64,000 nucleotides of DNA from Pseudodesulfovibrio alkaliphilus. Its GTDB lineage: Bacteria; Desulfobacterota; Desulfovibrionia; Desulfovibrionales; Desulfovibrionaceae. How positions within the stretch are numbered: position 1 is the first letter of the stretch; each line of letters begins with the position of its first letter. The notes under the pieces are model-generated. The model worked only from the letters and a program-made list of their open reading frames with translations, was not told the DNA's origin and ran no database searches. The stretch is taken from positions 1 to 64,000 of the forward strand of contig NZ_WODC01000001.1 in the NCBI RefSeq assembly GCF_009729555.1, in the 5' to 3' direction. Of the stretch, positions 1-64,000 are shown in pieces. The translations under genes were made by a program, and so were the position numbers.

Positions 1-40
1 AATAATCACCCAACCGAGGTCCTTTCTGCCGAATAGCCAT
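1..40 (-). CDS. 5' end of an unidentified gene leaving the left edge
   Basis: An ATG at 38-40 on the minus strand is preceded by a very strong ribosome-binding site (AAAGGAGGAAGGC, positions 41-53). The frame stays open to the window edge and reads MAIRQKGPRLGDY. The upstream 60 bases are AT-rich, as expected for a promoter. The product cannot be recognised from 13 residues. The case rests on the Shine-Dalgarno and spacing, not on homology. Confidence 0.55.
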   Translation of the reverse strand, partial: MAIRQKGPRLGDY

Positions 41-207
41 GCCTTCCTCCTTTGAATGAAGAAAGAATAGCATAATAAATCAAATACTTAAAGAGAAAAA
101 GTGTGGTTGTTGCCGTGCAGAGGTCTCCCTTCCGTGTCACGAGGTGTCTTGACGTGGCGGGTAAAGATTCATTGATCTGCTCCAAAACATCCAATCCAGC
201 TGGAGTC

Positions 208-1185
208 TTACCTCATCAAGGCTTTGATGGCGGAGTCGCCAATGCGACTTGTGAGATAGGCTTGGGCTTGAAAGAAAAGTGGAAGTCCTGAGCCGTCATC
301 AAGGTCTTCCGGCACAATATCGCGTTTCACAAGTTCCTTCATTAGCGTCTTGCAGATACTTGTTACGAGTGTTGCACGGCGTTCATATTCAATTGTTGTC
401 GATACCTCGAAAAGATACGCATCGAGCTGACCTGCTATTGCACAAGATTGGAAGACATGGTGGATCCACTTCCAGTAAGGGGCGTAGTCGTGGTCCATGA
501 CTATGGCGAGTGCCATCACCGCATGTTGAAAATTACCAATCGCAATTTCTGAGGCGATGGGGTCCTTCCGCTTGGCTAGCCTCCAGCAGAAATTGTATTC
601 TCCATAGTGGGCGACATCATAGCAAAGCTGCGCCATACGGAGAAACCAGATATCCTCTGGATAGTTACGGAGCTTTGCCTGTATATCTCCCAGTATTCCC
701 TTGGGGTCATAAAAGACTGCGCCGTGGCGGATGTAGTGGAGATGCGATTCAAGATTCGCCAGCGCGTTCCTGCAGCAGACCCAATCATCCAAAGACTCAG
801 GCAGTCTGTGGTTGGTAAAAAAACTGCCAAAGTATTCACAGGCGGTATGCACTTGTATGGATGGCGTAAACTGAAAACGGTTTCGAACACCACTCCACTC
901 GGCTGGGGCTGCGTTTCTCATTTCGGATTGCAGGGATTCGTTTGATATGCCGTCCTCATCGACGCGGAACACGTCAAAACGAGGCCCCCAACCATGATCG
1001 CGGGATAATGCGTCATCCGCGCAGAGAACGTCCGAACCGCTGAAGAGACCGACGCCGATGTTGCTGAGCAGGTCGGCATACCGGGAAGCAAGCCAGGAAC
1101 GACCCCATTCAGTCCAGTACTCTCTCGCGATATCCAGACCTTTTCCTGGTGCTGGGATGGTCATATGAGCCTTTGGATCTGACAT
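208..1185 (-). CDS. DUF4037 domain protein (nucleotidyltransferase-like)
   Basis: This 325-aa protein carries the hallmark of DUF4037, a family related to the nucleotidyltransferase fold, at residues 49-70: SGSDVL followed by paired Asp and then SRDHGWGPRF. The first part (GSD and the acidic pair) resembles the metal-binding GS-x-D signature of polymerase-beta-like nucleotidyltransferases. The remainder is helical and contains no other motif I recognise. No substrate can be given; some relatives are thought to modify small molecules or RNA, which is family-level inference. There is no signal peptide. The gene stands alone between non-coding stretches. Its base composition is visibly lower in GC than the Hdr genes beside it, with many AT-ending codons, so it may be a recent acquisition. 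Confidence 0.75.
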   Translation of the reverse strand: MSDPKAHMTIPAPGKGLDIAREYWTEWGRSWLASRYADLLSNIGVGLFSGSDVLCADDALSRDHGWGPRFDVFRVDEDGISNESLQSEMRNAAPAEWSGVRNRFQFTPSIQVHTACEYFGSFFTNHRLPESLDDWVCCRNALANLESHLHYIRHGAVFYDPKGILGDIQAKLRNYPEDIWFLRMAQLCYDVAHYGEYNFCWRLAKRKDPIASEIAIGNFQHAVMALAIVMDHDYAPYWKWIHHVFQSCAIAGQLDAYLFEVSTTIEYERRATLVTSICKTLMKELVKRDIVPEDLDDGSGLPLFFQAQAYLTSRIGDSAIKALMR

Positions 1186-1456
1186 GAATCTTCACCTGTC
1201 TGCCCACGGGGCAATCAATTGTTCTCAGAGGTCACAGTGGGGTCACATCAGGGGCAGCACCCCATGGTCCTGCCCAGCTTCGCTCCACCTCTTGAAGTGC
1301 CCCCCGGTTTCTGGCGAGAAAGGATTCAATGAGCCACTTGCGCTCGATTCAGGCGATGATTGTTACCAGACAAAGGCTTGCCTGAAAAGCCGGGCTGCCT
1401 GGACAGCATGCCTTGTTGGTTTTGCACGCAGGAAACTGATAACCCAGAGGAGTTAT
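1186..1456. other. Intergenic stretch, possible decayed coding remnant
   Basis: No convincing gene. The minus strand between about 1330 and 1245 has a short open stretch reading like protein (WLIESFLARNRGALQEVE), without a usable start. It may be a decayed fragment; the family is not identifiable. A short inverted repeat (GATAAC/GTTATC) lies near 1438-1457. Confidence 0.3.
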
Positions 1457-1582
1457 CTGGTTCAGCCCTATAAAAATCCGAGTGCCCGGCAAGAATAAAA
1501 GGCAAGACAGCCGCATACTGACAATACGCGAGGTTTGCCTTTTTTGAAGCAACGAAACGCTAGGACCTTTGCCAACGACCTG
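1457..1582. repeat. Dispersed palindromic repeat, copy 1
   Basis: This copy aligns along its length with 26245-26372. The clearest shared core is TACGCGAGG, a TTTG tract, CTTTTTTGAAGCAACG, and a flanking CGAGTGC. Arms AAAAGGCAA and TTGCCTTTTTT inside the copy can pair. It lies immediately downstream of the Hdr operon terminator. It has no coding capacity. Confidence 0.65.
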
Positions 1583-1609
1583 AGCCCCGGAATATTTGAT
1601 TCCGGGGCT
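1583..1609 (-). terminator. Terminator hairpin of the Hdr operon
   Basis: A perfect 11-bp stem, AGCCCCGGAAT / ATTCCGGGGCT with a 5-base loop, starts 39 bases after the stop codon of the last Hdr gene (1649). It lacks a clean U-tract on either strand, so it may act as a 3' stabiliser or a weak terminator. Confidence 0.6.
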
Positions 1610-1648
1610 GTTCCCATGGTCCGGCCGCAGCCTTTCCGCAAGTCCGAA

Positions 1649-2968
1649 TCAGTATTCGGCCGAGTCCAGTTCCACGCCCAGCCGCTCCCATTGGGTTTTG
1701 GCCGCAGCCTCGGCCCGAGCCACCATGTCCTGCTCCCATGGTTCCAGGATCAAGGTCTCGGCCACCAACTGCCAAAGGTATTTCACTTCGTATTTGTAGT
1801 CCGTGTAGTACTTGGGAATGCGCTTCATGATCTGGTCCCGGCAGTTGGAGCAGCCGACCACGACCACATCCGCGCCGCTGCGCTTGATCTGGTCGTACTT
1901 GTGTCGGCCATGCCAGGCGGACTCGTCCTCAAAGGGCATGGGCCACATGCCCCCACCTCCGCCGCAGCAATAGTTGAGGCCCCGACCCGGCGACATCTCG
2001 ACAAAGTCGTCCACGCACTGCCTCACAATCCAGCGAGGCTCGTCGTAATACCCCTTGCCGAAGTGGCGGGCCAACTCGCGACCATGCTTACAGGAGTCGT
2101 GCCAAGTGAACCGTTTGCCCGCATTGACCGACTTATCGAGCTTGATACGGCCCTCGCGAATGACCTGCATCAGGTAGTCGTAGAGGTAGATGAATCCAAC
2201 CTCGTTGTTGGGGTCCTCCAGCACACAGGTGTCCATCCCCTTGCGGCAGCCATAGGACCCACCGCCGCAGTCGGGCATGATCATGCGCTCGATATTGTAC
2301 TGCTTCATATAGTCGATCTTACGCTTGGCCAGTTTTTTGTTGCCCTCGTAATTGCCGGTGAAAAGGGCCCAGTCCACAGCCTCCCATCCTTCGGAGGGCA
2401 CGGTCCAGTCCTCCCGGGCCGCGTAGAAAACCCGCCACCACCAGAACTGGTCCTCGAAGTCGCCGTAAACTTCCTTGGAATTGGGAAAAAACAGAACCTT
2501 GGCGTCCTGCTTATCCACCGGAACAAAGAAGCCGGGACACTCCTCGGCCATCTCCACGCCCAACTCGGCCATGCCCAAGAGATACTCCTCCCTGGAGATG
2601 GCGAGATTGTTGCCGGTCTCAAGATTATTCGCCATGCCCTTATGCAATGATCCTGGCACTTTGTCGCGTTCGCGCAGACTCTTCATGTGGGCCATGACCG
2701 CCGGGATGTCGATACCCATGGGGCAGGAATAGGCGCATCGTCCGCAGCCAGTGCACAGCCACGGAAAGTTGGAGCCCACAACCTCGTCCACCATCCCGTA
2801 GGCGAGCATGCGCATGACCTTGCGCGTGTCCCACCCCTCCATGCCGGGTGTGCCTGTGACCGGACAGCCGTTTGAGCACGTCCCGCAGATCATGCAGGCA
2901 CTGAAGTCGAATCGGTTCAAAAAGTCGCGCACCGCGGCGTCCATCGGCTTGGGTATGACCATATCCAT
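1649..2968 (-). CDS. HdrD-like (Fe-S)-binding protein
   Basis: The 439-aa protein has an N-terminal ferredoxin module with two four-Cys sets (C25/28/31/35 and C72/75/78/82) followed by two CCG-type domains. The C-terminal CCG motif is intact (HDSCKHG, CCGGGGG, GCSNC), the pattern that holds a non-cubane [4Fe-4S] cluster in HdrB/HdrD. The first CCG domain is degenerate: the usual GC turn is replaced by FFPNSKEVY and only DCGGG and YGC remain. It is the fused HdrC+HdrB arrangement known as HdrD, related to DsrK/TmcB/HmcF of sulfate reducers. No membrane segment is seen. It is the last gene of the Hdr operon, 63 bases after the Usp gene. The start is set by AAGGAGCGGATC before ATG. Its exact redox partner is unknown. 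Confidence 0.85.
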   Translation of the reverse strand: MDMVIPKPMDAAVRDFLNRFDFSACMICGTCSNGCPVTGTPGMEGWDTRKVMRMLAYGMVDEVVGSNFPWLCTGCGRCAYSCPMGIDIPAVMAHMKSLRERDKVPGSLHKGMANNLETGNNLAISREEYLLGMAELGVEMAEECPGFFVPVDKQDAKVLFFPNSKEVYGDFEDQFWWWRVFYAAREDWTVPSEGWEAVDWALFTGNYEGNKKLAKRKIDYMKQYNIERMIMPDCGGGSYGCRKGMDTCVLEDPNNEVGFIYLYDYLMQVIREGRIKLDKSVNAGKRFTWHDSCKHGRELARHFGKGYYDEPRWIVRQCVDDFVEMSPGRGLNYCCGGGGGMWPMPFEDESAWHGRHKYDQIKRSGADVVVVGCSNCRDQIMKRIPKYYTDYKYEVKYLWQLVAETLILEPWEQDMVARAEAAAKTQWERLGVELDSAEY

Positions 2969-3031
2969 GATCCGCTCCTTGTGATGCGCCGCCTCCCCTG
3001 CCCCGTCGGAGCAGGGGGAGCGGCGGGCAGG

Positions 3032-3934
3032 CTATGCAGTGGCCTCGGTATGCACGACCTGTCCGGCCTGGTCGTACATAAGGCCGCAGCGCAGGTCGAA
3101 GTGACGGTTGACGCTCATGGTCGGGCATGCTCCGTTGAGAGCCACCTGGACCACAGTGGAACCCAAAAACGCCTTTTCCGGGTCCATCTCCTTGGAGTGG
3201 TGGGCCATGATTATCAGATCGGCCCGCTTTTGCTGCGCCATGCGCAAGATTTCCATGGGCGGCTGGCCGTGGCAGACCCCGAAGGAACAATCGGAAACGC
3301 CGTCCAGACGCGGCCCGTATTCGTTGACAAGACGGGCCTCCACATCCCCCGCGCTCACGCCGGGCTCGACCACGTGCATGACCGTCAGGTTCGCCTTATA
3401 TTGGCGGGCCATCTGGCCCCCATAGTTCACGGCGCACTCGGCCTGGTCCGAAAAGTCCGTGGCCACAAGGATATTCCCAAACAACGGGTCCTTGCAGGCC
3501 ATGTCCTTGTGTACGATCATGACCGGGCAGCGCGCCTTCTGACTGACGCGCTCAAGAGTGCTGCCCGCCATGCCCCACATCTTGGAGCGCTTCTCTTCAT
3601 ATTCCTTGGTGTGCGGCCCCATGACGATGAGGTCGGTATTCTTCTTGCGGGCCAAACGCAGTATCTCGGCATGGGGGATGCCCGGAATGACGTTGATCTG
3701 GTACTGCGCGATGCCACTGAGGATGTCGCCGTACATCTCCTGAATCTGCCCCTTGATCCGCTCGGTTTCGCCCGAGGGCTCAAGGTGCTCCATGGAACCC
3801 CACCCCTGGGCCATTCCCGCCACGTGGGCCAGGTAAAGCTTTGCCTCGAACTTCTTGGCGAACTCAGCTGCCGCAATGACCGCGCACTTGTCCACGCCAG
3901 AAGGCGTGACACCGACGATGATGTCCTTAAACAT
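3032..3934 (-). CDS. Universal stress protein, two Usp domains
   Basis: The 300-aa protein consists of two tandem UspA domains (about residues 1-140 and 145-285). Each begins with a beta strand of the DIIVG or NILVATDFS type and ends with the nucleotide-loop region GMAGSTLERV or FLGSTVVQV. The second site keeps the G-S-T-V form of ATP-binding Usps. Usp proteins are soluble and bind ATP/AMP under stress or energy limitation. Here the gene overlaps the 3' end of hdrB by 8 bases, with GGGAGGGAATC before its ATG, so it is translationally linked to the Hdr complex. A role in sensing energy state or stabilising the complex is inference. Confidence 0.85.
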   Translation of the reverse strand: MFKDIIVGVTPSGVDKCAVIAAAEFAKKFEAKLYLAHVAGMAQGWGSMEHLEPSGETERIKGQIQEMYGDILSGIAQYQINVIPGIPHAEILRLARKKNTDLIVMGPHTKEYEEKRSKMWGMAGSTLERVSQKARCPVMIVHKDMACKDPLFGNILVATDFSDQAECAVNYGGQMARQYKANLTVMHVVEPGVSAGDVEARLVNEYGPRLDGVSDCSFGVCHGQPPMEILRMAQQKRADLIIMAHHSKEMDPEKAFLGSTVVQVALNGACPTMSVNRHFDLRCGLMYDQAGQVVHTEATA

Positions 3935-4919
3935 GATTCCCTCCCTTGTTGAGGTTGTTCATCTTTCCAGTCCGTGCCTGGTCCGGTATGCTCTGTTCTG
4001 CCCCGGCCGCCCGGCCCGGCTCGGCGCCTTCGGCCTGGAGCGTGACGCTCCAGGCCCGGGTTTCAATGCCGCGCCTGGCTCCAGCGTTCAGTGTCAGGTT
4101 CTTGCCAAGCTGCACCTCCGACTCGCCAAGCCCCATGGCAAGCCCCATGATCTGCGTCAGATAGAGCACCGGAATCCGGCGGCCTCCTGCCTTGACCGCG
4201 TCTCCCTGGTAGGCTTCGAGATTCATCTGGCACAGCGGGCATACCGTGACCACGGCGTCGGCACCGGCGGCCTGGTCGAGAATGGCGGCCACGGAGCGTA
4301 GCGCCACATCGCGATGGCCGACCATGAGCGAAGCGCCGCAGCAACGGTTGCCGCACTCCCATTCATGCACCTCGCCGCCCATGGCCCGGATGATCGGCTC
4401 CATGGACGTCGGTCTGCCCGGCGAGTCGAACACGGCATAGGGCCTGAGAATCTGACAACCGTAATAGGGGGCCAACTTCATGCCCTCCAGGCTGCGGGTC
4501 ACCTTCTGGGCCATGATCCCCGCGCCCACGTCGTTGAGGAGCACATCCAGCAGATGGCGCACCGGCACACCGCCCCGGTAGGTCAGGCCGGATGCGGCCA
4601 GCACTTCGTTGACTTGGCCGTGCAGATGTCTCTCGCCCACCACCTCGCGGTTGACCTTGAGCAGGTTGAGATAGCAGGCGCTGCACGGGGCGAGAATGTC
4701 CATGCCCGGCAGCGCATCCTGGGCGATGGCCAAGTTGCGGGCGGGCAAGGCATAGTTCATCAGCTTGCTCACCGGCTCGGCCGCACTCGCTCCGCAGCAA
4801 GTCCAGTCAGGAATCTCGACCAGCTCCGCGCCCAGCCGGACCATGACCGCCCGGACCGAAACATCGAACTCGCGTGCGCTTTCCATGAGCGAGCAACCTG
4901 GGTAATATGCGTACTTCAT
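3927..4919 (-). CDS. hdrB: Heterodisulfide reductase subunit B
   Basis: The 330-aa catalytic Hdr subunit contains both CCG domains in full: C9, C41-C42, C79xxC82, and C155, C193-C194, C227xxC230. In HdrB of methanogens these residues hold two non-cubane [4Fe-4S] clusters that split the disulfide substrate. The last 40 residues are a low-complexity Ala/Glu/Gly tail beyond the normal family end. The start ATG overlaps the hdrC stop as ATGA (4916-4919), so the two subunits are translationally coupled. Sulfate reducers do not make CoM-S-S-CoB as methanogens do, so the natural disulfide substrate is unknown; DsrC is one possibility (inference). Confidence 0.9.
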   Translation of the reverse strand: MKYAYYPGCSLMESAREFDVSVRAVMVRLGAELVEIPDWTCCGASAAEPVSKLMNYALPARNLAIAQDALPGMDILAPCSACYLNLLKVNREVVGERHLHGQVNEVLAASGLTYRGGVPVRHLLDVLLNDVGAGIMAQKVTRSLEGMKLAPYYGCQILRPYAVFDSPGRPTSMEPIIRAMGGEVHEWECGNRCCGASLMVGHRDVALRSVAAILDQAAGADAVVTVCPLCQMNLEAYQGDAVKAGGRRIPVLYLTQIMGLAMGLGESEVQLGKNLTLNAGARRGIETRAWSVTLQAEGAEPGRAAGAEQSIPDQARTGKMNNLNKGGNHV

Positions 4920-5485
4920 GATCCCGCCTCCATCTGTCTGGCCTTGGCAAACATGGGGCCGAGCCTTCCTCGCTGGGCGCGGCTTGGCAGATGCAGCTTG
5001 CCCTTGCCGAGCATCCTGAGCCCAAGCGGCAGAAACGCCATTGGCAATCTCGGGTCCATACGCCGTAGAAAGTACCCCTGCATCATGCTTGCCTCCTGGA
5101 GCCGCCCGTTGGCCTCCACATCGCTCATGAACGCCTCGTAGAATGCTCCGTTGCGTCTTGCCTGCCTCGCCCCGTCGAGCCGGGCCAACCGCTTGAGCGC
5201 CCCCATGGCCGATGTCAGCCTGAGGCCCCGCGGGCAACGCAGGGTGCACATGTAGCACGACGAGCAGAGCCAAAATGTCCGACTCTTGAGGATATCATCG
5301 ATCATGCCGAACTGGACCATCCGCCACATGCGGCGCGGGGTAACGTCCATGGCGTACCAGTTGGGGCAGGAGGCGGTGCAGGTGCCGCACTGCATGCACG
5401 CCCCCACCATGTCCCGCAGCTCGGTCAGCGCGATACGGGTTTCATCTCCTTCCGGGCTCCATGTCCTTGTGATCGTTTCGCTCAT
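4916..5485 (-). CDS. hdrC: Heterodisulfide reductase subunit C
   Basis: The 189-aa protein has the two ferredoxin-type cluster motifs of HdrC: C30/33/36/40 followed by Pro, and C74/77/80/84 followed by Pro. They relay electrons between HdrA and HdrB. The spacer MWRMVQFGMIDDIL between the motifs is typical of HdrC. The gene begins 16 bases after the large HdrA-like gene and ends in an ATGA overlap with hdrB, giving a tight A-C-B order. No transmembrane segment is present, so this belongs to the soluble HdrABC class and not the cytochrome b-linked HdrE type. Confidence 0.9.
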   Translation of the reverse strand: MSETITRTWSPEGDETRIALTELRDMVGACMQCGTCTASCPNWYAMDVTPRRMWRMVQFGMIDDILKSRTFWLCSSCYMCTLRCPRGLRLTSAMGALKRLARLDGARQARRNGAFYEAFMSDVEANGRLQEASMMQGYFLRRMDPRLPMAFLPLGLRMLGKGKLHLPSRAQRGRLGPMFAKARQMEAGS

Positions 5486-5501
5486 GGCTCACCATCCTTG
5501 G

Positions 5502-8500
5502 CTATGCCGGTTCTTCCAGGGCTGCGTCGATAACCGCCATCATCGGCCCGTCGTGGAAGCCCCGGAGTATGGTCGCGCTGTTGGGGCACACGGCCGCGCA
5601 TGCCCCGCACCCCTGACAGAGCAGTTCGTCCACGGCTATGCGCCCGGCGTCCATGTCCAGAGAACGAGCGCCATAGGGACAGGCAGTCACGCACGCCTGG
5701 CACAGGGAACAAAGGGAGTGGCGCACCTGGGCCACCACGGTTTCCCGGGTGATTCTCTCGGCGTTGAGAATGCGCAGGGCGCGCTGTCCCGCCGCCTTGG
5801 CCGAGGCAATGGTCTCGTCCATGCGCCGGGGAGAATGGGCCACGCCGCACATGTAGATGCCCTGCTTGAGAAAATCCACGGGACGCCACTTGAAATCGGC
5901 CTCGCGGTAGAATCCGTCTCCATCCACCTCGACGCCGAATATTTCGAGCAACTCCTCCACGTCGTTGGGTTCCAGGCCGCTTGACAGGGAGACCATATCC
6001 GGCCGAAAACGGACCTCGGCCCCCAGCACAGGGTCGCGTCCCGTGACCACTGGCCCGTCTTCCTCGAATGTCACGGCGGGCCTGGATTCGTCATCGTAGC
6101 GAATGAAGATGGCCCCGACCTTGCGCGCCTGCGTGTAATAGGTCTCAAGAAATCCCTGGGCCATGATGTCGCGGTAAAAGACGTAGACAGGCAGGTCAGG
6201 GTTGCGCTGCTTGAGGGTGAGGACATTCTTGAGCATTTCCGGGCAACAGACCCGGCTGCAATATTTCCTGTCGTCGTCCGGGGCGCGCCAGCACTGGATC
6301 ATGACAACGGAGCCCAGAGCCCCGGCGTCGATGGCGCCTGTGGCCAGCCCTTCCTCCAGTCCCAAATGGGTCATGACCGACTTGTGGACGCACAGGCCGC
6401 TTTCATAGACCTTGGCCTCGTGGCCGCCGGTAGCCAGGACGGTCACTCCGTGCTCCAGGGGAAACACCCCCTGTGGGCTGGCAATGGCCGATCGGAACCT
6501 GCCGGCGCTGCCGCGCGAAAGCACCACTCGCGAATCCTTGAAAACCTTGATGTTCGGATGCTTCTGCACCTGTCCGATCAACTCCTCCATGAATTTTCGC
6601 GGGTCCGAGCCGTCGAGCTGGGTGTGCAGACGCATGGCCAGGCCCCCGAGTTCCTCTTCGGATTCCACGAGACAGACGCCATACCCCTGATCCGCAATGG
6701 TCATGGACGCAGTCATCCCGGCCAGTCCGCCGCCGACCACCAGCGCAGAGCGTGCCACATCCACCATGACTGACGGGGGTACCGGGTCCGCCCCCTGGAG
6801 CCTGGCCACGGCAGTGGCCAGGGCCGCATAGATATCCTTTTCTGCCTTGACCTTCCGGGCCTGGGCTTCTGTATCGTCTGTCAGGTCAAGCCCGAAGGTG
6901 GGTGTATAGATGTCCACCACATCCATGAGGGCGGGATTGAGCCCGATGGTCCGTCCGAGTTCCTTGAGGCGGGGAATATAGGCATAAGGCATGCAGGCTC
7001 CGATCAACACCCGGTTGGGTCCGAATTCGGACACGCCCTCCCTGATCTCGTTCCAGCCCGCTTCGGTACAGGCGCTCCGCACGGGCATGACCCGGCATAC
7101 GGAGTGGACATCGGCCATCCGCGCACTCAGCGCCTCCAGGTCCACCGCCTGCCCGAGGGTGGGGCAGGAGGCGCACACGGCCACAAAGGTCCGGGGCGGC
7201 TCCCTGGAGACGTCCGGATAAGACGGCTCCGGCTCGCCGCCGATACCGGCCAGCACATCGTAGACCTTGATGATCCGCGATGCAGCCGAGGCAGCGGCGC
7301 CAGCCTGAATGACCGACTCCGAAATGTCCCTTGGCTCGCCGAAGGCCCCGGCTGAAAACACGCCGACGCGGCTGGTCCGCTCCGGGGCGTAGGGCTGGGT
7401 CTGGACAAACCCCCACTCGTTGAGGTCGATATCCGTGGTCAGGGCGAACCTCTCCATGCCGTGCGGCGGGCGGGCCCCGGCGGCCAGAACCACCATGTCG
7501 TAGTGTTCTGCCACCAACTCGCCCTCGTCGGTCATGAATTCAATCTTCAGCCCGCCGTCTCCGTTATCGGGCACCACCGAATGGGGCCTGCTGCGCACGA
7601 AACGAACGCCCTCCTCGGTCTCGGCGCGGTTGCGGTACCGCTGGTATCCCTTGCCTGTGGTCCGCATATCCATGTAGAAAATGGTGGTCTCCAGGTCGCC
7701 GTCTGCGGCCTGTCTGGCCAGAACGGCCTCCTTGATGGAGAACATGCAGCACACCGCCGAACAGAAGTCCGCCCCCTTTTGCACGTCGCGGGAGCCCACG
7801 CACTGTATCCATGCTATACTGCGCACAGGGGCGTTATCGCCCGGCCTGAGCAGCCTGCCTCCGGTGGGGCCGGTGTGGCTCATCAGCCGCTCGAACTCCA
7901 CTGCGGTCAGCACGCCAGGATGGTCGTAACACCACACGTCCTGCCCTCCTTCCGGGTCCATGGACGGGGTGTAGCACTCGAATCCGCCGGCCAGAACCAC
8001 GGCACCGACCTCAAGCTCCTCCACCGTGTCCGACATGATGCGCATGTAGAGCTTGTCGAGCCAGGGGACGAAACGCTTGGCGAAGAGGGGCTTGATCAAA
8101 TATTCCCGGGCACCCTGCATGACCAGGTCTGCCCCTTGTTCCTCTTGTCCCGGATCAACCATAATCACCACGGGCATATCCGGCCGCAGCTCGTGACAGC
8201 GGGCAAGCAGGCGATCGGCGGCCATGTCGGCGAGATTCGTACCTGCCAGCACCAACCCTGTGCCCATGTCCGCGGCGAGCATGTCCAAGGCATCGCTGCC
8301 CGAAGCGGCGAAACGCAGGGAGAAGTTCTCCTCGCCCAGGCTCTGGCTGACCACGGCCGCTGTTTCCTGGTCGCCATCCACCACCAGGATGTTGAAATCC
8401 TTGCGCTCTTCGAACTTGAAGTCAATGGCCCCGGTGGGGCACGCCTCATGGCATTTCCAGCAGCGCTGACAGTTTTCGAGATCAACCACGTAGTGATTGG

Positions 8501-8960
8501 GGATGGCGTGGGGTACCGGCAGGTGTACGGCAGCCCGCATGGTCAGCCCGGCGTTATATTCGCTGGGGACGCGAACGGGACAGACCTCTGAACAAAGACC
8601 GCAGCTGACGCACTTAGCCGGATCGATCAACGGGGACTTGCGGTTCAAAGAGACGAAGAACTTGCCCGGTTCGCCCTCCAGGGAGGTCAGCTCGGTGGAA
8701 AGCATGATGTCGATGTTGTCGTGAAAAAGTCCCTTGCGCAGACAGAACTGGCTCGATGAGTCGCGAGCCATGAGCGGCAGCATCTTGCACATGCCGCAGT
8801 GGTCCGAGGGAAACTGGTGGTCCAGCTGACTTAAGATGCCACCGTGATTGGGCCGCCTGTCGATGAGGGCCACCTTGTGGCCGGTGACGGCGAGGTCCAG
8901 GGCGGCCCTGATGCCTCCGATACCGGCCCCGACCACCAATGCGCCATATTGCTTTCTCAT
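5502..8960 (-). CDS. Double HdrA-like flavoprotein with inserted degenerate receiver domain
   Basis: This 1152-aa protein is about twice the usual HdrA length. Residues 1-188 hold a first FAD fold (GAGIGG at 11-16) and a ferredoxin module (C117-C127 and C164-C174). Residues 189-310 form a CheY-like receiver. Residues 311-570 complete the first HdrA module, restarting at VGAVVLAGGFE exactly where ordinary HdrA continues after CPTGAID. Residues 590-1070 are a second HdrA module with its own thiol-rich N-terminal part and a second FAD motif (VVGGGLAGM, 741-749). A C-terminal two-cluster ferredoxin lies at about 1083-1126. The receiver keeps the acidic D195-G-D197 and K290-P but has Gly240 where the phosphorylated Asp should be. 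The start is set by GGAGGACAGT before ATG at 8960; longer readings give Arg-rich non-HdrA sequence. It lies between the FrhB-like gene and hdrC and probably replaces or supplements HdrA as the bifurcating flavin subunit. Confidence 0.88.
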   Translation of the reverse strand: MRKQYGALVVGAGIGGIRAALDLAVTGHKVALIDRRPNHGGILSQLDHQFPSDHCGMCKMLPLMARDSSSQFCLRKGLFHDNIDIMLSTELTSLEGEPGKFFVSLNRKSPLIDPAKCVSCGLCSEVCPVRVPSEYNAGLTMRAAVHLPVPHAIPNHYVVDLENCQRCWKCHEACPTGAIDFKFEERKDFNILVVDGDQETAAVVSQSLGEENFSLRFAASGSDALDMLAADMGTGLVLAGTNLADMAADRLLARCHELRPDMPVVIMVDPGQEEQGADLVMQGAREYLIKPLFAKRFVPWLDKLYMRIMSDTVEELEVGAVVLAGGFECYTPSMDPEGGQDVWCYDHPGVLTAVEFERLMSHTGPTGGRLLRPGDNAPVRSIAWIQCVGSRDVQKGADFCSAVCCMFSIKEAVLARQAADGDLETTIFYMDMRTTGKGYQRYRNRAETEEGVRFVRSRPHSVVPDNGDGGLKIEFMTDEGELVAEHYDMVVLAAGARPPHGMERFALTTDIDLNEWGFVQTQPYAPERTSRVGVFSAGAFGEPRDISESVIQAGAAASAASRIIKVYDVLAGIGGEPEPSYPDVSREPPRTFVAVCASCPTLGQAVDLEALSARMADVHSVCRVMPVRSACTEAGWNEIREGVSEFGPNRVLIGACMPYAYIPRLKELGRTIGLNPALMDVVDIYTPTFGLDLTDDTEAQARKVKAEKDIYAALATAVARLQGADPVPPSVMVDVARSALVVGGGLAGMTASMTIADQGYGVCLVESEEELGGLAMRLHTQLDGSDPRKFMEELIGQVQKHPNIKVFKDSRVVLSRGSAGRFRSAIASPQGVFPLEHGVTVLATGGHEAKVYESGLCVHKSVMTHLGLEEGLATGAIDAGALGSVVMIQCWRAPDDDRKYCSRVCCPEMLKNVLTLKQRNPDLPVYVFYRDIMAQGFLETYYTQARKVGAIFIRYDDESRPAVTFEEDGPVVTGRDPVLGAEVRFRPDMVSLSSGLEPNDVEELLEIFGVEVDGDGFYREADFKWRPVDFLKQGIYMCGVAHSPRRMDETIASAKAAGQRALRILNAERITRETVVAQVRHSLCSLCQACVTACPYGARSLDMDAGRIAVDELLCQGCGACAAVCPNSATILRGFHDGPMMAVIDAALEEPA

Positions 8961-9012
8961 ACTGTCCTCCCAATAATCATGCTCCGGCCTGGACCGGAGA
9001 GCGGCCCCGGAA

Positions 9013-10155
9013 TCAGGCCATGTGCGACACCGCCTCCTGGAACTCGTCCTCCTTGAACACCGAAAGCGGCGGCGGCTCCTGAAGGCTGCGCCCCGGTTCG
9101 TAGCCAAAGCTCTCCTGAGTCCGCGCCGCGACGGTTCGGAACAGTTCCATGACCGGGATGTCGTTAGGGCAGGCGTTGGAACACTGCCCGCAGCCCACGC
9201 AGGCCATGCTCATGTGCGCCATGCGGGTGAGATGGAAAAAGATGGTGTCCGTGGGCAGCTTGAGGCTGCCCTTACGCTTGGCCCACTCCACATACTGCCA
9301 GGGCTTGTGCTCGAAAACGTCGGTGTTGAAGACGCATTCCTTGCAATAGCAAACCGGACAGGCCACCCGACAGTTGTAACAGTTGACGCAGCCGCTGAGG
9401 TACTCGGAAAGATCGGTCAGGGTTCCCGTCACCGCCTTGGTCCTCTCGATCATGGCGTCGCGATAGGCGGTTCTGGCCTCCACCAGGGAGGCCAGAGCCG
9501 TGTCGCGCCCGTTGGAAGACTGGATCTCCTGCAACCCCAGAGCACTGAGCAGGGCCTCTCCCCGAGCGCTGTCGGCCATGGCAGGAATACTCTCGCGCAG
9601 ATCAGCCCCGGCCACGCCCACAACGATGTCCGCATTGGTCGGCGAGGGGTGCTCGCAGGCCATGCAGGCGGTGGCGATCCCAACCCCGTCGGCAGCCGCG
9701 TCCGCCCCGGCCAGGCCATGGAAGCCGAGAGTGGCCTCAAGCGGGTCCCGATCGCCCAGGAACAGCCTGTAGTTGGCGTTGTCGTATGCCCCCAGACAGT
9801 CCATGCCGATCAGAACGACATTGTCGAAGCTGCCTTGGTTGAGCTTGACCAACTCGACAAAAGCCCGGATCTCACAGGGGCGCATGACCGCCGCGATGCG
9901 CTCGCCTGCCTGGCCCCGCGTCAGGCGCGACAGGAGTTTGGCGCTGCTCATTGGAAAGGCCGGAGCAAGCGGGTCCGCGCCCAAGAGTTGCTCCGGATCG
10001 GTCACCAGGGTGGGCATGGGCATGCCCCTGCCGAAATGATGGACAGGCACCAGGACGCCGCCGACGGCCCCGTCGGCCATTAGCCCCTTCAGAAACCCCT
10101 GCAGGGCCAGGATCGGATTGTTCCCTTCCACCCGTATCTTTGCTGTGGTCGCCAT
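9013..10155 (-). CDS. FrhB/FdhB-like iron-sulfur electron-input subunit
   Basis: The 380-aa protein resembles the F420-hydrogenase/dehydrogenase beta-subunit family, which binds a flavin and passes electrons from F420, formate dehydrogenase or another donor into Hdr. Cys-rich blocks are visible at about residues 256-278 (CVNC, CRVACPVCYC) and in a ferredoxin motif near 315-330 (CVGCGQCSNACP). The middle contains the family-like MRPCEIRAFVEL and GMDCLGAY segments. No NAD-binding FlxA-type domain is encoded nearby, so this protein may be the port for the external donor. It sits between the MvhD-like gene and the large HdrA-like gene with short spacing. The donor identity is unknown. Confidence 0.8.
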   Translation of the reverse strand: MATTAKIRVEGNNPILALQGFLKGLMADGAVGGVLVPVHHFGRGMPMPTLVTDPEQLLGADPLAPAFPMSSAKLLSRLTRGQAGERIAAVMRPCEIRAFVELVKLNQGSFDNVVLIGMDCLGAYDNANYRLFLGDRDPLEATLGFHGLAGADAAADGVGIATACMACEHPSPTNADIVVGVAGADLRESIPAMADSARGEALLSALGLQEIQSSNGRDTALASLVEARTAYRDAMIERTKAVTGTLTDLSEYLSGCVNCYNCRVACPVCYCKECVFNTDVFEHKPWQYVEWAKRKGSLKLPTDTIFFHLTRMAHMSMACVGCGQCSNACPNDIPVMELFRTVAARTQESFGYEPGRSLQEPPPLSVFKEDEFQEAVSHMA

Positions 10156-10174
10156 GACGTCCCCCTCCTGCCAG

Positions 10175-10600
10175 TTAGACCACGGCCATGGAACGCGCTT
10201 CCATGGGACCGAGTTCCCTGATCTCGTTGATGAAATGGTTCACCGTGGCCGCAAATTCGTTGCCCTCGCTGGCTCCCACCCAGGTCAGCTTGACCCGGCC
10301 CTTGTCAATGCCGAACTGAGGCAGGATTTCGTTTAAGAGCTTGATTCTGCGCCGGGCCTTGTAGTTGCCGTTAATATAGTGACAGTCACCGGGATGGCAG
10401 CCGCTGACCAGCACGCCGTCCGCGCCGGAGAGCAGGGATTTGACAATGTACTTGGGGTCCACCATGCCGGTGCACATCATCCGTACCAGCCGCAGGTTGG
10501 GCTGCTGAAGCATGCGCGAGGTTCCGGCAAGGTCTGCCGCGGTGTAGGTGCACCAGTTGCAGACAAAGGCCAGAATGGTCGGCTCGAACTCGGTGTGCAT
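10175..10600 (-). CDS. MvhD-like hydrogenase iron-sulfur subunit (FlpD family)
   Basis: The 141-aa protein matches the MvhD/FlpD family almost from end to end. It has FVCNWCTY near the N-terminus (C14, C17), then CTGMVDP (C43), and SGCHPGDCHYINGN (C68, C73). These cysteines bind one [2Fe-2S] cluster that carries electrons from a hydrogenase or dehydrogenase to HdrA. No hydrogenase large or small subunit is encoded nearby, so the protein presumably works with the FrhB-like subunit next to it. The gene lies 9 bases downstream of hdrA and 19 bases upstream of the FrhB-like gene, in one operon. Confidence 0.9.
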   Translation of the reverse strand: MHTEFEPTILAFVCNWCTYTAADLAGTSRMLQQPNLRLVRMMCTGMVDPKYIVKSLLSGADGVLVSGCHPGDCHYINGNYKARRRIKLLNEILPQFGIDKGRVKLTWVGASEGNEFAATVNHFINEIRELGPMEARSMAVV

Positions 10601-10609
10601 GACTGCCTC

Positions 10610-12634
10610 CTAAGCGTGTTCGCCCGTTTGGGCGTGAGGTTGCATCGCATGTTCCGCCCCAGCGTGAGCCGGAGTGGCGGCGGGCATCATGCCCAGCAGC
10701 CCGTCGATCTCGTCGAAGAGCTGGTTTTCCGTAAAATGTTTGATCTGGGCCGCTCCGCTCGGGCAGTATCCGGCGCAGCTGCCGCACCCTTTGCACATGG
10801 CCTCGTTGATGACCGACACCTGACGGCGCTCGTCGAACTCAATGGCCGAGTAGGCGCACAGGTCAATGCACACCTTGCAGCCGATGCAGATGTCCGGGTT
10901 GATCCACGAGGTGGTCGGAGAGATGGAAACCTTGCCCCTGGCTGCCAGAGCCAGGGCCTGAGCCGCCCCGCCCGAGGCATGGGATACCGCGTCCGGGATG
11001 TCCTTTGGCCCCTGGCAGGCCCCGGCCAGAAACACGCCGTCCGTGGCCGTGGAGACCGGCCCGAGCTTGGGATGCTCCTCAAGGAAGAATCCATCCTGTC
11101 CCTGGGCCACTCCGAAGACGCGGGCCACCTCGGCCATGTCCGCCCGGGGCTCCATGGCTGTGCAAAGCACCACCATGTCCACCGGCACACGCACATTCAT
11201 GCCGAGCAAGGTATCCTCGCCGACCACCACCAGTCTGCCGTTCTCCTGCACTATCTCGGCGGGACGGCCACGGATGAAGGTGACTCCCTCCTCCTGGACC
11301 CTCTTGTAGAACTCCTCGTACCCCTTCCCGAAGCAGCGCATGTCTATGTAGAAGTTGTAGACTTTCGCATGGTGGCCCACCTTGTCCTTGATCAGGTGGT
11401 CGTACTTGAGGGCGTACATGCAGCAGGTGCGCGAACAGTATTCGTGATAGTTCCTGTCGCGACTCCCCACGCAGTGGATGATGGCCACGCTCTCTGGGGA
11501 TTCCCCGTTCTTCATGACGATCCTGCCGCCCGTGGGCCCCACGGCGTTGTTCAGCCGTTCGAACTGCAACGCGGTGTAGACCTCGTCAAAACGGCCGAAC
11601 CCGTATTCGGTCATGGGCGTCGGATCCATGGCGTCATACCCCGTGGCCAGGACAATGCTGCCCACATGAAAAACCTCCCGGCTCTCCCGCATGGCGTAGT
11701 CTATGGCCCCGGTGGGACATACCTGCTGGCACAAACCGCACTTGTCTTTGGTGATCTTGCGACAGATGGCGCCGTCGATGACAGGAGTGTTGGGCACGGC
11801 CTGAGGCGAGTTGCGGTAGATGGCCTTGCGCATGCCAAGCCCCTCGTTGAATTCGTTGGGCGCCTTGGTCGGGCACTTTTCCAGGCACGCCCCGCAGCCT
11901 GTGCAGATGTCCGCGTTGATGTAACGCGGCCGATGCAGGACTGTGACCGTGTAGTTGCCCACAAACCCGGATACGTCCACCACCTCGCTCCAGGTCATCA
12001 GGTTGATGTTTGGCTCCTGGGAGACGGCCACCATCTTGGGGGTCGAGATGCAGGCCGCGCAGTCGAGGGTTGGAAATGTCTTGTCGAACTGGGCCATGTG
12101 CCCGCCGATGGAGGGCGATTTTTCCACCAGATGCACCCGGTGGCCGGACTTGGCGATATCGAGGGCGGCCTGGATGCCCGCAATGCCCGCACCCACGACC
12201 ATGACGTCGGGCAACACGTCCACCTCACGCGAGAACAGCTCCTGGTGCCTGCCCACCCGCTCCACGGCGGCTTCCACGATGTGCTTTGCCTTGGCCGTGG
12301 CCTCTGCCGGGTCTGCGGTGATCCACGAGCAGTGCTCGCGGATGCAGGCGTGCTGCATCAGATAAGGGTTGAGCCCTCCCCTGGCGCATGCTTTCTGAAA
12401 CGTCTTCTCGTGCAGACGGGGCGAACAGGACGCCACCACCACCCGGTTCAGACCGTGTTCGCCGATGTCCCTGATGATCATCTCCTGACCGGGATCGGAA
12501 CACATGAACTGATAATCGCGAGATACCGCCACGTTCCTGATCCGCCCCGCATACTCGGCGACATCGGCGCAATCGACCTTGCCCGCAATGTTCGAGCCGC
12601 AATGACACACGTACACGCCGATCTTCTCAGCCAT
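10610..12634 (-). CDS. hdrA: Heterodisulfide reductase subunit A
   Basis: The 674-aa protein is a standard-length HdrA. It has an N-terminal thioredoxin-reductase-like part beginning GVYVCHCGSN, an FAD motif VGAGIAG (147-153), the HdrA signature DCAACISTPKM (191-201), ferredoxin sites at C244-C254 and C292-C306, and a C-terminal two-cluster ferredoxin (about 575-640). HdrA holds the FAD at which electron bifurcation takes place. A Cys is present throughout; no in-frame UGA was needed. The start is set by GAGGAGGGG upstream of ATG at 12634. It is the first large gene of the operon. A canonical HdrA plus a second, fused HdrA-like protein in one operon suggests a heteromeric flavoprotein core (inference). 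Confidence 0.92.
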   Translation of the reverse strand: MAEKIGVYVCHCGSNIAGKVDCADVAEYAGRIRNVAVSRDYQFMCSDPGQEMIIRDIGEHGLNRVVVASCSPRLHEKTFQKACARGGLNPYLMQHACIREHCSWITADPAEATAKAKHIVEAAVERVGRHQELFSREVDVLPDVMVVGAGIAGIQAALDIAKSGHRVHLVEKSPSIGGHMAQFDKTFPTLDCAACISTPKMVAVSQEPNINLMTWSEVVDVSGFVGNYTVTVLHRPRYINADICTGCGACLEKCPTKAPNEFNEGLGMRKAIYRNSPQAVPNTPVIDGAICRKITKDKCGLCQQVCPTGAIDYAMRESREVFHVGSIVLATGYDAMDPTPMTEYGFGRFDEVYTALQFERLNNAVGPTGGRIVMKNGESPESVAIIHCVGSRDRNYHEYCSRTCCMYALKYDHLIKDKVGHHAKVYNFYIDMRCFGKGYEEFYKRVQEEGVTFIRGRPAEIVQENGRLVVVGEDTLLGMNVRVPVDMVVLCTAMEPRADMAEVARVFGVAQGQDGFFLEEHPKLGPVSTATDGVFLAGACQGPKDIPDAVSHASGGAAQALALAARGKVSISPTTSWINPDICIGCKVCIDLCAYSAIEFDERRQVSVINEAMCKGCGSCAGYCPSGAAQIKHFTENQLFDEIDGLLGMMPAATPAHAGAEHAMQPHAQTGEHA

Positions 12635-12655
12635 GGCCCGCCCCTCCTCGCATGG

Positions 12656-12925
12656 TCAGCGAATGGTTTTGCCGTTGTTCAACTCCAGGGTCAGCTCGCC
12701 CACAAGCCGCTTGAGTTTTTCATTCTCCGCGGCCAAGTCGGCCTCGGACTGGGGACCGGGCTGCCTTTCAAAGACTTGGTGGCAGTTTTCAAGAAAATGT
12801 CCCCGCCACTTGTAGTACTGCCCGGGACGAAGATCGTGCGCCCGGCAAAGGTCATTGACGCATCCTCCGGTAAGCCCCTCCAGCACGATCCTCGCCTTTG
12901 TCTTGGAATCCCATTTGCGCTTCAT
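12656..12925 (-). CDS. Small HTH protein of the IS3-type transposase OrfA family
   Basis: The 89-aa protein begins MKRKWDSKTKARIVLEGLTG and continues with a helix-turn-helix (VNDLCRAHDLRPGQYYKWRGHFLE), the arrangement of IS3-family OrfA proteins. The C-terminus is a short coiled segment (AAENEKLKRLVGELTLEL), also typical of OrfA. There is no OrfB integrase, no inverted-repeat ends and no target duplication. It is 21 bases upstream of hdrA in the same direction, with AAGGAGGT before the start. It therefore looks like a retained or domesticated DNA-binding protein at the head of the operon and not a live insertion sequence. It could be a remnant with no function. Confidence 0.75.
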   Translation of the reverse strand: MKRKWDSKTKARIVLEGLTGGCVNDLCRAHDLRPGQYYKWRGHFLENCHQVFERQPGPQSEADLAAENEKLKRLVGELTLELNNGKTIR

Positions 12926-13038
12926 CCGCCATACCTCCTTGCCAATATCCCCTGCGTCCCGTGTTTCCGGTCTCCACCAAGGAGAGCAAGGGAGTGCCCC
13001 ATCATGCAGGCGGCCGTGCTTCCAAAGATCCAAGCCAT
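12922..13038 (-). CDS. 38-aa peptide, possible operon leader
   Basis: An ATG at 13036-13038 follows a strong GGGAGG five bases upstream. The frame encodes 38 residues starting MAWIFGSTAACMMGHSLALLGG, a hydrophobic half followed by a basic half (DRKHGTQGILARRYGG). The stop codon overlaps the ATG of the HTH gene as ATGA, the same coupling used by hdrC-hdrB. No family is recognised. It could be a membrane-associated small protein or only a translational leader. The evidence is ribosome-binding site plus overlap; there is no homology. Confidence 0.45.
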   Translation of the reverse strand: MAWIFGSTAACMMGHSLALLGGDRKHGTQGILARRYGG

Positions 13039-13119
13039 GCCAACCTCCCAAGGTCAAAGGGCAAATCGCACAGCACTGTTCCGTCTGCCAGCGCATCCGA
13101 GGTGTCTCATACTCTCAAG

Positions 13120-13135
13120 AACAAGTTGTGTGCCG
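13120..13135 (-). promoter_or_regulatory. Candidate sigma-54 promoter of the Hdr operon
   Basis: Read on the minus strand: CGGCACACAACTTGTT, against the consensus TGGCACRNNNNTTGCW. The -24 GGCAC is complete and the spacing is correct, but the -12 GC is GT. It would start RNA about 70 bases before the 38-aa ORF. The adjacent divergent gene encodes a sigma-54 activator. Confidence 0.45.
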
Positions 13136-13230
13136 AAACGGACATCTGCAGGAATATTCGGTGAATGCCAGAGAGAGTCGAGCCCCTGGGCTGATTTTCG
13201 GTTGGCAAATTCAGGCGGTTTTGTCTTGTT

Positions 13231-13255
13231 TTGCTGGACGAATATCGTTCGGCAA
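13231..13255. promoter_or_regulatory. Imperfect dyad, candidate activator-binding site
   Basis: TTGCTGGACGA ata TCGTTCGGCAA: 11-base arms match at 9 positions around a 3-base centre. It lies about 135 bases upstream of the start expected from the candidate sigma-54 promoter, a normal distance for an enhancer site. Confidence 0.4.
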
Positions 13256-13443
13256 GAAAGCCGATCCTGAACAAGAGAGTCCGGGACGCACAAGAACGCG
13301 TAAAATGAAGACGATGAGACGGCACGGACTCTCTTCGCCCCATGGCTTCGGGATGGCGGCTCAAGTCGCACCGGACAGGACAAATGCTCGCGCCGCTGAC
13401 ACCTTTTTCTTTTTTTTTCCCATGAATCCGGCAGCTAGGCGCA

Positions 13444-13473
13444 TTGAACAAGAACGCACAATTGTGATATGCT
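13444..13473 (+). promoter_or_regulatory. Candidate sigma-70 promoter of the activator gene
   Basis: TTGAAC (13444-13449), an 18-base spacer and TATGCT (13468-13473) lie 27 bases before the activator's ATG. A poly-T stretch upstream (about 13407-13419) may insulate it. Confidence 0.4.
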
Positions 13474-13499
13474 CTGTGCGGAAATACCCTGGGGGGGGA

Positions 13500-14912
13500 A
13501 TGTCCGAGACAGACATCCTGATCATTGACGGCGACGTCGGCTACACCGCCAAACTGTGCGAAGATCTCGCCAGACATGGCGTGTCCGCCGTCTGTTGCAA
13601 CTCCCTTGCCCGGGCCATGGGAATGTTGCACACCGGAAACTATCGGGTGGTCCTGCTCGGCGACGACCTTCCAGACAAGGGGATAGACGCCCTGGCGGCC
13701 ATTCGCGAAATCCCGTCCTTTCCCGAAGTCATCCTCGTCTCACGCAACAGGGACCCGGACGTGGCGGAACGATGTATTCGCGAAGGCGCTTGGGACTATC
13801 TGCTCAAGCCGCCCAACATCCAGCGCTTGTTTGTGCTTGTCGATCGCATAGGAGACTATTGGAGAAAGAGGTCTTCGACCCGTCCGCCCGTGGCGCTGCG
13901 CAGGGGAGGCATTGTGGGCAGCAGCCGGATGCTGCAGCTCGCACTTGACAACGTGGCCGTGGCCGCCGCCAACGAAAGCAACGTCATGCTCATTGGCGAA
14001 ACAGGCACGGGCAAGGAATTGTTCGCACGGGCCGTCCACGAAAACAGCCCGCGCCGGAAGAAATCGTTTGTGGTGGTGGACTGTGCGGCCCTGCCCGACA
14101 CCCTGGCCGAAAGCCTGCTTTTCGGTCATGAACGCGGGGCGTTCACCAGCGCCGACAGCCAGACCATCGGCCTGATCAGGCAGGCGGACGGCGGTACGCT
14201 GTTCCTTGACGAGGTGGGAGAACTGCCGCTGCCCATTCAGCGGGTATTCCTGCGCGTGCTGGAAAGCCGGACATTCAGGCCCGTGGGGGCAACCACCGAG
14301 GTGATGAGCGACTTCAGGCTGGTTTCCGCCACCAATCGCGACCTGGAGGCAATGGTGGAAAGTGGTGACTTCAGACGCGATCTCTTTTACCGTCTGCACG
14401 GCTCCCACATCCAGTTGCCGTCTCTGCGGGAAATCTCCGAAGACATCAACGAAATGACCTGTCACTTTATCAGGCGTCATTGCCAGCGGCTCAACCTGGA
14501 GAACAAGGGCTTCTCTCCCGATTTTCTGGCAGCGCTCCTTGATTACGACTGGCCCGGAAACATCCGCGAGATGATAAATACCGTCGAACAGGCCATCGCC
14601 CAGGCCGGGTCGGAGAGCATCCTCTACCCTCGCCATCTGCCTCGAAGGCTCCGCTCGCGAGTGGTCAGGCGCACGTTGGGCGGCGAGCCAGCCCCCGCCG
14701 AGAGCAAGCACCAGGATTTCTGCCACGACGCCTCCCCCCTGCCCTCCCTAAAGAGCTATCGCGCCATCCAGACCGCCCTCATCGAACAGGACTACCTTAA
14801 CCGGCTGATGGATCAGACCGGCGGCGACATTCGCCGGGCCTGCGAGGTTTCCGGGCTTTCCCGCGCCCGCCTTTATTCCCTGATCAAACAGCACGGAATC
14901 GAAAGAGGCTGA
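13500..14912 (+). CDS. Sigma-54 activator with degenerate receiver domain
   Basis: The 470-aa protein has a receiver (1-125), an AAA+ domain (about 138-370) and a C-terminal Fis-type helix-turn-helix (436-466). Walker A is GETGTGKE (166-173) and Walker B is GGTLFLDE (231-238). The receiver has the acidic DGD and Lys103, but the phospho-acceptor position is Gly54 (LLGDDLP), with Asp only at the next position. The sigma-54-contact loop is GAFTSA (213-218) instead of GAFTGA. The start ATG at 13500 directly follows a G-run and gives a normal receiver N-terminus; upstream extension adds no recognisable domain. It is divergent from the Hdr operon and most likely controls it, perhaps without phosphorylation. 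This role is inference from position and family. Confidence 0.88.
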   Translation: MSETDILIIDGDVGYTAKLCEDLARHGVSAVCCNSLARAMGMLHTGNYRVVLLGDDLPDKGIDALAAIREIPSFPEVILVSRNRDPDVAERCIREGAWDYLLKPPNIQRLFVLVDRIGDYWRKRSSTRPPVALRRGGIVGSSRMLQLALDNVAVAAANESNVMLIGETGTGKELFARAVHENSPRRKKSFVVVDCAALPDTLAESLLFGHERGAFTSADSQTIGLIRQADGGTLFLDEVGELPLPIQRVFLRVLESRTFRPVGATTEVMSDFRLVSATNRDLEAMVESGDFRRDLFYRLHGSHIQLPSLREISEDINEMTCHFIRRHCQRLNLENKGFSPDFLAALLDYDWPGNIREMINTVEQAIAQAGSESILYPRHLPRRLRSRVVRRTLGGEPAPAESKHQDFCHDASPLPSLKSYRAIQTALIEQDYLNRLMDQTGGDIRRACEVSGLSRARLYSLIKQHGIERG

Positions 14913-15008
14913 CCGATACCACCGGCCAAAACAGCCAAGGACACGCCTTGCGGGGCAGGCAGGACGAAACATTGTCCGGATGATGCGGGAGGACGGGACG
15001 GAGCGAGA

Positions 15009-16376
15009 CTATTCCGCGGCCGCTTCGGCCTCGTCCATCTTCTTGAGCTTGCGCCAGAGCCCGGCGCGGCTGATGCCGAGAACCTTGGCCGCTTCGAGCT
15101 TGTTGTGCCCCACTGCGGCCATAACCCGTCGGATGTGCTCCTCTTCGATCTCGGCCAGGGTAGGCAGGCGTTCGCCATGCGGACGGCCCGGAGCCGTTTT
15201 CGCGGGAGAAACCCCGGATTTCTGAAAACGCCTGGGCAGATCCTCACGGCGGATCAACCCTTCGCGCCGGACAATGACTCCTCGTTCAACGATGCTTTCC
15301 AGCTCGCGGACGTTGCCGGGATAGGGATAGTCCATGAGCAGATCCAAGACCTCGGTGTCGAACCCGTCAACTTTCATGTCAAATGACTGGTTGTAACAGG
15401 CCAGAAAGTAGTTGCACAGCGGGGGTATGTCATCGCGCCGTTCCCGCAAGGGAGGCACATGCAGGGTAAAGACGTTGAGCCGGTAGTAGAAATCCTCGCG
15501 AAACTGGCCTGCGCGGATCTTGGCCTTGAGATCCTGGTTGGAGGTGGCCATGATGCGCACGTCCACATGCACCTCCTGCCCCCCGCCCACGCGGTGGATG
15601 GTGCGGTCTTGCAACATGCGCAGCAGCTGGCTTTGCATGGGCAGGGGAGTGTCTCCCACCTCGTCGAAGAGAATGGTGCCCCCGGAGGCGGCCTCAAACA
15701 GGCCGGTGCTGCCCCGGCCGCCACCCGCCTCGGGCTCCTGGCCGAACAACTCCCTTGAGAGCAGGTCGTGGGAGAACGAGCCGCAGTTCACAGCAAGAAA
15801 CCGGCCCCGCGTACGCGAACTCTTGCGGTGGATGGTGCGTGACAGCAACTCCTTGCCAGTGCCCGTCTCACCCAGGAGCAGCACGGTGCAGTCCAGAGCC
15901 GCCACCATGTCCACGTCGCGCTTGAGCTGCTGCATGGCCTTGGTCTGGCCGATGATGCTGCGTTCCTCGCCGGGCCTGTCCATGCCTGCACCCGGAACTA
16001 CGGTGGACTCCGCCGCCGGCTCTTCCTTCAGGCTCTCCAGGCGTTCCCATAGCCGCGACATATTCTGCTTCTCAAAGTACTCGGTGTGCTGATCCTGGGC
16101 CGCCTGACGCAGGGTATTTCCGCCAAAGCCCGTGAGCAGGGCGGTGCGCATCCCCGGTCGCATTTCATGGAGTCTGGCGATGGTTTCCAGACCATCCATA
16201 TCCGGCATACGCATATCCACCACAGCCAGGGCGGGTTCCTTTGTGGCGGCCAGCCTCAAGGCTTCGGCGCCGCTTGATACGGCGACAACGTCGAAGCCGC
16301 GGCTCTCCATGCGTTGTACCAGGGTATCCCGGAAGCTTTCGTCGTCGTCTACGAGAAGGATAATGCGTCTGCTCAT
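15009..16376 (-). CDS. NtrC-family response regulator lacking GAFTGA
   Basis: The 455-aa protein has a complete receiver (Asp54, EYFEKQ containing the conserved Lys near 103), an AAA+ domain with Walker A GETGTGKE (169-176) and Walker B GGTILFDE, and a C-terminal Fis helix-turn-helix (LEAAKVLGISRAGLWRKL). The loop that normally reads GAFTGA and touches sigma-54 is replaced by a Gly/Glu-rich stretch (QEPEAGGGRGSTGLFE, 213-228). The protein may therefore act on sigma-70 promoters or as a repressor, as known for some NtrC relatives; this is inference. I start at the ATG at 16374-16376, because the receiver begins there. The upstream alternative at 16481 adds 35 residues outside any domain. It is last in the TauE-led minus-strand operon and the only output protein of the array. 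Confidence 0.87.
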   Translation of the reverse strand: MSRRIILLVDDDESFRDTLVQRMESRGFDVVAVSSGAEALRLAATKEPALAVVDMRMPDMDGLETIARLHEMRPGMRTALLTGFGGNTLRQAAQDQHTEYFEKQNMSRLWERLESLKEEPAAESTVVPGAGMDRPGEERSIIGQTKAMQQLKRDVDMVAALDCTVLLLGETGTGKELLSRTIHRKSSRTRGRFLAVNCGSFSHDLLSRELFGQEPEAGGGRGSTGLFEAASGGTILFDEVGDTPLPMQSQLLRMLQDRTIHRVGGGQEVHVDVRIMATSNQDLKAKIRAGQFREDFYYRLNVFTLHVPPLRERRDDIPPLCNYFLACYNQSFDMKVDGFDTEVLDLLMDYPYPGNVRELESIVERGVIVRREGLIRREDLPRRFQKSGVSPAKTAPGRPHGERLPTLAEIEEEHIRRVMAAVGHNKLEAAKVLGISRAGLWRKLKKMDEAEAAAE

Positions 16377-16537
16377 GGTGTTTCGGAGCTCTCTGCTCAA
16401 AGAACCGGCATGTGAGGGTTGAAAGGAGTGCGGGAGGTGCTCATTGAGCGAAACACCCCCCGCGTCCCGTTGGGTTTGCATGGTCTTGTGCCATCAAGGC
16501 GCTGTTCTCTCGACTCGCTCCCCATGGCTTGAGAATG

Positions 16538-17335
16538 CTATTTGCGACTACTCTTGTCGATAGCCTCGGCGTTGTCCAGGTCGCCGCCCGTCGCCATGCC
16601 CGCCGCGGCCATGGCGTCTTCGATACGCCGGGGCACGCGCTTGAGAAACGCCCAGAAGCTGCCCATGCTCTGCTTCTCGAAGTATTCGGTATTCAGAGCC
16701 ATGGTTGCCTCGCGCAGCTTATCACTGCCAAAAGCCGTGAGCAGCATGGTTTGCATCCCCGGCTGCTCGCGCTTGAGCCGGGTGATCAGATCCAGGCCGT
16801 CCATATCGCCGAGCTTGAGGTCCACCACGGCGAAATCGATTTTCTCCCTGGCTGCGATCTCGAGGGCTTCGGCACCGCTGCTGGCCGTGAACACCTCGAA
16901 GCCCTTGAGTAACACGCGCTGCGCCACGGTGTCCAGAAAGGCTTCCTCGTCATCTACCACCAGGAATGCGGGACGCCTGGAAAAACCGGCCAGGAAGGCC
17001 CAGAAGCCGCTCATGTCCTGCTTCTCGAAATAGGCGGTGTTCAGAGCGTCGCTGGCCTCGCGCAACTTGTCGCTGCCGTAGCCCGTGAGCAGGAGAGTCT
17101 CCAGTCCGGGCTTGTCCCTCTTCAGCCGGGTGATAACGTCGAGCCCGTCCATGTCCGGCAGCTTGAGATCAATCACGGCCAGATCAATGTCGTTTTCCGC
17201 GGCCAGCCTGACGGCTTCGGCCCCGGTCGCTGCCTCCAGGGTGTTGAAGCCCTTGAGCCTCACGCGTTCGGCCAGGGTTTCCAGAAATTCTGCCTTGTCG
17301 TCCACGAGAAGGACGGTTATTTTCTTGTCACTCAT
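16538..17335 (-). CDS. Tandem two-receiver protein
   Basis: The 265-aa protein consists of two receiver domains joined by a short linker: phospho-acceptors Asp56 (AVIDLKLPDMDG) and Asp172 (AVVDLKLGDMDG). Each has the DD pair, a T/S switch (LLTGYG, LLTAFG) and a Lys within a shared YFEKQ-M motif. There is no output domain; the last 30 residues are a disordered tail. Such proteins serve as phosphate sinks or relay nodes. The two halves are clearly duplicates of each other and related to the receiver of the regulator encoded downstream. The gene lies between the small membrane protein and that regulator. Confidence 0.9.
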   Translation of the reverse strand: MSDKKITVLLVDDKAEFLETLAERVRLKGFNTLEAATGAEAVRLAAENDIDLAVIDLKLPDMDGLDVITRLKRDKPGLETLLLTGYGSDKLREASDALNTAYFEKQDMSGFWAFLAGFSRRPAFLVVDDEEAFLDTVAQRVLLKGFEVFTASSGAEALEIAAREKIDFAVVDLKLGDMDGLDLITRLKREQPGMQTMLLTAFGSDKLREATMALNTEYFEKQSMGSFWAFLKRVPRRIEDAMAAAGMATGGDLDNAEAIDKSSRK

Positions 17336-17368
17336 GGGAAACTCCTTGTGTTTCGCTGTGGACGGTTC

Positions 17369-17797
17369 CTAGTGTCCACCGCTGCCGAATATGCCCGAGG
17401 CCGCCAGAGACAATACCACCACTTCGGCCACGCATATGCCGAAATAGGTCCAATCCTTGCGCCGCACGAAACCTGGCAGCAGCACGAGGTAGCAGACGAT
17501 GGTCAGCAGGGCCAGCAGGGCCATGCCCAGGAAGTTGAGATAATCCCCTTTTCCGAGGAGCGCCACCCAGCCCCAACCGCGAGGGGCGTTGGTCACCTGG
17601 ATGAATTGCTGCACGTTGAGGTGCCAGTTGCGGACAACCATTTCCAGCTCGATATGTGCACCAATGATGCCGGTCACATAAAGAATGTAAGTGACAACCA
17701 TGACCAGAATCCCCAGATAGGCACCCATGCCGAGGATGTTTGCGTAGATGATCTGCTCCGGCATTGGCCGGATATCGGGATCGGTGTGCTGACTCAT
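17369..17797 (-). CDS. Small membrane protein linked to TauE/SafE
   Basis: The 142-aa protein has about three hydrophobic spans: residues 17-45, 86-112 and 117-139. A moderately polar loop (ELEMVVRNWHLNVQQF) lies between the first two. No Cys pair or His cluster suggests cofactor binding. I do not recognise a named family. It follows the TauE/SafE gene by 48 bases in the same direction, so it is likely to be an accessory subunit of that exporter. That role is inference from context. Confidence 0.7.
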   Translation of the reverse strand: MSQHTDPDIRPMPEQIIYANILGMGAYLGILVMVVTYILYVTGIIGAHIELEMVVRNWHLNVQQFIQVTNAPRGWGWVALLGKGDYLNFLGMALLALLTIVCYLVLLPGFVRRKDWTYFGICVAEVVVLSLAASGIFGSGGH

Positions 17798-17845
17798 ACC
17801 GTTTTCTCCTTGATTTGCGCTCAGTTCGTCCGGCTTGCCGACTTT

Positions 17846-18853
17846 CTAACCGAGCAGTCCGATGTGCAATCCCTTGTCGATGGCCTTGAGCCCCGCAAAG
17901 AGAAGGACCACAATCACCATGTAGCGGATGAATTTGGGCTTGGCTATGCTGAGCAGCCTCACGCCCACAAAGGAGCCGAGCATCAACCCGATGATGGAGG
18001 GAATGGCCATCAGCGGAATGACGCAACCCTGATTGATGTAGATCCAGGCGGCCGAGGTGTCGGTGATGGAAAGGAGGAACTTGCTGGTGGCCACGGATAT
18101 TTTCAGCGGTGCGCCCATCATCAGGTTGAACACCGGCACGTTGGCCCAGCCGGCACCCAGGCCGAACATGCCCGCCAGTATGCCGATGAGGATGAAAGTA
18201 ATCAGGGCCTGGGGGGTGCGGTGGGTTTTCCAGGAGACTTTCTGGTTCATGGATTCGTCAAAGTAGGTGCCGCCTATGCCAAAGGCCATGCCTAGAGCGT
18301 CTTGCTTTTTGATGTCCGGTATGGCCGAATTTTTGCTCATGAGCAACAGAACCGCTATGCCGACAATGGTGGTACCCAGGCAGATCTGGAGGATGTCGGG
18401 GTTGAGCTGGGAAAGGTGCAGGCCGAGAACGGCCCCGCCGATGGAGCTGGCCGAGGCGATGAGGGCCATGGGAAGCGCCATGCGCAGACTGGCCAGATTG
18501 CGTCGCAGCAACCCCGGCCCGGCGGCCAGGGCTCCGGCCAGGGCGACCATCAGGCCCGCACCGCGCACAAAGTCGAGATGAAAAGGGAAAAAGCCGCTGA
18601 CCAGAGGGACATAGAGAACGCCCCCCCCCACTCCCGCCAGCACGGCGATGATGCCCAGGACAAAACAGAACACCAGCAGCACCAGGGGCCAGAACCACCA
18701 GGGCTGTGTGTCCATGGCGGCCACCGCGGCCCCTTCGGCGGCCCCGGCGGCCGCCGCCGGGTCGGACATGAGGAAGACAAGGAGTGTGAGCGAGACCAGG
18801 GTGCCCGCTGTTGCCCAGGCAATGGGTGGCAATGTGAAGTTGAATCCGCGCAT
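17846..18853 (-). CDS. TauE/SafE family anion exporter
   Basis: This membrane protein (335 aa from the chosen start) has the family's two repeated halves, each with GVGGG- or GLGAG-type glycine turns (AGVGGGVLYVPL, GLGAGWANVPVFNLMMG), and about eight or nine hydrophobic spans. TauE/SafE proteins export sulfite, sulfoacetate or other small organosulfur anions. The substrate cannot be read from the sequence. AAGAGGTTTCAGC precedes the ATG at 18851-18853; an upstream start at 18892 would add 13 residues. It is the first gene of the minus-strand operon with the small membrane protein, tandem receiver and NtrC-like regulator, so its expression or activity is probably tied to the array. Confidence 0.88.
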   Translation of the reverse strand: MRGFNFTLPPIAWATAGTLVSLTLLVFLMSDPAAAAGAAEGAAVAAMDTQPWWFWPLVLLVFCFVLGIIAVLAGVGGGVLYVPLVSGFFPFHLDFVRGAGLMVALAGALAAGPGLLRRNLASLRMALPMALIASASSIGGAVLGLHLSQLNPDILQICLGTTIVGIAVLLLMSKNSAIPDIKKQDALGMAFGIGGTYFDESMNQKVSWKTHRTPQALITFILIGILAGMFGLGAGWANVPVFNLMMGAPLKISVATSKFLLSITDTSAAWIYINQGCVIPLMAIPSIIGLMLGSFVGVRLLSIAKPKFIRYMVIVVLLFAGLKAIDKGLHIGLLG

Positions 18854-18894
18854 GCTGAAACCTCTTGCTGTGATTTTTTGAAACAAGGGCATTT

Positions 18895-18958
18895 ACAAAC
18901 GAAACAGTTTGTGCTTAGTTGGCAACGGCATTTGTGTCAATACTTTTATCTTTGTCAA
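18895..18958. promoter_or_regulatory. Divergent control region with palindromic operator
   Basis: An inverted repeat ACAAAC-N6-GTTTGT sits at 18895-18912. Two TTGACA-type -35 boxes for the leftward operon are at 18935-18940 and 18953-18958. The first, with a 17-base spacer to TAAGCA, would place transcription start inside the inverted repeat. On the plus strand TTGGCA (18919-18924) and TACTTT (18941-18946) may serve the rightward receiver gene. Confidence 0.4.
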
Positions 18959-18968
18959 AAATTGAAAC

Positions 18969-19328
18969 ATGCGAATCCTTCTTGTTGACGATGAGGTCGG
19001 GTTTGTGGAGGCCCTTGCGGAACGGCTGCTCCTGCGAGGGTTCCGCCCTGTGGTCGCTCTCGACGCGACCCAGGCGCTGCGCACCCTGGAGGCGGAGTCT
19101 TTCGACGCCATGGTTCTGGATCTGCGTCTGCCGGACGCAAACGGTGCAGAGGTGCTGCGCCATGCCAGGAGACATTGCCCGGCCATGTCCGTGCATGTGC
19201 TCACCGGCCACGGCACGGACCTGGATCGCGAGCTGTGTCTCGGCCTGGGAGCTGTTTCATTTATCAACAAACCGATCGGTGTGGAAAAGCTCGCCCTGCT
19301 CTTGCGTGGCGAAGAGGAGGCGGTATGA
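18969..19328 (+). CDS. Single-domain receiver
   Basis: A stand-alone CheY-like receiver of 119 aa. It has the acidic pair at residues 7-8, Asp51 as phospho-acceptor (MVLDLRLPDANG), a Thr in VLTGHG and NKPIG with the conserved Lys. There is no output domain. The start lacks a strong Shine-Dalgarno. Its stop overlaps the ATG of the sensor kinase as ATGA, so the two are produced together. It probably receives phosphate from that kinase. Confidence 0.9.
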   Translation: MRILLVDDEVGFVEALAERLLLRGFRPVVALDATQALRTLEAESFDAMVLDLRLPDANGAEVLRHARRHCPAMSVHVLTGHGTDLDRELCLGLGAVSFINKPIGVEKLALLLRGEEEAV

Positions 19329-21085
19329 GCGCAATGCGGCGGCGTCTGGTTGCCTGCCTGGTGCCCAAATTCCTGAAACCGCACAACAGCTCGCTGGTCA
19401 GACAGGGGTTTCTCGATTATCGGTCGCTGTGGCTGCTCGCCATTGCGCTGCTTGCCGTGGTGTCGCTGCTGCCGCTTTGCACTCTCACGGCCATAGACTA
19501 CGCCCTGACAGGGCAGGTGGCGCGTTCGGAACAGGTGCTGCGAACCGTACGCACCGCGTCCAACGCCCGACGCACCGTGACCTATTTTCTGGATGAGCGG
19601 CGCTCGGTGCTGGAATTCACCCTGCGCGAGGAGACCTTCGACCTGATGAAAGACCCCGAGCATCTGGCCCAGGTGCTCAGAAACATGCGCGCCGGTTTCA
19701 ACGGCATCGTGGACCTTGGGCTGCTCACCGAGGATGGCGTTCAGGTGTCCTATGCCGGCCCGTTCGACCTTCAGGACCGCTCCTATAAGGATATGCCGTG
19801 GTTCAAAACAGCCATGGAGAAAGGGGCCTACATCAGCGACGTGTTTCTGGGGTTTCGCAACATCCCCCACGCCATTGTGGCAGTGCGCGGCGAGACCCGA
19901 ACAGGACGCCCCTATCTGTTGCGGGCCACGCTGGACACCCTGGCCTTCTCCAACATGCTCGCCTCCCTTGAGGCGGGAAACAGCGGCGACGCCTTCATCA
20001 TCAACGGGGGAGGCATACTCCAGACGCCGTCCAAGACCTATGGGGCCATCTCACAGGTGGCGGGCATTCCGGTGCCCGCATTCAGCGAGCGCACGGACCA
20101 TTTCGTCACTACGGACAGCAGAGGGGTGGAGCTTCTGGTGGCCTATGCCTACATCAAGGCGTCGCCGTTTATCCTCTGCGTGGTCAAGCCCACCTCCGAG
20201 GCCATGGTCGGCTGGCTGCAGCCGCGAATGGACCTGCTCTGGCTCGCGGGAATCAGCCTGGTGGTCATTGTCACAGCCATCTATGTCATTTCCACCTACA
20301 TGACCAACGCCATTTACGACTCCAACCTGCGTCAGGCCCAGGTCATGGAGCGCATGGAGCAGACGGGCCGGCTCGCCTCCATCGGCCGCCTGGCCGCAGG
20401 CGTGGCGCACGAAATCAACAACCCTCTGGCGGTCATTTCCGAGCGGGCCGGGCTCGTCCGCGACATGCTCACCCTGCCGGGACGCGAGGCAGACCCCGGG
20501 CTGGTGGACAACATAGACATCGTTCTGGAGTCCGTGGAGCGCTGCGGCCAGATCACCAAGCAGCTCCTCGGCTTTGCCTGCAAGATCGATCTGACCATCG
20601 AGAAACTGGACCTGGGCCGTGTGGTCCGCGGCGTACTCCGCTTTCTGGAAAAAGAGGCCGAGTACCGCAGCATAGACATTAATGTGGACATTCCGTCCGA
20701 TCTGCCGCCTATTCATTCCGACCGAGGCAAACTGCAGCAGATCACCCTGAACCTCGTGACCAACGCGCTACAGGCCATGAAGTCCGGTGGGCGCATGGCC
20801 ATAGCGGCAAACCTTGGCAAGGACCGGGATGTCATTTTGCGTTTTTCGGACACGGGTTGCGGCATTGCCCCAGAGCATCTGAGCCGCATTTTCGATCCCT
20901 TTTTCACCACCAAGGGCAACCACGAGGGCTCCGGCCTCGGTTTGTCCATAACCTATGGACTGGTCAGGAAACTCGGGGGGGCCATCTCCGTCGAAAGCGA
21001 GATAAACAAGGGCACGACGTTTTTCGTCTCCCTGCCCCTGAGAATGGAGGAGCAAGGTGTCGGCACTGAAGATACTGTTGGTTGA
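19325..21085 (+). CDS. Membrane sensor histidine kinase (periplasmic Cache-like)
   Basis: The 586-aa kinase has one transmembrane segment at about 34-60, a periplasmic region of about 240 residues with PAS/Cache-like features (DRSYKDMPWFKTAMEKGAYI), and a second membrane segment at about 303-326. A HisKA domain with H362 in VAHEINNPL and an intact HATPase follow: N-box LNLVTNALQAM, DTGCGI, and GSGLGLSITYGL. The ligand is unknown; small organic anions are common for Cache domains. The ATG overlaps the preceding receiver stop. Placing it upstream of several receivers suggests it feeds the phosphorelay controlling the TauE operon (inference). Confidence 0.9.
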   Translation: MSAMRRRLVACLVPKFLKPHNSSLVRQGFLDYRSLWLLAIALLAVVSLLPLCTLTAIDYALTGQVARSEQVLRTVRTASNARRTVTYFLDERRSVLEFTLREETFDLMKDPEHLAQVLRNMRAGFNGIVDLGLLTEDGVQVSYAGPFDLQDRSYKDMPWFKTAMEKGAYISDVFLGFRNIPHAIVAVRGETRTGRPYLLRATLDTLAFSNMLASLEAGNSGDAFIINGGGILQTPSKTYGAISQVAGIPVPAFSERTDHFVTTDSRGVELLVAYAYIKASPFILCVVKPTSEAMVGWLQPRMDLLWLAGISLVVIVTAIYVISTYMTNAIYDSNLRQAQVMERMEQTGRLASIGRLAAGVAHEINNPLAVISERAGLVRDMLTLPGREADPGLVDNIDIVLESVERCGQITKQLLGFACKIDLTIEKLDLGRVVRGVLRFLEKEAEYRSIDINVDIPSDLPPIHSDRGKLQQITLNLVTNALQAMKSGGRMAIAANLGKDRDVILRFSDTGCGIAPEHLSRIFDPFFTTKGNHEGSGLGLSITYGLVRKLGGAISVESEINKGTTFFVSLPLRMEEQGVGTEDTVG

Positions 21086-21434
21086 CGATGAGGAAAAGTT
21101 TGTTTCGGCCCTGGCCCAGCGGCTTGCTCTGCGGGGCTTTGTGGCCGAATGGGCAGTGTCCGGCGCCGAGGCCCTGGCCAAGGCATCCCGCACCACGTTC
21201 GATCTGGCGATCCTGGACGTGAAAATGCCGCGCCTTGGGGGCGTGGATCTCAAGCGCGAGTTGAGCCGGATCATGCCGGGTACGCGGTTCATCTTTTTCA
21301 CAGGACACGGCAGCGAGGACGAGTTCAAGGTCTGTTCGGCCGAGGCCTCCTGCTATCTGGTCAAGCCGATGCCCATCGACGAACTGGTGGTCAACATCCA
21401 CCGGGTCATGGGCATTTCGCCCAAGGAGAATTGA
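21057..21434 (+). CDS. Single-domain receiver, GTG start
   Basis: A 125-aa receiver with the acidic pair at residues 10-11, Asp54 (AILDVKMPRLGG), FFTGHG and Lys in YLVKPMPIDEL. It starts with GTG at 21057 behind GGAGGAG and overlaps the end of the sensor kinase by 29 bases. No output domain is present. Its sequence is closer to the receivers at 18969 and 23458 than to the YFEKQ type read leftward. Confidence 0.9.
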   Translation: MSALKILLVDDEEKFVSALAQRLALRGFVAEWAVSGAEALAKASRTTFDLAILDVKMPRLGGVDLKRELSRIMPGTRFIFFTGHGSEDEFKVCSAEASCYLVKPMPIDELVVNIHRVMGISPKEN

Positions 21435-21436
21435 AC

Positions 21437-22099
21437 ATGAACGCGACTCTGCGGATACCCTTTGAAACCCTGCACACCTTCGGACAGATGAACGTGCACC
21501 TGACCCATGAGTTGCAAAACGTCATGGCCACCATCTCCGAGACCTCGGGCCTGCTTGAGGATCTCGCGGCCTTCAGGACCTCGGGAGGCGGCGTGGACCC
21601 GGCCCGCCTCGAAAAGCTGCTGCGCCGCATCGGAGAGGAGGCCGGCCGAGGTCAGCGGCTCGTCAGCCGCATCAATTCCCTGGCCCACAGCACGGACGCC
21701 CCGGCCATCCGCCTGGACCTGGGCCGGGTGGTCCGGTTCATGGCCGAGGTTTCCAGCTGTTTTCCCAAGTCCCGCACCATACGCCTGGACATCTGCGACC
21801 GATGCGTGGCCCTGGATGCGGCCCCTTACACCGTGCAGCAGTTGCTCTACGGGTGCTTGCAGGCGGCCTTCCGTGGACTTGCGCCGGACCAGGAGGTGGC
21901 CTTGAGCCTGCGCATGGAGGGTAACATCTGCGTCCTGCGCCTCTCCGGCCTGGCGAAGCTTGCTGCGGCGGACCAGGAGGAACCTTTTCCCGACCGCCCC
22001 ACGGCCCTGGCCGCCGAGGCGCTGGACGCGACCCTCGGCCTGGACCGCGACGCGGGCATCCTGACCCTGCACCTGCAATGCGTGACCGGCGGAGACTAA
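21437..22099 (+). CDS. Kinase-like protein, possible histidine phosphotransferase
   Basis: The 220-aa protein starts 2 bases after the preceding receiver. Its N-terminal half has a dimerisation-type helix with an H-box-like HLTHELQNVMATISETSGLLEDL core (His24 is the probable site). The C-terminal half resembles the shape of a HATPase domain, but no N-box, DxGxG or GxGxG motif can be found. Loss of the ATP-binding signatures and a short length match ChpT-like phosphotransferases, which relay phosphate between receivers. An alternative is an inactive kinase. There is no membrane segment. Confidence 0.65.
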   Translation: MNATLRIPFETLHTFGQMNVHLTHELQNVMATISETSGLLEDLAAFRTSGGGVDPARLEKLLRRIGEEAGRGQRLVSRINSLAHSTDAPAIRLDLGRVVRFMAEVSSCFPKSRTIRLDICDRCVALDAAPYTVQQLLYGCLQAAFRGLAPDQEVALSLRMEGNICVLRLSGLAKLAAADQEEPFPDRPTALAAEALDATLGLDRDAGILTLHLQCVTGGD

Positions 22100-22175
22100 C
22101 ATATCCCGCAGCCCCCGAAACGGTCACTGACGCCGCATCGGGACGCCTGAAACGCGCAACTCGGGAGGTGCTACA

Positions 22176-23384
22176 ATGGACGATTCCATACTTCCAAACC
22201 AGCGGACCGACGCGCCCCTGGACATCCTGTTGGTGGACGACGAGACGGGCTTTCGCGAAAGCGTGGCCCAGCGCCTCCAACTGCGAGGCATTTCGCCCAG
22301 GACAGCCGGTTCGGGCGAAGAATGCCTCGAGATCATGGCCAGCCAGCCAGCCCCGGTGTTGGTTCTGGATGTCCGGCTCCCGGGCATGAACGGCCTTGAG
22401 ACCCTCAGGCGCCTCAAGGACGGGTATCCCGATGCCGAGGTGGTGCTCATCACCGGCCACGCCACAACCTCCGACGGAGTGCAGGGCATGAAGGACGGGG
22501 CCTTCGACTACCTGATCAAACCTGTGGAAATCGACCAGCTGGCCCGGAAGGTACGGCAGGCCCACGACACCGTCATCCGGCGTGAGGAGCGCCGCCGCGA
22601 GGCGGCCTTCCGCACCCAGGTGGCGCAGCGCATGGCCGAGACCGAACGGCTGGCCTCCCTGGGTACTCTGGCGGCCGGGGTGGCTCACGAGATCAACAAC
22701 CCGGTGGCCATCATGATCCAGGAAGCCGAATGGCTCATGGATCTGCTGCAAGACGACGACCAAGGCCGGATCAATCCCGCGGAACTGCGCCAATCCCTCC
22801 AGATTATCCAGACTCAGGGGAACCGATGCCGGGAAATCACCCACAACCTGCTCCACTTCGCCCGCAAGGCCGAGACCCGGCGGCAATCCATGAGCCTCAA
22901 CGCCATGGTCATGGAGCTTCGCGAAATCATGGAGCGTCAGGCCGCGAAGCACCATATCATCCTCGAAATCAGGCTGGCCCCGAACCTGCCCGAACTCGTG
23001 GCGTCCCCTTCAGAAATCCAGCAGATACTCCTCAACCTCGTCAACAACGCCATTTCGGCCATGGAGGACAAGGGCGGACGCATCCAGATCGCCACGGCCG
23101 TGGAAGTTCGCGCCGACATAGGCAAAACGCTTCTGCTCCGGGTGGAAGACACCGGACCCGGTATTGCCGAAGCCGACATCTCCAGGATATTCGACCCCTT
23201 TTTCACCACCAAACCTGTGGGCAAGGGCACGGGGCTTGGCCTGTCCGTCTGCTACGGCATCGTCGCCAGGATGGGGGGCGATATCTCGGTGCAAAGCGCC
23301 CCGGACCAGGGCGCCGCCTTTTCGGTCCACCTGCCCTTGCAAGCGCCTGGCATCACACCGCAGGCGCGGCCCGACCCATCGTGA
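22176..23384 (+). CDS. Receiver-histidine kinase hybrid (cytoplasmic)
   Basis: The 402-aa protein begins with a receiver (Asp65 in LVLDVRLPGMNG, Lys115), followed by a coiled linker rich in Arg/Glu. A HisKA domain has H171 in AGVAHEINNP and is followed by a complete HATPase (LLNLVNNAISAM, DTGPGI, GKGTGLGLSVCYGI). There is no membrane segment. This receiver-first order makes it a kinase whose activity can be set by an incoming phosphate. The gene is 76 bases after the phosphotransferase-like gene and 73 bases before the last receiver. Confidence 0.9.
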   Translation: MDDSILPNQRTDAPLDILLVDDETGFRESVAQRLQLRGISPRTAGSGEECLEIMASQPAPVLVLDVRLPGMNGLETLRRLKDGYPDAEVVLITGHATTSDGVQGMKDGAFDYLIKPVEIDQLARKVRQAHDTVIRREERRREAAFRTQVAQRMAETERLASLGTLAAGVAHEINNPVAIMIQEAEWLMDLLQDDDQGRINPAELRQSLQIIQTQGNRCREITHNLLHFARKAETRRQSMSLNAMVMELREIMERQAAKHHIILEIRLAPNLPELVASPSEIQQILLNLVNNAISAMEDKGGRIQIATAVEVRADIGKTLLLRVEDTGPGIAEADISRIFDPFFTTKPVGKGTGLGLSVCYGIVARMGGDISVQSAPDQGAAFSVHLPLQAPGITPQARPDPS

Positions 23385-23457
23385 CAGGCACTCCGGCCAC
23401 CCTTGGCCGGGAAGCGAAATGCCTTGCTGCAAGGCGTTTGTACCAGGAGAGGATACC

Positions 23458-23868
23458 ATGAGCGAGATACGCGTAATGCTGGTGGATGACGAGCCCGCCT
23501 TTCTGAACACTCTCAAGAAACGGTTGGTTCACCGGAAGTTTTCCGTATCCACAGCCCAGTGCGGAGAGGAGTGTCTGGCCCTGCTGAAGCAGGCCCCTGT
23601 GGATGTGGTTATTCTGGATGTCAAGATGCCTGTCATGGACGGCATCGAGGTCCTGGGAGAGATCGTCCGGCGCATGCCACGCGTCGCCGTAGTGCTGCTC
23701 ACGGGCCACGCCGACTCGGCCACAGCCGTGGGCGGCATTGAGGGGGGGGCCTTCGACTACCTGCTCAAGCCCGTGGCCATCGACGATCTCGTCAACGCCA
23801 TCCAAGGGGCATACGAATCAAAACAGCTTGGGGGCTCCTCCGGCTCCAAGGCATCGAAACGGGATTGA
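23458..23868 (+). CDS. Single-domain receiver
   Basis: The 136-aa receiver has the acidic pair at residues 10-11, Asp54 (VILDVKMPVMDG), LLTGHADS and a Lys in YLLKPVAIDDL. It ends in a polar tail of about 15 residues with no output domain. CAGGAGAGGATACC precedes its ATG. It closes the rightward half of the array and is the probable partner of the hybrid kinase directly upstream. Confidence 0.9.
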   Translation: MSEIRVMLVDDEPAFLNTLKKRLVHRKFSVSTAQCGEECLALLKQAPVDVVILDVKMPVMDGIEVLGEIVRRMPRVAVVLLTGHADSATAVGGIEGGAFDYLLKPVAIDDLVNAIQGAYESKQLGGSSGSKASKRD

Positions 23869-24441
23869 AATACGCCGCCAGGGAGAGCATAGGGGCTGGT
23901 TCGCGAAGAAATCCCGACCGCAAAAGATTTCCTTGCCGACGGGGCTGGTTGGCGAAGTCGAAAAACTCGGTCAGCGCTTTCGCTTCCGGTCCAAAGAGTT
24001 CCAGCTGCTGCCGGCCACCAGCGACCATGTCCTGGCAGTCATGACCGAACCGGATTCCGCCCTGAAAAACAGCCAGCGCGACTTTATCAAGGCGCGGCTT
24101 CGAACCCTGGGCTACCTGATCATGCCCTCCCGCAGGCATACGCCGAAAATTGGCCCCGCCATGGCCGTCTCCCCAAAATCCCATATCAAACCAAAAGAAT
24201 ATCACGCCTTCGAAAACCGGAGAAGGGAAGCCGCATACGCACCGCAACAAGGGAACCCACTTCTGATCAACGGGCTGGGTGCTGTACGGTGAGAGTCTTA
24301 TCTCTATGCAACAGAACGAAGCATAATGAGCGCACGACGCCTGTTACCTGTCATGGCGCAGTCAGTATGCGGGTTTGATGCCATTTTATTCCAATATTCA
24401 AAGGCTCTCAATCCCTTTACACTTCCCGACTGTCACCCACG
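23869..24441. other. Intergenic region with possible decayed gene
   Basis: A plus-strand frame stays open to 24292 and contains protein-like stretches such as KISLPTGLVGEVEKLGQRF and DFIKARLRTLGYLIMPSRR. It continues out of the receiver region in another frame and has no Shine-Dalgarno-supported start. A 17-base near-perfect direct repeat (GGGGCTGGTT[C/G]GCGAAG) occurs at 23892-23908 and 23941-23957. This is either an unrecognised gene or a remnant. Nothing is seen between 24293 and 24441. Confidence 0.35.
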
Positions 24442-24473
24442 AAAAAGGGGCTTGCGACATTCATCGCAAGCCC
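24442..24473 (-). terminator. Terminator after tRNA-Ser
   Basis: A 10-bp stem GGGCTTGCGA/TCGCAAGCCC with a 6-base loop is followed on the minus strand by CTTTTT. It begins 9 bases after the tRNA 3' end. Confidence 0.85.
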
Positions 24474-24481
24474 TTGAAATC

Positions 24482-24575
24482 TGGCGGAGAAGGAGGGATT
24501 TGAACCCTCGATACGGCTCTACACCGTATACACGCTTAGCAGGCGTGCGCCTTCAGCCAACTCGGCCACTTCTCC
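24482..24575 (-). tRNA. tRNA-Ser (GCT anticodon)
   Basis: On the minus strand the acceptor stem GGAGAAG/CTTCTCC, the anticodon stem-loop CACGC-CTGCTAA-GCGTG with anticodon GCT, a long variable arm (TACGG...CCGTA) and the T-arm GAGGGTTCAAATCCCTC are all present. The CCA end is encoded. The class II long variable arm fits serine, which decodes AGC/AGU. Confidence 0.96.
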
Positions 24576-24619
24576 TGTTTCGAATCCTGGCCGCAGCCGC
24601 GGCCGGGTCGAGGTAGAAG

Positions 24620-24649
24620 GCTCTACCCTTTTCCTGCGGACCTTGTCAA
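24620..24649 (-). promoter_or_regulatory. Candidate promoter of tRNA-Ser
   Basis: On the minus strand, TTGACA (24644-24649), an 18-base spacer and TAGAGC (24620-24625) precede the tRNA by about 45 bases. The -10 match is weak. Confidence 0.4.
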
Positions 24650-24659
24650 CACGCCGGTC

Positions 24660-26156
24660 CTATTTCTCTTTCTTGTCCCGCTCAGCACGGTGGCGTTTGC
24701 TCTTGAGAGCCTTGTATTTGTCCTCGTGGCGGCGCGTCTTGGCCCCGCCGATGCGCTCGCGGCCAGGCCCGCGTTTGCCCAGGGCAGAAATACCCCTGCT
24801 CTTCTCCCATTCCTTTTTGTCATGGCTGGACCGAAAGACGATGTTCACTGGCGCGGAAGTGATGCCCAGCAGCTTGCGGAACTGGTTCTCAAGATAGCGG
24901 GTGTAGGATTCCCGGACCAAGGTATGGTCATTGCAAAAGAAAACAAAGGTCGGGATGGGCTCGTCCGCCTGGGTCACATAGAAGAACTTGGGCCTGCGCC
25001 GCTTGACCACCGGGGGCTGGAGCTTTTCCACCACCTGGGCCAGGGCGCGATTGAGCGCCCCGGTGGTTATGCGGATTTCGCACTCACGACGCAGGGTCTC
25101 GGCCAGGGGAATGATCTTGCCGATACCGACGCCCTTGTGGGCCGAGGTCATGACCAGGGGCACATGCGGGATGATGCGCAGTTCCTCGCGAAACGCCTCC
25201 AGGGCCCGTCTGGTCTCGCCGCGAGGAATAAGGTCCGCCTTGTTGACCACCACCATGAAGGGCGTTTTCTCCTTGGCCAGAAACTCGATCAGCCGTTTGT
25301 CCTGTCGGCCCACGCCCAGGGTTATATCAATGACCAGGATGGTCACGTCCGAGCGTTTGGAATTCTTGAGGGCCCGGATGACGCTGATCTTTTCCAGGTG
25401 ATCCTGAATGTTGGCGCGTCTGCGCACCCCGGCCGTGTCCACAAAGGTGTAGCGCTTGTCCTGGCGCTCGAAGGTCACGTCGATGGAGTCGCGGGTGGTG
25501 CCGGCCACGTCGCTGACGATGAGCCTGTCCGTGCCGATGATGCGGTTGATGAGGGAGGACTTGCCCGCATTGGGACGGCCGAGCATGGTCAGGCGCAAGC
25601 CCCGCTCCACGGTATCCTCCTCCCCGGCCGTGTCCATTCCCAGATCAAGAACGAAGCGGCGCACCCTCTCCCGCACTTCATGCAGATTATAGCCGTGGGC
25701 GGCGGAAACCGGCATCAAAGGCAGCCCCAGCCCATGGAACTCGGCCGTGCTCTGGGCCGCGAACTCGTGGCCGTCCACCTTGTTGACCAGAACCATGACC
25801 GGCTTGCCGCTGCGGCGTACGAACTCGGCGGCCTGCTCGTCCAGCGGCGTCAGTCCCTGCCTGCCGTCCACCACGAAGAGGATGGCATGGGCTTCAGTAA
25901 TGGCCTCGCGGGCCTGCTCGAAAATCTCGTCCTCAAAGTCCTTGCTCAGTTCCGGCGTGGCCTCGGACTCGAGAACCATGCCGCCTGTATCCACCAGGTC
26001 GAACTTGACATCGCCCATCTGGCATTCGCCATAGATACGGTCGCGGGTCACGCCGGGCAGATCGTGGGTGATGGCCCGCGACTTGCGAAGCAGCCGGTTG
26101 AAAAGAGTGGATTTGCCAACATTGGGGCGTCCCACAAGGGCGACGATGGGCAGCAT
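24660..26156 (-). CDS. der: Ribosome biogenesis GTPase Der
   Basis: The 498-aa protein has the two consecutive G domains that define Der/EngA: GRPNVGKSTLFN with DTGG and NKVD in the first, GRPNAGKSS with DTAG and NKAD in the second. A KH-like C-terminal domain follows. The last 50 residues are strongly basic, ending in a Lys/Arg-rich tail. Der acts in 50S ribosome assembly. The start at 26154-26156 (MLPIVALVGRPN) puts the first G domain at the N-terminus; an upstream reading would translate the intergenic repeat. The upstream gene in the same direction is the chemoreceptor, separated by 289 bases. Confidence 0.97.
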   Translation of the reverse strand: MLPIVALVGRPNVGKSTLFNRLLRKSRAITHDLPGVTRDRIYGECQMGDVKFDLVDTGGMVLESEATPELSKDFEDEIFEQAREAITEAHAILFVVDGRQGLTPLDEQAAEFVRRSGKPVMVLVNKVDGHEFAAQSTAEFHGLGLPLMPVSAAHGYNLHEVRERVRRFVLDLGMDTAGEEDTVERGLRLTMLGRPNAGKSSLINRIIGTDRLIVSDVAGTTRDSIDVTFERQDKRYTFVDTAGVRRRANIQDHLEKISVIRALKNSKRSDVTILVIDITLGVGRQDKRLIEFLAKEKTPFMVVVNKADLIPRGETRRALEAFREELRIIPHVPLVMTSAHKGVGIGKIIPLAETLRRECEIRITTGALNRALAQVVEKLQPPVVKRRRPKFFYVTQADEPIPTFVFFCNDHTLVRESYTRYLENQFRKLLGITSAPVNIVFRSSHDKKEWEKSRGISALGKRGPGRERIGGAKTRRHEDKYKALKSKRHRAERDKKEK

Positions 26157-26244
26157 GGGCACAGACTCCAGGGATAATGTGACTGCGGGCCGGGACAGCG
26201 CGAAACCGGCACTTCCCGAACTCCCGCAATGGAAGAGTTCTTGC

Positions 26245-26372
26245 GGCAGACTGTTCAAAAATGTTCGAGTGCAAGGCGCGAAAAAAGGACAAGGCCGAAG
26301 CGTACTCCTGGTACGCGAGGATTTGACCTTTTTGAAGCAACGCAGCAATCGGACGTTTTTCAACAGCCTGCC
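26245..26372. repeat. Dispersed palindromic repeat, copy 2
   Basis: The ends form a long imperfect inverted repeat: GGCAGACTGTTCAAAAA at the left, and at the right the complement of GGCAGGCTGTTGAAAAACG. The interior matches copy 1 at 1457-1582 (TACGCGAGG, CTTTTTGAAGCAACG). It occupies most of the 289-base gap between der and the chemoreceptor gene. It is not coding. Confidence 0.75.
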
Positions 26373-26445
26373 AAGGGAAGCGCGGGCTTACCGTACCTTC
26401 AATCAAATGTCGAGTCCATTGTTCCCGGCATCTGACATTGTATAA

Positions 26446-28773
26446 TCAATCCTTGGCAGCCATGCGCTCAATGACGGAGTTGAGCCGCGAGGCCATGGAC
26501 GCCACCTCCTGGATGGCCTGGGAGGATTCCAGCATGACCTGCGAGGTCTCCAGGGAGATGCGGTTGATGTCGTCGGTGGCGCGGTTGATCTCCTCGCTGG
26601 TGGCCGACTGCTCTTCCGAGGCGGTGGCGATGGAACGCACCTGGTCGGCAGCGTTGTCCACCCGACCCACGATCTCCTTGAGCGCCCGGCCGGACTCGTT
26701 GGCCAGTTCGGTGCTGTGGGCCACAGCCTTTGCAGCACGATCAGTGGCGGCCACGTTGTCGCGAGTCATGGTCTGGATGCGCTCAATGGCACCGCCCACC
26801 TCGCTGGTGGCGGACATGGTCTTTTCGGCCAGCTTGCGCACTTCGTCGGCCACCACGGCGAACCCGCGTCCGGCCTCGCCGGCACGCGCCGCCTCAATGG
26901 CTGCGTTGAGAGCCAGCAGGTTGGTCTGGTCCGCGATGTCGGTGATCACTTCCAGGACGTTGCCGATGCCCGCCGCCTGCCGCCCGAGTTCCTCCATGGA
27001 GGTCTTGAGGCTCTCCGCCTGCCGCTGCACATCGGCCACGGCGGCGATGACCTGGCCCACGCTGGTCTCGCCCTGCTGCGCGTTCTCCTTGGCCCTATCC
27101 GCATCTTCCGCCGCGTTGCTGGCGCTCCTGGCCACCTCGAGCACGGTGGAGTTCATCTCCTCCATGGCCGTGGCCGTCTCGGCCACTCTGGCCTTCTGTT
27201 CGTCCGCGCCCCGGCTGGCCTGCTCGATCTGGGCCGAAAGCTCCTCGGCCGCACTGGAAAGGTACTGTGAAATCTCCTCGGCCTCCCTGGCGGCCTCGGC
27301 GATGCGTAGGTTCTGCTCCTCAATGAGCTTCTGCTGGCTGCGGATATCGGTCATGTCGATCCAGATGCCCAGCGAGCCGAGCATCACGCCGTCCATGTCG
27401 AAAAACGGCGTGGAGGTGCACATGATGTGGCGCATCCGCCCCGTACGGGTCTCGTACTCTATCTCGTTTGAAAGCTGGTTGCGCTCCTTGATGGCCCGGT
27501 CCGAGAGAGTCTCCCGGCCGGGCTCGTCGTAGAAGAACCGGCCGGGCGACATGCCGATGAAGCTGTCCGGCTCGCCGTCGCGACCCAGAAGGTCGCACAT
27601 CTGACGGTTGACCCAAAGCAGCTTGTGGTCGGCTCCCACCAGGGCGCAGGGCAGGGTCAAGCCTTTGAGCACCCCCTCGGAAAAACCGAGCTTGGTCTTG
27701 AGCTCGGCCACCATGGCCTCGATCCGCCCAGCCAGCTCGCTGAACTCGAAGCGGTAGATTCCGTCCAGTTTGGCATGAAGATCACCGCCCGCCACCTTGG
27801 TGGCAAAGTCGAGAATCCCCTGCACCGGATGGGTGACAAGAAACCGGATAATGACTACCAGCACACCGGCCAGGAGCACGGCCACCACAGCGCCACCCAC
27901 GGCCAGTGCATTGCGCTGGACCGTGGCCGGAGCGGCCATGTCCTCTTCATAGGCGCTCATGACCATGACCCAACCGTTTCTGGCCATGGTGTCGAAAACC
28001 ATGTATTTTTCCCGACCTTCCCACTCGTATGTGGTGCTTCCGGCCTTGCGCGACAGGGCGGTGCGCACGAATTCGAAGTCATTCATCTCCTTGAGATAGA
28101 GATCCTTGTTCACAGCGTGGGCGATGATGCGTCCCTTGGCATCGAGCATGAAGCCGTAGCCGTTCTCGGCCACGCGGAAGGGATCGATGAACCGGCTGGT
28201 GAAGGTCTCCCAGTTGGGAAAGAGGCCAACGCCGCCGATGACCTTGCCGTCCGGGCCGTACACCGCGCAGGCCACAGCGAAGATGAGCAGGTTGCTATTG
28301 CCGCTCTTGGCGACAAGGATATCGCTTGAAAGATAATTCTTGTGACGGCCGCCGAGGATGACCTTGACGTATTCCCGTTCACTGCGGTCCGCGCCGGCCA
28401 TGCTGTCGCCCAGGGCGTTGTATCCGGCCACTACCTTGCCATTGGCGTCAAAGGCAAAGGCAGCCCAGAAGCCCCGGGTGTTTTGGAGCAGTTCCCTGAA
28501 CAACCCGTCGGCGCTGACCAGGTCGCGGCCCATGAGGGCGTCGCTGACCGACTGCTGCGAGGCAAGCATTCCCGCCATGCTCTCGGTCTGTTCCATGTAG
28601 GCGTCCAGCGCCGTCATGGACTGCTCGACCATATTGTGCATGGCCACGGATTCCTCTTTGAGCACCGTCTCGTAGGTATGGCTGCTCACCCACCAGACGC
28701 CCGCTCCCACCGCAGCAAGGATCACCACCGAAATCAGCGCGGCGATGACTGAATTGACACTACGTACCTGCAT
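26446..28773 (-). CDS. Methyl-accepting chemotaxis protein (Cache, HAMP, PAS)
   Basis: The 775-aa receptor has an N-terminal membrane segment, a periplasmic Cache-type sensor of about 260 residues, a second membrane segment ([21 protein letters not shown]) and HAMP. A cytoplasmic PAS domain follows, and then the MCP signalling domain with its conserved hairpin ([32 protein letters not shown]). The ligand is unknown. The cytoplasmic PAS may add redox or energy sensing. AAGGATAAAACA precedes the start at 28771-28773; the longer reading adds residues without a signal. The gene has its own promoter and no chemotaxis genes as neighbours. Confidence 0.93.
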
Positions 28774-28837
28774 TGTTTTATCCTTTTCCCGCCAGAGTGA
28801 TGGCGCTCCCCAACGCCGCGATGCTTCCAAGTCCTTA

Positions 28838-28865
28838 GAATTACAGAAACACGCAATTTTGTCAA
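28838..28865 (-). promoter_or_regulatory. Sigma-70-type promoter of the chemoreceptor gene
   Basis: On the minus strand, TTGACA (28860-28865), a 16-base spacer and TAATTC (28838-28843) lie about 65 bases before the ATG. Confidence 0.55.
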
Positions 28866-28887
28866 ATTTCTGTGAAGGGTACGGGGA

Positions 28888-28911
28888 AGCCGACGGCAAA
28901 CGTCGTCGGCT
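28888..28911 (-). terminator. Hairpin after mtnA
   Basis: An 8-bp stem AGCCGACG/CGTCGGCT with an 8-base loop lies about 53 bases beyond the mtnA stop. No U-tract follows, so it is a weak terminator candidate. Confidence 0.4.
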
Positions 28912-28964
28912 GCGTGAGTTTCCATGTCAGAATCTGCAAAAGAGGAGGCGCCTGGGCGGCTCGA

Positions 28965-30008
28965 TCAATGCTCGGCGAAGAGCTTGCGGATGGCCTCGGA
29001 ATACGGGGGATAGAGCACCCCCTTTTCCGTTATGATGCCGGTAATAAGCTCGTTTGGCGTGGGGTCGAAGGCGAGGTTGTAGACCTCAACGCCCTCGGGC
29101 GGGATGCGGTGGTCGCCGATGTGCGTGACCTCACGCGGATCACGGTCCTCAATGGGCACATCGTCGCCGGTAGGGGTCTCGGGGTCGATGGTGTAGACCG
29201 GGGCAGCCACATAGAATGGAATGCCGAAGCGCTGGGCCATGATGGCCACGCCAAAGGTGCCGATCTTGTTGACCGCGTCGCCGTTAGCCGCGATGCGGTC
29301 AGCGCCCACCACCACCTTGTCCACCAACCCGCGCTTCATGAGCAGGGCGCAGGCGTTGTCGCAGGCCACCTTGACAGGGATGCCGTCCCGGTGGAGCTCA
29401 TAGGCCGTCAGCCGCGCACCCTGAAGGAAGGGGCGCGTCTCGTTGGCAATGACAGACACCTTCTTGCCCTGATCCACGGCTCCGCGCACCACGCCCAACG
29501 CGGTGCCGTATCCGGCCGTGGCCAGCGCCCCGGCGTTGCAGTGGGTCATGATGGTGTCGCCGTCGTCCATCAATGCGCCGCCGAAGCGGCCGATGGCCTC
29601 GCACATGGCAATGTCGCCCTCGTGAATCTCCCGGGCCCGGGCCAGCCAGAGGGTCAGCAGCGCCTCCAGGCCCACGTCTCCGGCCTCGCTCCAGACGCGG
29701 CGCATCTCGCGCACAGCCCAGCGCAGGTTCACGGCAGTGGGCCGGGCGTTCTCGATCTGGTCGAGCTTCCCGTTCAGGTTCGCCGCCCAGTCGCCGCCCT
29801 GGCCCTGGACCTCGCGGCCCGCCAGATAGCAGCCGTAGGCCGCCGTGACGCCGATGGCCGGTGCGCCACGCACCACCATGACCACCAGGGCGAAGCAGAT
29901 GTCTTCCGTGCTCCGGCACTCGAACCACTCCTCGCGGTTGGGCAGGTAGCGCTGGTCAAGCAGGATCAGACTGTCCTTGTCCGGGGAATACTGGATATGT
30001 TCCGTCAT
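28965..30008 (-). CDS. mtnA: S-methyl-5-thioribose-1-phosphate isomerase
   Basis: The 347-aa protein matches MtnA of the eIF2B-like isomerase family over its length: [10 protein letters not shown] in the N-terminal part, [20 protein letters not shown] with the active-site Cys, and [10 protein letters not shown] toward the C-terminus with the catalytic Asp. It converts methylthioribose-1-phosphate to methylthioribulose-1-phosphate in methionine salvage from methylthioadenosine. No other salvage gene is beside it. It is read leftward, 61 bases downstream of gatB, and may be cotranscribed with it. Confidence 0.95.
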
Positions 30009-30069
30009 GGAGTAGCCTCCGTGCTGATGTGGTACGGGAAATCGTGTCTTGCCGCGTGATGGGGCAAGA

Positions 30070-31503
30070 CTAGGAAAGCTTCTGTTGAATCAGCTTGGTC
30101 ACCACGCCGGGATTGGCCTGTCCCTTGGAAAGGCGCATGACCTGCCCCATGAAGAAGCTCATGAGCTTGGTCTTGCCGCCCCTGTAGGCCTCGACCTCAG
30201 CCGGATTTTCGCTGATGACGCGATCCACCATGGCCTCCAGTTCTCCGGCATCGGACACCTGGGCCAACCCCCTGGCCCTGACATACTCGGCCGGGTCGTC
30301 GCCGCTGGCGCACAGGTCGCGGAAGCTGTCCTTGCCGATCTTGACCGAGATGGTGCCGTCGTCCACCAGGATAAGGAGCGCGGCCAGCTTCTCTGGCGTC
30401 AGCGGGCAATGGCCCGCCACGATTCCGGTCTCGCCGAGAAAGGGCAGCAGATCGCCCACCACCCAGTTGGCCACCTTTCTGGCTTCGCCGCAATAGGCCC
30501 GGACTGCGGCCTCGTAGTACTCGGCCACGGCCAGTTCACTGGTGAGCAGAGCGGCATCGTAGTCGGCCAGCCCGTATTCGGCCATGAAGCGCACCCGCTT
30601 GGCCGAAGGCAACTCGGGCAGTTCGCCCCGCCACTCTTCCACCCGGGACGCGTCCAGGACCAGCGGCACCAGATCCGGGTCCGGGAAATAACGGTAGTCG
30701 TGGGCCTCTTCCTTGCCGCGCATGGAGTGGGTGGTGCCCTTGTCCGCATTGTAGAGCCGGGTTTCCTGGATCACTTTTTCGCCGTCCTCGACCAGATCGA
30801 TCTGGCGGGCCACCTCGTATTCGATGGCCTTTTGGACATGCTTGAAAGAATTGAGGTTCTTCAGCTCTGCGCGGGTGCCGAAGGCGTCCTGGCCCACGGG
30901 ACGGATGGAGACGTTGGCATCGCAGCGGAAGCTGCCCTCCTCCATGTTGCCGTCGCAAATGTCGAGATACAGGAGGATGGAGCGCAGTTCCCTAAGGTAG
31001 GCCACAGCCTCCTCGGCCGAGCGCATGTCCGGCTCAGAGACAATCTCGATAAGCGGCACCCCGGCCCGATTGAGATCCACGAAGCTGGCGTTCTCGGCCG
31101 CGGAGTGGATATTCTTGCCCGCGTCCTCCTCCATGTGGATGCGGGTCAGCCCCACCTCCTTGCGCTTACCGTCCACCTCGATGACCACGCGACCATGCTC
31201 GCATATGGGCAGCTCGAACTGCGAAATCTGGTACCCCTTGGGCAGATCTGGATAAAAATAATTCTTGCGGGCAAACACGGACTTGAGGTTCACGGCGCAG
31301 CCGGTGGCCAGCCCCATCTTGGCCGCGAACTCCGGGACCCTGGCATTAAGCACGGGCAACACGCCGGGCATACCCGAGCACACGGCGCAGACGTTTTCGT
31401 TGGGTTCCTGGCCAAAGGTGGTGGAACAGGCGCAAAATATCTTGGTCCGGGTCTTGAGATGGGCGTGGACCTCAAGGCCGATGACGGTTTCGTACCGGGA
31501 CAT
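30070..31503 (-). CDS. gatB: Asp/Glu-tRNA amidotransferase subunit B
   Basis: The 477-aa protein starts [24 protein letters not shown], with the GatB N-terminal signature and Zn-binding-type cysteines ([24 protein letters not shown]). It contains the [12 protein letters not shown] kinase-like motif and a C-terminal YqeY-like tail. GatB binds misacylated Glu-tRNA(Gln)/Asp-tRNA(Asn) and passes the activated intermediate the ammonia produced by GatA. gatA and gatC are not in the window. It lies 21 bases after the DUF4254 gene. Confidence 0.97.
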
Positions 31504-31524
31504 GCGAAGGCCTCCTTGCGGCCG

Positions 31525-32166
31525 CTAGCCGTTTTTTCCGTAGAGTTCCGGGTTGAGGCTCGGATCGTTGTACATCTTGAACTGGTAGTAGACCTTGGGC
31601 CGCTTGCTGCCCGCCGCATACTCGTCGATGAGTTCGAGAACAGCACCCTCCAGGTCCGCGTGTTGGCGTTTGAGCACTTCAAGTTTGGCCTGGCACTGGG
31701 CCACATGATCCGCGTCCACGCCGCGACGGGTGCACTGCTCTTTCATGTGATAGATCTTCAGCGCCTGGATGGAGAGCCGATCCAGTGCAGCGCCCACGGT
31801 CTCGGTGTTATAGCGCTCGGCCCCTTCGGACGGGAGCAACGGGCCAAGTACGCCGTTAAGACAGGCGTCCACGCGCTCGATGAGGTCGTTGCGCTTCTGG
31901 TTGAGCTTGTCGATGGCGAACTTGCATTTGGCGATGACCTCGGCGTCCACATCGGTGCGACGGGCGCGATCTTCCACATGCCAGAGCTGGAAATTGGTCC
32001 AGTGCTGACGGGCCACCAGCTCGCGAAAGCCTTGGATGCCCTCAACCTCTCCAGGCTCGCCCTCGTACACGGGTTCACCGAAGTGCCAATCGATGACGGA
32101 ACGGATCTGGTGCGCCACGGCATCGCGCATGGCCCCCTTGACTGTGTCGAATGTAATCTCAGCCAT
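31525..32166 (-). CDS. DUF4254 family protein
   Basis: The 213-aa helical protein matches DUF4254: an N-terminal segment, then FQLWHVEDRARRTDV around residue 60-75 and the mid-region KLNQKRNDLIERVD. Its function is unknown. It has no signal peptide or membrane span. Its start overlaps the end of mltA by 8 bases, and it is 21 bases before gatB, so it is in the same transcription unit. The context mixes cell-wall and tRNA genes and does not point to a role. Confidence 0.8.
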   Translation of the reverse strand: MAEITFDTVKGAMRDAVAHQIRSVIDWHFGEPVYEGEPGEVEGIQGFRELVARQHWTNFQLWHVEDRARRTDVDAEVIAKCKFAIDKLNQKRNDLIERVDACLNGVLGPLLPSEGAERYNTETVGAALDRLSIQALKIYHMKEQCTRRGVDADHVAQCQAKLEVLKRQHADLEGAVLELIDEYAAGSKRPKVYYQFKMYNDPSLNPELYGKNG

Positions 32167-33517
32167 TGATCAATGCTTCTTTGCTGATGAGGAGGTAGAC
32201 GGTGGCCTCGGTCATGATGTTGTTGGCGATGGGCTCCACCTGATTACCCTCGCCGATATAGTAGTCGAGCCTGGGGCCGCGAATGGCAGTGCCCACATCC
32301 TGGGCCAGCCCGATGCCGGTAACGGTCCGCTTGCCCACGTTCCTGCCGTTCTCGGCCCTGGGAATCTCGGCCTCAAAGGCGAGGAGGCTGCCAAGTGGCA
32401 GGAGCTCCCGGTCTGTAGCCAGCGAAACCATCGGCGTCAACGGCTTTCCCATGGCTCCTTCGGGCGGCGAATCCTCCATGCGGAAGAAGACATAGCTGCG
32501 GTTCTCGGCCATCAGCTGAAACATCTGCTCAGGATGCTTGACGAAATACTCCTTTACATGGGCCTTGGAAAGCCGTCCCCTGGGGAGCAGCCCCCTGGCG
32601 TGCAGGATGAGGCCGAGACTTCTGAACTCATGACCATTCTTGGCTCCATAGAGCACGTTGCGGGTGGTGCCGTCGGGCAGCAGCAACCGCCCCGCCCCTT
32701 CCACCTGCATATAAAACACGTCGATGGGGTCTTTGGCCCAGGCGATCTCCAGCCCGCGCCCGGCCAGAACGCCGCGCACGTCCACAGCGCCCCGGTCGTG
32801 ATAGGGAAGCACCCGCCCCCGCTCCACCCGATAGACCGCCCTTCTTCCGCGCACCAGCCCGGTGCGCAGGTCGTCGGGCACACCGTAGATGGGGAATTCG
32901 TACCCGGGCATTCTGGTCAGGCTGGCCGGAATCTCCGGGGTGAAATAGCCTGTCATCAACGGTTTCTGGCGCATGCCGAACCAGACAAACCGGCTGGCCA
33001 GCAGATGCGGATCATCGTCCAGATACGGCAGCAGCTCAAGAAATTCCTCCAGGCTGCGCACCACCTGTCCCCAGGTCAGGGCCATGCCGGGCCGGGTCAG
33101 GGCGAGCCTGTCCCGAGGCATGTTCATGGCATATTCCAGGCTGCGCTGCACCGGCCCGGCAAGCTCCGCCCAAGAGGAAAGCCCCTGACTGGAGAGATCG
33201 ATGCGGGCGATGCTCTGCGCCCCCTCGGTGTTCGAAAGGGGAAAGAACAGATCGCAGGCAGGCAGATTGTGCAGATCGGCGAGGGGCCGGAGGGTCAAGG
33301 CGCCGGCAGAGCGCGACCGATGCAGGCCCACGTTGGCGACGGAGTCCGGCCCACCGTCGCAGGCCACGGTTCCATTGCCCTCGGCCTGATCAGCGGCCCG
33401 GCCCGCCCCGAAAAAAGGACCGCCCTTCACACAGGCGGCAAGGCCGACCGCCCACAGAAGCAGGAGGACAAGCCCGGCCGCCTTCAAGGCCGTTGCACCG
33501 CGCCAGAGTGTTGTCAT
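32159..33517 (-). CDS. mltA: Membrane-bound lytic murein transglycosylase A
   Basis: The 452-aa lipoprotein has a signal peptide with lipobox LLWAVGLAAC (Cys about residue 29), a variable region, and the MltA domain followed by the 3D domain near the C-terminus. The 3D domain shows DVGTAIRGPRLDYYIG with the conserved Asp residues, including the catalytic Asp. MltA cleaves peptidoglycan glycan strands to anhydromuropeptides at the outer-membrane inner face. The protein is longer than the E. coli enzyme (about 365 aa), mostly through extra sequence after the lipobox. It overlaps the DUF4254 gene. Confidence 0.93.
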   Translation of the reverse strand: MTTLWRGATALKAAGLVLLLLWAVGLAACVKGGPFFGAGRAADQAEGNGTVACDGGPDSVANVGLHRSRSAGALTLRPLADLHNLPACDLFFPLSNTEGAQSIARIDLSSQGLSSWAELAGPVQRSLEYAMNMPRDRLALTRPGMALTWGQVVRSLEEFLELLPYLDDDPHLLASRFVWFGMRQKPLMTGYFTPEIPASLTRMPGYEFPIYGVPDDLRTGLVRGRRAVYRVERGRVLPYHDRGAVDVRGVLAGRGLEIAWAKDPIDVFYMQVEGAGRLLLPDGTTRNVLYGAKNGHEFRSLGLILHARGLLPRGRLSKAHVKEYFVKHPEQMFQLMAENRSYVFFRMEDSPPEGAMGKPLTPMVSLATDRELLPLGSLLAFEAEIPRAENGRNVGKRTVTGIGLAQDVGTAIRGPRLDYYIGEGNQVEPIANNIMTEATVYLLISKEALING

Positions 33518-33571
33518 ATTCTGATTCGCACTTTGTCGTTCGCCCAGAGGGCGAGGCTGATCCAGGCCGCG

Positions 33572-35338
33572 TCAGTTGGAGCAGGAATCCACGGCAACGT
33601 CGCAGTATTTGCCCACGCCGTATTCCCGCCTGCGGAAAAATTTTTCGGCGCTGGGACCGATGATCTGCAACTCGGGCGAGGTCTTAAGCACATCAAGGGC
33701 GATGTGCATTTCCTTGGTGCAGCCGGTGGAATAGGTGGCGTCCTTGCCGGTCCACACCGGGGGCACCTTTCTGCCCATCAGGGCGAAACTCTTCTCGATG
33801 TCGAAATGGGTCTGGAAGCGCCAGACGTTGATGTAGCCGCTTCGCTGCACCTTCTCCCACATGAACATCAGGTCGTCGCCATCCATGCCTTCCTCAAAAT
33901 GCTCGCCCGGGTTGATGATATACACGTCATCAAGCTGGGAACGCAAGTGGGCGACGAAGGTGGTCATGATTTCGATGGCGACCTTGGTCTGACCGGGCAC
34001 ACTGCCGATGATGCCTGAATAGAACATGACCGTCTTGCCCTCGCGTCGGGCGCGGCGCATCTCGGCAATGATTTCGTCGGCCTTGCCATTGATATAGCGC
34101 TCGCTGAACTTGCGCACCCACTCCGGCTTGGGACGGTGATAGAGATGGAAGGTGCCTGCCTCGTCCCGGAAAAAATTGACGATGTCCCGCGTGTAGCCGT
34201 GGCTGCATTGGATGAGCCGGTTGTAAAGCTCCGCGCCCCTGGCAAGAATCAGGTCGCACTCCTTCCATGCCCTGGCAAAGGTGACGGAGCAGCGGTAGGG
34301 GTTGAAGCGCTCGCGTGTGCCCTCGGAAATGACCACGAACCGATGTTTGCCCATGATGTCGAGCAGCTCGTTTTTGGTGAGCCGGTCCTCGTTGACGAAC
34401 TTCGCACCCTCGAAAGCGGTAGCCAGAGCCGGATCAAAATCGCGATCCCAGAAGGTCGAATGATCGAAAAAAAACCCCTCCTTGAGCGCCATGACCACGC
34501 GGTGTCCCAGGCGCAACAGGCTCCTGACCACCTGGAGATCGAAGATGATGCCGCCCGCCCGGCTGGGGATGTAGAGGACACGCTTCTCTCCGCCCAAGGA
34601 GGGATTCAGGGCCTCGTAAACCGGCGCGAACAACTCCGAAGATCCGGCCAGTTCGCTGGAGACTCCTGGCGCCTTGAGGGCCTCGGCCTCAAATGTGCCC
34701 ACATCCCAATTGTCGCACAGGGTGGCAACACGCATAAGCCGTTCGATCTCCAGCATGTCCAGGGAAAACCGCTTGGTATCGATACGGTCGCAGGGTCCGC
34801 AATTTTCAGCGTACGCATTGATTACACTGTCAAAGATTTCGCTGCGCACCACCTGGGCGGCCTGCCGGTTCAGATCGCGCCGGACCTGCCTGTAGGGGTC
34901 GTCGATGCCGCTTTGGGTCATGAAGATGGTCATGAACCGCTTGAGCAGCCGCGAGGGGATGACGATGGGAGAGGCAAGAGCCATGCGGAACTTGTGACGA
35001 GCCAACTGGATGAATCGGCTGGAAACATTCCGGTCGGGACAGTATTGGCGCGACAGGCGGATGAACGCCCGCCACTGCAGGATGTACTCTTGCATCAAGA
35101 GGCGCGGCAGCCCCTCCTTGAGCAGCATGAGGAACATCCAGTCCGAACATGGGGCGTAAAATTCGCCCGGTTGAAGGGCCACCATGAATTTGAGCTGCTC
35201 CATGGAGGCGTTCTTAGTCGGATCTATGGTGTATTCGAGGTTGTTCTCGGTCATGAAGTGCAGCAGCAGCGCGTCGAGGGACGCATCGTCGCCGAACTTG
35301 ACATCAAGGACGGAATGGAAATGCCGGTTGAAAGCCAT
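33572..35338 (-). CDS. Large protein with ARMT1/DUF89-like C-terminal domain
   Basis: The 588-aa protein has a helical N-terminal half without a recognised motif. Its C-terminal half shows the order seen in DUF89/ARMT1 proteins: a GG-IIFD start (about 268-273), an LKEGFFFD loop, FVVISEGTRERFN, and DLILARGAELYNRL. In that family these Asp and Asn positions bind a divalent metal and phosphosugar substrates. A Cys-containing tail ends in DVAVDSCSN. No signal peptide is visible. The gene sits between nadK (1-base gap) and mltA, with a tight operon arrangement. The family call is by motif reading only and is moderate; a metal-dependent phosphatase role is inference. Confidence 0.55.
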   Translation of the reverse strand: MAFNRHFHSVLDVKFGDDASLDALLLHFMTENNLEYTIDPTKNASMEQLKFMVALQPGEFYAPCSDWMFLMLLKEGLPRLLMQEYILQWRAFIRLSRQYCPDRNVSSRFIQLARHKFRMALASPIVIPSRLLKRFMTIFMTQSGIDDPYRQVRRDLNRQAAQVVRSEIFDSVINAYAENCGPCDRIDTKRFSLDMLEIERLMRVATLCDNWDVGTFEAEALKAPGVSSELAGSSELFAPVYEALNPSLGGEKRVLYIPSRAGGIIFDLQVVRSLLRLGHRVVMALKEGFFFDHSTFWDRDFDPALATAFEGAKFVNEDRLTKNELLDIMGKHRFVVISEGTRERFNPYRCSVTFARAWKECDLILARGAELYNRLIQCSHGYTRDIVNFFRDEAGTFHLYHRPKPEWVRKFSERYINGKADEIIAEMRRARREGKTVMFYSGIIGSVPGQTKVAIEIMTTFVAHLRSQLDDVYIINPGEHFEEGMDGDDLMFMWEKVQRSGYINVWRFQTHFDIEKSFALMGRKVPPVWTGKDATYSTGCTKEMHIALDVLKTSPELQIIGPSAEKFFRRREYGVGKYCDVAVDSCSN

Positions 35339-35339
35339 C

Positions 35340-36191
35340 TTATCTCTCCGTCAACAAACCATGGTTCTTCAATTTATCGAAATACGCCCCCTGCCCCATG
35401 TCCGCCACCAGCAGATCACGGGGGCTGCGCCGCACCCGCACCTCGTCGCCGGATTCAAGAGGGAAGGAGAACTGCCCGTCCTCGGTCAGGGAAACGCCAG
35501 TGGCCGCCTCCTCGACGCACACCGCGCACTCCTCCCCGACGGGAAGGACCAGGGGTTTGAAACCGCTCAGGAAGGGGCACACCGCCGTGACGCAGTAGGA
35601 AAAAAGGTCGGCATGGACCAACGGACCGCCCGCCGAGGCACCATAGGCCGTGGAGCCGGTAGGCGTGGAGACGATCAGTCCGTCGGCCCTGACCGAGGCC
35701 AGTCGCCTCCCGCCGTAGGAGAACCCAAGCCGGACAAGCCTGGCCAACTCGCCCCTCCCCACCACGACATCGTTGACCGCCAACCCTGAACGCACCACGT
35801 TTCCCTGACGCACGACATCGTAGGCAAGGGCCATCCGACGCACAGACCGCACATTTCCCTTCAGATTTTCTGCCAGCCAGGGCTTCCATCCCGCCCTGTC
35901 CAGTTGGGCCAGAAAACCCACCCGGCCAAGATTGACGCCCACAAACGGCGCCTCAAGGTGAAGCATCCTTCGGGCCACGCCGATGAATGTTCCGTCGCCA
36001 CCGAGGACCATGATCAGATCCGGTCCGGGCTGCCCGAAAACATCCGCATCATACGCCTCGGGCCGATGCTGGCAGACCATGACCTCGACATCCGAACCGG
36101 ACAGAAAGGCGGCCACCTCAGCTCCGAGGGCCTTGGCCTCAAAGTCGCCCGACCGGGTGACAACCAGCACTTTTCGCAGATGAAGTGACAT
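35340..36191 (-). CDS. nadK: NAD kinase
   Basis: The 283-aa protein contains the NAD kinase signatures: GGDGTFIGVAR (about 59-69), VNLGRVGFLAQ, and DGLIVSTPTGSTAYGASAGGP. The GGDGT loop binds the phosphate donor and the TGSTAY region the NAD. The enzyme makes NADP. It is the first gene of the leftward group nadK, ARMT1-like, mltA, DUF4254, gatB, mtnA. The region upstream is shared with the divergent flgM operon. Confidence 0.96.
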   Translation of the reverse strand: MSLHLRKVLVVTRSGDFEAKALGAEVAAFLSGSDVEVMVCQHRPEAYDADVFGQPGPDLIMVLGGDGTFIGVARRMLHLEAPFVGVNLGRVGFLAQLDRAGWKPWLAENLKGNVRSVRRMALAYDVVRQGNVVRSGLAVNDVVVGRGELARLVRLGFSYGGRRLASVRADGLIVSTPTGSTAYGASAGGPLVHADLFSYCVTAVCPFLSGFKPLVLPVGEECAVCVEEAATGVSLTEDGQFSFPLESGDEVRVRRSPRDLLVADMGQGAYFDKLKNHGLLTER

Positions 36192-36301
36192 GCCTTGAAT
36201 GAGTAGCTAAAATTTTATAACCATTCAACCTTTTTCCGATTGTCCGCAGAAGTCGACACTTGCGACGCCAACCATTTCTGGCTTTTTTCTCCAATTGGCC
36301 C

Positions 36302-36328
36302 TAAAGTTAATCAAACCAGGGACGATCT
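36302..36328 (+). promoter_or_regulatory. Sigma-28 (FliA) promoter of the flgM operon
   Basis: TAAAGTTA (36302-36309), an 11-base spacer and GACGATCT (36321-36328) compare with the FliA consensus TAAAGTTT-N11-GCCGATAA. Position and direction fit the two flagellar-type genes that follow. Confidence 0.6.
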
Positions 36329-36352
36329 ATACATTCAAGGAAGGGTTTGCGC

Positions 36353-36763
36353 GTGAATACTTCGTCGGCCAATGTTCGCACCATGCTGCGCACCTACGGG
36401 AAGCAGCTCACGAATGCGAAACGCTTGGCGCGCTTCAGGCAGGCCCTGGGAGAGGCCAAGGCCCTGGACGGAGTGGACCGGCAGGCCAAACGCCGCGAAC
36501 TGGTGGAGCGCATCGCAAGGGAGGTCATCGAAAACCTCATCGTCAGTTCGACCCCCTCGCCCGTGGTCGCGGCCATCCTCGGCCAGATCCAGGAGGAGTT
36601 CGGACATCCGTTCCTCTTCGAGTACCCGGTGGACGGGACGGACGTGATCATACTGCGCAGCACGGCCGATGGCCCTCAGGAGGTCGTCGGCCCGGAGCGC
36701 AACCGGGTCATGAGACGGCTCTGGGAGATCACGCTTTCGAAGGTTGACGACACCATGCTCTAG
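36353..36763 (+). CDS. Small conserved protein upstream of flgM
   Basis: The 136-aa product starts with GTG behind GGAAGGG, giving MNTSSANVRTMLRTYGKQL; the TTG at 36347 is a less likely alternative. It is mostly helical with a conserved-looking core (REVIENLIVSSTPSPVVAAIL, EEFGHPFLFEYPVDG). No domain name is recognised. Its position between a sigma-28 promoter and flgM, 28 bases before flgM, suggests a flagellar role. In related Desulfovibrio genomes an uncharacterised gene occupies a similar place, which I state from memory. Confidence 0.72.
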   Translation: MNTSSANVRTMLRTYGKQLTNAKRLARFRQALGEAKALDGVDRQAKRRELVERIAREVIENLIVSSTPSPVVAAILGQIQEEFGHPFLFEYPVDGTDVIILRSTADGPQEVVGPERNRVMRRLWEITLSKVDDTML

Positions 36764-36791
36764 TTTAGGATTATGGTTCCGGGAGGGAAAC

Positions 36792-37118
36792 ATGGTCATC
36801 AAGAATATCGCGGGGGAGATGACTCCCTACAGCAACAGGAAGATCGAGAACCAACGCACGGCCGACCAGCAGCGCCGGGGCCAGGAGTCCGCCAGAACCG
36901 CGGGCGAGTCCGCCGACAAGGTGGTGCTCTCCTCCGAGGCCCGCTTGCGCGGCGCCGCCCTGCAGGCCGCCAATGAGGCATCCGATGTCCGCCGCCGCAA
37001 GATCGACGACCTCAAGCAGCAGATCAAGGACGGGACTTATAAGCCCGACCTGAAAAAGGCTGCGGCCAACCTCATCCGGGACGACCTCGACCTGCTTTCC
37101 ACGGGGCAACCGGAATAG
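36792..37118 (+). CDS. flgM: Anti-sigma-28 factor FlgM
   Basis: The 108-aa protein has an unstructured, polar N-terminal half and a C-terminal helix region with DDLKQQIKDGTYKPDLKKAAANLI, the FlgM signature that binds sigma-28. The length is close to normal (about 90-110). FlgM holds FliA inactive until the hook-basal body is finished and it is exported. The gene is preceded by GGGAGG and driven with its neighbour by a sigma-28-type promoter, so it would be autoregulated. It ends just before the bidirectional palindrome at 37173. Confidence 0.88.
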   Translation: MVIKNIAGEMTPYSNRKIENQRTADQQRRGQESARTAGESADKVVLSSEARLRGAALQAANEASDVRRRKIDDLKQQIKDGTYKPDLKKAAANLIRDDLDLLSTGQPE

Positions 37119-37172
37119 TTCGGTCCGGCGCTCCTGCCCGATGCGGGCAGGAGGCCGATGCGTCTGCGCGAT

Positions 37173-37230
37173 CGGCAGAAAAGACCCCTTTGTCCGGGCT
37201 GCAGCCCGGACAAAGGGGTCTTTTCTGCCG
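37173..37230. terminator. 58-bp perfect palindrome, bidirectional terminator
   Basis: The two 29-base halves (37173-37201 and 37202-37230) are exact reverse complements with no loop, centred on CTGCAG. Each strand has AAAAGACCCC at one end and GGGGTCTTTT at the other, so both directions end in a T-run. It separates convergent flgM and fliW. Confidence 0.9.
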
Positions 37231-37285
37231 AAAATCCTAAGGAATCGTGATACTCGGCCAAACCCGGTGCCGCCAAAAGGCGGCA

Positions 37286-37732
37286 TCAGCCGCGAATGGG
37301 ACTGAAGTGCGTGGGGTATCCACTGTCGGTCTGGGGCACCTGCACCCCTATCCGCGCCTCGGTGTTGATGACAATGGGGCCTTGAAGATTGAGGGTTGTC
37401 TCCTCGGGTCTGTTCTGGGGAATGGTCACCGTGACCAGAATGGCCAACTGCTTGATGTTCTTGATCTTGAGAGTTTTGCGATCCAGGTTTTCAAGCTTCA
37501 CGTCGTATTTGTCGAGAAAGGAATAGGGGTCTGCCACCAGCAGCCCCAATCCGGGATCGGTAACGCACTGCAGGAGGAAAAAGGGAGACTCTCCTTCCCG
37601 AACGCTTAGAAGCGCGAACTCGCGCTTGTCCTCAAGACCAATGAGGCCGCGGGGGAAATAGACGATGCCGTCCGAGCTCACTTCCCTCTCGCCCAGCCTG
37701 GTCATTATTTTCTTGGTTCTTTCTTTTCCCAT
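37286..37732 (-). CDS. fliW: Flagellar assembly factor FliW
   Basis: FliW binds CsrA and flagellin, releasing CsrA block on flagellin mRNA when flagellin is secreted. The 148-aa product shows the family's N-terminal pattern ([25 protein letters not shown]) and the [12 protein letters not shown] and VTVTIPQN segments. The gene overlaps csrA. Two starts are possible: ATG at 37732, 27 bases inside csrA, or ATG at 37705, which shares bases with the csrA stop (TAATG). I prefer the first, because [10 protein letters not shown] aligns with the conserved start KIETKYFGE. Both lack a clear Shine-Dalgarno, so coupling with csrA is likely. Confidence 0.9.
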
Positions 37733-37947
37733 AGCGCAGCCGCCGCGAGCAGGTCCTGCTGGCTGGTCTCCAGCGCCTGCTTGTTCTGTTCCTTGATCTT
37801 CAGATACACCTCTTCCCGATAGACGGTCATGTCCTCGGGTACCTCAAGGCCGATCTTTATCTGCTTGCCCTGAACGCTCAGGATTTTCAGCTTGATCGTA
37901 TCGCCCAGGTACAGGCTTTCTCCCGGTCTCCGGGTCAATATCAGCAT
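37705..37947 (-). CDS. csrA: Carbon storage regulator CsrA
   Basis: The 80-aa protein starts [16 protein letters not shown] and contains the RNA-binding beta strands and the [16 protein letters not shown] region of CsrA. It binds GGA in the leader of target mRNAs, typically flagellin in this context. The C-terminal extension of about 25 residues ([20 protein letters not shown]) is longer than in E. coli CsrA (61 aa) and comparable to the flagellar-type CsrA of other lineages. It lies between flgL and fliW, in the order found in many flagellar loci. Confidence 0.95.
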
Positions 37948-38070
37948 AATGCCACCAAATGGGTCATCCTAGGGCTTGAGTCCGCATACTCGCGGGTTCT
38001 TCCCGGCGACTACATCACCTGGCCCGGGAAGTCCAGCAGACAAAGAAAATCGCCTAGCCATTCCGGGCTC

Positions 38071-39735
38071 CTAGATGAACTTGCTCAGGTTGAGCTGCAT
38101 GATCATGGAGGAGGAACGCAGTACAGCCTCATAGACTATCTGCTGCTGGACCAGATCGGTCATCAGTTCGCTGACATCGGCATCCTCGACGGAACTGAGC
38201 AGCGCCTTTTCGTTGTATTTGAGACCATCAAGGATGTTCTCGGTAGCGAGAAGCCGGTTTTGGCGGCCACCCACGTCGGCAAGCCTGTTCATGATCTGGG
38301 CCTGGGCATTGTTCAGGTTATCGAGCATCTGCTGCACGCCGGTCTGGTTGTTGGTCTCGGCGAAGGCCACAAGGTTGCCCATGACCTCGAAAAGATTCTT
38401 GGAAAACTCGTCGTCGCCCTGAATGGTCAGAGCCATTTTGGGGTCGTCGTCTGAGTGAAACACCCTGTTCGCATTCTGACTGCTCAGGGGAACGGAGGCT
38501 CCCCCCGCGGCAAGCACCGCATCGGGGTCCATATAGATGCCGCCGAAGATGTCCTTGCCCACATCGTTGATGCACACCCGATCGTTGGCCGAAATATCGA
38601 GGTTGATGTCTGCGGCTCTCGGCCGAATGACAAACTGCTGCCCCGGTTGCAGTATATTGCCGCCATTGGAGGAAAGGGTAAGAAGACCGCTGTTGGCAAT
38701 GCTCAAGACCGAGGAATTGCTCGAAGTATCGGCCGGAGCCACGTTGCCCGTGACCCAGTTGATGCCGCCGTCGAGGCTGTAGGAGTAACGGATCTCCTCG
38801 TTCATGGCCACAGCGGAGGTATTGTCGATACGCACGGTGACGGAACCGCTCTGGAACGATCCCGAGGCGTCGGCATTTACGCCGCCAACGGTGCGCGGGT
38901 CCACCATGGGGGGAGCGTCCTTGTCATCGCCGACGTACCTGGCCGAGGGGCGCACCCAAAGCCAGGTTCCATCGGCCACGGAAGGATCGTCAGGGTCGTT
39001 GACCTTGACCGTGGCGTCGGAGTGGAAAAGCACATTGGTGCCGCTTGATGGCAGACTGACGGTGGCCACGCCGGCGGCAAAACTCACGGCTCCGTCTTCG
39101 AGCCAGGTGCGGCCGCCGTCAATGCTGTAGCGCACCCCGAGATCTCCGTTGGAGAGATCCATGGTGCCGCCAGGCGGGGTCGGTGTCGTGGTATTGGTGT
39201 CGATGAACTGGACCAGCACGGTGGTGTTCGAAGACCCCTGGATGGTGAAATCGGTGTGTCCGAAATCCTCGTCGTTTGTGGTCAGCCACATGATCTGCTC
39301 AAAAGCCTTGCCGTCCACCTTCTGGCCCGAATAGATGCTCTTGCCCTCGAAGTTGGTGTTGGCCAGCCCGATCATCTGCTCGAAAATGCTGCGCAACTCG
39401 TAGCTGACCTGTTCGCGGTTGTCGCCGCTCACTGTGCCGGTGGCGGCCTGACCGGCCAGTTCCTTGGCCCGGGTGATGAGTGTCGAAACCTGCCTGAGCG
39501 CCTCGTCCGAAGAGCCGAGCCACCCCTTGGCCGTGGAGATGTTATCGCCATACTGCTCAAGCGAGCGCAAGGTGTCGCGGTGACCGAGAATCCGCGTCAT
39601 ACCCGCGGGATCATCGCTTGGCGAATTGACCTTCTTATGCGTCTGGGCCTTGGTATTGAGGTCCATCAACGAGTTCAGAGAGGTGTTGAGGTTGTGAATG
39701 TACCTGCTGAAGAGCATTTGTTGCGATACGCGCAT
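38071..39735 (-). CDS. flgL: Hook-filament junction protein FlgL, extended
   Basis: FlgL joins hook to filament. The 554-aa protein has the flagellin-like N-terminus (MRVSQQMLFSRYIHNLNTS, KVNSPSDDPAGM) and the matching C-terminal helix (QQIVYEAVLRSSSMIMQLNL). Its middle part is far longer than in E. coli FlgL (317 aa): about 240 extra residues of beta-rich, Ser/Thr/Asp-rich sequence with duplicated IRYSYSLDGGINW / VRYSIDGGRTW stretches. This would form an outward-facing domain on the junction. The gene is 16 bases after flgK. Confidence 0.92.
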   Translation of the reverse strand: MRVSQQMLFSRYIHNLNTSLNSLMDLNTKAQTHKKVNSPSDDPAGMTRILGHRDTLRSLEQYGDNISTAKGWLGSSDEALRQVSTLITRAKELAGQAATGTVSGDNREQVSYELRSIFEQMIGLANTNFEGKSIYSGQKVDGKAFEQIMWLTTNDEDFGHTDFTIQGSSNTTVLVQFIDTNTTTPTPPGGTMDLSNGDLGVRYSIDGGRTWLEDGAVSFAAGVATVSLPSSGTNVLFHSDATVKVNDPDDPSVADGTWLWVRPSARYVGDDKDAPPMVDPRTVGGVNADASGSFQSGSVTVRIDNTSAVAMNEEIRYSYSLDGGINWVTGNVAPADTSSNSSVLSIANSGLLTLSSNGGNILQPGQQFVIRPRAADINLDISANDRVCINDVGKDIFGGIYMDPDAVLAAGGASVPLSSQNANRVFHSDDDPKMALTIQGDDEFSKNLFEVMGNLVAFAETNNQTGVQQMLDNLNNAQAQIMNRLADVGGRQNRLLATENILDGLKYNEKALLSSVEDADVSELMTDLVQQQIVYEAVLRSSSMIMQLNLSKFI

Positions 39736-39751
39736 GACCGTCCCCTTCTTC

Positions 39752-41863
39752 CTAAGACTTCAGCGACAGGATCGTCTGAAGCATCTGATCGGCAGTGGTG
39801 ATGAGCTTGGCCGCCGCCGTATATGACGCCTGATAGCGGATCAGGTTGCTCATCTCCTCGTCGAGGTTCACACCCGCCACCTGCTGCTGGCGCTCATTGA
39901 GGTCATTGGCCAGCGTGTTGTAGAAACCATGATTGAACTTGGCTCTATTGGTATCCGCGCCGACATTGCCCACAAGCCCGTTGTAGTAACTGAGCAGGGT
40001 TGTGTTTGTTGTCCCCTCCGCCACCGAGGAGATGGCCACCTGGGCCTCGCGCAGGGCATACATGGCCAGGGTCGTGGTGTTGTCGCCCGCGTTCATCTCG
40101 CCTGCGCCATTGACATGGCCGGTGGCCAGATAGTCGAGATCGCCGGTAATCTTTTCGTTCACCTGAATGTCCATGGGCGAGGAACCCTTGAAAAAGGTGT
40201 TGATGCCCAGAGCGGCCATGAGTCCCGCGCTATCGTTGCCAAAGGCGAAGGCGTATCCCTCTTCGGCTTCGAGATGCAGCTTGTTGTTGATTATTTCGGC
40301 TTTTATGGCCCCTGCGAAACTGGAGTTGACCGCGTCCGCCACATCGGTAAGCGAGTGGATCTTGGGGTCGAAGCTGCCCCCGCTAAAATCCAGAGAAGCG
40401 GACGAAGCGAGGAGCCCGGTTTCCTCGTCGTACACATAGATGAAGGTGTTGCCTGCCTGGAGCTTGTCGCCGAAGACCAGCCCGGTGGAGTCCGAACCAA
40501 GGGCCTTGGTGATCGAGGACACACCGTAGGTGCCATCCACCACGTTGAAAGCCTGGAGTCCGGCTCCCTGGCTGTGTCTGCGGTTGGTCTCCCAAACAAG
40601 GGTTTCAGTCAGGTTTTCCAACTTGTCGCGGTACTTGCCAATGTAGTTGTCACGAAATGAGAGCAGTGCTGCCAGACTGCCGCCAGTGAGCCGGGTGGTG
40701 TTCTCCTCGCCGTTGAAATGAATCTGGGGTGTGATCTCCAGCTTGCTCGACGTATTTTCCACCCAATAGAGTCCCTGATGCGGACTGATGGTGAAACGGT
40801 CGCCGACAGCGAACTGTCCGGAGGGGTTGCCCTGGGAGCTGTTGGCCGAACCGAACCAGATCTGGAGCCCTTCCACATTGATCCGTGATTCATAATCCCG
40901 GGCATTGAAATGACGTTCCTTGCCGTCTGCGTCGGTAAGCCAGGTGACACCCCCGTCCAAGGAAACACGGAACTGGGCCGCGGTAGCGTCCGAGGCGGCC
41001 GGTCCGTCTTTCACGAAATCAATGGTGTATTCGAAATCATCGTTTCCATCGAAATAGATGTCGCCCGCAAAGGTGGAGCCGGAGCGCAGATCCGAGCTCT
41101 TCTGCGGGGCGAGGAACTCAAGGCTGAAATGGCTGGTGCCGTCCACCAGGGTGTGTCCGGCCTTGGTCAGAACGGTGAAATTTCCGCCGCCGTTATCAAT
41201 GGTGGAGATGTCCATCAATTCCGCCAGCTCGCGGACCTTGCGCGCCCGTTCGTCAAACAGGCCGTTGGCGTTGTTGGACCCCTCGATATTGTGGACCTGG
41301 ATCTCCTTGTTGAGTTCCGAAATCTCCACCATCAGGGAGTTGGCCTGCTTGACCTGGGCGGCGACGGTGGAATTGATGCGCTGCTGCATGAGCGAAAGAT
41401 CGGTGTCCACCTGACGCAGGGTCGAAATAAGAGTTGCCGTGTCATTGACAACGGACTGACGCGCCCCGTAGTTGTCCGGGCGCTGGCTGACCTCGTTCCA
41501 GGAGTTGAAGAACTGGGAAAGGGTATTGCTCACTCCGGTGCCGCTCGACTCGTTGAGCAGATTCTCAACACCCCTGAGCTGCTCCCACAGCGTCCCCCAT
41601 TTGTCGCGCATTGCCGATTGACCGAGATACATGGCCTCGACCATCTCGTCGAAATGACGCACCACCTCAGTGGCCTTGACGCCTGTTCCGAGCTGACCCG
41701 GAGAATAGTCGATGTACGGCCCTTCCTGCAGCACCGCCGACTGGCGCGAATATCCCACGGTGTTGACATTGGAGATATTCTGGCCGGTGACCTGGAGCTG
41801 CACCTGCGAGGCGAACAGGGCCCAGCGGCCCATATCGAGAATCGAGTTGGCGCCAAAGGACAT
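39752..41863 (-). CDS. flgK: Hook-associated protein FlgK
   Basis: The 703-aa protein begins MSFGANSILDMGRWALFASQ with the flagellar-rod N-terminal helix and ANDxxNVNTxGYSR-like motif (GQNISNVNTVGYSRQS). The C-terminal helix (EEMSNLIRYQASYTAAAKLI) is conserved. The middle is beta-rich and longer than E. coli FlgK (547 aa), with a VTWLTDADG-type beta repeat resembling that in FlgL. It forms the first hook-filament junction ring. Its ATG directly follows the flgN stop (TAAATG). Confidence 0.95.
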   Translation of the reverse strand: MSFGANSILDMGRWALFASQVQLQVTGQNISNVNTVGYSRQSAVLQEGPYIDYSPGQLGTGVKATEVVRHFDEMVEAMYLGQSAMRDKWGTLWEQLRGVENLLNESSGTGVSNTLSQFFNSWNEVSQRPDNYGARQSVVNDTATLISTLRQVDTDLSLMQQRINSTVAAQVKQANSLMVEISELNKEIQVHNIEGSNNANGLFDERARKVRELAELMDISTIDNGGGNFTVLTKAGHTLVDGTSHFSLEFLAPQKSSDLRSGSTFAGDIYFDGNDDFEYTIDFVKDGPAASDATAAQFRVSLDGGVTWLTDADGKERHFNARDYESRINVEGLQIWFGSANSSQGNPSGQFAVGDRFTISPHQGLYWVENTSSKLEITPQIHFNGEENTTRLTGGSLAALLSFRDNYIGKYRDKLENLTETLVWETNRRHSQGAGLQAFNVVDGTYGVSSITKALGSDSTGLVFGDKLQAGNTFIYVYDEETGLLASSASLDFSGGSFDPKIHSLTDVADAVNSSFAGAIKAEIINNKLHLEAEEGYAFAFGNDSAGLMAALGINTFFKGSSPMDIQVNEKITGDLDYLATGHVNGAGEMNAGDNTTTLAMYALREAQVAISSVAEGTTNTTLLSYYNGLVGNVGADTNRAKFNHGFYNTLANDLNERQQQVAGVNLDEEMSNLIRYQASYTAAAKLITTADQMLQTILSLKS

Positions 41864-42364
41864 TTAGAGCCTCCCGGTCAGCAGCCGGGCCGAGCTGGGA
41901 GCCCGTGCCAGACGCCCCGAGGGGGCATAGGCTCCCGAGTTCTTTGGCTTGATCTGATTGTGCATGAAGGTGAGCAACTTGCTGCTCTGCTCAAAGAGGG
42001 CCATGGCCATCTCGTTGTTCTTGGCGGCCTGGACAGCGCATTTCTGCTCGGTATCATCAAGCATTTCGAGCAGCTTCTCCAAGGTTTCCGAGGTTTCCGG
42101 CTTCAGGGTGACATACAGCTCGCGCACCCGCACCGCGCCCGGCACGAGCGTATCGATCTTGGCACGCAATGACCGTCTTTCTGCAGCCACCTGACGCATC
42201 AGCTCCTGGATGGACAACTCTATCTGGGAAACCCCCTGGGGCTGGCCCTGATTGAGCCTGGAAAATTCTTCCTCCAAAAGGACGAAGAGGAGCACCATTG
42301 CCTTGTTCTGGCGGACCAAGTTTTCCTCAATGAGACGAATCATGCCCGTCACCAGCCTTTGCAT
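41864..42364 (-). CDS. flgN: Flagellar export chaperone FlgN
   Basis: The 166-aa helical protein has the FlgN pattern: long coiled helices with LLEEEFSRLNQGQ and KIDTLVPG, and a flexible tail. FlgN guards FlgK and FlgL before secretion. It abuts flgK, its client. An internal Met at residue 8 is an alternative start. Similarity is by fold and position as much as by sequence, since this family is weakly conserved. Confidence 0.8.
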   Translation of the reverse strand: MQRLVTGMIRLIEENLVRQNKAMVLLFVLLEEEFSRLNQGQPQGVSQIELSIQELMRQVAAERRSLRAKIDTLVPGAVRVRELYVTLKPETSETLEKLLEMLDDTEQKCAVQAAKNNEMAMALFEQSSKLLTFMHNQIKPKNSGAYAPSGRLARAPSSARLLTGRL

Positions 42365-42419
42365 CTAGCTAAGAAGATTAATGAAATATTAACTCCCCCT
42401 GATACGCGACCACTTTCGG

Positions 42420-43133
42420 TCAGCCGTTTCTTGCAAAACTCCGGCCAACTTTGGCTGCCTCGTCCACGCCAGATTCGCGCCCATAGGTTCTGGCCCGCTC
42501 CCGGGATTCGCCGACAAGGCCTTCGCGGATGCGCTCGGCATCCAGCCGTCTGGTCAGGGCTTCAAGGCGCGCCTTGACATCCACATCGGTCATGGGAGCA
42601 TGGAACGCGGAGCCCTGAACGTCTCGAACAAAGGTCCCCCCGTTCCCCTCGCCCGATCCGCCCCAATCCTCCAGGGTCTTGCCCCGGTTTTGGTTCAGGG
42701 CGATGGGATCCTGTCCACCCATGGCGATGGGCTGGGCCTTCAGCGGCCGGATCTCCACGGCACCGGGCAATGCTTCGCGGCTGGTTTCCTTGAGCTTCTC
42801 ACTGAGTTGCTCGTAGATCATATCCGCCAGTCCGATGCCGCCCGCCTGGGCCATCTTTTCGGCAAAGTCCTTGTCAAACATCGAGAGATACATCTCTTCC
42901 TGCTTGCTCTTGGTGTACCCGTCCTTGGGCACGGTGTTGCGCATCTCCTGCCACATCTTGCTGATGAACACGGCCTCGAAGCTCTGGCAGGCCTGGCGAA
43001 GCTGCTTTGACTTGTCACCGGAATCCCCGGCCAGCCGATCCTTGAGTCCGTCCATCTCCTGCTTGAAGCGAACGAGATCGCTGGTGTCTGCCTGTTTGGC
43101 GAGGAGTTGCGGGTCTATCCCTGAACCGAGCAT
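42420..43133 (-). CDS. flgJ: Rod-binding protein FlgJ, N-terminal type
   Basis: The 237-aa protein contains the rod-binding (FlgJ N-terminal) domain at about 40-110, with CQSFEAVFISKMWQEMR and the QEEMYLSMFDKDFAEKMAQAGGIGLADMIYEQL core. The muramidase domain of enterobacterial FlgJ is absent; the C-terminal half is polar and disordered. A separate peptidoglycan hydrolase must open the cell wall for the rod, as in many non-enterics. It is adjacent to flgI. Confidence 0.88.
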   Translation of the reverse strand: MLGSGIDPQLLAKQADTSDLVRFKQEMDGLKDRLAGDSGDKSKQLRQACQSFEAVFISKMWQEMRNTVPKDGYTKSKQEEMYLSMFDKDFAEKMAQAGGIGLADMIYEQLSEKLKETSREALPGAVEIRPLKAQPIAMGGQDPIALNQNRGKTLEDWGGSGEGNGGTFVRDVQGSAFHAPMTDVDVKARLEALTRRLDAERIREGLVGESRERARTYGRESGVDEAAKVGRSFARNG

Positions 43134-43134
43134 C

Positions 43135-44274
43135 TTAAATCACCTCCACTTCCGCGTGCAGCGAGCCCGCGGCCCTGAGTGCGCGAATGATGGATATCAG
43201 ATCGCGGGGGGTGGCCCCTATGGAATTGAGACCGTCCACCAACTCCTGAAGGGTGGCGCCCTCCATGAGCATGAGCGGATTGTTCTGCTCCTCGATGGCC
43301 AGATCGGTTTCGGGAGTGACCACGGTTTGCCCGTCCGAGAAGGGGCCGGGCTGGCTCACGTCCTGGCTCTCTGCAATGACGATCTGCAAGTTGCCGTGAG
43401 CCACGGCCACCCGGCTCAGGCGCACCTCGTGGCCGAGGACCACGGTGCCGGTCTTCTCGTCCACCACGACCTTGGCCCTGCCGTCCGGCGCGATATCGAG
43501 ATTCTCAAGGGAGGCCATGAGAGGGACCATGTTGCCCAGGTATCTGTCGGGCAGGTTGAGTTCCACGGTGGAGATGTCACGGGCCGAAGCGTAATCCCCG
43601 CCCATGGTGGCGTTGATTTTGTTGACTACCTGCATGGTGGTGCTGAAATCCTGCACCATGAGGTTGAGGGTCAGGGTGTCCTGATTGTTGAACTTGAAAG
43701 GAACGCCGCGCTCCACCGATGCGCCGCTTGGGATACGCCCCACTGTGGCAATGTTCTTCTGGGCCGTAGCCGCCTCGCCCTCGACGGCGAAACCGCCGAT
43801 GGTCAGGGGGCCCTGGGCCACGGCATATACACGGCCATCAAGGCCCTTGAGGGGAGTAAGCAGAAGAACGCCGCCGAGCAGACTCTTGGCGTCACCCAGG
43901 GAAGAAACCGTGACATCAAGCGTGGAGCCGGGCCTGGCCGAGACCGGCATCCTGGCCGTGACCATGACCGCTGCCACGTTCTTGGGCTTGAGTTTGTCCG
44001 GGCTGGCCTCCACTCCCATCTTCTCCAGCATGTTGGACATGGACTGAAGCGTGAAGGTGGAAGAAGTGCCGTCCCCGGTTCCCGAGAGGCCAACCACCAG
44101 GCCGTAACCCACCAAGTCGTTGTTGCGCACGCCGCTGAAGCTGGCGATGTCCTTGAGTCGTGCCGCCGAGGCGTCGCCAGGGGCGACGATCAGGGCCAGA
44201 GCCAGAACCGCCGCACCCAGCATGAGTAAAAGCTGGCTGCCCAACGCCCGCGTGTTCCGAGTGTGCATGGTCAT
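43135..44274 (-). CDS. flgI: Flagellar P-ring protein FlgI
   Basis: The protein has a signal peptide (hydrophobic [19 protein letters not shown], probable cleavage after ASA) followed by [31 protein letters not shown], the FlgI signature. The remainder fits FlgI to the C-terminus ([24 protein letters not shown]). FlgI assembles the periplasmic P ring around the rod. The preferred start (ATG at 44272-44274) has AAGGACAGG upstream; starts at 44304 or a GTG at 44313 would lengthen the signal. It follows flgH and precedes flgJ. Confidence 0.94.
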
Positions 44275-44313
44275 GATTCCTGTCCTTGTGCCTTGGGTGT
44301 GCATCGTCTCCAC

Positions 44314-45024
44314 CTAGAAGGGGTAGATGTTGTCCAGAATCCTCGTCAGCCAGCCCGGACGCTGCTTGTCGGCCAGGACGCCCTGTCCGAATATCTCGAT
44401 CTGCGCCTCGGCGAGACTGGTGGAGGGAATGGTGTTGTTGGAGGCGATGTCCCGCTGGCGAATGAGTCCCCGGACCACCAGGAACTGGGTCTCGTTGTTG
44501 ACCCGGATGCGCCGTGCGCCCTCGACCTGGAGCAGATTGCCCGGTAGCCTGCGCACGATGCGCGTGGCCACCACGGCCTCGAACTCCGACTCCTGCTTGG
44601 TCTCGCCGTTGGATTTGAGATCGGTCACGGTGGAGGTGTCGAGTTCCATGCCCGCCTTGGCACCCAGTGTTCCAGCCAGGGGCATGTGGCCGATCAGGCC
44701 GGTGCTTGGCATGGCCGTGACCGATATGTTGTTGGAATTGTCCTTCTTGGCCTTGGTCTCGGACTTGATGCGCGAGTTGGATGCCTCGGCCACCTGGACC
44801 AGGACGATGTCGCCCACCCGGCTGGCCCGGTTGTCGTCATAGAGAAATTCCGAGCGGTTGGCGTCGAACAGCGAGCCGGGGTTCTGGGCCGGGTCCTGCT
44901 CCTCGTATACCGGCTCCGTCAGCACCGGCATGGGCATCTCCTGATACCGGGAGGCACACCCTGCCATCAGGGCGAGGGAGGCCAGCATCATGGCGGCCAT
45001 AGCGATCAGAAACAAACGTCTCAT
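44314..45024 (-). CDS. flgH: Flagellar L-ring protein FlgH
   Basis: The 236-aa lipoprotein has a signal peptide with lipobox SLALMAGC (Cys about residue 23) and the FlgH core: GDIVLVQVAEASNSRIKS, the AKAGMELDTST region and GLIRQRDIASNNTIPS. FlgH forms the L ring in the outer membrane. GGAGAAAGTC precedes the ATG at 45022-45024. It is between flgA and flgI. Confidence 0.95.
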   Translation of the reverse strand: MRRLFLIAMAAMMLASLALMAGCASRYQEMPMPVLTEPVYEEQDPAQNPGSLFDANRSEFLYDDNRASRVGDIVLVQVAEASNSRIKSETKAKKDNSNNISVTAMPSTGLIGHMPLAGTLGAKAGMELDTSTVTDLKSNGETKQESEFEAVVATRIVRRLPGNLLQVEGARRIRVNNETQFLVVRGLIRQRDIASNNTIPSTSLAEAQIEIFGQGVLADKQRPGWLTRILDNIYPF

Positions 45025-45038
45025 GACTTTCTCCTTTA

Positions 45039-46055
45039 TTACCGGACCACGACCGTTTCGTTGTCCACCACGGTCGCCACGATCACCTTGTTGCTTTGCA
45101 TGTTCCGCACCGACACCTGCTGCCCCATGTCCGCATCGGCCAGGGCCTCGGCCTTCATGGTCAGTTGTATCCGCTTGCCTTGATAAACCAGAGTGACCAC
45201 ATCGCCCTTCTCGATGGGCGGCACCCGCTCCAGATGGGCCATGGAAAAGGGCTGGTTGCGGCCAAGGGGCCGGACCATGCGCCAGGGACCGCCCGTGCCG
45301 TCCCACAGATCCTGATTGTAGGCCAGGTTCATACGCATGAAGGTCACATTCTCCCTGCTGACACGCTCGAAACGGTTCAGCGGCTTGGCGGCCACGGGCA
45401 CGGCCTTCCATACATCAACAAAGACGTTGCCAGCCTTGGTGGACACGGTGCGGCCGTCCGGGGACACGCCCCGCAGCCTGATCTGATTGCTGCCGGGCCT
45501 GAGGTCGCCCTCAAGCTCCACTGACAGCGTGTCGTAGTCGTTGGGGAAAAAATAATACAGCGGCAGCCGCAGGTTGCGAAACTCGAAGTCGTCGCTCAGA
45601 TCCCTGGCTCGCGGCGTCAAAAACGCGACAACTGCCGCCTCCAGCTCCTCGCCCGAAACCACGGTTCCCCCGGTCTGAATCGTGAGCTGACTGGGCAGCA
45701 CGAGATTGCGCACCATGTCGCCCATGTAATACCGCAGCACGCCGAGCAGTTTATCGCGATCGATGGTCACGGGTCGGCCGATCCGGTCCGACGCCTTCCA
45801 CAGCTTCACCTTGCTCACGGCCTCCCAGGTACGCTGGTCAATGGCGTCCACCGGATCGGCAATCTCGCCCAGGAGCACATCCGGCCCGCGGACACAGGCC
45901 ACGCTGCGAACCAGAAGCTTCCAGTTGTCGCCCGACACCGGGCGTGTGCCCGCGCCTGGCATGGTGGCCGTACCCGCGACCAGAGCGACCGCCAGCGCCA
46001 AAGCGCGGACCATGCGGCCCAGACGGCTGTTCCGTTTCCGTGTCGTGCCTGCCAT
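45039..46055 (-). CDS. flgA: P-ring assembly chaperone FlgA
   Basis: The 338-aa product has a signal-like N-terminus (RMVRALALAVALVAGTATM) and a C-terminal SAF domain with NRFERVSRENVTFMRMN and EKGDVVTLVYQGKRIQLTMKAEALADADMGQ. FlgA assists P-ring assembly in the periplasm. It is over 100 residues longer than E. coli FlgA, with the extra sequence N-terminal to SAF. The start at 46055 follows AAAGGGACGAGAC; the start at 46085 would lie nearer flgG and add an Arg-rich 10 residues. Confidence 0.92.
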   Translation of the reverse strand: MAGTTRKRNSRLGRMVRALALAVALVAGTATMPGAGTRPVSGDNWKLLVRSVACVRGPDVLLGEIADPVDAIDQRTWEAVSKVKLWKASDRIGRPVTIDRDKLLGVLRYYMGDMVRNLVLPSQLTIQTGGTVVSGEELEAAVVAFLTPRARDLSDDFEFRNLRLPLYYFFPNDYDTLSVELEGDLRPGSNQIRLRGVSPDGRTVSTKAGNVFVDVWKAVPVAAKPLNRFERVSRENVTFMRMNLAYNQDLWDGTGGPWRMVRPLGRNQPFSMAHLERVPPIEKGDVVTLVYQGKRIQLTMKAEALADADMGQQVSVRNMQSNKVIVATVVDNETVVVR

Positions 46056-46088
46056 GTCTCGTCCCTTTCTCCGCCGCCAGCGCATCCG

Positions 46089-46871
46089 CTAGCGCTTGAT
46101 GTTGATGGCCGTCTGGAGCATGCCGTCTGAGGTGGTGATCGCCTTGGAATTGATCTCGTAGGCGCGCTGGCCCACGATCAAACCGACCATCTCGTCCACC
46201 ATCTCGACGTTGGAGCCCTCCAGAAACCCCTGGGCCAGAGTGCCGAAGTTGTCATCGCCGGGCGTGCCACCCACGGCAGCGCCGGACGCTTCGCTCTCTC
46301 GGTAGAAGTTGCGCCCGATGGCGGTCAGACCTGCCGGGTTCTGAAAACGGTAGATGTCGAGGTCCGCTTCGGCCAGGGCCGCGCCCTCGCGATCCAGGGC
46401 GGCGATATGGCCGGTCTCGGTAATGACCACGCTGACGGTCTCCGGCGGCACAGTGAACTCGGGCTGGAGCACGTGGCCGCCCGCCGTGACCACCCGGCCC
46501 TCATTGTCGAGCTTGAAGGCGCCGTCGCGGGTGTAGACATCCTCGCCATTCATATCCACAAGAAAGAACCCTTCGCCCTCAATGGCCATATCGAGCGCGT
46601 TGCCCGTGTTCTTGAAGTCTCCCTGAGTGAAGAACTTGTGCACCGTCACCGGCCGCACACCCATGCCGATCTGCATGCCCACAGGCAGTCGGCCGCCGCT
46701 TTGGGTTTCGGTGCCCGCGATCTGGAGTGTCTGGTACATCAGGTCCTCGAACTCGGCGCGGCTTTTCTTGAAACCCGTGGTGTTCACGTTGGCCAAGTTG
46801 TTGGAGAGGGTGTCGATGTGTGTCTGCATGGCGACCATTCCGGTCGCGGCAGTCCAAAGTGAGCGCATCAT
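46089..46871 (-). CDS. flgG: Distal rod protein FlgG
   Basis: The 260-aa protein begins MMRSLWTAATGMVAMQTHID with the rod-protein motif LSNNLANVNTTGFKK. It ends with the matching helix (VDEMVGLIVGQRAYEINSKAI). It contains the FlgG-type ALDMAIEGEGFF stretch. The length matches E. coli FlgG (260 aa). It forms the distal rod. The gene is 20 bases after flgF. Confidence 0.97.
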   Translation of the reverse strand: MMRSLWTAATGMVAMQTHIDTLSNNLANVNTTGFKKSRAEFEDLMYQTLQIAGTETQSGGRLPVGMQIGMGVRPVTVHKFFTQGDFKNTGNALDMAIEGEGFFLVDMNGEDVYTRDGAFKLDNEGRVVTAGGHVLQPEFTVPPETVSVVITETGHIAALDREGAALAEADLDIYRFQNPAGLTAIGRNFYRESEASGAAVGGTPGDDNFGTLAQGFLEGSNVEMVDEMVGLIVGQRAYEINSKAITTSDGMLQTAINIKR

Positions 46872-46891
46872 TGGCTATTGCCTCCTGGTTG

Positions 46892-47665
46892 TCATAAGAG
46901 CTTTCCGATCTTGACGATCATATTCCTGTCGAGACTATCCGTGCCCTGAAGCATCTTGGAATACATCTCAAAGGCGCGTTGGGTCTCGATCATCTGGACC
47001 ATCTCGGTGACCACCTCGACGTTCCCCTTTTCGATGAAACCCTGTTGAACGGTCAGGTCCTCGGGCGGTATCTCCTCCGCTCCGGGAGCCGCCCGGTAAA
47101 AATTGCTGCCCACGCGCACGAGGGCTCCGATGTTCTCGAAAGTGACGAGATCAAAGGCTCCGGCCGGTTCGCCATTGATGGAGATCATGCCGTCCGACTC
47201 CACGCTCAACGTGGCTCCGGGCGGCACCACCAGAGGGCCACCCTCCACCATGACGGCATGGCCGTCCTGCGTGACCAGGGTTCCCGTGGTGTCGACCAGG
47301 AAGTTGCCCGCCCGCGTGTAGAGCACATCGCCACCCACCTGGGCGCGGAAGAACCCCTCGCCCGACAAGGCGAAATCAAGCTGGTTGCCCGTCTGGTGCA
47401 TACCGCCCTGGGAGAAGTCCACCGTCTGCTCCGAAAGCCGGGCCTTGGCCATAATCTTGGGATCGGGAAACATGTCCTTGTCGCGCAGAAACGACTTGGT
47501 GGTCACCACATAGTCATGGGCAAAGCGCGTGAAGACATCGTGAAAGGCCATATGGTCCTTTTTGAAGGCGGTGGTGTTCACGTTCGCCAAATTATTGGCG
47601 ATGGATGACATCCTCATTTCATTGGACAAAGCGCCGAACAACGCGCTCAAGCTGCTGTCTCGCAT
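46892..47665 (-). CDS. flgF: Proximal rod protein FlgF
   Basis: The 257-aa protein is the flgF/flgG type with N-terminal ANNLANVNTTAFKKDHMAF, GNQLDFALSGEGFF and the C-terminal VVTEMVQMIETQRAFEMYSKML. It is the first gene of the leftward flagellar operon. CAGGAGGTCC precedes the ATG at 47663-47665, and a sigma-54 promoter lies 30-45 bases upstream. FlgF forms part of the proximal rod. Confidence 0.96.
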   Translation of the reverse strand: MRDSSLSALFGALSNEMRMSSIANNLANVNTTAFKKDHMAFHDVFTRFAHDYVVTTKSFLRDKDMFPDPKIMAKARLSEQTVDFSQGGMHQTGNQLDFALSGEGFFRAQVGGDVLYTRAGNFLVDTTGTLVTQDGHAVMVEGGPLVVPPGATLSVESDGMISINGEPAGAFDLVTFENIGALVRVGSNFYRAAPGAEEIPPEDLTVQQGFIEKGNVEVVTEMVQMIETQRAFEMYSKMLQGTDSLDRNMIVKIGKLL

Positions 47666-47694
47666 GGGGCGGACCTCCTGTCTGCCCGATGGAT

Positions 47695-47710
47695 TGCACT
47701 ATGTATGCCA
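47695..47710 (-). promoter_or_regulatory. Sigma-54 promoter of the flagellar operon
   Basis: Minus strand TGGCATACATAGTGCA matches TGGCACRNNNNTTGCW at the invariant GG and GC with 10-base spacing. It places transcription start about 20 bases before flgF. Confidence 0.7.
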
Positions 47711-47755
47711 ACCCGATGCCGGTCATCGGCTGCGGATTTCACCGAAAGGCGGCTG

Positions 47756-47782
47756 TTGACATTGGCTGCGGTTATGTATAAA
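47756..47782 (+). promoter_or_regulatory. Promoter of tRNA-Gly and the rimP-nusA-infB operon
   Basis: A perfect TTGACA (47756-47761) and TATAAA (47777-47782) with a 15-base spacer, followed within 16 bases by the tRNA 5' end. Confidence 0.65.
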
Positions 47783-47797
47783 TAGGCACGCTTCCGA

Positions 47798-47873
47798 GCG
47801 GGTGTAGCTCAGCTGGTAGAGTACAAGCTTCCCAAGCTTGGTGTCGCGGGTTCGACCCCCGTCACCCGCTCCA
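47798..47873 (+). tRNA. tRNA-Gly (CCC anticodon)
   Basis: The acceptor stem GCGGGTG/CACCCGC, D-arm GCTC...GAGT, anticodon arm CAAGC-TTCCCAA-GCTTG (anticodon CCC), T-arm GCGGGTTCGACCCCCGT and an encoded CCA end are all present. Confidence 0.96.
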
Positions 47874-47921
47874 ACGCCTTTCGCAGGGTCCGTCATGGCC
47901 CCTGCGGGGTTCGCACAACAG

Positions 47922-47946
47922 GGTGAGCTCGGGCTCGCCTTTTTTA
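47922..47946 (+). terminator. Terminator between tRNA-Gly and rimP
   Basis: A 7-bp stem GGTGAGC/GCTCGCC (one G-U pair) with a TCGG tetraloop is followed by TTTTTT. It ends only 18 bases before the rimP ATG, so transcripts for rimP onward must read through it or start elsewhere. Confidence 0.75.
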
Positions 47947-47964
47947 TTGGCATCGGGAGAAACC

Positions 47965-48423
47965 ATGCGTCCGACATTCGAGGATACACTCGCGGAACTC
48001 ATCCGCCCGGAGGTGGAGGCCATCGGCTGCCGCCTATGGGGGCTCACCTCGCCAAGCAAGGGCCAACGACGTATCATAAGGATATATATCGACGGCCACG
48101 ACGGGGTGACCATTGACCAGTGCGCCGAGGTCAGCCGACAGGTGGGCCTGCTTCTCGAGGTGGAAGACATCATCCCCGGCGCATTCATTCTCGAGGTCTC
48201 CTCGCCCGGCATGGACCGGCGGTTCTTCAGCACGGCCCAGATGAACGACTATACGGGCAGCCAGGTCGCCGCCCTGCTTCACGAGGCCCGCGACGGCAGA
48301 CGCAAGGTGATCGGCACACTCGTCCGGGTGGACGAGACCGAATTCACCGTGAAAGAAGACGGGCAGGAGACGACCCTGGCCTGGAACGACCTGAAGGAAG
48401 TCAGGATTGTTCCTGAGTTTTAG
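47965..48423 (+). CDS. rimP: Ribosome maturation factor RimP
   Basis: The 152-aa protein has RimP's N-terminal VEAIGCRLWGL, RIYIDGHDGVTIDQCAEVSRQV and the core ILEVSSPGMDR. RimP assists 30S maturation. GGGAGAAACC precedes the ATG at 47965. It is the first protein gene of the operon, with tRNA-Gly upstream and nusA 60 bases downstream. Confidence 0.95.
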   Translation: MRPTFEDTLAELIRPEVEAIGCRLWGLTSPSKGQRRIIRIYIDGHDGVTIDQCAEVSRQVGLLLEVEDIIPGAFILEVSSPGMDRRFFSTAQMNDYTGSQVAALLHEARDGRRKVIGTLVRVDETEFTVKEDGQETTLAWNDLKEVRIVPEF

Positions 48424-48483
48424 GGCATATCAGCAATATGCACCGGGACGGAGACTGACCCCGGGCGAAGCGGAGGTTTGATC

Positions 48484-49797
48484 ATGTCGGAGCTGAAAAG
48501 AGCCATCGACCAGATTAGCAAGGACAGAGGTATCGACCGCGACCTGCTCATCGACACCCTCGAAGAGGCCGTGCGCTCCGCTGTGGCGCGCAAACACGGC
48601 GACACCATGGATATAGAGGTCGCATTCAACGAAGACAGCGGCGAGATCGAGGTCTTCGAGTTCAAGGTGGTGGTGGCCGAGGTCCACGACCCGGTCAGCG
48701 AGATTTCCCTTGAAGACGCCCGGGAGCATGATCCCAACGCTCAACTCGACGACGAGATGGGCTTTCCCGTCAATATTGAAGACCTGGGCCGCATCGCCGC
48801 CCAGTCGGCCAAGCAGGTGATCATCCAGCGCATGCGCGACGCGGAACAGGAGATCATCTACGAAGAATACAAGGACCGCATGGGCGAGATCGCCAGCGGC
48901 ATCGTCCAGCGGCGCGACCGCACCGGCTGGATCATCAACCTCGGCCGGACCGAGGCGCTGCTGCCCAAGGACGAGCAGATTCCGCGTGAACGCTACAAGC
49001 GCGGCGACCGCGTCCAGGCGTACATCATTGACGTGCTCAAGGAGTCGCGGGGACCGCAGGTCATCGTGTCGCGCTCCCATCCCGACTATATGGTCGAGCT
49101 GTTCAAGCGCGAGGTGCCCGAGGTGGCTGACGGCACGGTCAAGATCATGGGCGTGGCCCGCGATCCGGGCCTGCGCGCCAAAGTTGCCGTCATGTCCCGC
49201 GAACGCGATGTCGATCCGGTGGGCGCCTGCGTCGGCATCCGTGGCTCGCGCATCCAGAACGTGGTGCAGGAGCTCAAGGGCGAGCGTATCGATATCGTGG
49301 TCTGGAGCCCGGACATCGCCATGTACGCCCAGCACGCCCTCTCTCCGGCCGTCATCACCCGGATCACGGTGGACGAGGAGGAGGAGACCCTCGAAGTGGT
49401 CTGCCCCGACGACCAGCTCACCCTGGCCATCGGACGCAAGGGACAGAACGTCAAACTGGCCGCAAAGCTCCTCGGCTGGAAGATAGACATCTTCACGGAA
49501 TCCCGCTACGGCGAACTCAACGCCTCGCGCAAGGGCATGGACCAGATCGCCAGCGTGGCCGAAATATCCATGGAGAGCTTCTTCAACGCGGGATTTGAAT
49601 CCCTGGAATCCATCGTTCGCGCCAGCGACGAGGAACTGCTGGCCGTAAGCGGCCTGAATGAGCGCAAGATCGCCGACATCCGGCTGGCCATCAACATGCT
49701 GGCACCGGAAATAGCCGCCCTGGCCACCGAGACCGGCGCCGACGCCGCCAACGACGACACGAACGACACTCCCGCCGATGGCGAGGAGACGAAATAA
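48484..49797 (+). CDS. nusA: Transcription termination/antitermination factor NusA
   Basis: The 437-aa protein shows the NusA N-terminal domain, an S1 domain (about 135-200), and two KH domains with GACVGIRGSRIQNVVQEL and AIGRKGQNVKLAAKLLGW. A short helix-hairpin-helix-like C-terminal part follows, with an acidic tail. The start is ATG at 48484 with CGGAGG upstream; a TTG at 48478 is less likely. NusA modulates pausing, termination and antitermination, and could control its own operon at the upstream terminator. Confidence 0.97.
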   Translation: MSELKRAIDQISKDRGIDRDLLIDTLEEAVRSAVARKHGDTMDIEVAFNEDSGEIEVFEFKVVVAEVHDPVSEISLEDAREHDPNAQLDDEMGFPVNIEDLGRIAAQSAKQVIIQRMRDAEQEIIYEEYKDRMGEIASGIVQRRDRTGWIINLGRTEALLPKDEQIPRERYKRGDRVQAYIIDVLKESRGPQVIVSRSHPDYMVELFKREVPEVADGTVKIMGVARDPGLRAKVAVMSRERDVDPVGACVGIRGSRIQNVVQELKGERIDIVVWSPDIAMYAQHALSPAVITRITVDEEEETLEVVCPDDQLTLAIGRKGQNVKLAAKLLGWKIDIFTESRYGELNASRKGMDQIASVAEISMESFFNAGFESLESIVRASDEELLAVSGLNERKIADIRLAINMLAPEIAALATETGADAANDDTNDTPADGEETK

Positions 49798-49823
49798 GGG
49801 CCGGTCAGCAAGGACACGCGGGC

Positions 49824-50072
49824 ATGATGAACGCAGGACACCAACCCGTCCGCATGTGCGTCGTCTGCCGCCAGCGCTTCCCCAAGGAAGAGTTGACGCG
49901 GTATGTCCGCCCGGCCGACAGGGAAATGCCGGAAACAGACGATCCGGTTTCCGACCCGGAACAAATCAAACCGGGGCGTGGGTTTTACGTATGCGTCCAG
50001 GCCCGGTGCAGGGAATTATTCCCGAAAGTGTTCAAGGGCCTGATGAAGAAACGCAAGGGGGAAAGTAGATGA
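49824..50072 (+). CDS. ylxR: YlxR (DUF448) RNA-binding protein
   Basis: The 82-aa protein has the YlxR core: [19 protein letters not shown], then [18 protein letters not shown]. Recent work on this family links it to RNase P. Its stop overlaps the infB start (ATGA), a nusA-ylxR-infB order found in many bacteria. The variable insert between the two halves ([17 protein letters not shown]) is a little longer than average. Confidence 0.93.
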
Positions 50073-52948
50073 CGGCACAGGTTCGGGTAGAAGACTTGGC
50101 AGCTGAGCTTGGACTCAGCACCAAGGAAATAATACAACACCTCCGCGAGATCGGTATCCAGGCCAAAAGCCAGATGACCACCGTCGACGCCGAGGATGTG
50201 GACCGCCTCAAGGCGGAACTTAAGAAAGGCACCCCCACGCGGCGGGAAGTGCGCCGCGTGACCGATACCGGCGTCATTGTCAGGCGCAGGCGCACCAAGA
50301 CGCCGACAGCCGGAACCAAGGCCCCGGCCGAAGAGACCGAAGAGGCCGTGATCGCGGAGAGCGATGAGACGGTAGAAGCTGTCACGTCCGGACCGGCGGA
50401 GGTCCCCGCCCCCGAGCCGGAGCCGACCGCCAAGCCCGCCGCCGCTCCCCTCAGGAAACGCGAAAAGCCCGAGCCCCAGGTCAGGATCATCAGACCCGCG
50501 GCAGAGCCGACGCCTGAACCCGAGACCGTTCCCCAAGCTTCCCCCGTGGCAGAAGAGGCCGCGCCCGAACCCGCGCCTGAAAACGCCGCGCCCGTCGCTG
50601 TGGACCAAACCGTGGACGACACCATGGAAATCGCCCCGGCCAAGGAAGAGACCCCTTCCACCCCGGAAGACGAGGCTGTAGAGGCCGACAAGGTTCCCGT
50701 CGAAGCGACCTCGGATGACGTTATCGCCGCCGCCCCGGGCGAGGCGGACGAGCAGCCCAGAAAAAAGAAGAAACGCAAGAAGGAGCCCGAGGCTCCGAAG
50801 GTCAAAATAATTTCCATGCCCGACCCTGTTGAGGTCAGGGCCCGGGAGGCGGCCAAGCTGGCGTCCGAAAGCACCCCGCGTCCGGCCCGTCCGAACGGTC
50901 CGGGCGGACCGCGTCCCGCTGGCGGCCGACCGGCCAGCCCGCGCCCAGGCGGCTTTGCCGCCCCCGGTGGCCGTGACGATGCGCCCCCCATGGACCCGTC
51001 CATGCCCGATGGCCGCAGCAAAAAGAAAAAGGGCAAGAAGGACCGGCGCGTGGTCGAATTCGCCGCGGGCGGCAAGACCGACCGGGGCGGACCGTTCAAC
51101 GACGGCTTCCCCCAGGGGAGAAAAGGACGCAAGGGACGCAAGGGTCAAAGGCCGCTGACTCCCGATCAAAACATCCAGCCCATGAAGGCCGCAAAGCGCA
51201 AGATCCGCTTCGACGAAGCGATCCGCCTGGCCGACATGGCCCACCAGATGGGCGTCAAGGCCCAGGATCTGATCAAGACCCTTTTTGGCATGGGCGTCAT
51301 GGCCACCATCAACCAGGCCCTGGATCTCGATACCGCCTCACTGCTGGCTGCCGAGTTCGGGTATGAGGTGGAAAACGTCTCTTTTGACGAGCAGGAATTC
51401 CTCACGCCCACCGAGGCGGACAAGGCAGAGGATCTCAAGCCGCGCCCGCCCGTGGTAACCATCATGGGCCACGTCGATCACGGCAAGACCTCCCTGCTCG
51501 ACGCCATCCGGCTCACCAACGTCACCGACGGCGAGGCGGGCGGCATCACGCAGCACATCGGCGCGTACCACGTCAATACCGACCGCGGCGAAATCGTGTT
51601 TCTCGATACTCCGGGCCACGAGGCGTTCACCACCATGCGTATGCGCGGCGCCCAGGTGACGGACATCGTCATTCTCGTGGTGGCGGCCGACGACGGCGTC
51701 ATGGACCAGACTCGCGAGGCCATCAGCCACTCCAAGGCCGCTGGCGTCCCCATCGTGGTGGCGGTCAACAAAATGGACAAGGAAGGGGCCAACCCCGACA
51801 ACGTCAAGCGCGAACTGGCCGAGCTGGGCCTCATTCCTGAGGAATGGGGCGGCGAAACCATCTTCGCCCATGTCTCGGCCAAGATGAAGACCGGCCTTGA
51901 CGAGCTTCTCGAAATGATCCTGCTCCAGGCGGAAGTGCTGGAACTCAAGGCCAATCCCGACAAACACGCGAGAGGCCACATCGTGGAGGCCAAGCTCGAC
52001 AAGGGACGCGGCCCGGTGGGAACCATGCTCATCATCGAAGGCACCATCAACCAGGGCGACAGCTTTGTCTCGGGCATCCACTTCGGCAAGGTCCGGGCCA
52101 TGTTCGACGACCAGGGCCGCAAGATCAAGAGCGCGGGTCCGGCCATGCCTGTGGAAATCCAGGGCTTCGACGGACTGCCCGAGGCGGGCGACGAGCTCTT
52201 CGTGGTGGATGACGAGAAAGTGGCACGTCGCATCGCCCAGACCCGAGCCATGAAGCAACGCGAAAAGGTGCTCTCCGCCAAGTCCAAGGTCACGCTGGAA
52301 TCCTTCCTGGCCAGCCGCCCCAACGACGAAGCCCAGACACTCAACCTGGTGCTCAAGGCCGACGTGCAGGGCTCCCTCGAAGCCGTCACCGAAGCGCTCA
52401 ACAAACTCTCCACGGACGAGGTCAAGATCAACGTCGTCCATGGCGGTGCAGGGGCAATCACCGAATCCGACATCCTGCTGGCCAGCGCCTCGGACGCCAT
52501 CACCATCGGCTTCAACGTGCGGCCCAACCTGAAGGTCAAGGAGATCGCCGAGCATGAAGGCGTGGAGGTTCGCTTCTACGACATCATCTACAAGCTGGTG
52601 AGCGAAGTGAAGGACGCCATGAGCGGCATGCTGGCCCCGGACATCGAAGAGGTCTACCTCGGTCAGGCCGAGGTGCGCGACACCTTCAGTGTGCCCAAGG
52701 TCGGCACCGTGGCAGGCTGCTTCGTGGCCGACGGCAAGATCACCCGCAACTGCAAGGTCCGGCTGCTGCGCGGCGGCGTGGTCATCTACACCGGCTCGGT
52801 CTCATCGCTGCGCCGCATCAAGGACGATGTCAAGGAAGTCACCAAGGGCTTCGAGTGCGGCATGGGCCTTGAAAAATTCAACGACATCAAGATCGGCGAC
52901 GTGATCGAGGCATTTGAGACCAAGGAAGTCGCCCGCACCATAGACTAG
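50069..52948 (+). CDS. infB: Translation initiation factor IF-2
   Basis: The 959-aa protein has the IF2 N-terminal helix module at residues 1-55, then about 350 residues of Ala/Pro/Glu-rich linker with basic patches. The GTPase domain ([15 protein letters not shown] near 467, [20 protein letters not shown]) and the C1/C2 domains that bind fMet-tRNA follow. The linker is compositionally simple. The protein brings initiator tRNA to the 30S subunit. It overlaps ylxR by 4 bases. Confidence 0.97.
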
Positions 52949-52963
52949 ACACACGGCAATCAC

Positions 52964-53006
52964 GGCGGGCGGCCCATGACCCATGGGACCGCCCGCCTCT
53001 TTTTTT
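52964..53006 (+). terminator. Terminator after infB
   Basis: A 15-bp stem (GGCGGGCGG-CCCATG paired with CATGGG-a-CCGCCCGCC) with a 3-base loop is followed by TCTTTTTTT. It lies 15 bases after the infB stop and ends 10 bases before the DUF503 start. Confidence 0.85.
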
Positions 53007-53015
53007 GGACCAGAC

Positions 53016-53309
53016 ATGATCATCGGCGTCCTGACCCTCGAATTCCGGCTCCACGGCAACCGATCCCTCAAGGAGAAGCGCCGCGTGGCCCAGAGTCTGA
53101 AACAGAAGCTGCGCAACACCTTCAACGTGGCCGTAGCCGAGGTGGAGGCCATGGACATCCACGACAGGCTGGTGCTCGGGATCGTCACCGCGGCCAACCG
53201 GACGGACAAGGTGGAAAGCCGCCTCGGCAAGGCGCTGGCCATGGTGGAAGCCATCGCTCCGGTCGAGCTGACCCGGTGCGACACGGAAATATTCAGCGAC
53301 AGCGAATGA
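53016..53309 (+). CDS. DUF503 family protein
   Basis: The 97-aa protein (MIIGVLTLEFRLHGNRSLKE...) matches DUF503: short mixed alpha/beta fold with the GNRSLKEKRRVAQSLKQKL motif. DUF503 proteins are encoded next to infB and rbfA across many bacteria. Its function is not established; some authors suggest ribosome association. The start at 53016 avoids reading through the terminator. Confidence 0.88.
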   Translation: MIIGVLTLEFRLHGNRSLKEKRRVAQSLKQKLRNTFNVAVAEVEAMDIHDRLVLGIVTAANRTDKVESRLGKALAMVEAIAPVELTRCDTEIFSDSE

Positions 53310-53319
53310 GGACACATCC

Positions 53320-53661
53320 ATGAAGGCATCCAGTTCCCGCCGGGCCGTACGCATGGGCGACCAGATCATGCGCGAGGTCGCCATCCTGCTGGTGGAGGAG
53401 GCCCAGGACCCCAGGCTCCAGTTGGTCACCCTCTCGGGCGTACGCATGAACGCCAATCTGCGCATCGCCGAAATATTCTACACCGTCTCCGGCGACGCCG
53501 AGCATCGGCGCGAGGTCCAGGCCGGGCTTGAAAAGGCCACGGGATTCCTGCGTTCCAATCTGGGCAAGCGGCTCAAGCTCCAGTACACCCCGGAGCTGCG
53601 CTTCGTCTTCGACGAATTCCTTGAGGACATGGTCTATGCCAGACCCGATGCGTCGCGTTAG
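53320..53661 (+). CDS. rbfA: Ribosome-binding factor A
   Basis: The 113-aa KH-fold protein has RbfA features (RAVRMGDQIMREVAILL, EIFYTVSGD, RSNLGKRLKLQYTPELRFVFDE). It helps late 16S processing. It ends 26 bases inside the next gene, whose ATG is at 53636. Confidence 0.95.
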   Translation: MKASSSRRAVRMGDQIMREVAILLVEEAQDPRLQLVTLSGVRMNANLRIAEIFYTVSGDAEHRREVQAGLEKATGFLRSNLGKRLKLQYTPELRFVFDEFLEDMVYARPDASR

Positions 53662-54604
53662 CGAGATCATCCGCAACGGCGACGACTTCCTGGTGGCCGC
53701 CCACGTCAACCCCGACGGCGACGCCATCGGCTCCACCTGCGCCGTGGGACACATCCTGGCCCGTCTTGGCAAACGGTTTCGGCTCTACAACCCTTCGGGC
53801 CTGCCCGCCAGCTACGACTTTGTCCCCCTGCCTGCGCCGTTTGAGACCGATCTTCCGGCAACAATGCCCGCCTTGACCATCGTTCTCGACTGCGGCGCGA
53901 TCGAGCGCATGGGGCCCGAGCTTCTCGCCCGAACCCGCGAGACACGCATCATCAACATCGACCACCACCTGGGCAACGGCGACTACGGCGACGAAAACTG
54001 GGTAGCCGTGGACCAACCCGCCGTGGGGTCCATGATCGCTCTCCTCGCCAAGGACCTGGGACTGCGCCTTGACGGAGGGCTGGCTGAGTGTGTCTACCTG
54101 GCCGTGTCAACGGACACCGGGTTCTTCTCCTACGGCTCCACCACCCCCGAGTCGCTGGAACTTGCGGCCGAGATGCTGCGCGACGGGCTTGATCTGGCCC
54201 GCATGAACATGCTCATCAACAAGCAATGGACCGAGGCGAGACTGCGCCTCTGGACCGAAGTCATGGGCAGCGTCGCTCTCTTTGCCGGCAAGCGGGTGGC
54301 CATCGGCGTCATCACCCGCGAGATGTTCCGACGCACAGGTACCGACTCCCAGGACACCGAAAATCTGATCAACACCATCCGCCGCCTCAAGAGCGTTCGC
54401 GTGGCCGTCATCCTCCGCGAGGAAAAGCCGGGAACCTACAAGTTCAGCCTGCGCTCCTACGGCGAGGACAACGTCCAGGCCATTGCCGCCCTCTTTGGCG
54501 GCGGAGGCCATCGCAACGCCTCGGGCGGCACCATTGCCGCTCCCCTTGAAGAAGTCCGCCGCCTTCTGGTGGACGCCATTACCAAATCCCTGGAGCTTGC
54601 CTGA
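53636..54604 (+). CDS. DHH/DHHA1 phosphoesterase (NrnA-like)
   Basis: The 322-aa protein has the DHH domain (HVNPDGDAIGST, DCGAIER, NIDHHLGN) with all metal-binding Asp/His, and a DHHA1 domain ending GGGGHRNASGG. NrnA-type enzymes degrade short oligoribonucleotides (nanoRNA) or pAp. The start at 53636 follows GAGGACATGGTCT; a Met 12 bases downstream is possible. It sits between rbfA and truB and overlaps both. Confidence 0.92.
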   Translation: MPDPMRRVSEIIRNGDDFLVAAHVNPDGDAIGSTCAVGHILARLGKRFRLYNPSGLPASYDFVPLPAPFETDLPATMPALTIVLDCGAIERMGPELLARTRETRIINIDHHLGNGDYGDENWVAVDQPAVGSMIALLAKDLGLRLDGGLAECVYLAVSTDTGFFSYGSTTPESLELAAEMLRDGLDLARMNMLINKQWTEARLRLWTEVMGSVALFAGKRVAIGVITREMFRRTGTDSQDTENLINTIRRLKSVRVAVILREEKPGTYKFSLRSYGEDNVQAIAALFGGGGHRNASGGTIAAPLEEVRRLLVDAITKSLELA

Positions 54605-55545
54605 TGGGTCGCCGCAGAAAAAAGCGCAGCGCCGAGCAGCTCGACGGCCTGTTGGTCCTCAACAAGCCGTCCGGCCCCACTTCGGCCGCCTGCCTCAACG
54701 ACATCAAATACCGGCTCAAGCAGTTCAAGATCGGCCACGCCGGAACCCTGGACCCCTTGGCCGAAGGGGTCTTGCTCGTTCTGCTCGGCCATGGTACCAA
54801 GCTGGCTACATACCTCAGCGGCGCGACAAAGACCTATCGCGGAACGCTCAAGCTCGGACTTTCCACCGATACCTATGATATTCAAGGGGAAATAGTCTCC
54901 GAAACAGCGGTTGAGGCCAGCGCCGAGGATGTCGTAAAGGAAATTTTGCACTGGAATCTGTTGACAGAGCAGGAAGTTCCAGCCTATTCGGCTGCCAAAC
55001 ACGAGGGCACGCCGCTGTATGCCATGGCCCGCGAGGGACTGGCAACTCCGGTCAAGACAAAGCCCATTGTTATTTCTCATGTGGAAGTGCTGGACGTGCG
55101 AATGCCGGAGGCGGTGTTCAGGGTCAGCTGTTCCGCGGGCACCTACATACGATCCCTGGTCCACAGCTTGGGGATGCGAATGGGGTGCGGCGCAGTGCTG
55201 ACCGGCCTGACCCGCGAGCGCAGCGAGCCCTTCGGGCTTGATGCGGCTCACGACCTCTCGGACGTTCTGGAGAATGCGGACTCGTTCGCGGACAAGGTGA
55301 TCCCCCTGCGGGACACCCTGCCCCACTGGCCCCGCTTCACGCTGACGCGGCCTCTGGCCGGACTTGTCAGAAACGGGGCCTGGCTGCCCGTAGCCGACGA
55401 TCCGGCCCGGGGGCTCTACGGCACCATCGGCGATCGGGCGTTTCTGCTCGATCACGACGGAGCGCCGCTGGCCCTGGTGGAGGCAAAAATCCAGGACGGT
55501 AAGCCCAGGTGGGCCATTCTCAGAGGTCTGTGGGGCGAGGACTGA
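54604..55545 (+). CDS. truB: tRNA pseudouridine(55) synthase
   Basis: The 313-aa protein has the TruB catalytic signature HAGTLDPLAEGVLLVL (Asp in GTLDP) and AYSAAKHEGTPLY, with a C-terminal extension. It converts U55 to pseudouridine in the T-loop. Its ATG shares a base with the DHH stop (TGATG). N-terminal residues (GRRRKKRSAEQL) are basic. Confidence 0.96.
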   Translation: MGRRRKKRSAEQLDGLLVLNKPSGPTSAACLNDIKYRLKQFKIGHAGTLDPLAEGVLLVLLGHGTKLATYLSGATKTYRGTLKLGLSTDTYDIQGEIVSETAVEASAEDVVKEILHWNLLTEQEVPAYSAAKHEGTPLYAMAREGLATPVKTKPIVISHVEVLDVRMPEAVFRVSCSAGTYIRSLVHSLGMRMGCGAVLTGLTRERSEPFGLDAAHDLSDVLENADSFADKVIPLRDTLPHWPRFTLTRPLAGLVRNGAWLPVADDPARGLYGTIGDRAFLLDHDGAPLALVEAKIQDGKPRWAILRGLWGED

Positions 55546-55606
55546 CCCGCCCGCCGACGCACCGAAGGCTATTTGATACGAAACACTCAATTAGGAGGAT
55601 ACCGCT

Positions 55607-55876
55607 GTGGTCATGACTGCCGAAGACAAGCAGAAGATCGTTGAAGAGTACAAGACCTGCGAGGGCGACACCGGCTCTCCCGAGGTCCAGGTCGCGTTGC
55701 TGACCGCCCGCATCCAGTACCTGACCGAACACTTCAAAACCCACAAAAAGGACTTCCACTCCCGCACCGGCCTGCTGAAGATGGTCGGACAGCGCCGGAA
55801 GCTTCTGAAGTATCTTCAGAACAAGGATGTCCAGCGCTACCGCGACCTGATCGGTCGCCTCGGCCTGCGCAAGTAG
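55607..55876 (+). CDS. rpsO: 30S ribosomal protein S15
   Basis: The 89-aa protein matches S15: [46 protein letters not shown] at 55607 with AGGAGG upstream is the likely start; the ATG at 55613 would remove two residues. S15 binds 16S helix 22 early in assembly. Confidence 0.97.
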
Positions 55877-55895
55877 TTCTTTGAAACACTGATGT

Positions 55896-55919
55896 CGGGG
55901 GAGGCGCCAGCCTCCCCCG
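55896..55919 (+). terminator. Hairpin between rpsO and pnp
   Basis: A perfect 10-bp stem CGGGGGAGGC/GCCTCCCCCG with a GCCA loop, followed by GTTGTTTGT. It is a probable terminator or RNase processing site, as at rpsO-pnp in other bacteria. Confidence 0.7.
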
Positions 55920-56127
55920 GTTGTTTGTCACTTTCTGCGGCGGAGCCGACTTTTGTTGCTCCGCGCAAGACCCCCTCACGCGACGTTTAGTTGGCTGCGG
56001 AAGGCGTTTTTGGACACGAATTTCCGGTCCGAACTCTCCAAAAGCTCCTCCCCAAGCCGGCTAACCCCAAAGAGGGTCAATCGCAGGAAGTGATCCACCC
56101 ATTACCTAAAGAAAGGTAGGATTATCC

Positions 56128-58371
56128 ATGCTGAAACCCTTTGACAGCACCAGCCTGACCACCACGGTCGGCGGCATCGACATCACCATCGAAACGGGCA
56201 AGTACGCCCGTCAGGCCAGCGGTGCCGTGACCATCCGGTCCGGCGGCACCGTCATCCTGGTCACCTCCACCACCCAGCCGCTGGAAGTGGACCGTGGCTT
56301 CTTCCCCCTGACCTGCAACTACCAGGAAATGGCCTATGCGGCCGGTCGCGTGCCGGGCAACTATTTCCGCCGCGAAGGCCGCCCTTCCGAGCGCGAAACC
56401 CTGATCTCCAGGCTCATCGATCGACCCATCCGGCCCCTGTTCGCCAAGGGCTTTGCCGACGAGGTGCAGATCATCGCCACGGTCCTCTCGGCCGACAAGC
56501 ATGTCAATCCCGACGTGCTGGCCCTGACCGGCGCCTCGGCAGCGACCCACATCTCCAAGATGCCCTTCCTCGGCCCCATCGTGGGCGCTCGTGTCGGGTA
56601 TGTGGACAAGCAGTTTGTCCTTTTCCCGTCCTACAAGGGGATGGAGGAGCTTTCCAGCCTGAATCTGGTCTTCGCCGCCACACGCGAGGCCATGGTCATG
56701 GTCGAAGGCGGGGCCAACTTCGTCAGCGAGGAGCTGGTGGCCGACGCCCTGGCCTGGGGCCACGAACAGGTCCAGCCCCTTTTTGACATTCAGGACGAAC
56801 TGCGCGCCAAGGTCGGCGTGCCCAAGATGGAAGTCACCCCGCCCAAGCAGGACGAGGAGCTTGTCGCCTTCCTCGGCGAAATCATCACCGACGACCTGCG
56901 CACCGCCGTGACCACCCCGGAGAAAATGATCCGCTACGCGGCCAAGGACGCGGCCAAGCAGAAGGCCAAGGAAGCCGTGGCCGAGAAGTTTCCTGACGAC
57001 GAGGCCAAGCTCAAGGCTGTGGGCGACGTTGTCGCCGACCTGACCAAGAAGATCGTGCGCGAGCGCATCGTCAAGGAAGGGCTGCGCATTGACGGCCGCG
57101 ACACCACCACGGTGCGCCCCCTCTCCATCGAGACCGGCGTTCTGCCCATGACCCACGGTTCCAGCCTGTTCCGCCGCGGCGAGACCAGCGCCCTGGCCGT
57201 GGCCACCCTGGGCTCCACCCGCGACGAGCAGCGCTACGACTCCCTGCTGGGCGACGCCACCAAGCGGTTTATGCTCCACTACAACTTCCCGCCCTATTGC
57301 GTGGGCGAAGCCCGCATGCTGCGCGGCACCAGCCGCCGCGAAGTGGGCCACGGCGCCCTGGCCGAACGCGCCATCGCTCCGGTGCTGCCCAACCAGGACG
57401 AGTTCCCCTTCACCATCCGTGTGGTCTCGGAGATCATGGAGTCCAACGGCTCCTCGTCCATGGCCTCGGTCTGCGGCGCGACCCTGTCGCTGATGGACGC
57501 GGGCGTGCCCATCTCCGCCCCGGTGGCGGGCATCGCCATGGGCCTGTGCAAGGAAGGCGACCAATTCTTCGTGCTCACCGACATCCTCGGCGACGAAGAT
57601 GCCCTGGGCGACATGGACTTCAAGGTGGCCGGAACCCGCGAGGGCATCACCTCCATCCAGATGGACATCAAGATCTCGGGCATTCCGTCCGAGGTTCTGA
57701 AAAAGGCCCTCAGCCAAGCCCGGGACGCCCGTCTGCACATCCTCGACCACATGGCCGAGGTGCTGCCCGAGCCCCGCGCCGAACTCTCCGACCTGGCCCC
57801 GCAGATGGCCGTGGTCTACATCGACCCCGAGAAGATCCGCTCGGTCATCGGACCCGGCGGCAAGAACATCAAGGCGATCACCGCCGAAACCGAGGCCGAC
57901 ATCGACATCGAGGATTCCGGCAAGATCTCCATCTTCGCCCCCACCCTCGCCTCCATGGAAAAGGCCAAGGAAATGGTCCTCTACTACGACCAGAAACCCG
58001 AGCCGGGCAAGAACTACCTCGGCACGGTGCGCAAGGTGCTCGAAGTGGGCGCCCTTGTCGAAATCCTGCCCGGACAGGAAGGCATGCTCCACGTCTCCCA
58101 GCTCGATTTCGAGCGGGTCGAGCGCGTTGAGGACGTGGTCCAGCTCGGTCAGGAGGTCTGGGTCAAGTGCATCGCCCTTGAGCCCGGCGGACGCATCCGC
58201 CTCTCCCGCAAGGCATGGCTGATGGAGCAGGCCGGGCAGGAGGTTGACCTTGAGGAGTTCAAGCGCCCCGCTCCACGCGGCGACCGGGACGGCGGACGCC
58301 GCGATGATCGCAGCGGACGTGGCCGTCGCGACGACCGCGGGGGCGACCGCGGAGGCCGTGGCCGCCGCTAG
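56128..58371 (+). CDS. pnp: Polyribonucleotide nucleotidyltransferase
   Basis: The 747-aa PNPase has two RNase PH domains, an alpha-helical linker, a KH domain (VIGPGGKNIKAITAETEADI) and S1 (GTVRKVLEVGALVEILPGQEG). The active-site region GDMDFKVAGTREGITSIQMDIKI is intact. A C-terminal tail of about 35 residues is rich in Arg, Gly and Asp (RGDRDGGRRDD..., ending RGRR), resembling RGG-type RNA-binding tails. Pairing with rpsO is conserved widely. The gap upstream (55877-56127) holds one hairpin and no gene. Confidence 0.97.
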   Translation: MLKPFDSTSLTTTVGGIDITIETGKYARQASGAVTIRSGGTVILVTSTTQPLEVDRGFFPLTCNYQEMAYAAGRVPGNYFRREGRPSERETLISRLIDRPIRPLFAKGFADEVQIIATVLSADKHVNPDVLALTGASAATHISKMPFLGPIVGARVGYVDKQFVLFPSYKGMEELSSLNLVFAATREAMVMVEGGANFVSEELVADALAWGHEQVQPLFDIQDELRAKVGVPKMEVTPPKQDEELVAFLGEIITDDLRTAVTTPEKMIRYAAKDAAKQKAKEAVAEKFPDDEAKLKAVGDVVADLTKKIVRERIVKEGLRIDGRDTTTVRPLSIETGVLPMTHGSSLFRRGETSALAVATLGSTRDEQRYDSLLGDATKRFMLHYNFPPYCVGEARMLRGTSRREVGHGALAERAIAPVLPNQDEFPFTIRVVSEIMESNGSSSMASVCGATLSLMDAGVPISAPVAGIAMGLCKEGDQFFVLTDILGDEDALGDMDFKVAGTREGITSIQMDIKISGIPSEVLKKALSQARDARLHILDHMAEVLPEPRAELSDLAPQMAVVYIDPEKIRSVIGPGGKNIKAITAETEADIDIEDSGKISIFAPTLASMEKAKEMVLYYDQKPEPGKNYLGTVRKVLEVGALVEILPGQEGMLHVSQLDFERVERVEDVVQLGQEVWVKCIALEPGGRIRLSRKAWLMEQAGQEVDLEEFKRPAPRGDRDGGRRDDRSGRGRRDDRGGDRGGRGRR

Positions 58372-58392
58372 ACGCTTCCTCTGAATGAAAAC

Positions 58393-58423
58393 AAAGGCGA
58401 CCGTCCCCGGACGGTCGCCTTTT
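58393..58423. terminator. Bidirectional terminator between pnp and MEMO gene
   Basis: AAAGGCGACCGTCC-CC-GGACGGTCGCCTTTT: a 14-bp stem with a 2-base centre and T-runs in both directions, between convergent genes. Confidence 0.88.
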
Positions 58424-58449
58424 GCGTTCGAAGATTCTCGGCAGACGCC

Positions 58450-59274
58450 CTAGCCCACCAGCACGCCCGCGTAGCCCACCACCTGATCGAAATCGCCGGA
58501 CGCCTCTCCCGAAGTGGCGTAGGCTGCCAAGTGCCCCCAGGTCGCGCCCATTTCCAGAGCCGCGAACAGGGCCACGGTCATGGGCAGCACCCCGCACATG
58601 GAGATGGAGTGCGAGCGCACCGTGTCGAACAGGCCCCGCGGATCAAGGGCCAGCACAGCATCAAGGGCCAGCGAGTCGAGCCGCCGGGCCTCGTCGTGGG
58701 ACACATAATGGCTCATATCCGAGCTGACCACCATGGACACCGGCCTGGAATAGGCCGCAAGGGTCCGGCCAATGGCCCGCCCCACCCCCTCAAGATCGGC
58801 AAAGGAGCGAGAGGCCACGGCCAGGGGAACCATGGTCACCAACGGGTCGAGCCGGTGCAAAAAGGGCAGGACGACCTCGATGGAATGCTCGCGCAGGTGG
58901 GCGGCCGTGTCCGCCTTGATGCGCTGATCGGCCGCGAGCAGGAGCGAGGCCAGCTCCTGGTCCACGGGAAGGGCTGCGCCCGGAATATGCCAGTTGCCGT
59001 CGGGCCAGAGGGCGAATGGAAGGCCAAGGCCGGTATGATTGGGGCCAAGAAGCAGCACAGTGCTGGCCAGCGCCGCCCCCGCCAGGGTCATGCCGCAAAC
59101 GCCGCCCGAGTAGATGTATCCGGCGTGGGGCACCATGGCCAGAAGGGTCCGGGCGCCCTCGGGTGCGTGCTTTTCAGGAAAACTTTGCGGCGAGAGAAGG
59201 CCCTGCACCACCGCACCAAGACGAGCCGGGTCGGCATCGTAGAAACGTCCGGCCACAACGGGCTGTCTGTCCAT
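58450..59274 (-). CDS. amrB: MEMO-family protein (AmmeMemoRadiSam system protein B)
   Basis: The 274-aa protein matches MEMO1: AGRFYDAD at the N-terminus, VPHAGYIYSGGVCG, LGPNH, REHSIEVVLPFL, and SSDMSHYVSHDEA. In bacteria MEMO often occurs with AMMECR1 and a radical SAM enzyme, but neither partner is beside it here. Metal binding by His/Asp residues is known for the fold; its reaction is uncertain. The start at 59272-59274 follows AAGGAGAGAGTC. It is 16 bases downstream of the TPR gene. Confidence 0.93.
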   Translation of the reverse strand: MDRQPVVAGRFYDADPARLGAVVQGLLSPQSFPEKHAPEGARTLLAMVPHAGYIYSGGVCGMTLAGAALASTVLLLGPNHTGLGLPFALWPDGNWHIPGAALPVDQELASLLLAADQRIKADTAAHLREHSIEVVLPFLHRLDPLVTMVPLAVASRSFADLEGVGRAIGRTLAAYSRPVSMVVSSDMSHYVSHDEARRLDSLALDAVLALDPRGLFDTVRSHSISMCGVLPMTVALFAALEMGATWGHLAAYATSGEASGDFDQVVGYAGVLVG

Positions 59275-59290
59275 GACTCTCTCCTTCTCC

Positions 59291-62200
59291 CTAGCGTGGA
59301 GCGGGTGCGTACTGTTGCGCCTTCTGCTCCAACTCATAGGTGTCCAACGCCGATTTCGCCAACTGGGCCTGAAGGCTCTCGGGTTTTTTCTCGACAATGT
59401 CGCTCAGGAGCTGCTTCCACTCGTCCATGGCACCTGCCTTGCGATAGATCCGCGCCAGCTTGAACCGGGTCGAGGCCCACTCGGGATTGCCCACGTCAAT
59501 GTAGCGGTCATACTCCCTGGCCCACTTGAGGGCCTCCTCGTAGCGCCCGGAGCGCTCTGTGGCATAGATGGACATGAGTACGGCGTCCTTGACCTTCTCG
59601 GGATCGCCCCGGGTCTGCAACAGCAGGGACAACGCCTCCTGAGCATAGACGAATACCCGACGAAGATCCTGCTCCTCCATGGCCGACTTGGCCATATAGT
59701 ACATGGCGTAAGCGCGAAAAGCCGGGTCCACCTTGACATCCTTGGCCAGCTCGGCCCACATCACCAGCGCTTTGGACGCCTCCCCGAGATTCTGCAGCGA
59801 CATGGCCCTGGCGTACTCGAACTGGCGCAGCCGCTCGGGCGACAGGGACCAGTTGGTCCGGGCCATCTCTACCACATCGGCTATCTCCTTCCAGGCCAGC
59901 TGGTCGAGATAGATATTCACGGCAAGCCCCAGAGCCTCGTCGGACACGCCGGGCTTCTGCTCTGGCACCAGGTAGGGCCTGATCAGCTCAAGGGCCTTTT
60001 CCGGCTTGCCTATCCGCGAGTAGCTGAGGGCCACCTGAAGAATGACCGCATCGTCGACCTTGGTATCTTCCTGCCCGATGAAGTCGTAAGTCTCCCAGTA
60101 TCTGACGACCCTGCCAAAGCGCTCCTCGGCAACCATGCCGGGCACGGCCAAGGCAAAGACCGAGTCGCCCAGGGAGCGCGCCCTGGCCACCAGCGGACTG
60201 GAGGGATACTTCTCTATGAGATCCTGGGCAGCGCCCAGGGCTTCGGGATACTGGCGGTTAAAGGCATACCACATGGCCAGCTTGAGTTGGGCCACCGGGG
60301 CCAGCGGGCTGTCCGGGAACTGTTCCACTATCTGTTGGTATATCCGCTCGGGACGCAGGTTGTAAGGCCGATCGAAGACGCTGACCATATCCATCATGGA
60401 CGGGTCGTCATAGATGCCCTCCTCGGCCAGACGCATGCTGGCCACCAGCCCGCCTTCCTTGGTCGGGAATTCCAGCACGGTCCGCTCATATATCTGCTTT
60501 GCCGCGTCCTTTTCACCCAGATGCAAGTAGATGTCGCCGATGCGGGCCAGAACCACATCCGCGCCCTCGCTCTCTGGATTGAGGTTGTAGTAGGTGAAGA
60601 AATGGTCCTTGGCCTGAGCCCACTTCTCAAGAGCCATCTCCACACCGCCCGCCAGCCGCAGAAATTCCATGTTTTCCATGTAATAATCCGGCCAGCGTTT
60701 ATCGATGTAGTCCACGATCTGATAGGCCTGCTCCACGAATCCGGTCCGGTTGAGGGACTGGGCCAGATAATAGGACGCGGGTTTGGCCAACTGGTGCTCG
60801 GGATAGGTCTGAATGAGATACTGGAACTGGTCCGCTGCCTTGAGATACTCGCCCCGGCGATAATAGTATTCACCCCAGTAGTAACTGATGGAGGGGATGT
60901 TGTCGTCATCGGGGTAATTGTCCTGCAGAACCTTGAAATATGCCTTGGCTTCGGGAAAATTGTTCACCTGGAGGTTGAGCAGGCCGAGGTTGAGCAGGGA
61001 GCTGGGCACACGGGTGGATTGAAGATTGGCGTTCATGGCCTCGATGAAGGCCTGGGCGATCTCGCCGAAATGACCTGAGAGGTCATGACCATAAAGCTGT
61101 TTCTTGATGTCGGCCACAGCGTAGAGCGTCTCTTCGCGAATATCCAGAGGCACCTCAGGCTGTCTGAGAATATCTTCGAAAAGCGGCAGGGCCTCGCCCA
61201 GCTTGCCGCTGAACATGAGGGACTGGGCATCCTGGACCTGCTCGGCCAACTCCCGCTCCCTGATACTTGCCGGAGTTTCGGATTCGGGCTCGGGCAGCGC
61301 TTCGGGCGCCGGAGCCTCCTGGGCCAGAGGCTCCACCGTGACCGCCGGGCCCTGCTCTGCCACCTGGGCCGCCTCCTCAGGGCTCAGAACCGGAGGCGGC
61401 GCACCCTGCACCACGGCGGGCGGCGCGGCCAGATCTCCGGCCATGCCTTCCTGGTGGGATGGGTCCCCAGGCACCGCCTGAAAGCCATCAGACTCCTGGG
61501 TCTGCTCCCGGAATCCCGGGTCGATTTGAACCGCACCGGGAGGCGGCGCAACGTGGCCGCCCACCATGGAACCGTCGGACCCTGGGATGGGCGAGGCGTC
61601 CACCACCTGGGCTCCGCCGGAAAACGGACCGGCCAGCTCCGCGAACTTGACCTCATCGGCCGTCCGGTTTTGGGCCCTGAATCGCAGGGCGCTCGATGCC
61701 GGATACTCGCCTGTCCGTTCAGGGGAGGCAGCCACCGGAGCGGGGACCTGCGCCCCTGACGCATCAGGGACTGAAGGGACCGGGGCCTCGTCTGAAACAG
61801 CCACGTCACCAGGCGGAGCCACCTCGGTGCGCACGGAATAAGGCACGGCAAAGAAGGGGCGGCGGTCGGCGGGAACGCCTGATTCCGGGGGCAGCTGGGT
61901 TTCGGCAGGCCCACTCCCTTGCACCGGGACGGCTTCGGAGGTCGGCTCCGCAGCCTCGGCGGGCTCTGCGGTCGGCCTGGGGGCCTGAGCAGCCTCGGAC
62001 GGCGGACGCCAGCGCGCTCCGATGGGGTCGCGGAAAATCTGAAGCACAAACTCCGGCCTGCCCGGAGTGGGCAGACTGATGAAGCCAAAGGCATCGGTCT
62101 TGGTGGTGATGAGGACGCCCTCGTCGTCGGAACGGATGGCCTCCACCAATTTGCCCGGCATATCCTTGGTTCCTGGCCGAGGCTCGGTATCCCAAATGGT

Positions 62201-62407
62201 CGCCGGGAGTTGGACCCGAAGCTCCCGCGGGCCTGTCCGACGCACTGAATTTTCAGGCAAAGAGCCGGAATCAAAAGAAAAAGTGAGCCTGTCAGAATCC
62301 CCCTGAGAGGCAAAATTCACGCGCAGGGCCGCCGCCGGATCAGGCAGGCACAACCAGGCAATCAGGGCCAGCGCAACGGGCCAGGGGGTGAATTTGGCTC
62401 TTTTCAC
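59291..62407 (-). CDS. Exported TPR protein with AMIN-like N-terminus
   Basis: The 1038-aa protein has a signal peptide (KFTPWPVALALIAWLCLPDPAAA), then an AMIN-like beta domain (about 30-110) with phrases such as DRLTFSFD and LRVQLPATI. A long Pro/Ala/Glu-rich spacer (about 135-390) follows, then a C-terminal solenoid of TPR repeats (about 395-1030). AMIN-like domains target periplasmic proteins to peptidoglycan or outer-membrane machines. It may serve as a periplasmic scaffold for the flagellum or cell wall. The start is uncertain: GTG at 62405-62407 or 62411-62413, neither with a clear ribosome-binding site. It follows the sigma-54 activator gene by 72 bases. Confidence 0.85.
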   Translation of the reverse strand: MKRAKFTPWPVALALIAWLCLPDPAAALRVNFASQGDSDRLTFSFDSGSLPENSVRRTGPRELRVQLPATIWDTEPRPGTKDMPGKLVEAIRSDDEGVLITTKTDAFGFISLPTPGRPEFVLQIFRDPIGARWRPPSEAAQAPRPTAEPAEAAEPTSEAVPVQGSGPAETQLPPESGVPADRRPFFAVPYSVRTEVAPPGDVAVSDEAPVPSVPDASGAQVPAPVAASPERTGEYPASSALRFRAQNRTADEVKFAELAGPFSGGAQVVDASPIPGSDGSMVGGHVAPPPGAVQIDPGFREQTQESDGFQAVPGDPSHQEGMAGDLAAPPAVVQGAPPPVLSPEEAAQVAEQGPAVTVEPLAQEAPAPEALPEPESETPASIRERELAEQVQDAQSLMFSGKLGEALPLFEDILRQPEVPLDIREETLYAVADIKKQLYGHDLSGHFGEIAQAFIEAMNANLQSTRVPSSLLNLGLLNLQVNNFPEAKAYFKVLQDNYPDDDNIPSISYYWGEYYYRRGEYLKAADQFQYLIQTYPEHQLAKPASYYLAQSLNRTGFVEQAYQIVDYIDKRWPDYYMENMEFLRLAGGVEMALEKWAQAKDHFFTYYNLNPESEGADVVLARIGDIYLHLGEKDAAKQIYERTVLEFPTKEGGLVASMRLAEEGIYDDPSMMDMVSVFDRPYNLRPERIYQQIVEQFPDSPLAPVAQLKLAMWYAFNRQYPEALGAAQDLIEKYPSSPLVARARSLGDSVFALAVPGMVAEERFGRVVRYWETYDFIGQEDTKVDDAVILQVALSYSRIGKPEKALELIRPYLVPEQKPGVSDEALGLAVNIYLDQLAWKEIADVVEMARTNWSLSPERLRQFEYARAMSLQNLGEASKALVMWAELAKDVKVDPAFRAYAMYYMAKSAMEEQDLRRVFVYAQEALSLLLQTRGDPEKVKDAVLMSIYATERSGRYEEALKWAREYDRYIDVGNPEWASTRFKLARIYRKAGAMDEWKQLLSDIVEKKPESLQAQLAKSALDTYELEQKAQQYAPAPR

Positions 62408-62479
62408 AGTCACGTCGAGCAGTTATGCAATTGTCGTGCTACACGGCGCATCGGAGATAATGCAGCCATGGGCGACGGG

Positions 62480-63493
62480 TCACAGCAGATCCCGTTTCTT
62501 CAGCTTCTCAATGAGGGTCGTGCGTTTGATCCCGACCATCTCTGCGGCCTTGTTCTTGACACCGTCACACTGATCCAGCGCCTCTTCCAACAGCCTCCCC
62601 TCAATGGTTTCAATGAAGTCCTTGAGCTTGAGCCCCTTGTCCTCCATATCCTTGAGCGTAGGCCAGACAAACCCAGCTGGCCGCAAGGACTCCACTTCGA
62701 CCACCTTGCGCAGCGGCTTTTCGCCGATGTCGTGAAACATCTTGTCCGGCAGATCCTCGGGCGTGACCTCACCGGCATCGCAGAGGATGGAAAGCCGCTC
62801 CATGAAGTTTTCCAGCTCGCGGACATTGCCCGGCCAGGAGTAGGTCAAAAGCATCTCGCGGGCGCGTTCCGAGAGGGTCAGGGGCTTGCGGTCCTTGGTC
62901 TTGCAATGGGAGGAAAGAAAATGCTGGGCCAGAAGCAGGATGTCGCCCCCCCTCTCGCGCAGGGGCGGCAGATGCAGAGGGATGACGTTGAGCCGGTAGA
63001 AGAGATCCTCGCGGAACCGTCCGGTCCGAACCTCTTCCTCAAGATCGCGATTGGTGGCGGCCACCACGCGAACATCCACCTTCTTGACACAAGTGCCGCC
63101 GACCCGCTCGATTTCCTTCTCCTGCAGGGCACGCAAAATCTTGACCTGCAGGCTCAGATCCATCTCGCCTATCTCGTCGAGAAAAATGGTACCGCCGTCT
63201 GCCAGCTCGAACCGGCCCGGACGGGTGCGGATGGCGTGGGTGAAGGCGCCCTTCTCGTGGCCGAACAATTCGGATTCAAGAAGCTCCCGCGGAATGGCCC
63301 CGCAATTGATGGGCACAAAGGCGTTGTCGCGGCGGGTGCTGTTGCGGTGCAGGGCGCGCACCAACAGCTCCTTGCCCGTGCCGGATTCGCCGGTAACGAG
63401 CACGGTGCTGTCCGTAGGCGCGACCTTGGCCAGCACCTTGAACACTTGGGCCAGGGCGGAACTGCCGCCGATGATGCCATCCAATTTGAGCAT
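62480..63493 (-). CDS. Receiver-less sigma-54 activator with GAFTHA
   Basis: The 337-aa protein starts directly with the AAA+ domain. Walker A is GESGTGKE (35-42), Walker B is GGTIFLDE, and the sigma-54 loop is GAFTHA (82-87) instead of GAFTGA. A C-terminal Fis helix-turn-helix (VKNKAAEMVGIKRTTLIEKL) follows. No receiver or other sensory domain is present. Its sequence around the loop (RPGRFELADGGTIFLDEIGEMDLSLQVK) is like the FlrC/FleQ group. AAGGAGAAGTG sets the start at 63491-63493. The nearby sigma-54 flagellar promoter is a plausible target, but this is inference. Confidence 0.88.
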   Translation of the reverse strand: MLKLDGIIGGSSALAQVFKVLAKVAPTDSTVLVTGESGTGKELLVRALHRNSTRRDNAFVPINCGAIPRELLESELFGHEKGAFTHAIRTRPGRFELADGGTIFLDEIGEMDLSLQVKILRALQEKEIERVGGTCVKKVDVRVVAATNRDLEEEVRTGRFREDLFYRLNVIPLHLPPLRERGGDILLLAQHFLSSHCKTKDRKPLTLSERAREMLLTYSWPGNVRELENFMERLSILCDAGEVTPEDLPDKMFHDIGEKPLRKVVEVESLRPAGFVWPTLKDMEDKGLKLKDFIETIEGRLLEEALDQCDGVKNKAAEMVGIKRTTLIEKLKKRDLL

Positions 63494-63682
63494 CACTTCT
63501 CCTTGCGTAATGGCGTGGAAATTCTGCCAAAGGGGGCTGCCCCGCATGGCCTTATCTGCACCTTGACCATCACTGTCAACAAAATGACGGCGTGTCAACA
63601 GGTCCGGACAACATTGGCCCGCTTAAGAACCTGCGCCGGAGCTGTGAGAGGGAATGGATATCCGGTGAAACGACACTGGACC

Positions 63683-64000
63683 TCAGCGGGGGATGTCAAC
63701 AGTATCAACGGCCTTGATGGCCTGGTTTACGCGCTCGATGACACTGGCAGGCACTCCTCGGCTGAACATGAGGTGGCGCATGTTGCCCGAAGGGATGTCC
63801 GGCAGGGCTCTGCTGCCAAATATATCCGCGGGCAGTCCGTTGACACGGATCAGGGAATCCTTCTCTTCTGGAGCGACAAGGATGCAGTCGAACCGCTCCA
63901 TGGCCAGCATGCGGACCAGTTGGGCGTAATCGCCATTAACCCGTGCCATGCCTGGACGTGCCCGGGCGATGGCCTCGTCAACCGGCGCACCCAGCGAATA
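63683..64000 (-). CDS. C-terminal part of a periplasmic binding protein
   Basis: The frame is open from the right edge to the stop at 63683 (105 residues visible). It reads like the C-terminal lobe of a family-3 solute-binding protein: NGDYAQLVRMLAMERFDCILV, then ADIFGSRALPDIPSGNMRHLMFSRG and a final helix. The N-terminus lies outside the window. The ligand is unknown. Its end is 189 bases from the activator start, with no terminator visible. Confidence 0.6.
   Translation of the reverse strand, partial: YSLGAPVDEAIARARPGMARVNGDYAQLVRMLAMERFDCILVAPEEKDSLIRVNGLPADIFGSRALPDIPSGNMRHLMFSRGVPASVIERVNQAIKAVDTVDIPR

Follow-up and report, generated by a model that had tools for sequence, protein, structure and literature searches.

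In the methanogen Hdr complexes (5odc, 8rvu, 7bkb), HdrA has what we take, from 5odc, to be an architecture of FAD domain, inserted ferredoxin module and C-terminal ferredoxin, residues 313–316 of 5odc_A being presumably where the inserted module returns to the FAD domain. The hdr loci of Desulfobacterium autotrophicum HRM2 are described, in the available passages of PMC2702500, as hdrA/mvhD/fdhB/hdrBC clusters, and a CheY-like regulator and a histidine kinase are named in the legend of the figure of these loci. Pseudo-receivers and aspartate-less receivers, which lack the residues needed for phosphotransfer, are the subject of PMC4395418 and PMC12632262, the available parts of which make no mention of Hdr proteins. 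In Desulfovibrio vulgaris the response regulator DVU0749 has Gly in place of the acceptor Asp and no nearby kinase (PMC3333781, as far as its available passages go). No description of a receiver inside HdrA was found in the open-licence literature searched (titles, the starts of abstracts and passages), including the parts so covered of PMC2702500, PMC5109826, PMC4103992, PMC4046663, PMC5296606, PMC3333781, PMC12632262 and PMC4395418.

The stretch of DNA analysed here (the window; 64,000 nucleotides from Pseudodesulfovibrio alkaliphilus) resembles the HRM2 loci in having an hdrA/mvhD/fdhB/hdrBC cluster, a likeness drawn by description only, and differs from them in carrying a receiver inside HdrA, which the available passages of PMC2702500 do not mention. 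On its minus strand lie hdrA1, a second HdrA-like gene (10610..12634, 674 aa, recognized by Pfam and NCBIfam and assigned to the same operon by gene order), mvhD/flpD (10175..10600, 141 aa, PF02662), a gene for an FrhB/FdhB-like Fe-S protein (9013..10155, 380 aa, PF04432 and Fer4_8), the gene for the receiver-bearing protein, here called HdrA-REC (5502..8960, 1152 aa plus stop), an hdrC-like gene (4916..5485, 189 aa, Pfam and NCBIfam), an hdrB-like gene with CCG domains (3927..4919, 330 aa, from sequence) and a gene read from its sequence as a universal stress protein (3032..3934, 300 aa). The order hdrA1, mvhD, frhB-like, hdrA-REC, hdrC, hdrB is widely common, and a universal-stress-like gene lies 3′ of hdrB in most loci with enough flank in the window's family, taken here as Desulfovibrionaceae (Pseudodesulfovibrio, Desulfovibrio and Solidesulfovibrio being among its members). 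The window also encodes an 89 aa protein (12656–12925, minus strand), similar small proteins being found in the corresponding place upstream of hdrA1 in loci L018, L028 and L051; we take it to look like an IS3-type transposase OrfA, and it is perhaps a domesticated DNA-binding protein. At the other end of the operon, genes that by eye resemble a TetR regulator and EtfB/EtfA lie 3′ in L021 (9576–12111), and L019 and L020 have genes of comparable length there; such loci may be linked to beta-oxidation.

HdrA-REC is a tandem HdrA-like flavoprotein with Pfam matches to two pyridine-nucleotide/FAD folds, to four Fer4 stretches and to Response_reg. With 5odc-type HdrA it shares the FAD domain with an inserted [4Fe-4S] ferredoxin module and the C-terminal ferredoxin; the first half of the FAD domain with its inserted module (residues 1–184; 8409..8960, minus strand) aligns with 5odc_A 146–313 and has the invariant Cys. 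The AlphaFold2 model of the whole protein (78-row alignment; mean pLDDT 87, pTM 0.86) finds its best PDB matches in the HdrA chains 8rvu/8rvy, 5odc and 7bkb, identity to HdrA of the methanogen complexes being 22–28% over the aligned part of the model. Unlike methanogen HdrA, HdrA-REC has a second FAD half after the first and, between the positions that match 5odc residues 313 and 316, a receiver. Its best NCBIfam models are HdrA types, with scores below the curated whole-protein cut-offs (622 bits against 1100 for HdrA2, 496 against 1400 for HdrA), and we use the name ‘HdrA-like’ for that reason; the protein is an HdrA-like, putatively electron-bifurcating flavoenzyme. Another HdrA-like match in the same genome (C1:717933–720947), which has one internal stop codon, we take to be adjacent qmoA–qmoB genes.

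The insert occupies residues 189–310 (8031..8396, minus strand), exactly as the original prediction had it; a CheY-like fold, placed between the ferredoxin module and the continuation of the FAD domain without a break in the frame, had also been proposed and was borne out. Response_reg (PF00072) matches residues 191–294 with 38.9 bits (cut-off 30.2, E 1.1e-9), the whole-protein model contains a complete CheY-type (βα)5 domain (strands 190–194, 214–218, 234–240, 264–268 and 286–289; helices 198–209, 221–230, 248–258, 273–281 and 294–310), and both this model and the sequence alignment to 5odc_A place the domain at the joint, in an open frame. The long α5 (294–310) continues in the model straight into the next strand of the FAD domain (312–323). 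Modelled alone, the insert reaches a pLDDT of 90 and, within the PDB, matches receivers best (3crn, TM 0.87; NtrC1 and DctD lower in the list), the nearest solved relatives by sequence being NtrC-family receivers (DctD, 4e-8). Canonical NtrC-family receivers (DctD 1qkk, FleR, LuxO, NtrC1) have the fold and register in common with the insert, but precede an AAA+ domain, whereas the insert sits inside a flavoenzyme. Chance similarity to receivers is ruled out by the Pfam score, the fold and the homologues, and a frameshift or assembly artefact by the open frame and by the identical position of the insert in homologues from other genomes.

Alignment to DctD and to the homologues agrees with the original prediction on G240 at the phospho-acceptor position (codon GGT, 8241..8243), V268 at the Thr/Ser switch position (8157..8159) and the retained conserved lysine K290 (8091..8093), all on the minus strand, and corrects it on the acidic pair, which had been described as kept. 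VVDGD of the window lies over LIDDD of DctD, and its DGD over DDE of 44 intact homologues, in the same register; the pair is thus D195–G196 (D195–G196–D197, 8370..8378, minus strand), D197 is the residue after the pair, and the proposed D195/D197 pair is one position off. It follows that two of the three receiver metal-binding acids (196 and 240) are lost. According to the available passages of PMC12632262, the first acid of a receiver holds the metal via water and the second holds it directly, so that loss of the second matters more than loss of the first. Of the residues found in canonical NtrC-family receivers, the window's insert has the Lys but not the second acid, the acceptor Asp or the switch Thr/Ser; on these residues the domain very probably cannot be phosphorylated, and, having a receiver fold without key catalytic residues, it is a pseudo-receiver as defined in the same passages. 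It resembles the pseudo-receivers and aspartate-less receivers of PMC4395418 and PMC12632262, as described in the parts available, in lacking the residues needed for phosphotransfer, and differs from them in lying inside a metabolic oxidoreductase and in having intact homologues that are often near kinase genes.

The search for homologues with and without the insert found both kinds, and the insert-bearing form is not unique to the window. Keeping the best 80 of 262 candidates gave 79 loci, 78 of them with usable open frames (L064, with a broken frame, gave no row): 44 have an intact receiver (DD, D, T, K), 16 an altered one, 17 were scored as having no insert (among them L074, a fragment that does not contain the insert site and is not assessable) and one, L069, has a different long insert. 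Fourteen of the altered receivers belong to the window's family, the other two being L046 and L066; outside Desulfovibrionaceae, therefore, 44 of the 46 readable insert-bearing loci among these best 80 of 262 are intact. Within the family, a full-length HdrA-REC match was found in 31 of 149 genomes, so that most genomes of the family sample are without the protein, and none of the 29 further rows from those 31 genomes has Asp at position 196, six of these rows being identical, in the region compared, to ones from the first search. No family sequence examined retains the second acid; position 240 holds G, S or D. A sample of the phylum (395 genomes, partly the same as those of the homologue search), searched with an intact query, gave at least 15 full-length receiver-bearing proteins, four from the window's family and 11 from others, and among the matches listed the receiver is intact in all 11 of the latter. 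The original prediction had named homologues with Asp at position 240, and phosphorylated, as evidence that would speak against it: the Asp-bearing homologues exist, and their predicted phosphorylation would be the other half of that statement. At the same site, the Bacillota homologue L069 (6001–10374) has a long insert that by eye resembles a GltD-type NAD(P)H oxidoreductase, which suggests that the ferredoxin-module/FAD joint is a general insertion point. In L068 and L073, orthologues without the insert, a stand-alone CheY-like gene (120–124 aa) and a PAS kinase follow the operon.

Altogether 107 homologues were aligned (78 from the first search and 29 from the family), 100 passed the length filter, and 77 chosen by hand from these, with the window, made up the 78 rows of alignment A1, used for the tree and the structure prediction. 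In the tree, built without the receiver columns and with support values from a quick search, the 66 rows with the insert group together as a clade (support 99), within which the 32 rows of the window's family form one clade (support 100) and the 34 intact rows another (support 94); the 12 rows without insert lie outside. A unique invention of Pseudodesulfovibrio is ruled out by this wider clade. Despite the missing second acid, 17 of the 32 family rows retain Asp at the acceptor position. L046 and L066, which are incomplete, have receivers that are not intact and were left out of the first tree, fall among the intact rows when added and so represent two further receiver losses. All this is most simply explained by a single gain of an intact receiver and three or more losses.

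We suggest, with a probability of about 75%, that the decayed receiver of the window is kept as a structural part, and that its intact counterparts in relatives probably place an electron-bifurcating enzyme under direct control by phosphorylation. On this view an HdrA-like protein of Desulfobacterota would have acquired an NtrC/DctD-type receiver at the ferredoxin-module/FAD joint, in what seems to have been a single insertion, and in most sampled lineages outside Desulfovibrionaceae the receiver would have stayed intact, probably phosphorylated by histidine kinases encoded near the operon. Phosphorylation of the receiver Asp would move α4–β5–α5, and the long α5, running into the next FAD strand, would displace the ferredoxin module with respect to the flavin, thereby gating electron flow. 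Sequence and gene linkage make the step from kinase to receiver Asp probable in the intact relatives; gating through the ferredoxin module is predicted from position alone.

The rates at which the two kinds of receiver evolve differ. The ratio of dN in the receiver to dN in the rest of the protein is 0.29–0.59 in nine intact pairs and 1.56–3.29 in 12 of 12 family pairs (21 pairs chosen by hand, with synonymous change near saturation in several and one intact pair without a dS value); in the intact clade the receiver changes at about half the rate of the HdrA body, whereas in the family it evolves faster than the body. Nevertheless, ω of the decayed receiver is below 1 (0.04–0.60) and the domain has been dropped in none of the 43 full-length family sequences compared, from which it follows that some function remains. 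By element, entropy (intact/decayed) is 0.00/1.62 at residues 195–197, 0.66/2.51 in α1, the kinase-docking helix of receivers, 0.11/2.33 in the switch loop, 0.31/1.98 in α4, 1.22/1.30 in α3 and 1.75/1.28 in α5. Thus the intact clade is nearly invariant at the acid pair, acceptor loop, switch loop and α4 and the decayed clade is not, whereas in the latter α3 is conserved about as well as in the intact clade and α5 more so, with R254 and E257 (α3) and W300, D302, K303, R307, S310 and D311 (α5 and linkers) strongly conserved. This pattern fits a loss of input and switching with packing or docking retained.

The same retention, the ω below 1 and the conserved residues of α3 and of α5 and its linkers, α5 exceeding even the intact clade, could be claimed for a degenerate receiver re-purposed in the window's family as a pseudo-receiver under the allosteric control of a ligand or partner, as the original prediction proposed. 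We regard this as unlikely: the family receiver outpaces the body in every pair compared, the faces usually used for input and switching (α1, acceptor loop, switch loop and α4) are the most decayed, and the replacements at the acceptor vary (G, S or D). The fast evolution of the receiver and the decay of these surfaces point to lost control and not to a new sensor, and the intact state of nearly all readable receivers outside the family, many with kinase genes nearby, likewise tells against a purpose-built site. What stands of the proposal is that an HdrA-like protein contains a pseudo-receiver, which is very probably not phosphorylatable; the conserved α3 and α5 residues may leave it a structural or partner-docking role.

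Histidine kinase genes were found near 23 of 30 intact loci (those with more than 3.5 kb of downstream genes); a second method, applied to 28 intact loci of 12 kb or more, found them near 20, the other eight having none in the flanks examined. Ten phylum-sample loci, partly repeating genomes of the homologue search, entered the 12-kb count, and seven of these have a kinase; the eleventh locus, L153, fell below the required length. Among controls, kinase genes lie near four of 20 receiver-less HdrA from the same phylum sample and four of 12 orthologues without insert. From the density of HATPase matches (961 in 55.6 Mb of 12 chosen genomes) a match is expected in about 19% of 12-kb flanks, a level far exceeded by 23 of 30 if the loci were independent, which related loci are not. 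Kinases also lie near eight of 13 family loci with decayed receivers and enough flank, and, with eight of 28 intact loci having none, closeness of a kinase does not single out intact receivers. In 14 intact loci the kinase, mostly about 600–780 aa, adjoins a REC–HATPase protein of about 375–450 aa (L034, L035, L038, L044, L047, L049, L054, L057, L061, L202, L203, L205, L206 and L208; domains confirmed by Pfam in L054). This enrichment near intact receivers, together with an intact-clade receiver that is more conserved than the enzyme and has an invariant acid pair, makes it highly improbable that the domain has been an inert spacer in all lineages and never signalled, a notion to which the receiver-less forms of the protein in other lineages lend some colour. 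That the window's receiver is still phosphorylated, at another residue and by an unlinked kinase, is scarcely credible, since the residue at 240 is not Asp, Ser or Thr, the second acid, which would bind the metal, is missing and the helix that faces the kinase has decayed, for all that K290 and D195 are kept and HATPase kinase open frames lie further along the window (18995–21082 and 22131–23381).

In the window, a sigma-54 response regulator (13500..14912, plus strand; Pfam and alignment) is encoded divergently, its own receiver having D–G–D with a Gly acceptor. A histidine kinase gene between it and hdrA1 is absent in the window, where an open-frame scan found no HATPase frame before 18995. 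In these respects (Gly acceptor, kinase-less surroundings) the regulator resembles DVU0749, by description only, in the available passages of PMC3333781. Recent insertion of the HdrA receiver from this adjacent regulator, an idea suggested by their common D–G–D and Gly-acceptor pattern, is ruled out because the insert is common to the whole clade and the regulator's receiver is intact in relatives. Further along, the window has a dense two-component cluster around a TauE-type exporter (15012–23865), with a sigma-54 regulator, a tandem-receiver protein, short receiver-like proteins, a dCache kinase, a HisKA-only protein and a REC kinase.

Twenty family genomes were chosen from the 31 with full-length HdrA-REC, and in all 20 the best match of the window's sigma-54 regulator adjoins the hdr operon. 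A kinase gene lies between regulator and hdrA1 in 13 of them (12 REC-bearing hybrids and a thirteenth, L141, known by its HATPase frame), and the regulator in every one of these has both DD and the acceptor Asp; where the kinase gene is absent (seven genomes and the window), all eight regulators have lost the acceptor, to Gly in seven and Ala in one. Since the kinase-less genomes fall in one clade, this represents mainly one event, or few independent ones. The HdrA acceptor does not track the kinase, being lost in five of the 13 with it and kept in two of the eight without, and the second acid of HdrA is lost whether or not the kinase gene is present; release of the enzyme arm therefore seems to have preceded loss of the kinase. 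We suggest that in the ancestor of the sampled family members input to the HdrA receiver was lost with the second metal-binding acid, and that the linked kinase probably kept its control over transcription, through the sigma-54 regulator next to the operon. The window's clade would then have lost the kinase gene too, and the regulator its acceptor Asp, the HdrA receiver's acceptor being lost as well in the window's closer relatives. The window protein would thus have no phospho-switch, its receiver remnant being held via α5 and α3 at the ferredoxin-module joint, and the enzyme would be unregulated or differently regulated.

How much energy anaerobes gain is determined by electron-bifurcating enzymes, and the rapid switching of flux through them is, to our knowledge, an open matter. 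An HdrA-like protein with an intact receiver and nearby kinase genes is well placed to serve as a test of whether bifurcation is controlled post-translationally, with the decayed Desulfovibrionaceae copies as natural loss-of-input controls. Reading from genes and sequences, we see about an even chance that central energy metabolism in many Desulfobacterota is a direct target of a two-component system, such that an operon-side kinase, by phosphorylating the built-in receiver, would gate the ferredoxin branch of an HdrA-type bifurcating enzyme, and that the window's lineage would have lost first the enzyme arm of this control and then the kinase.
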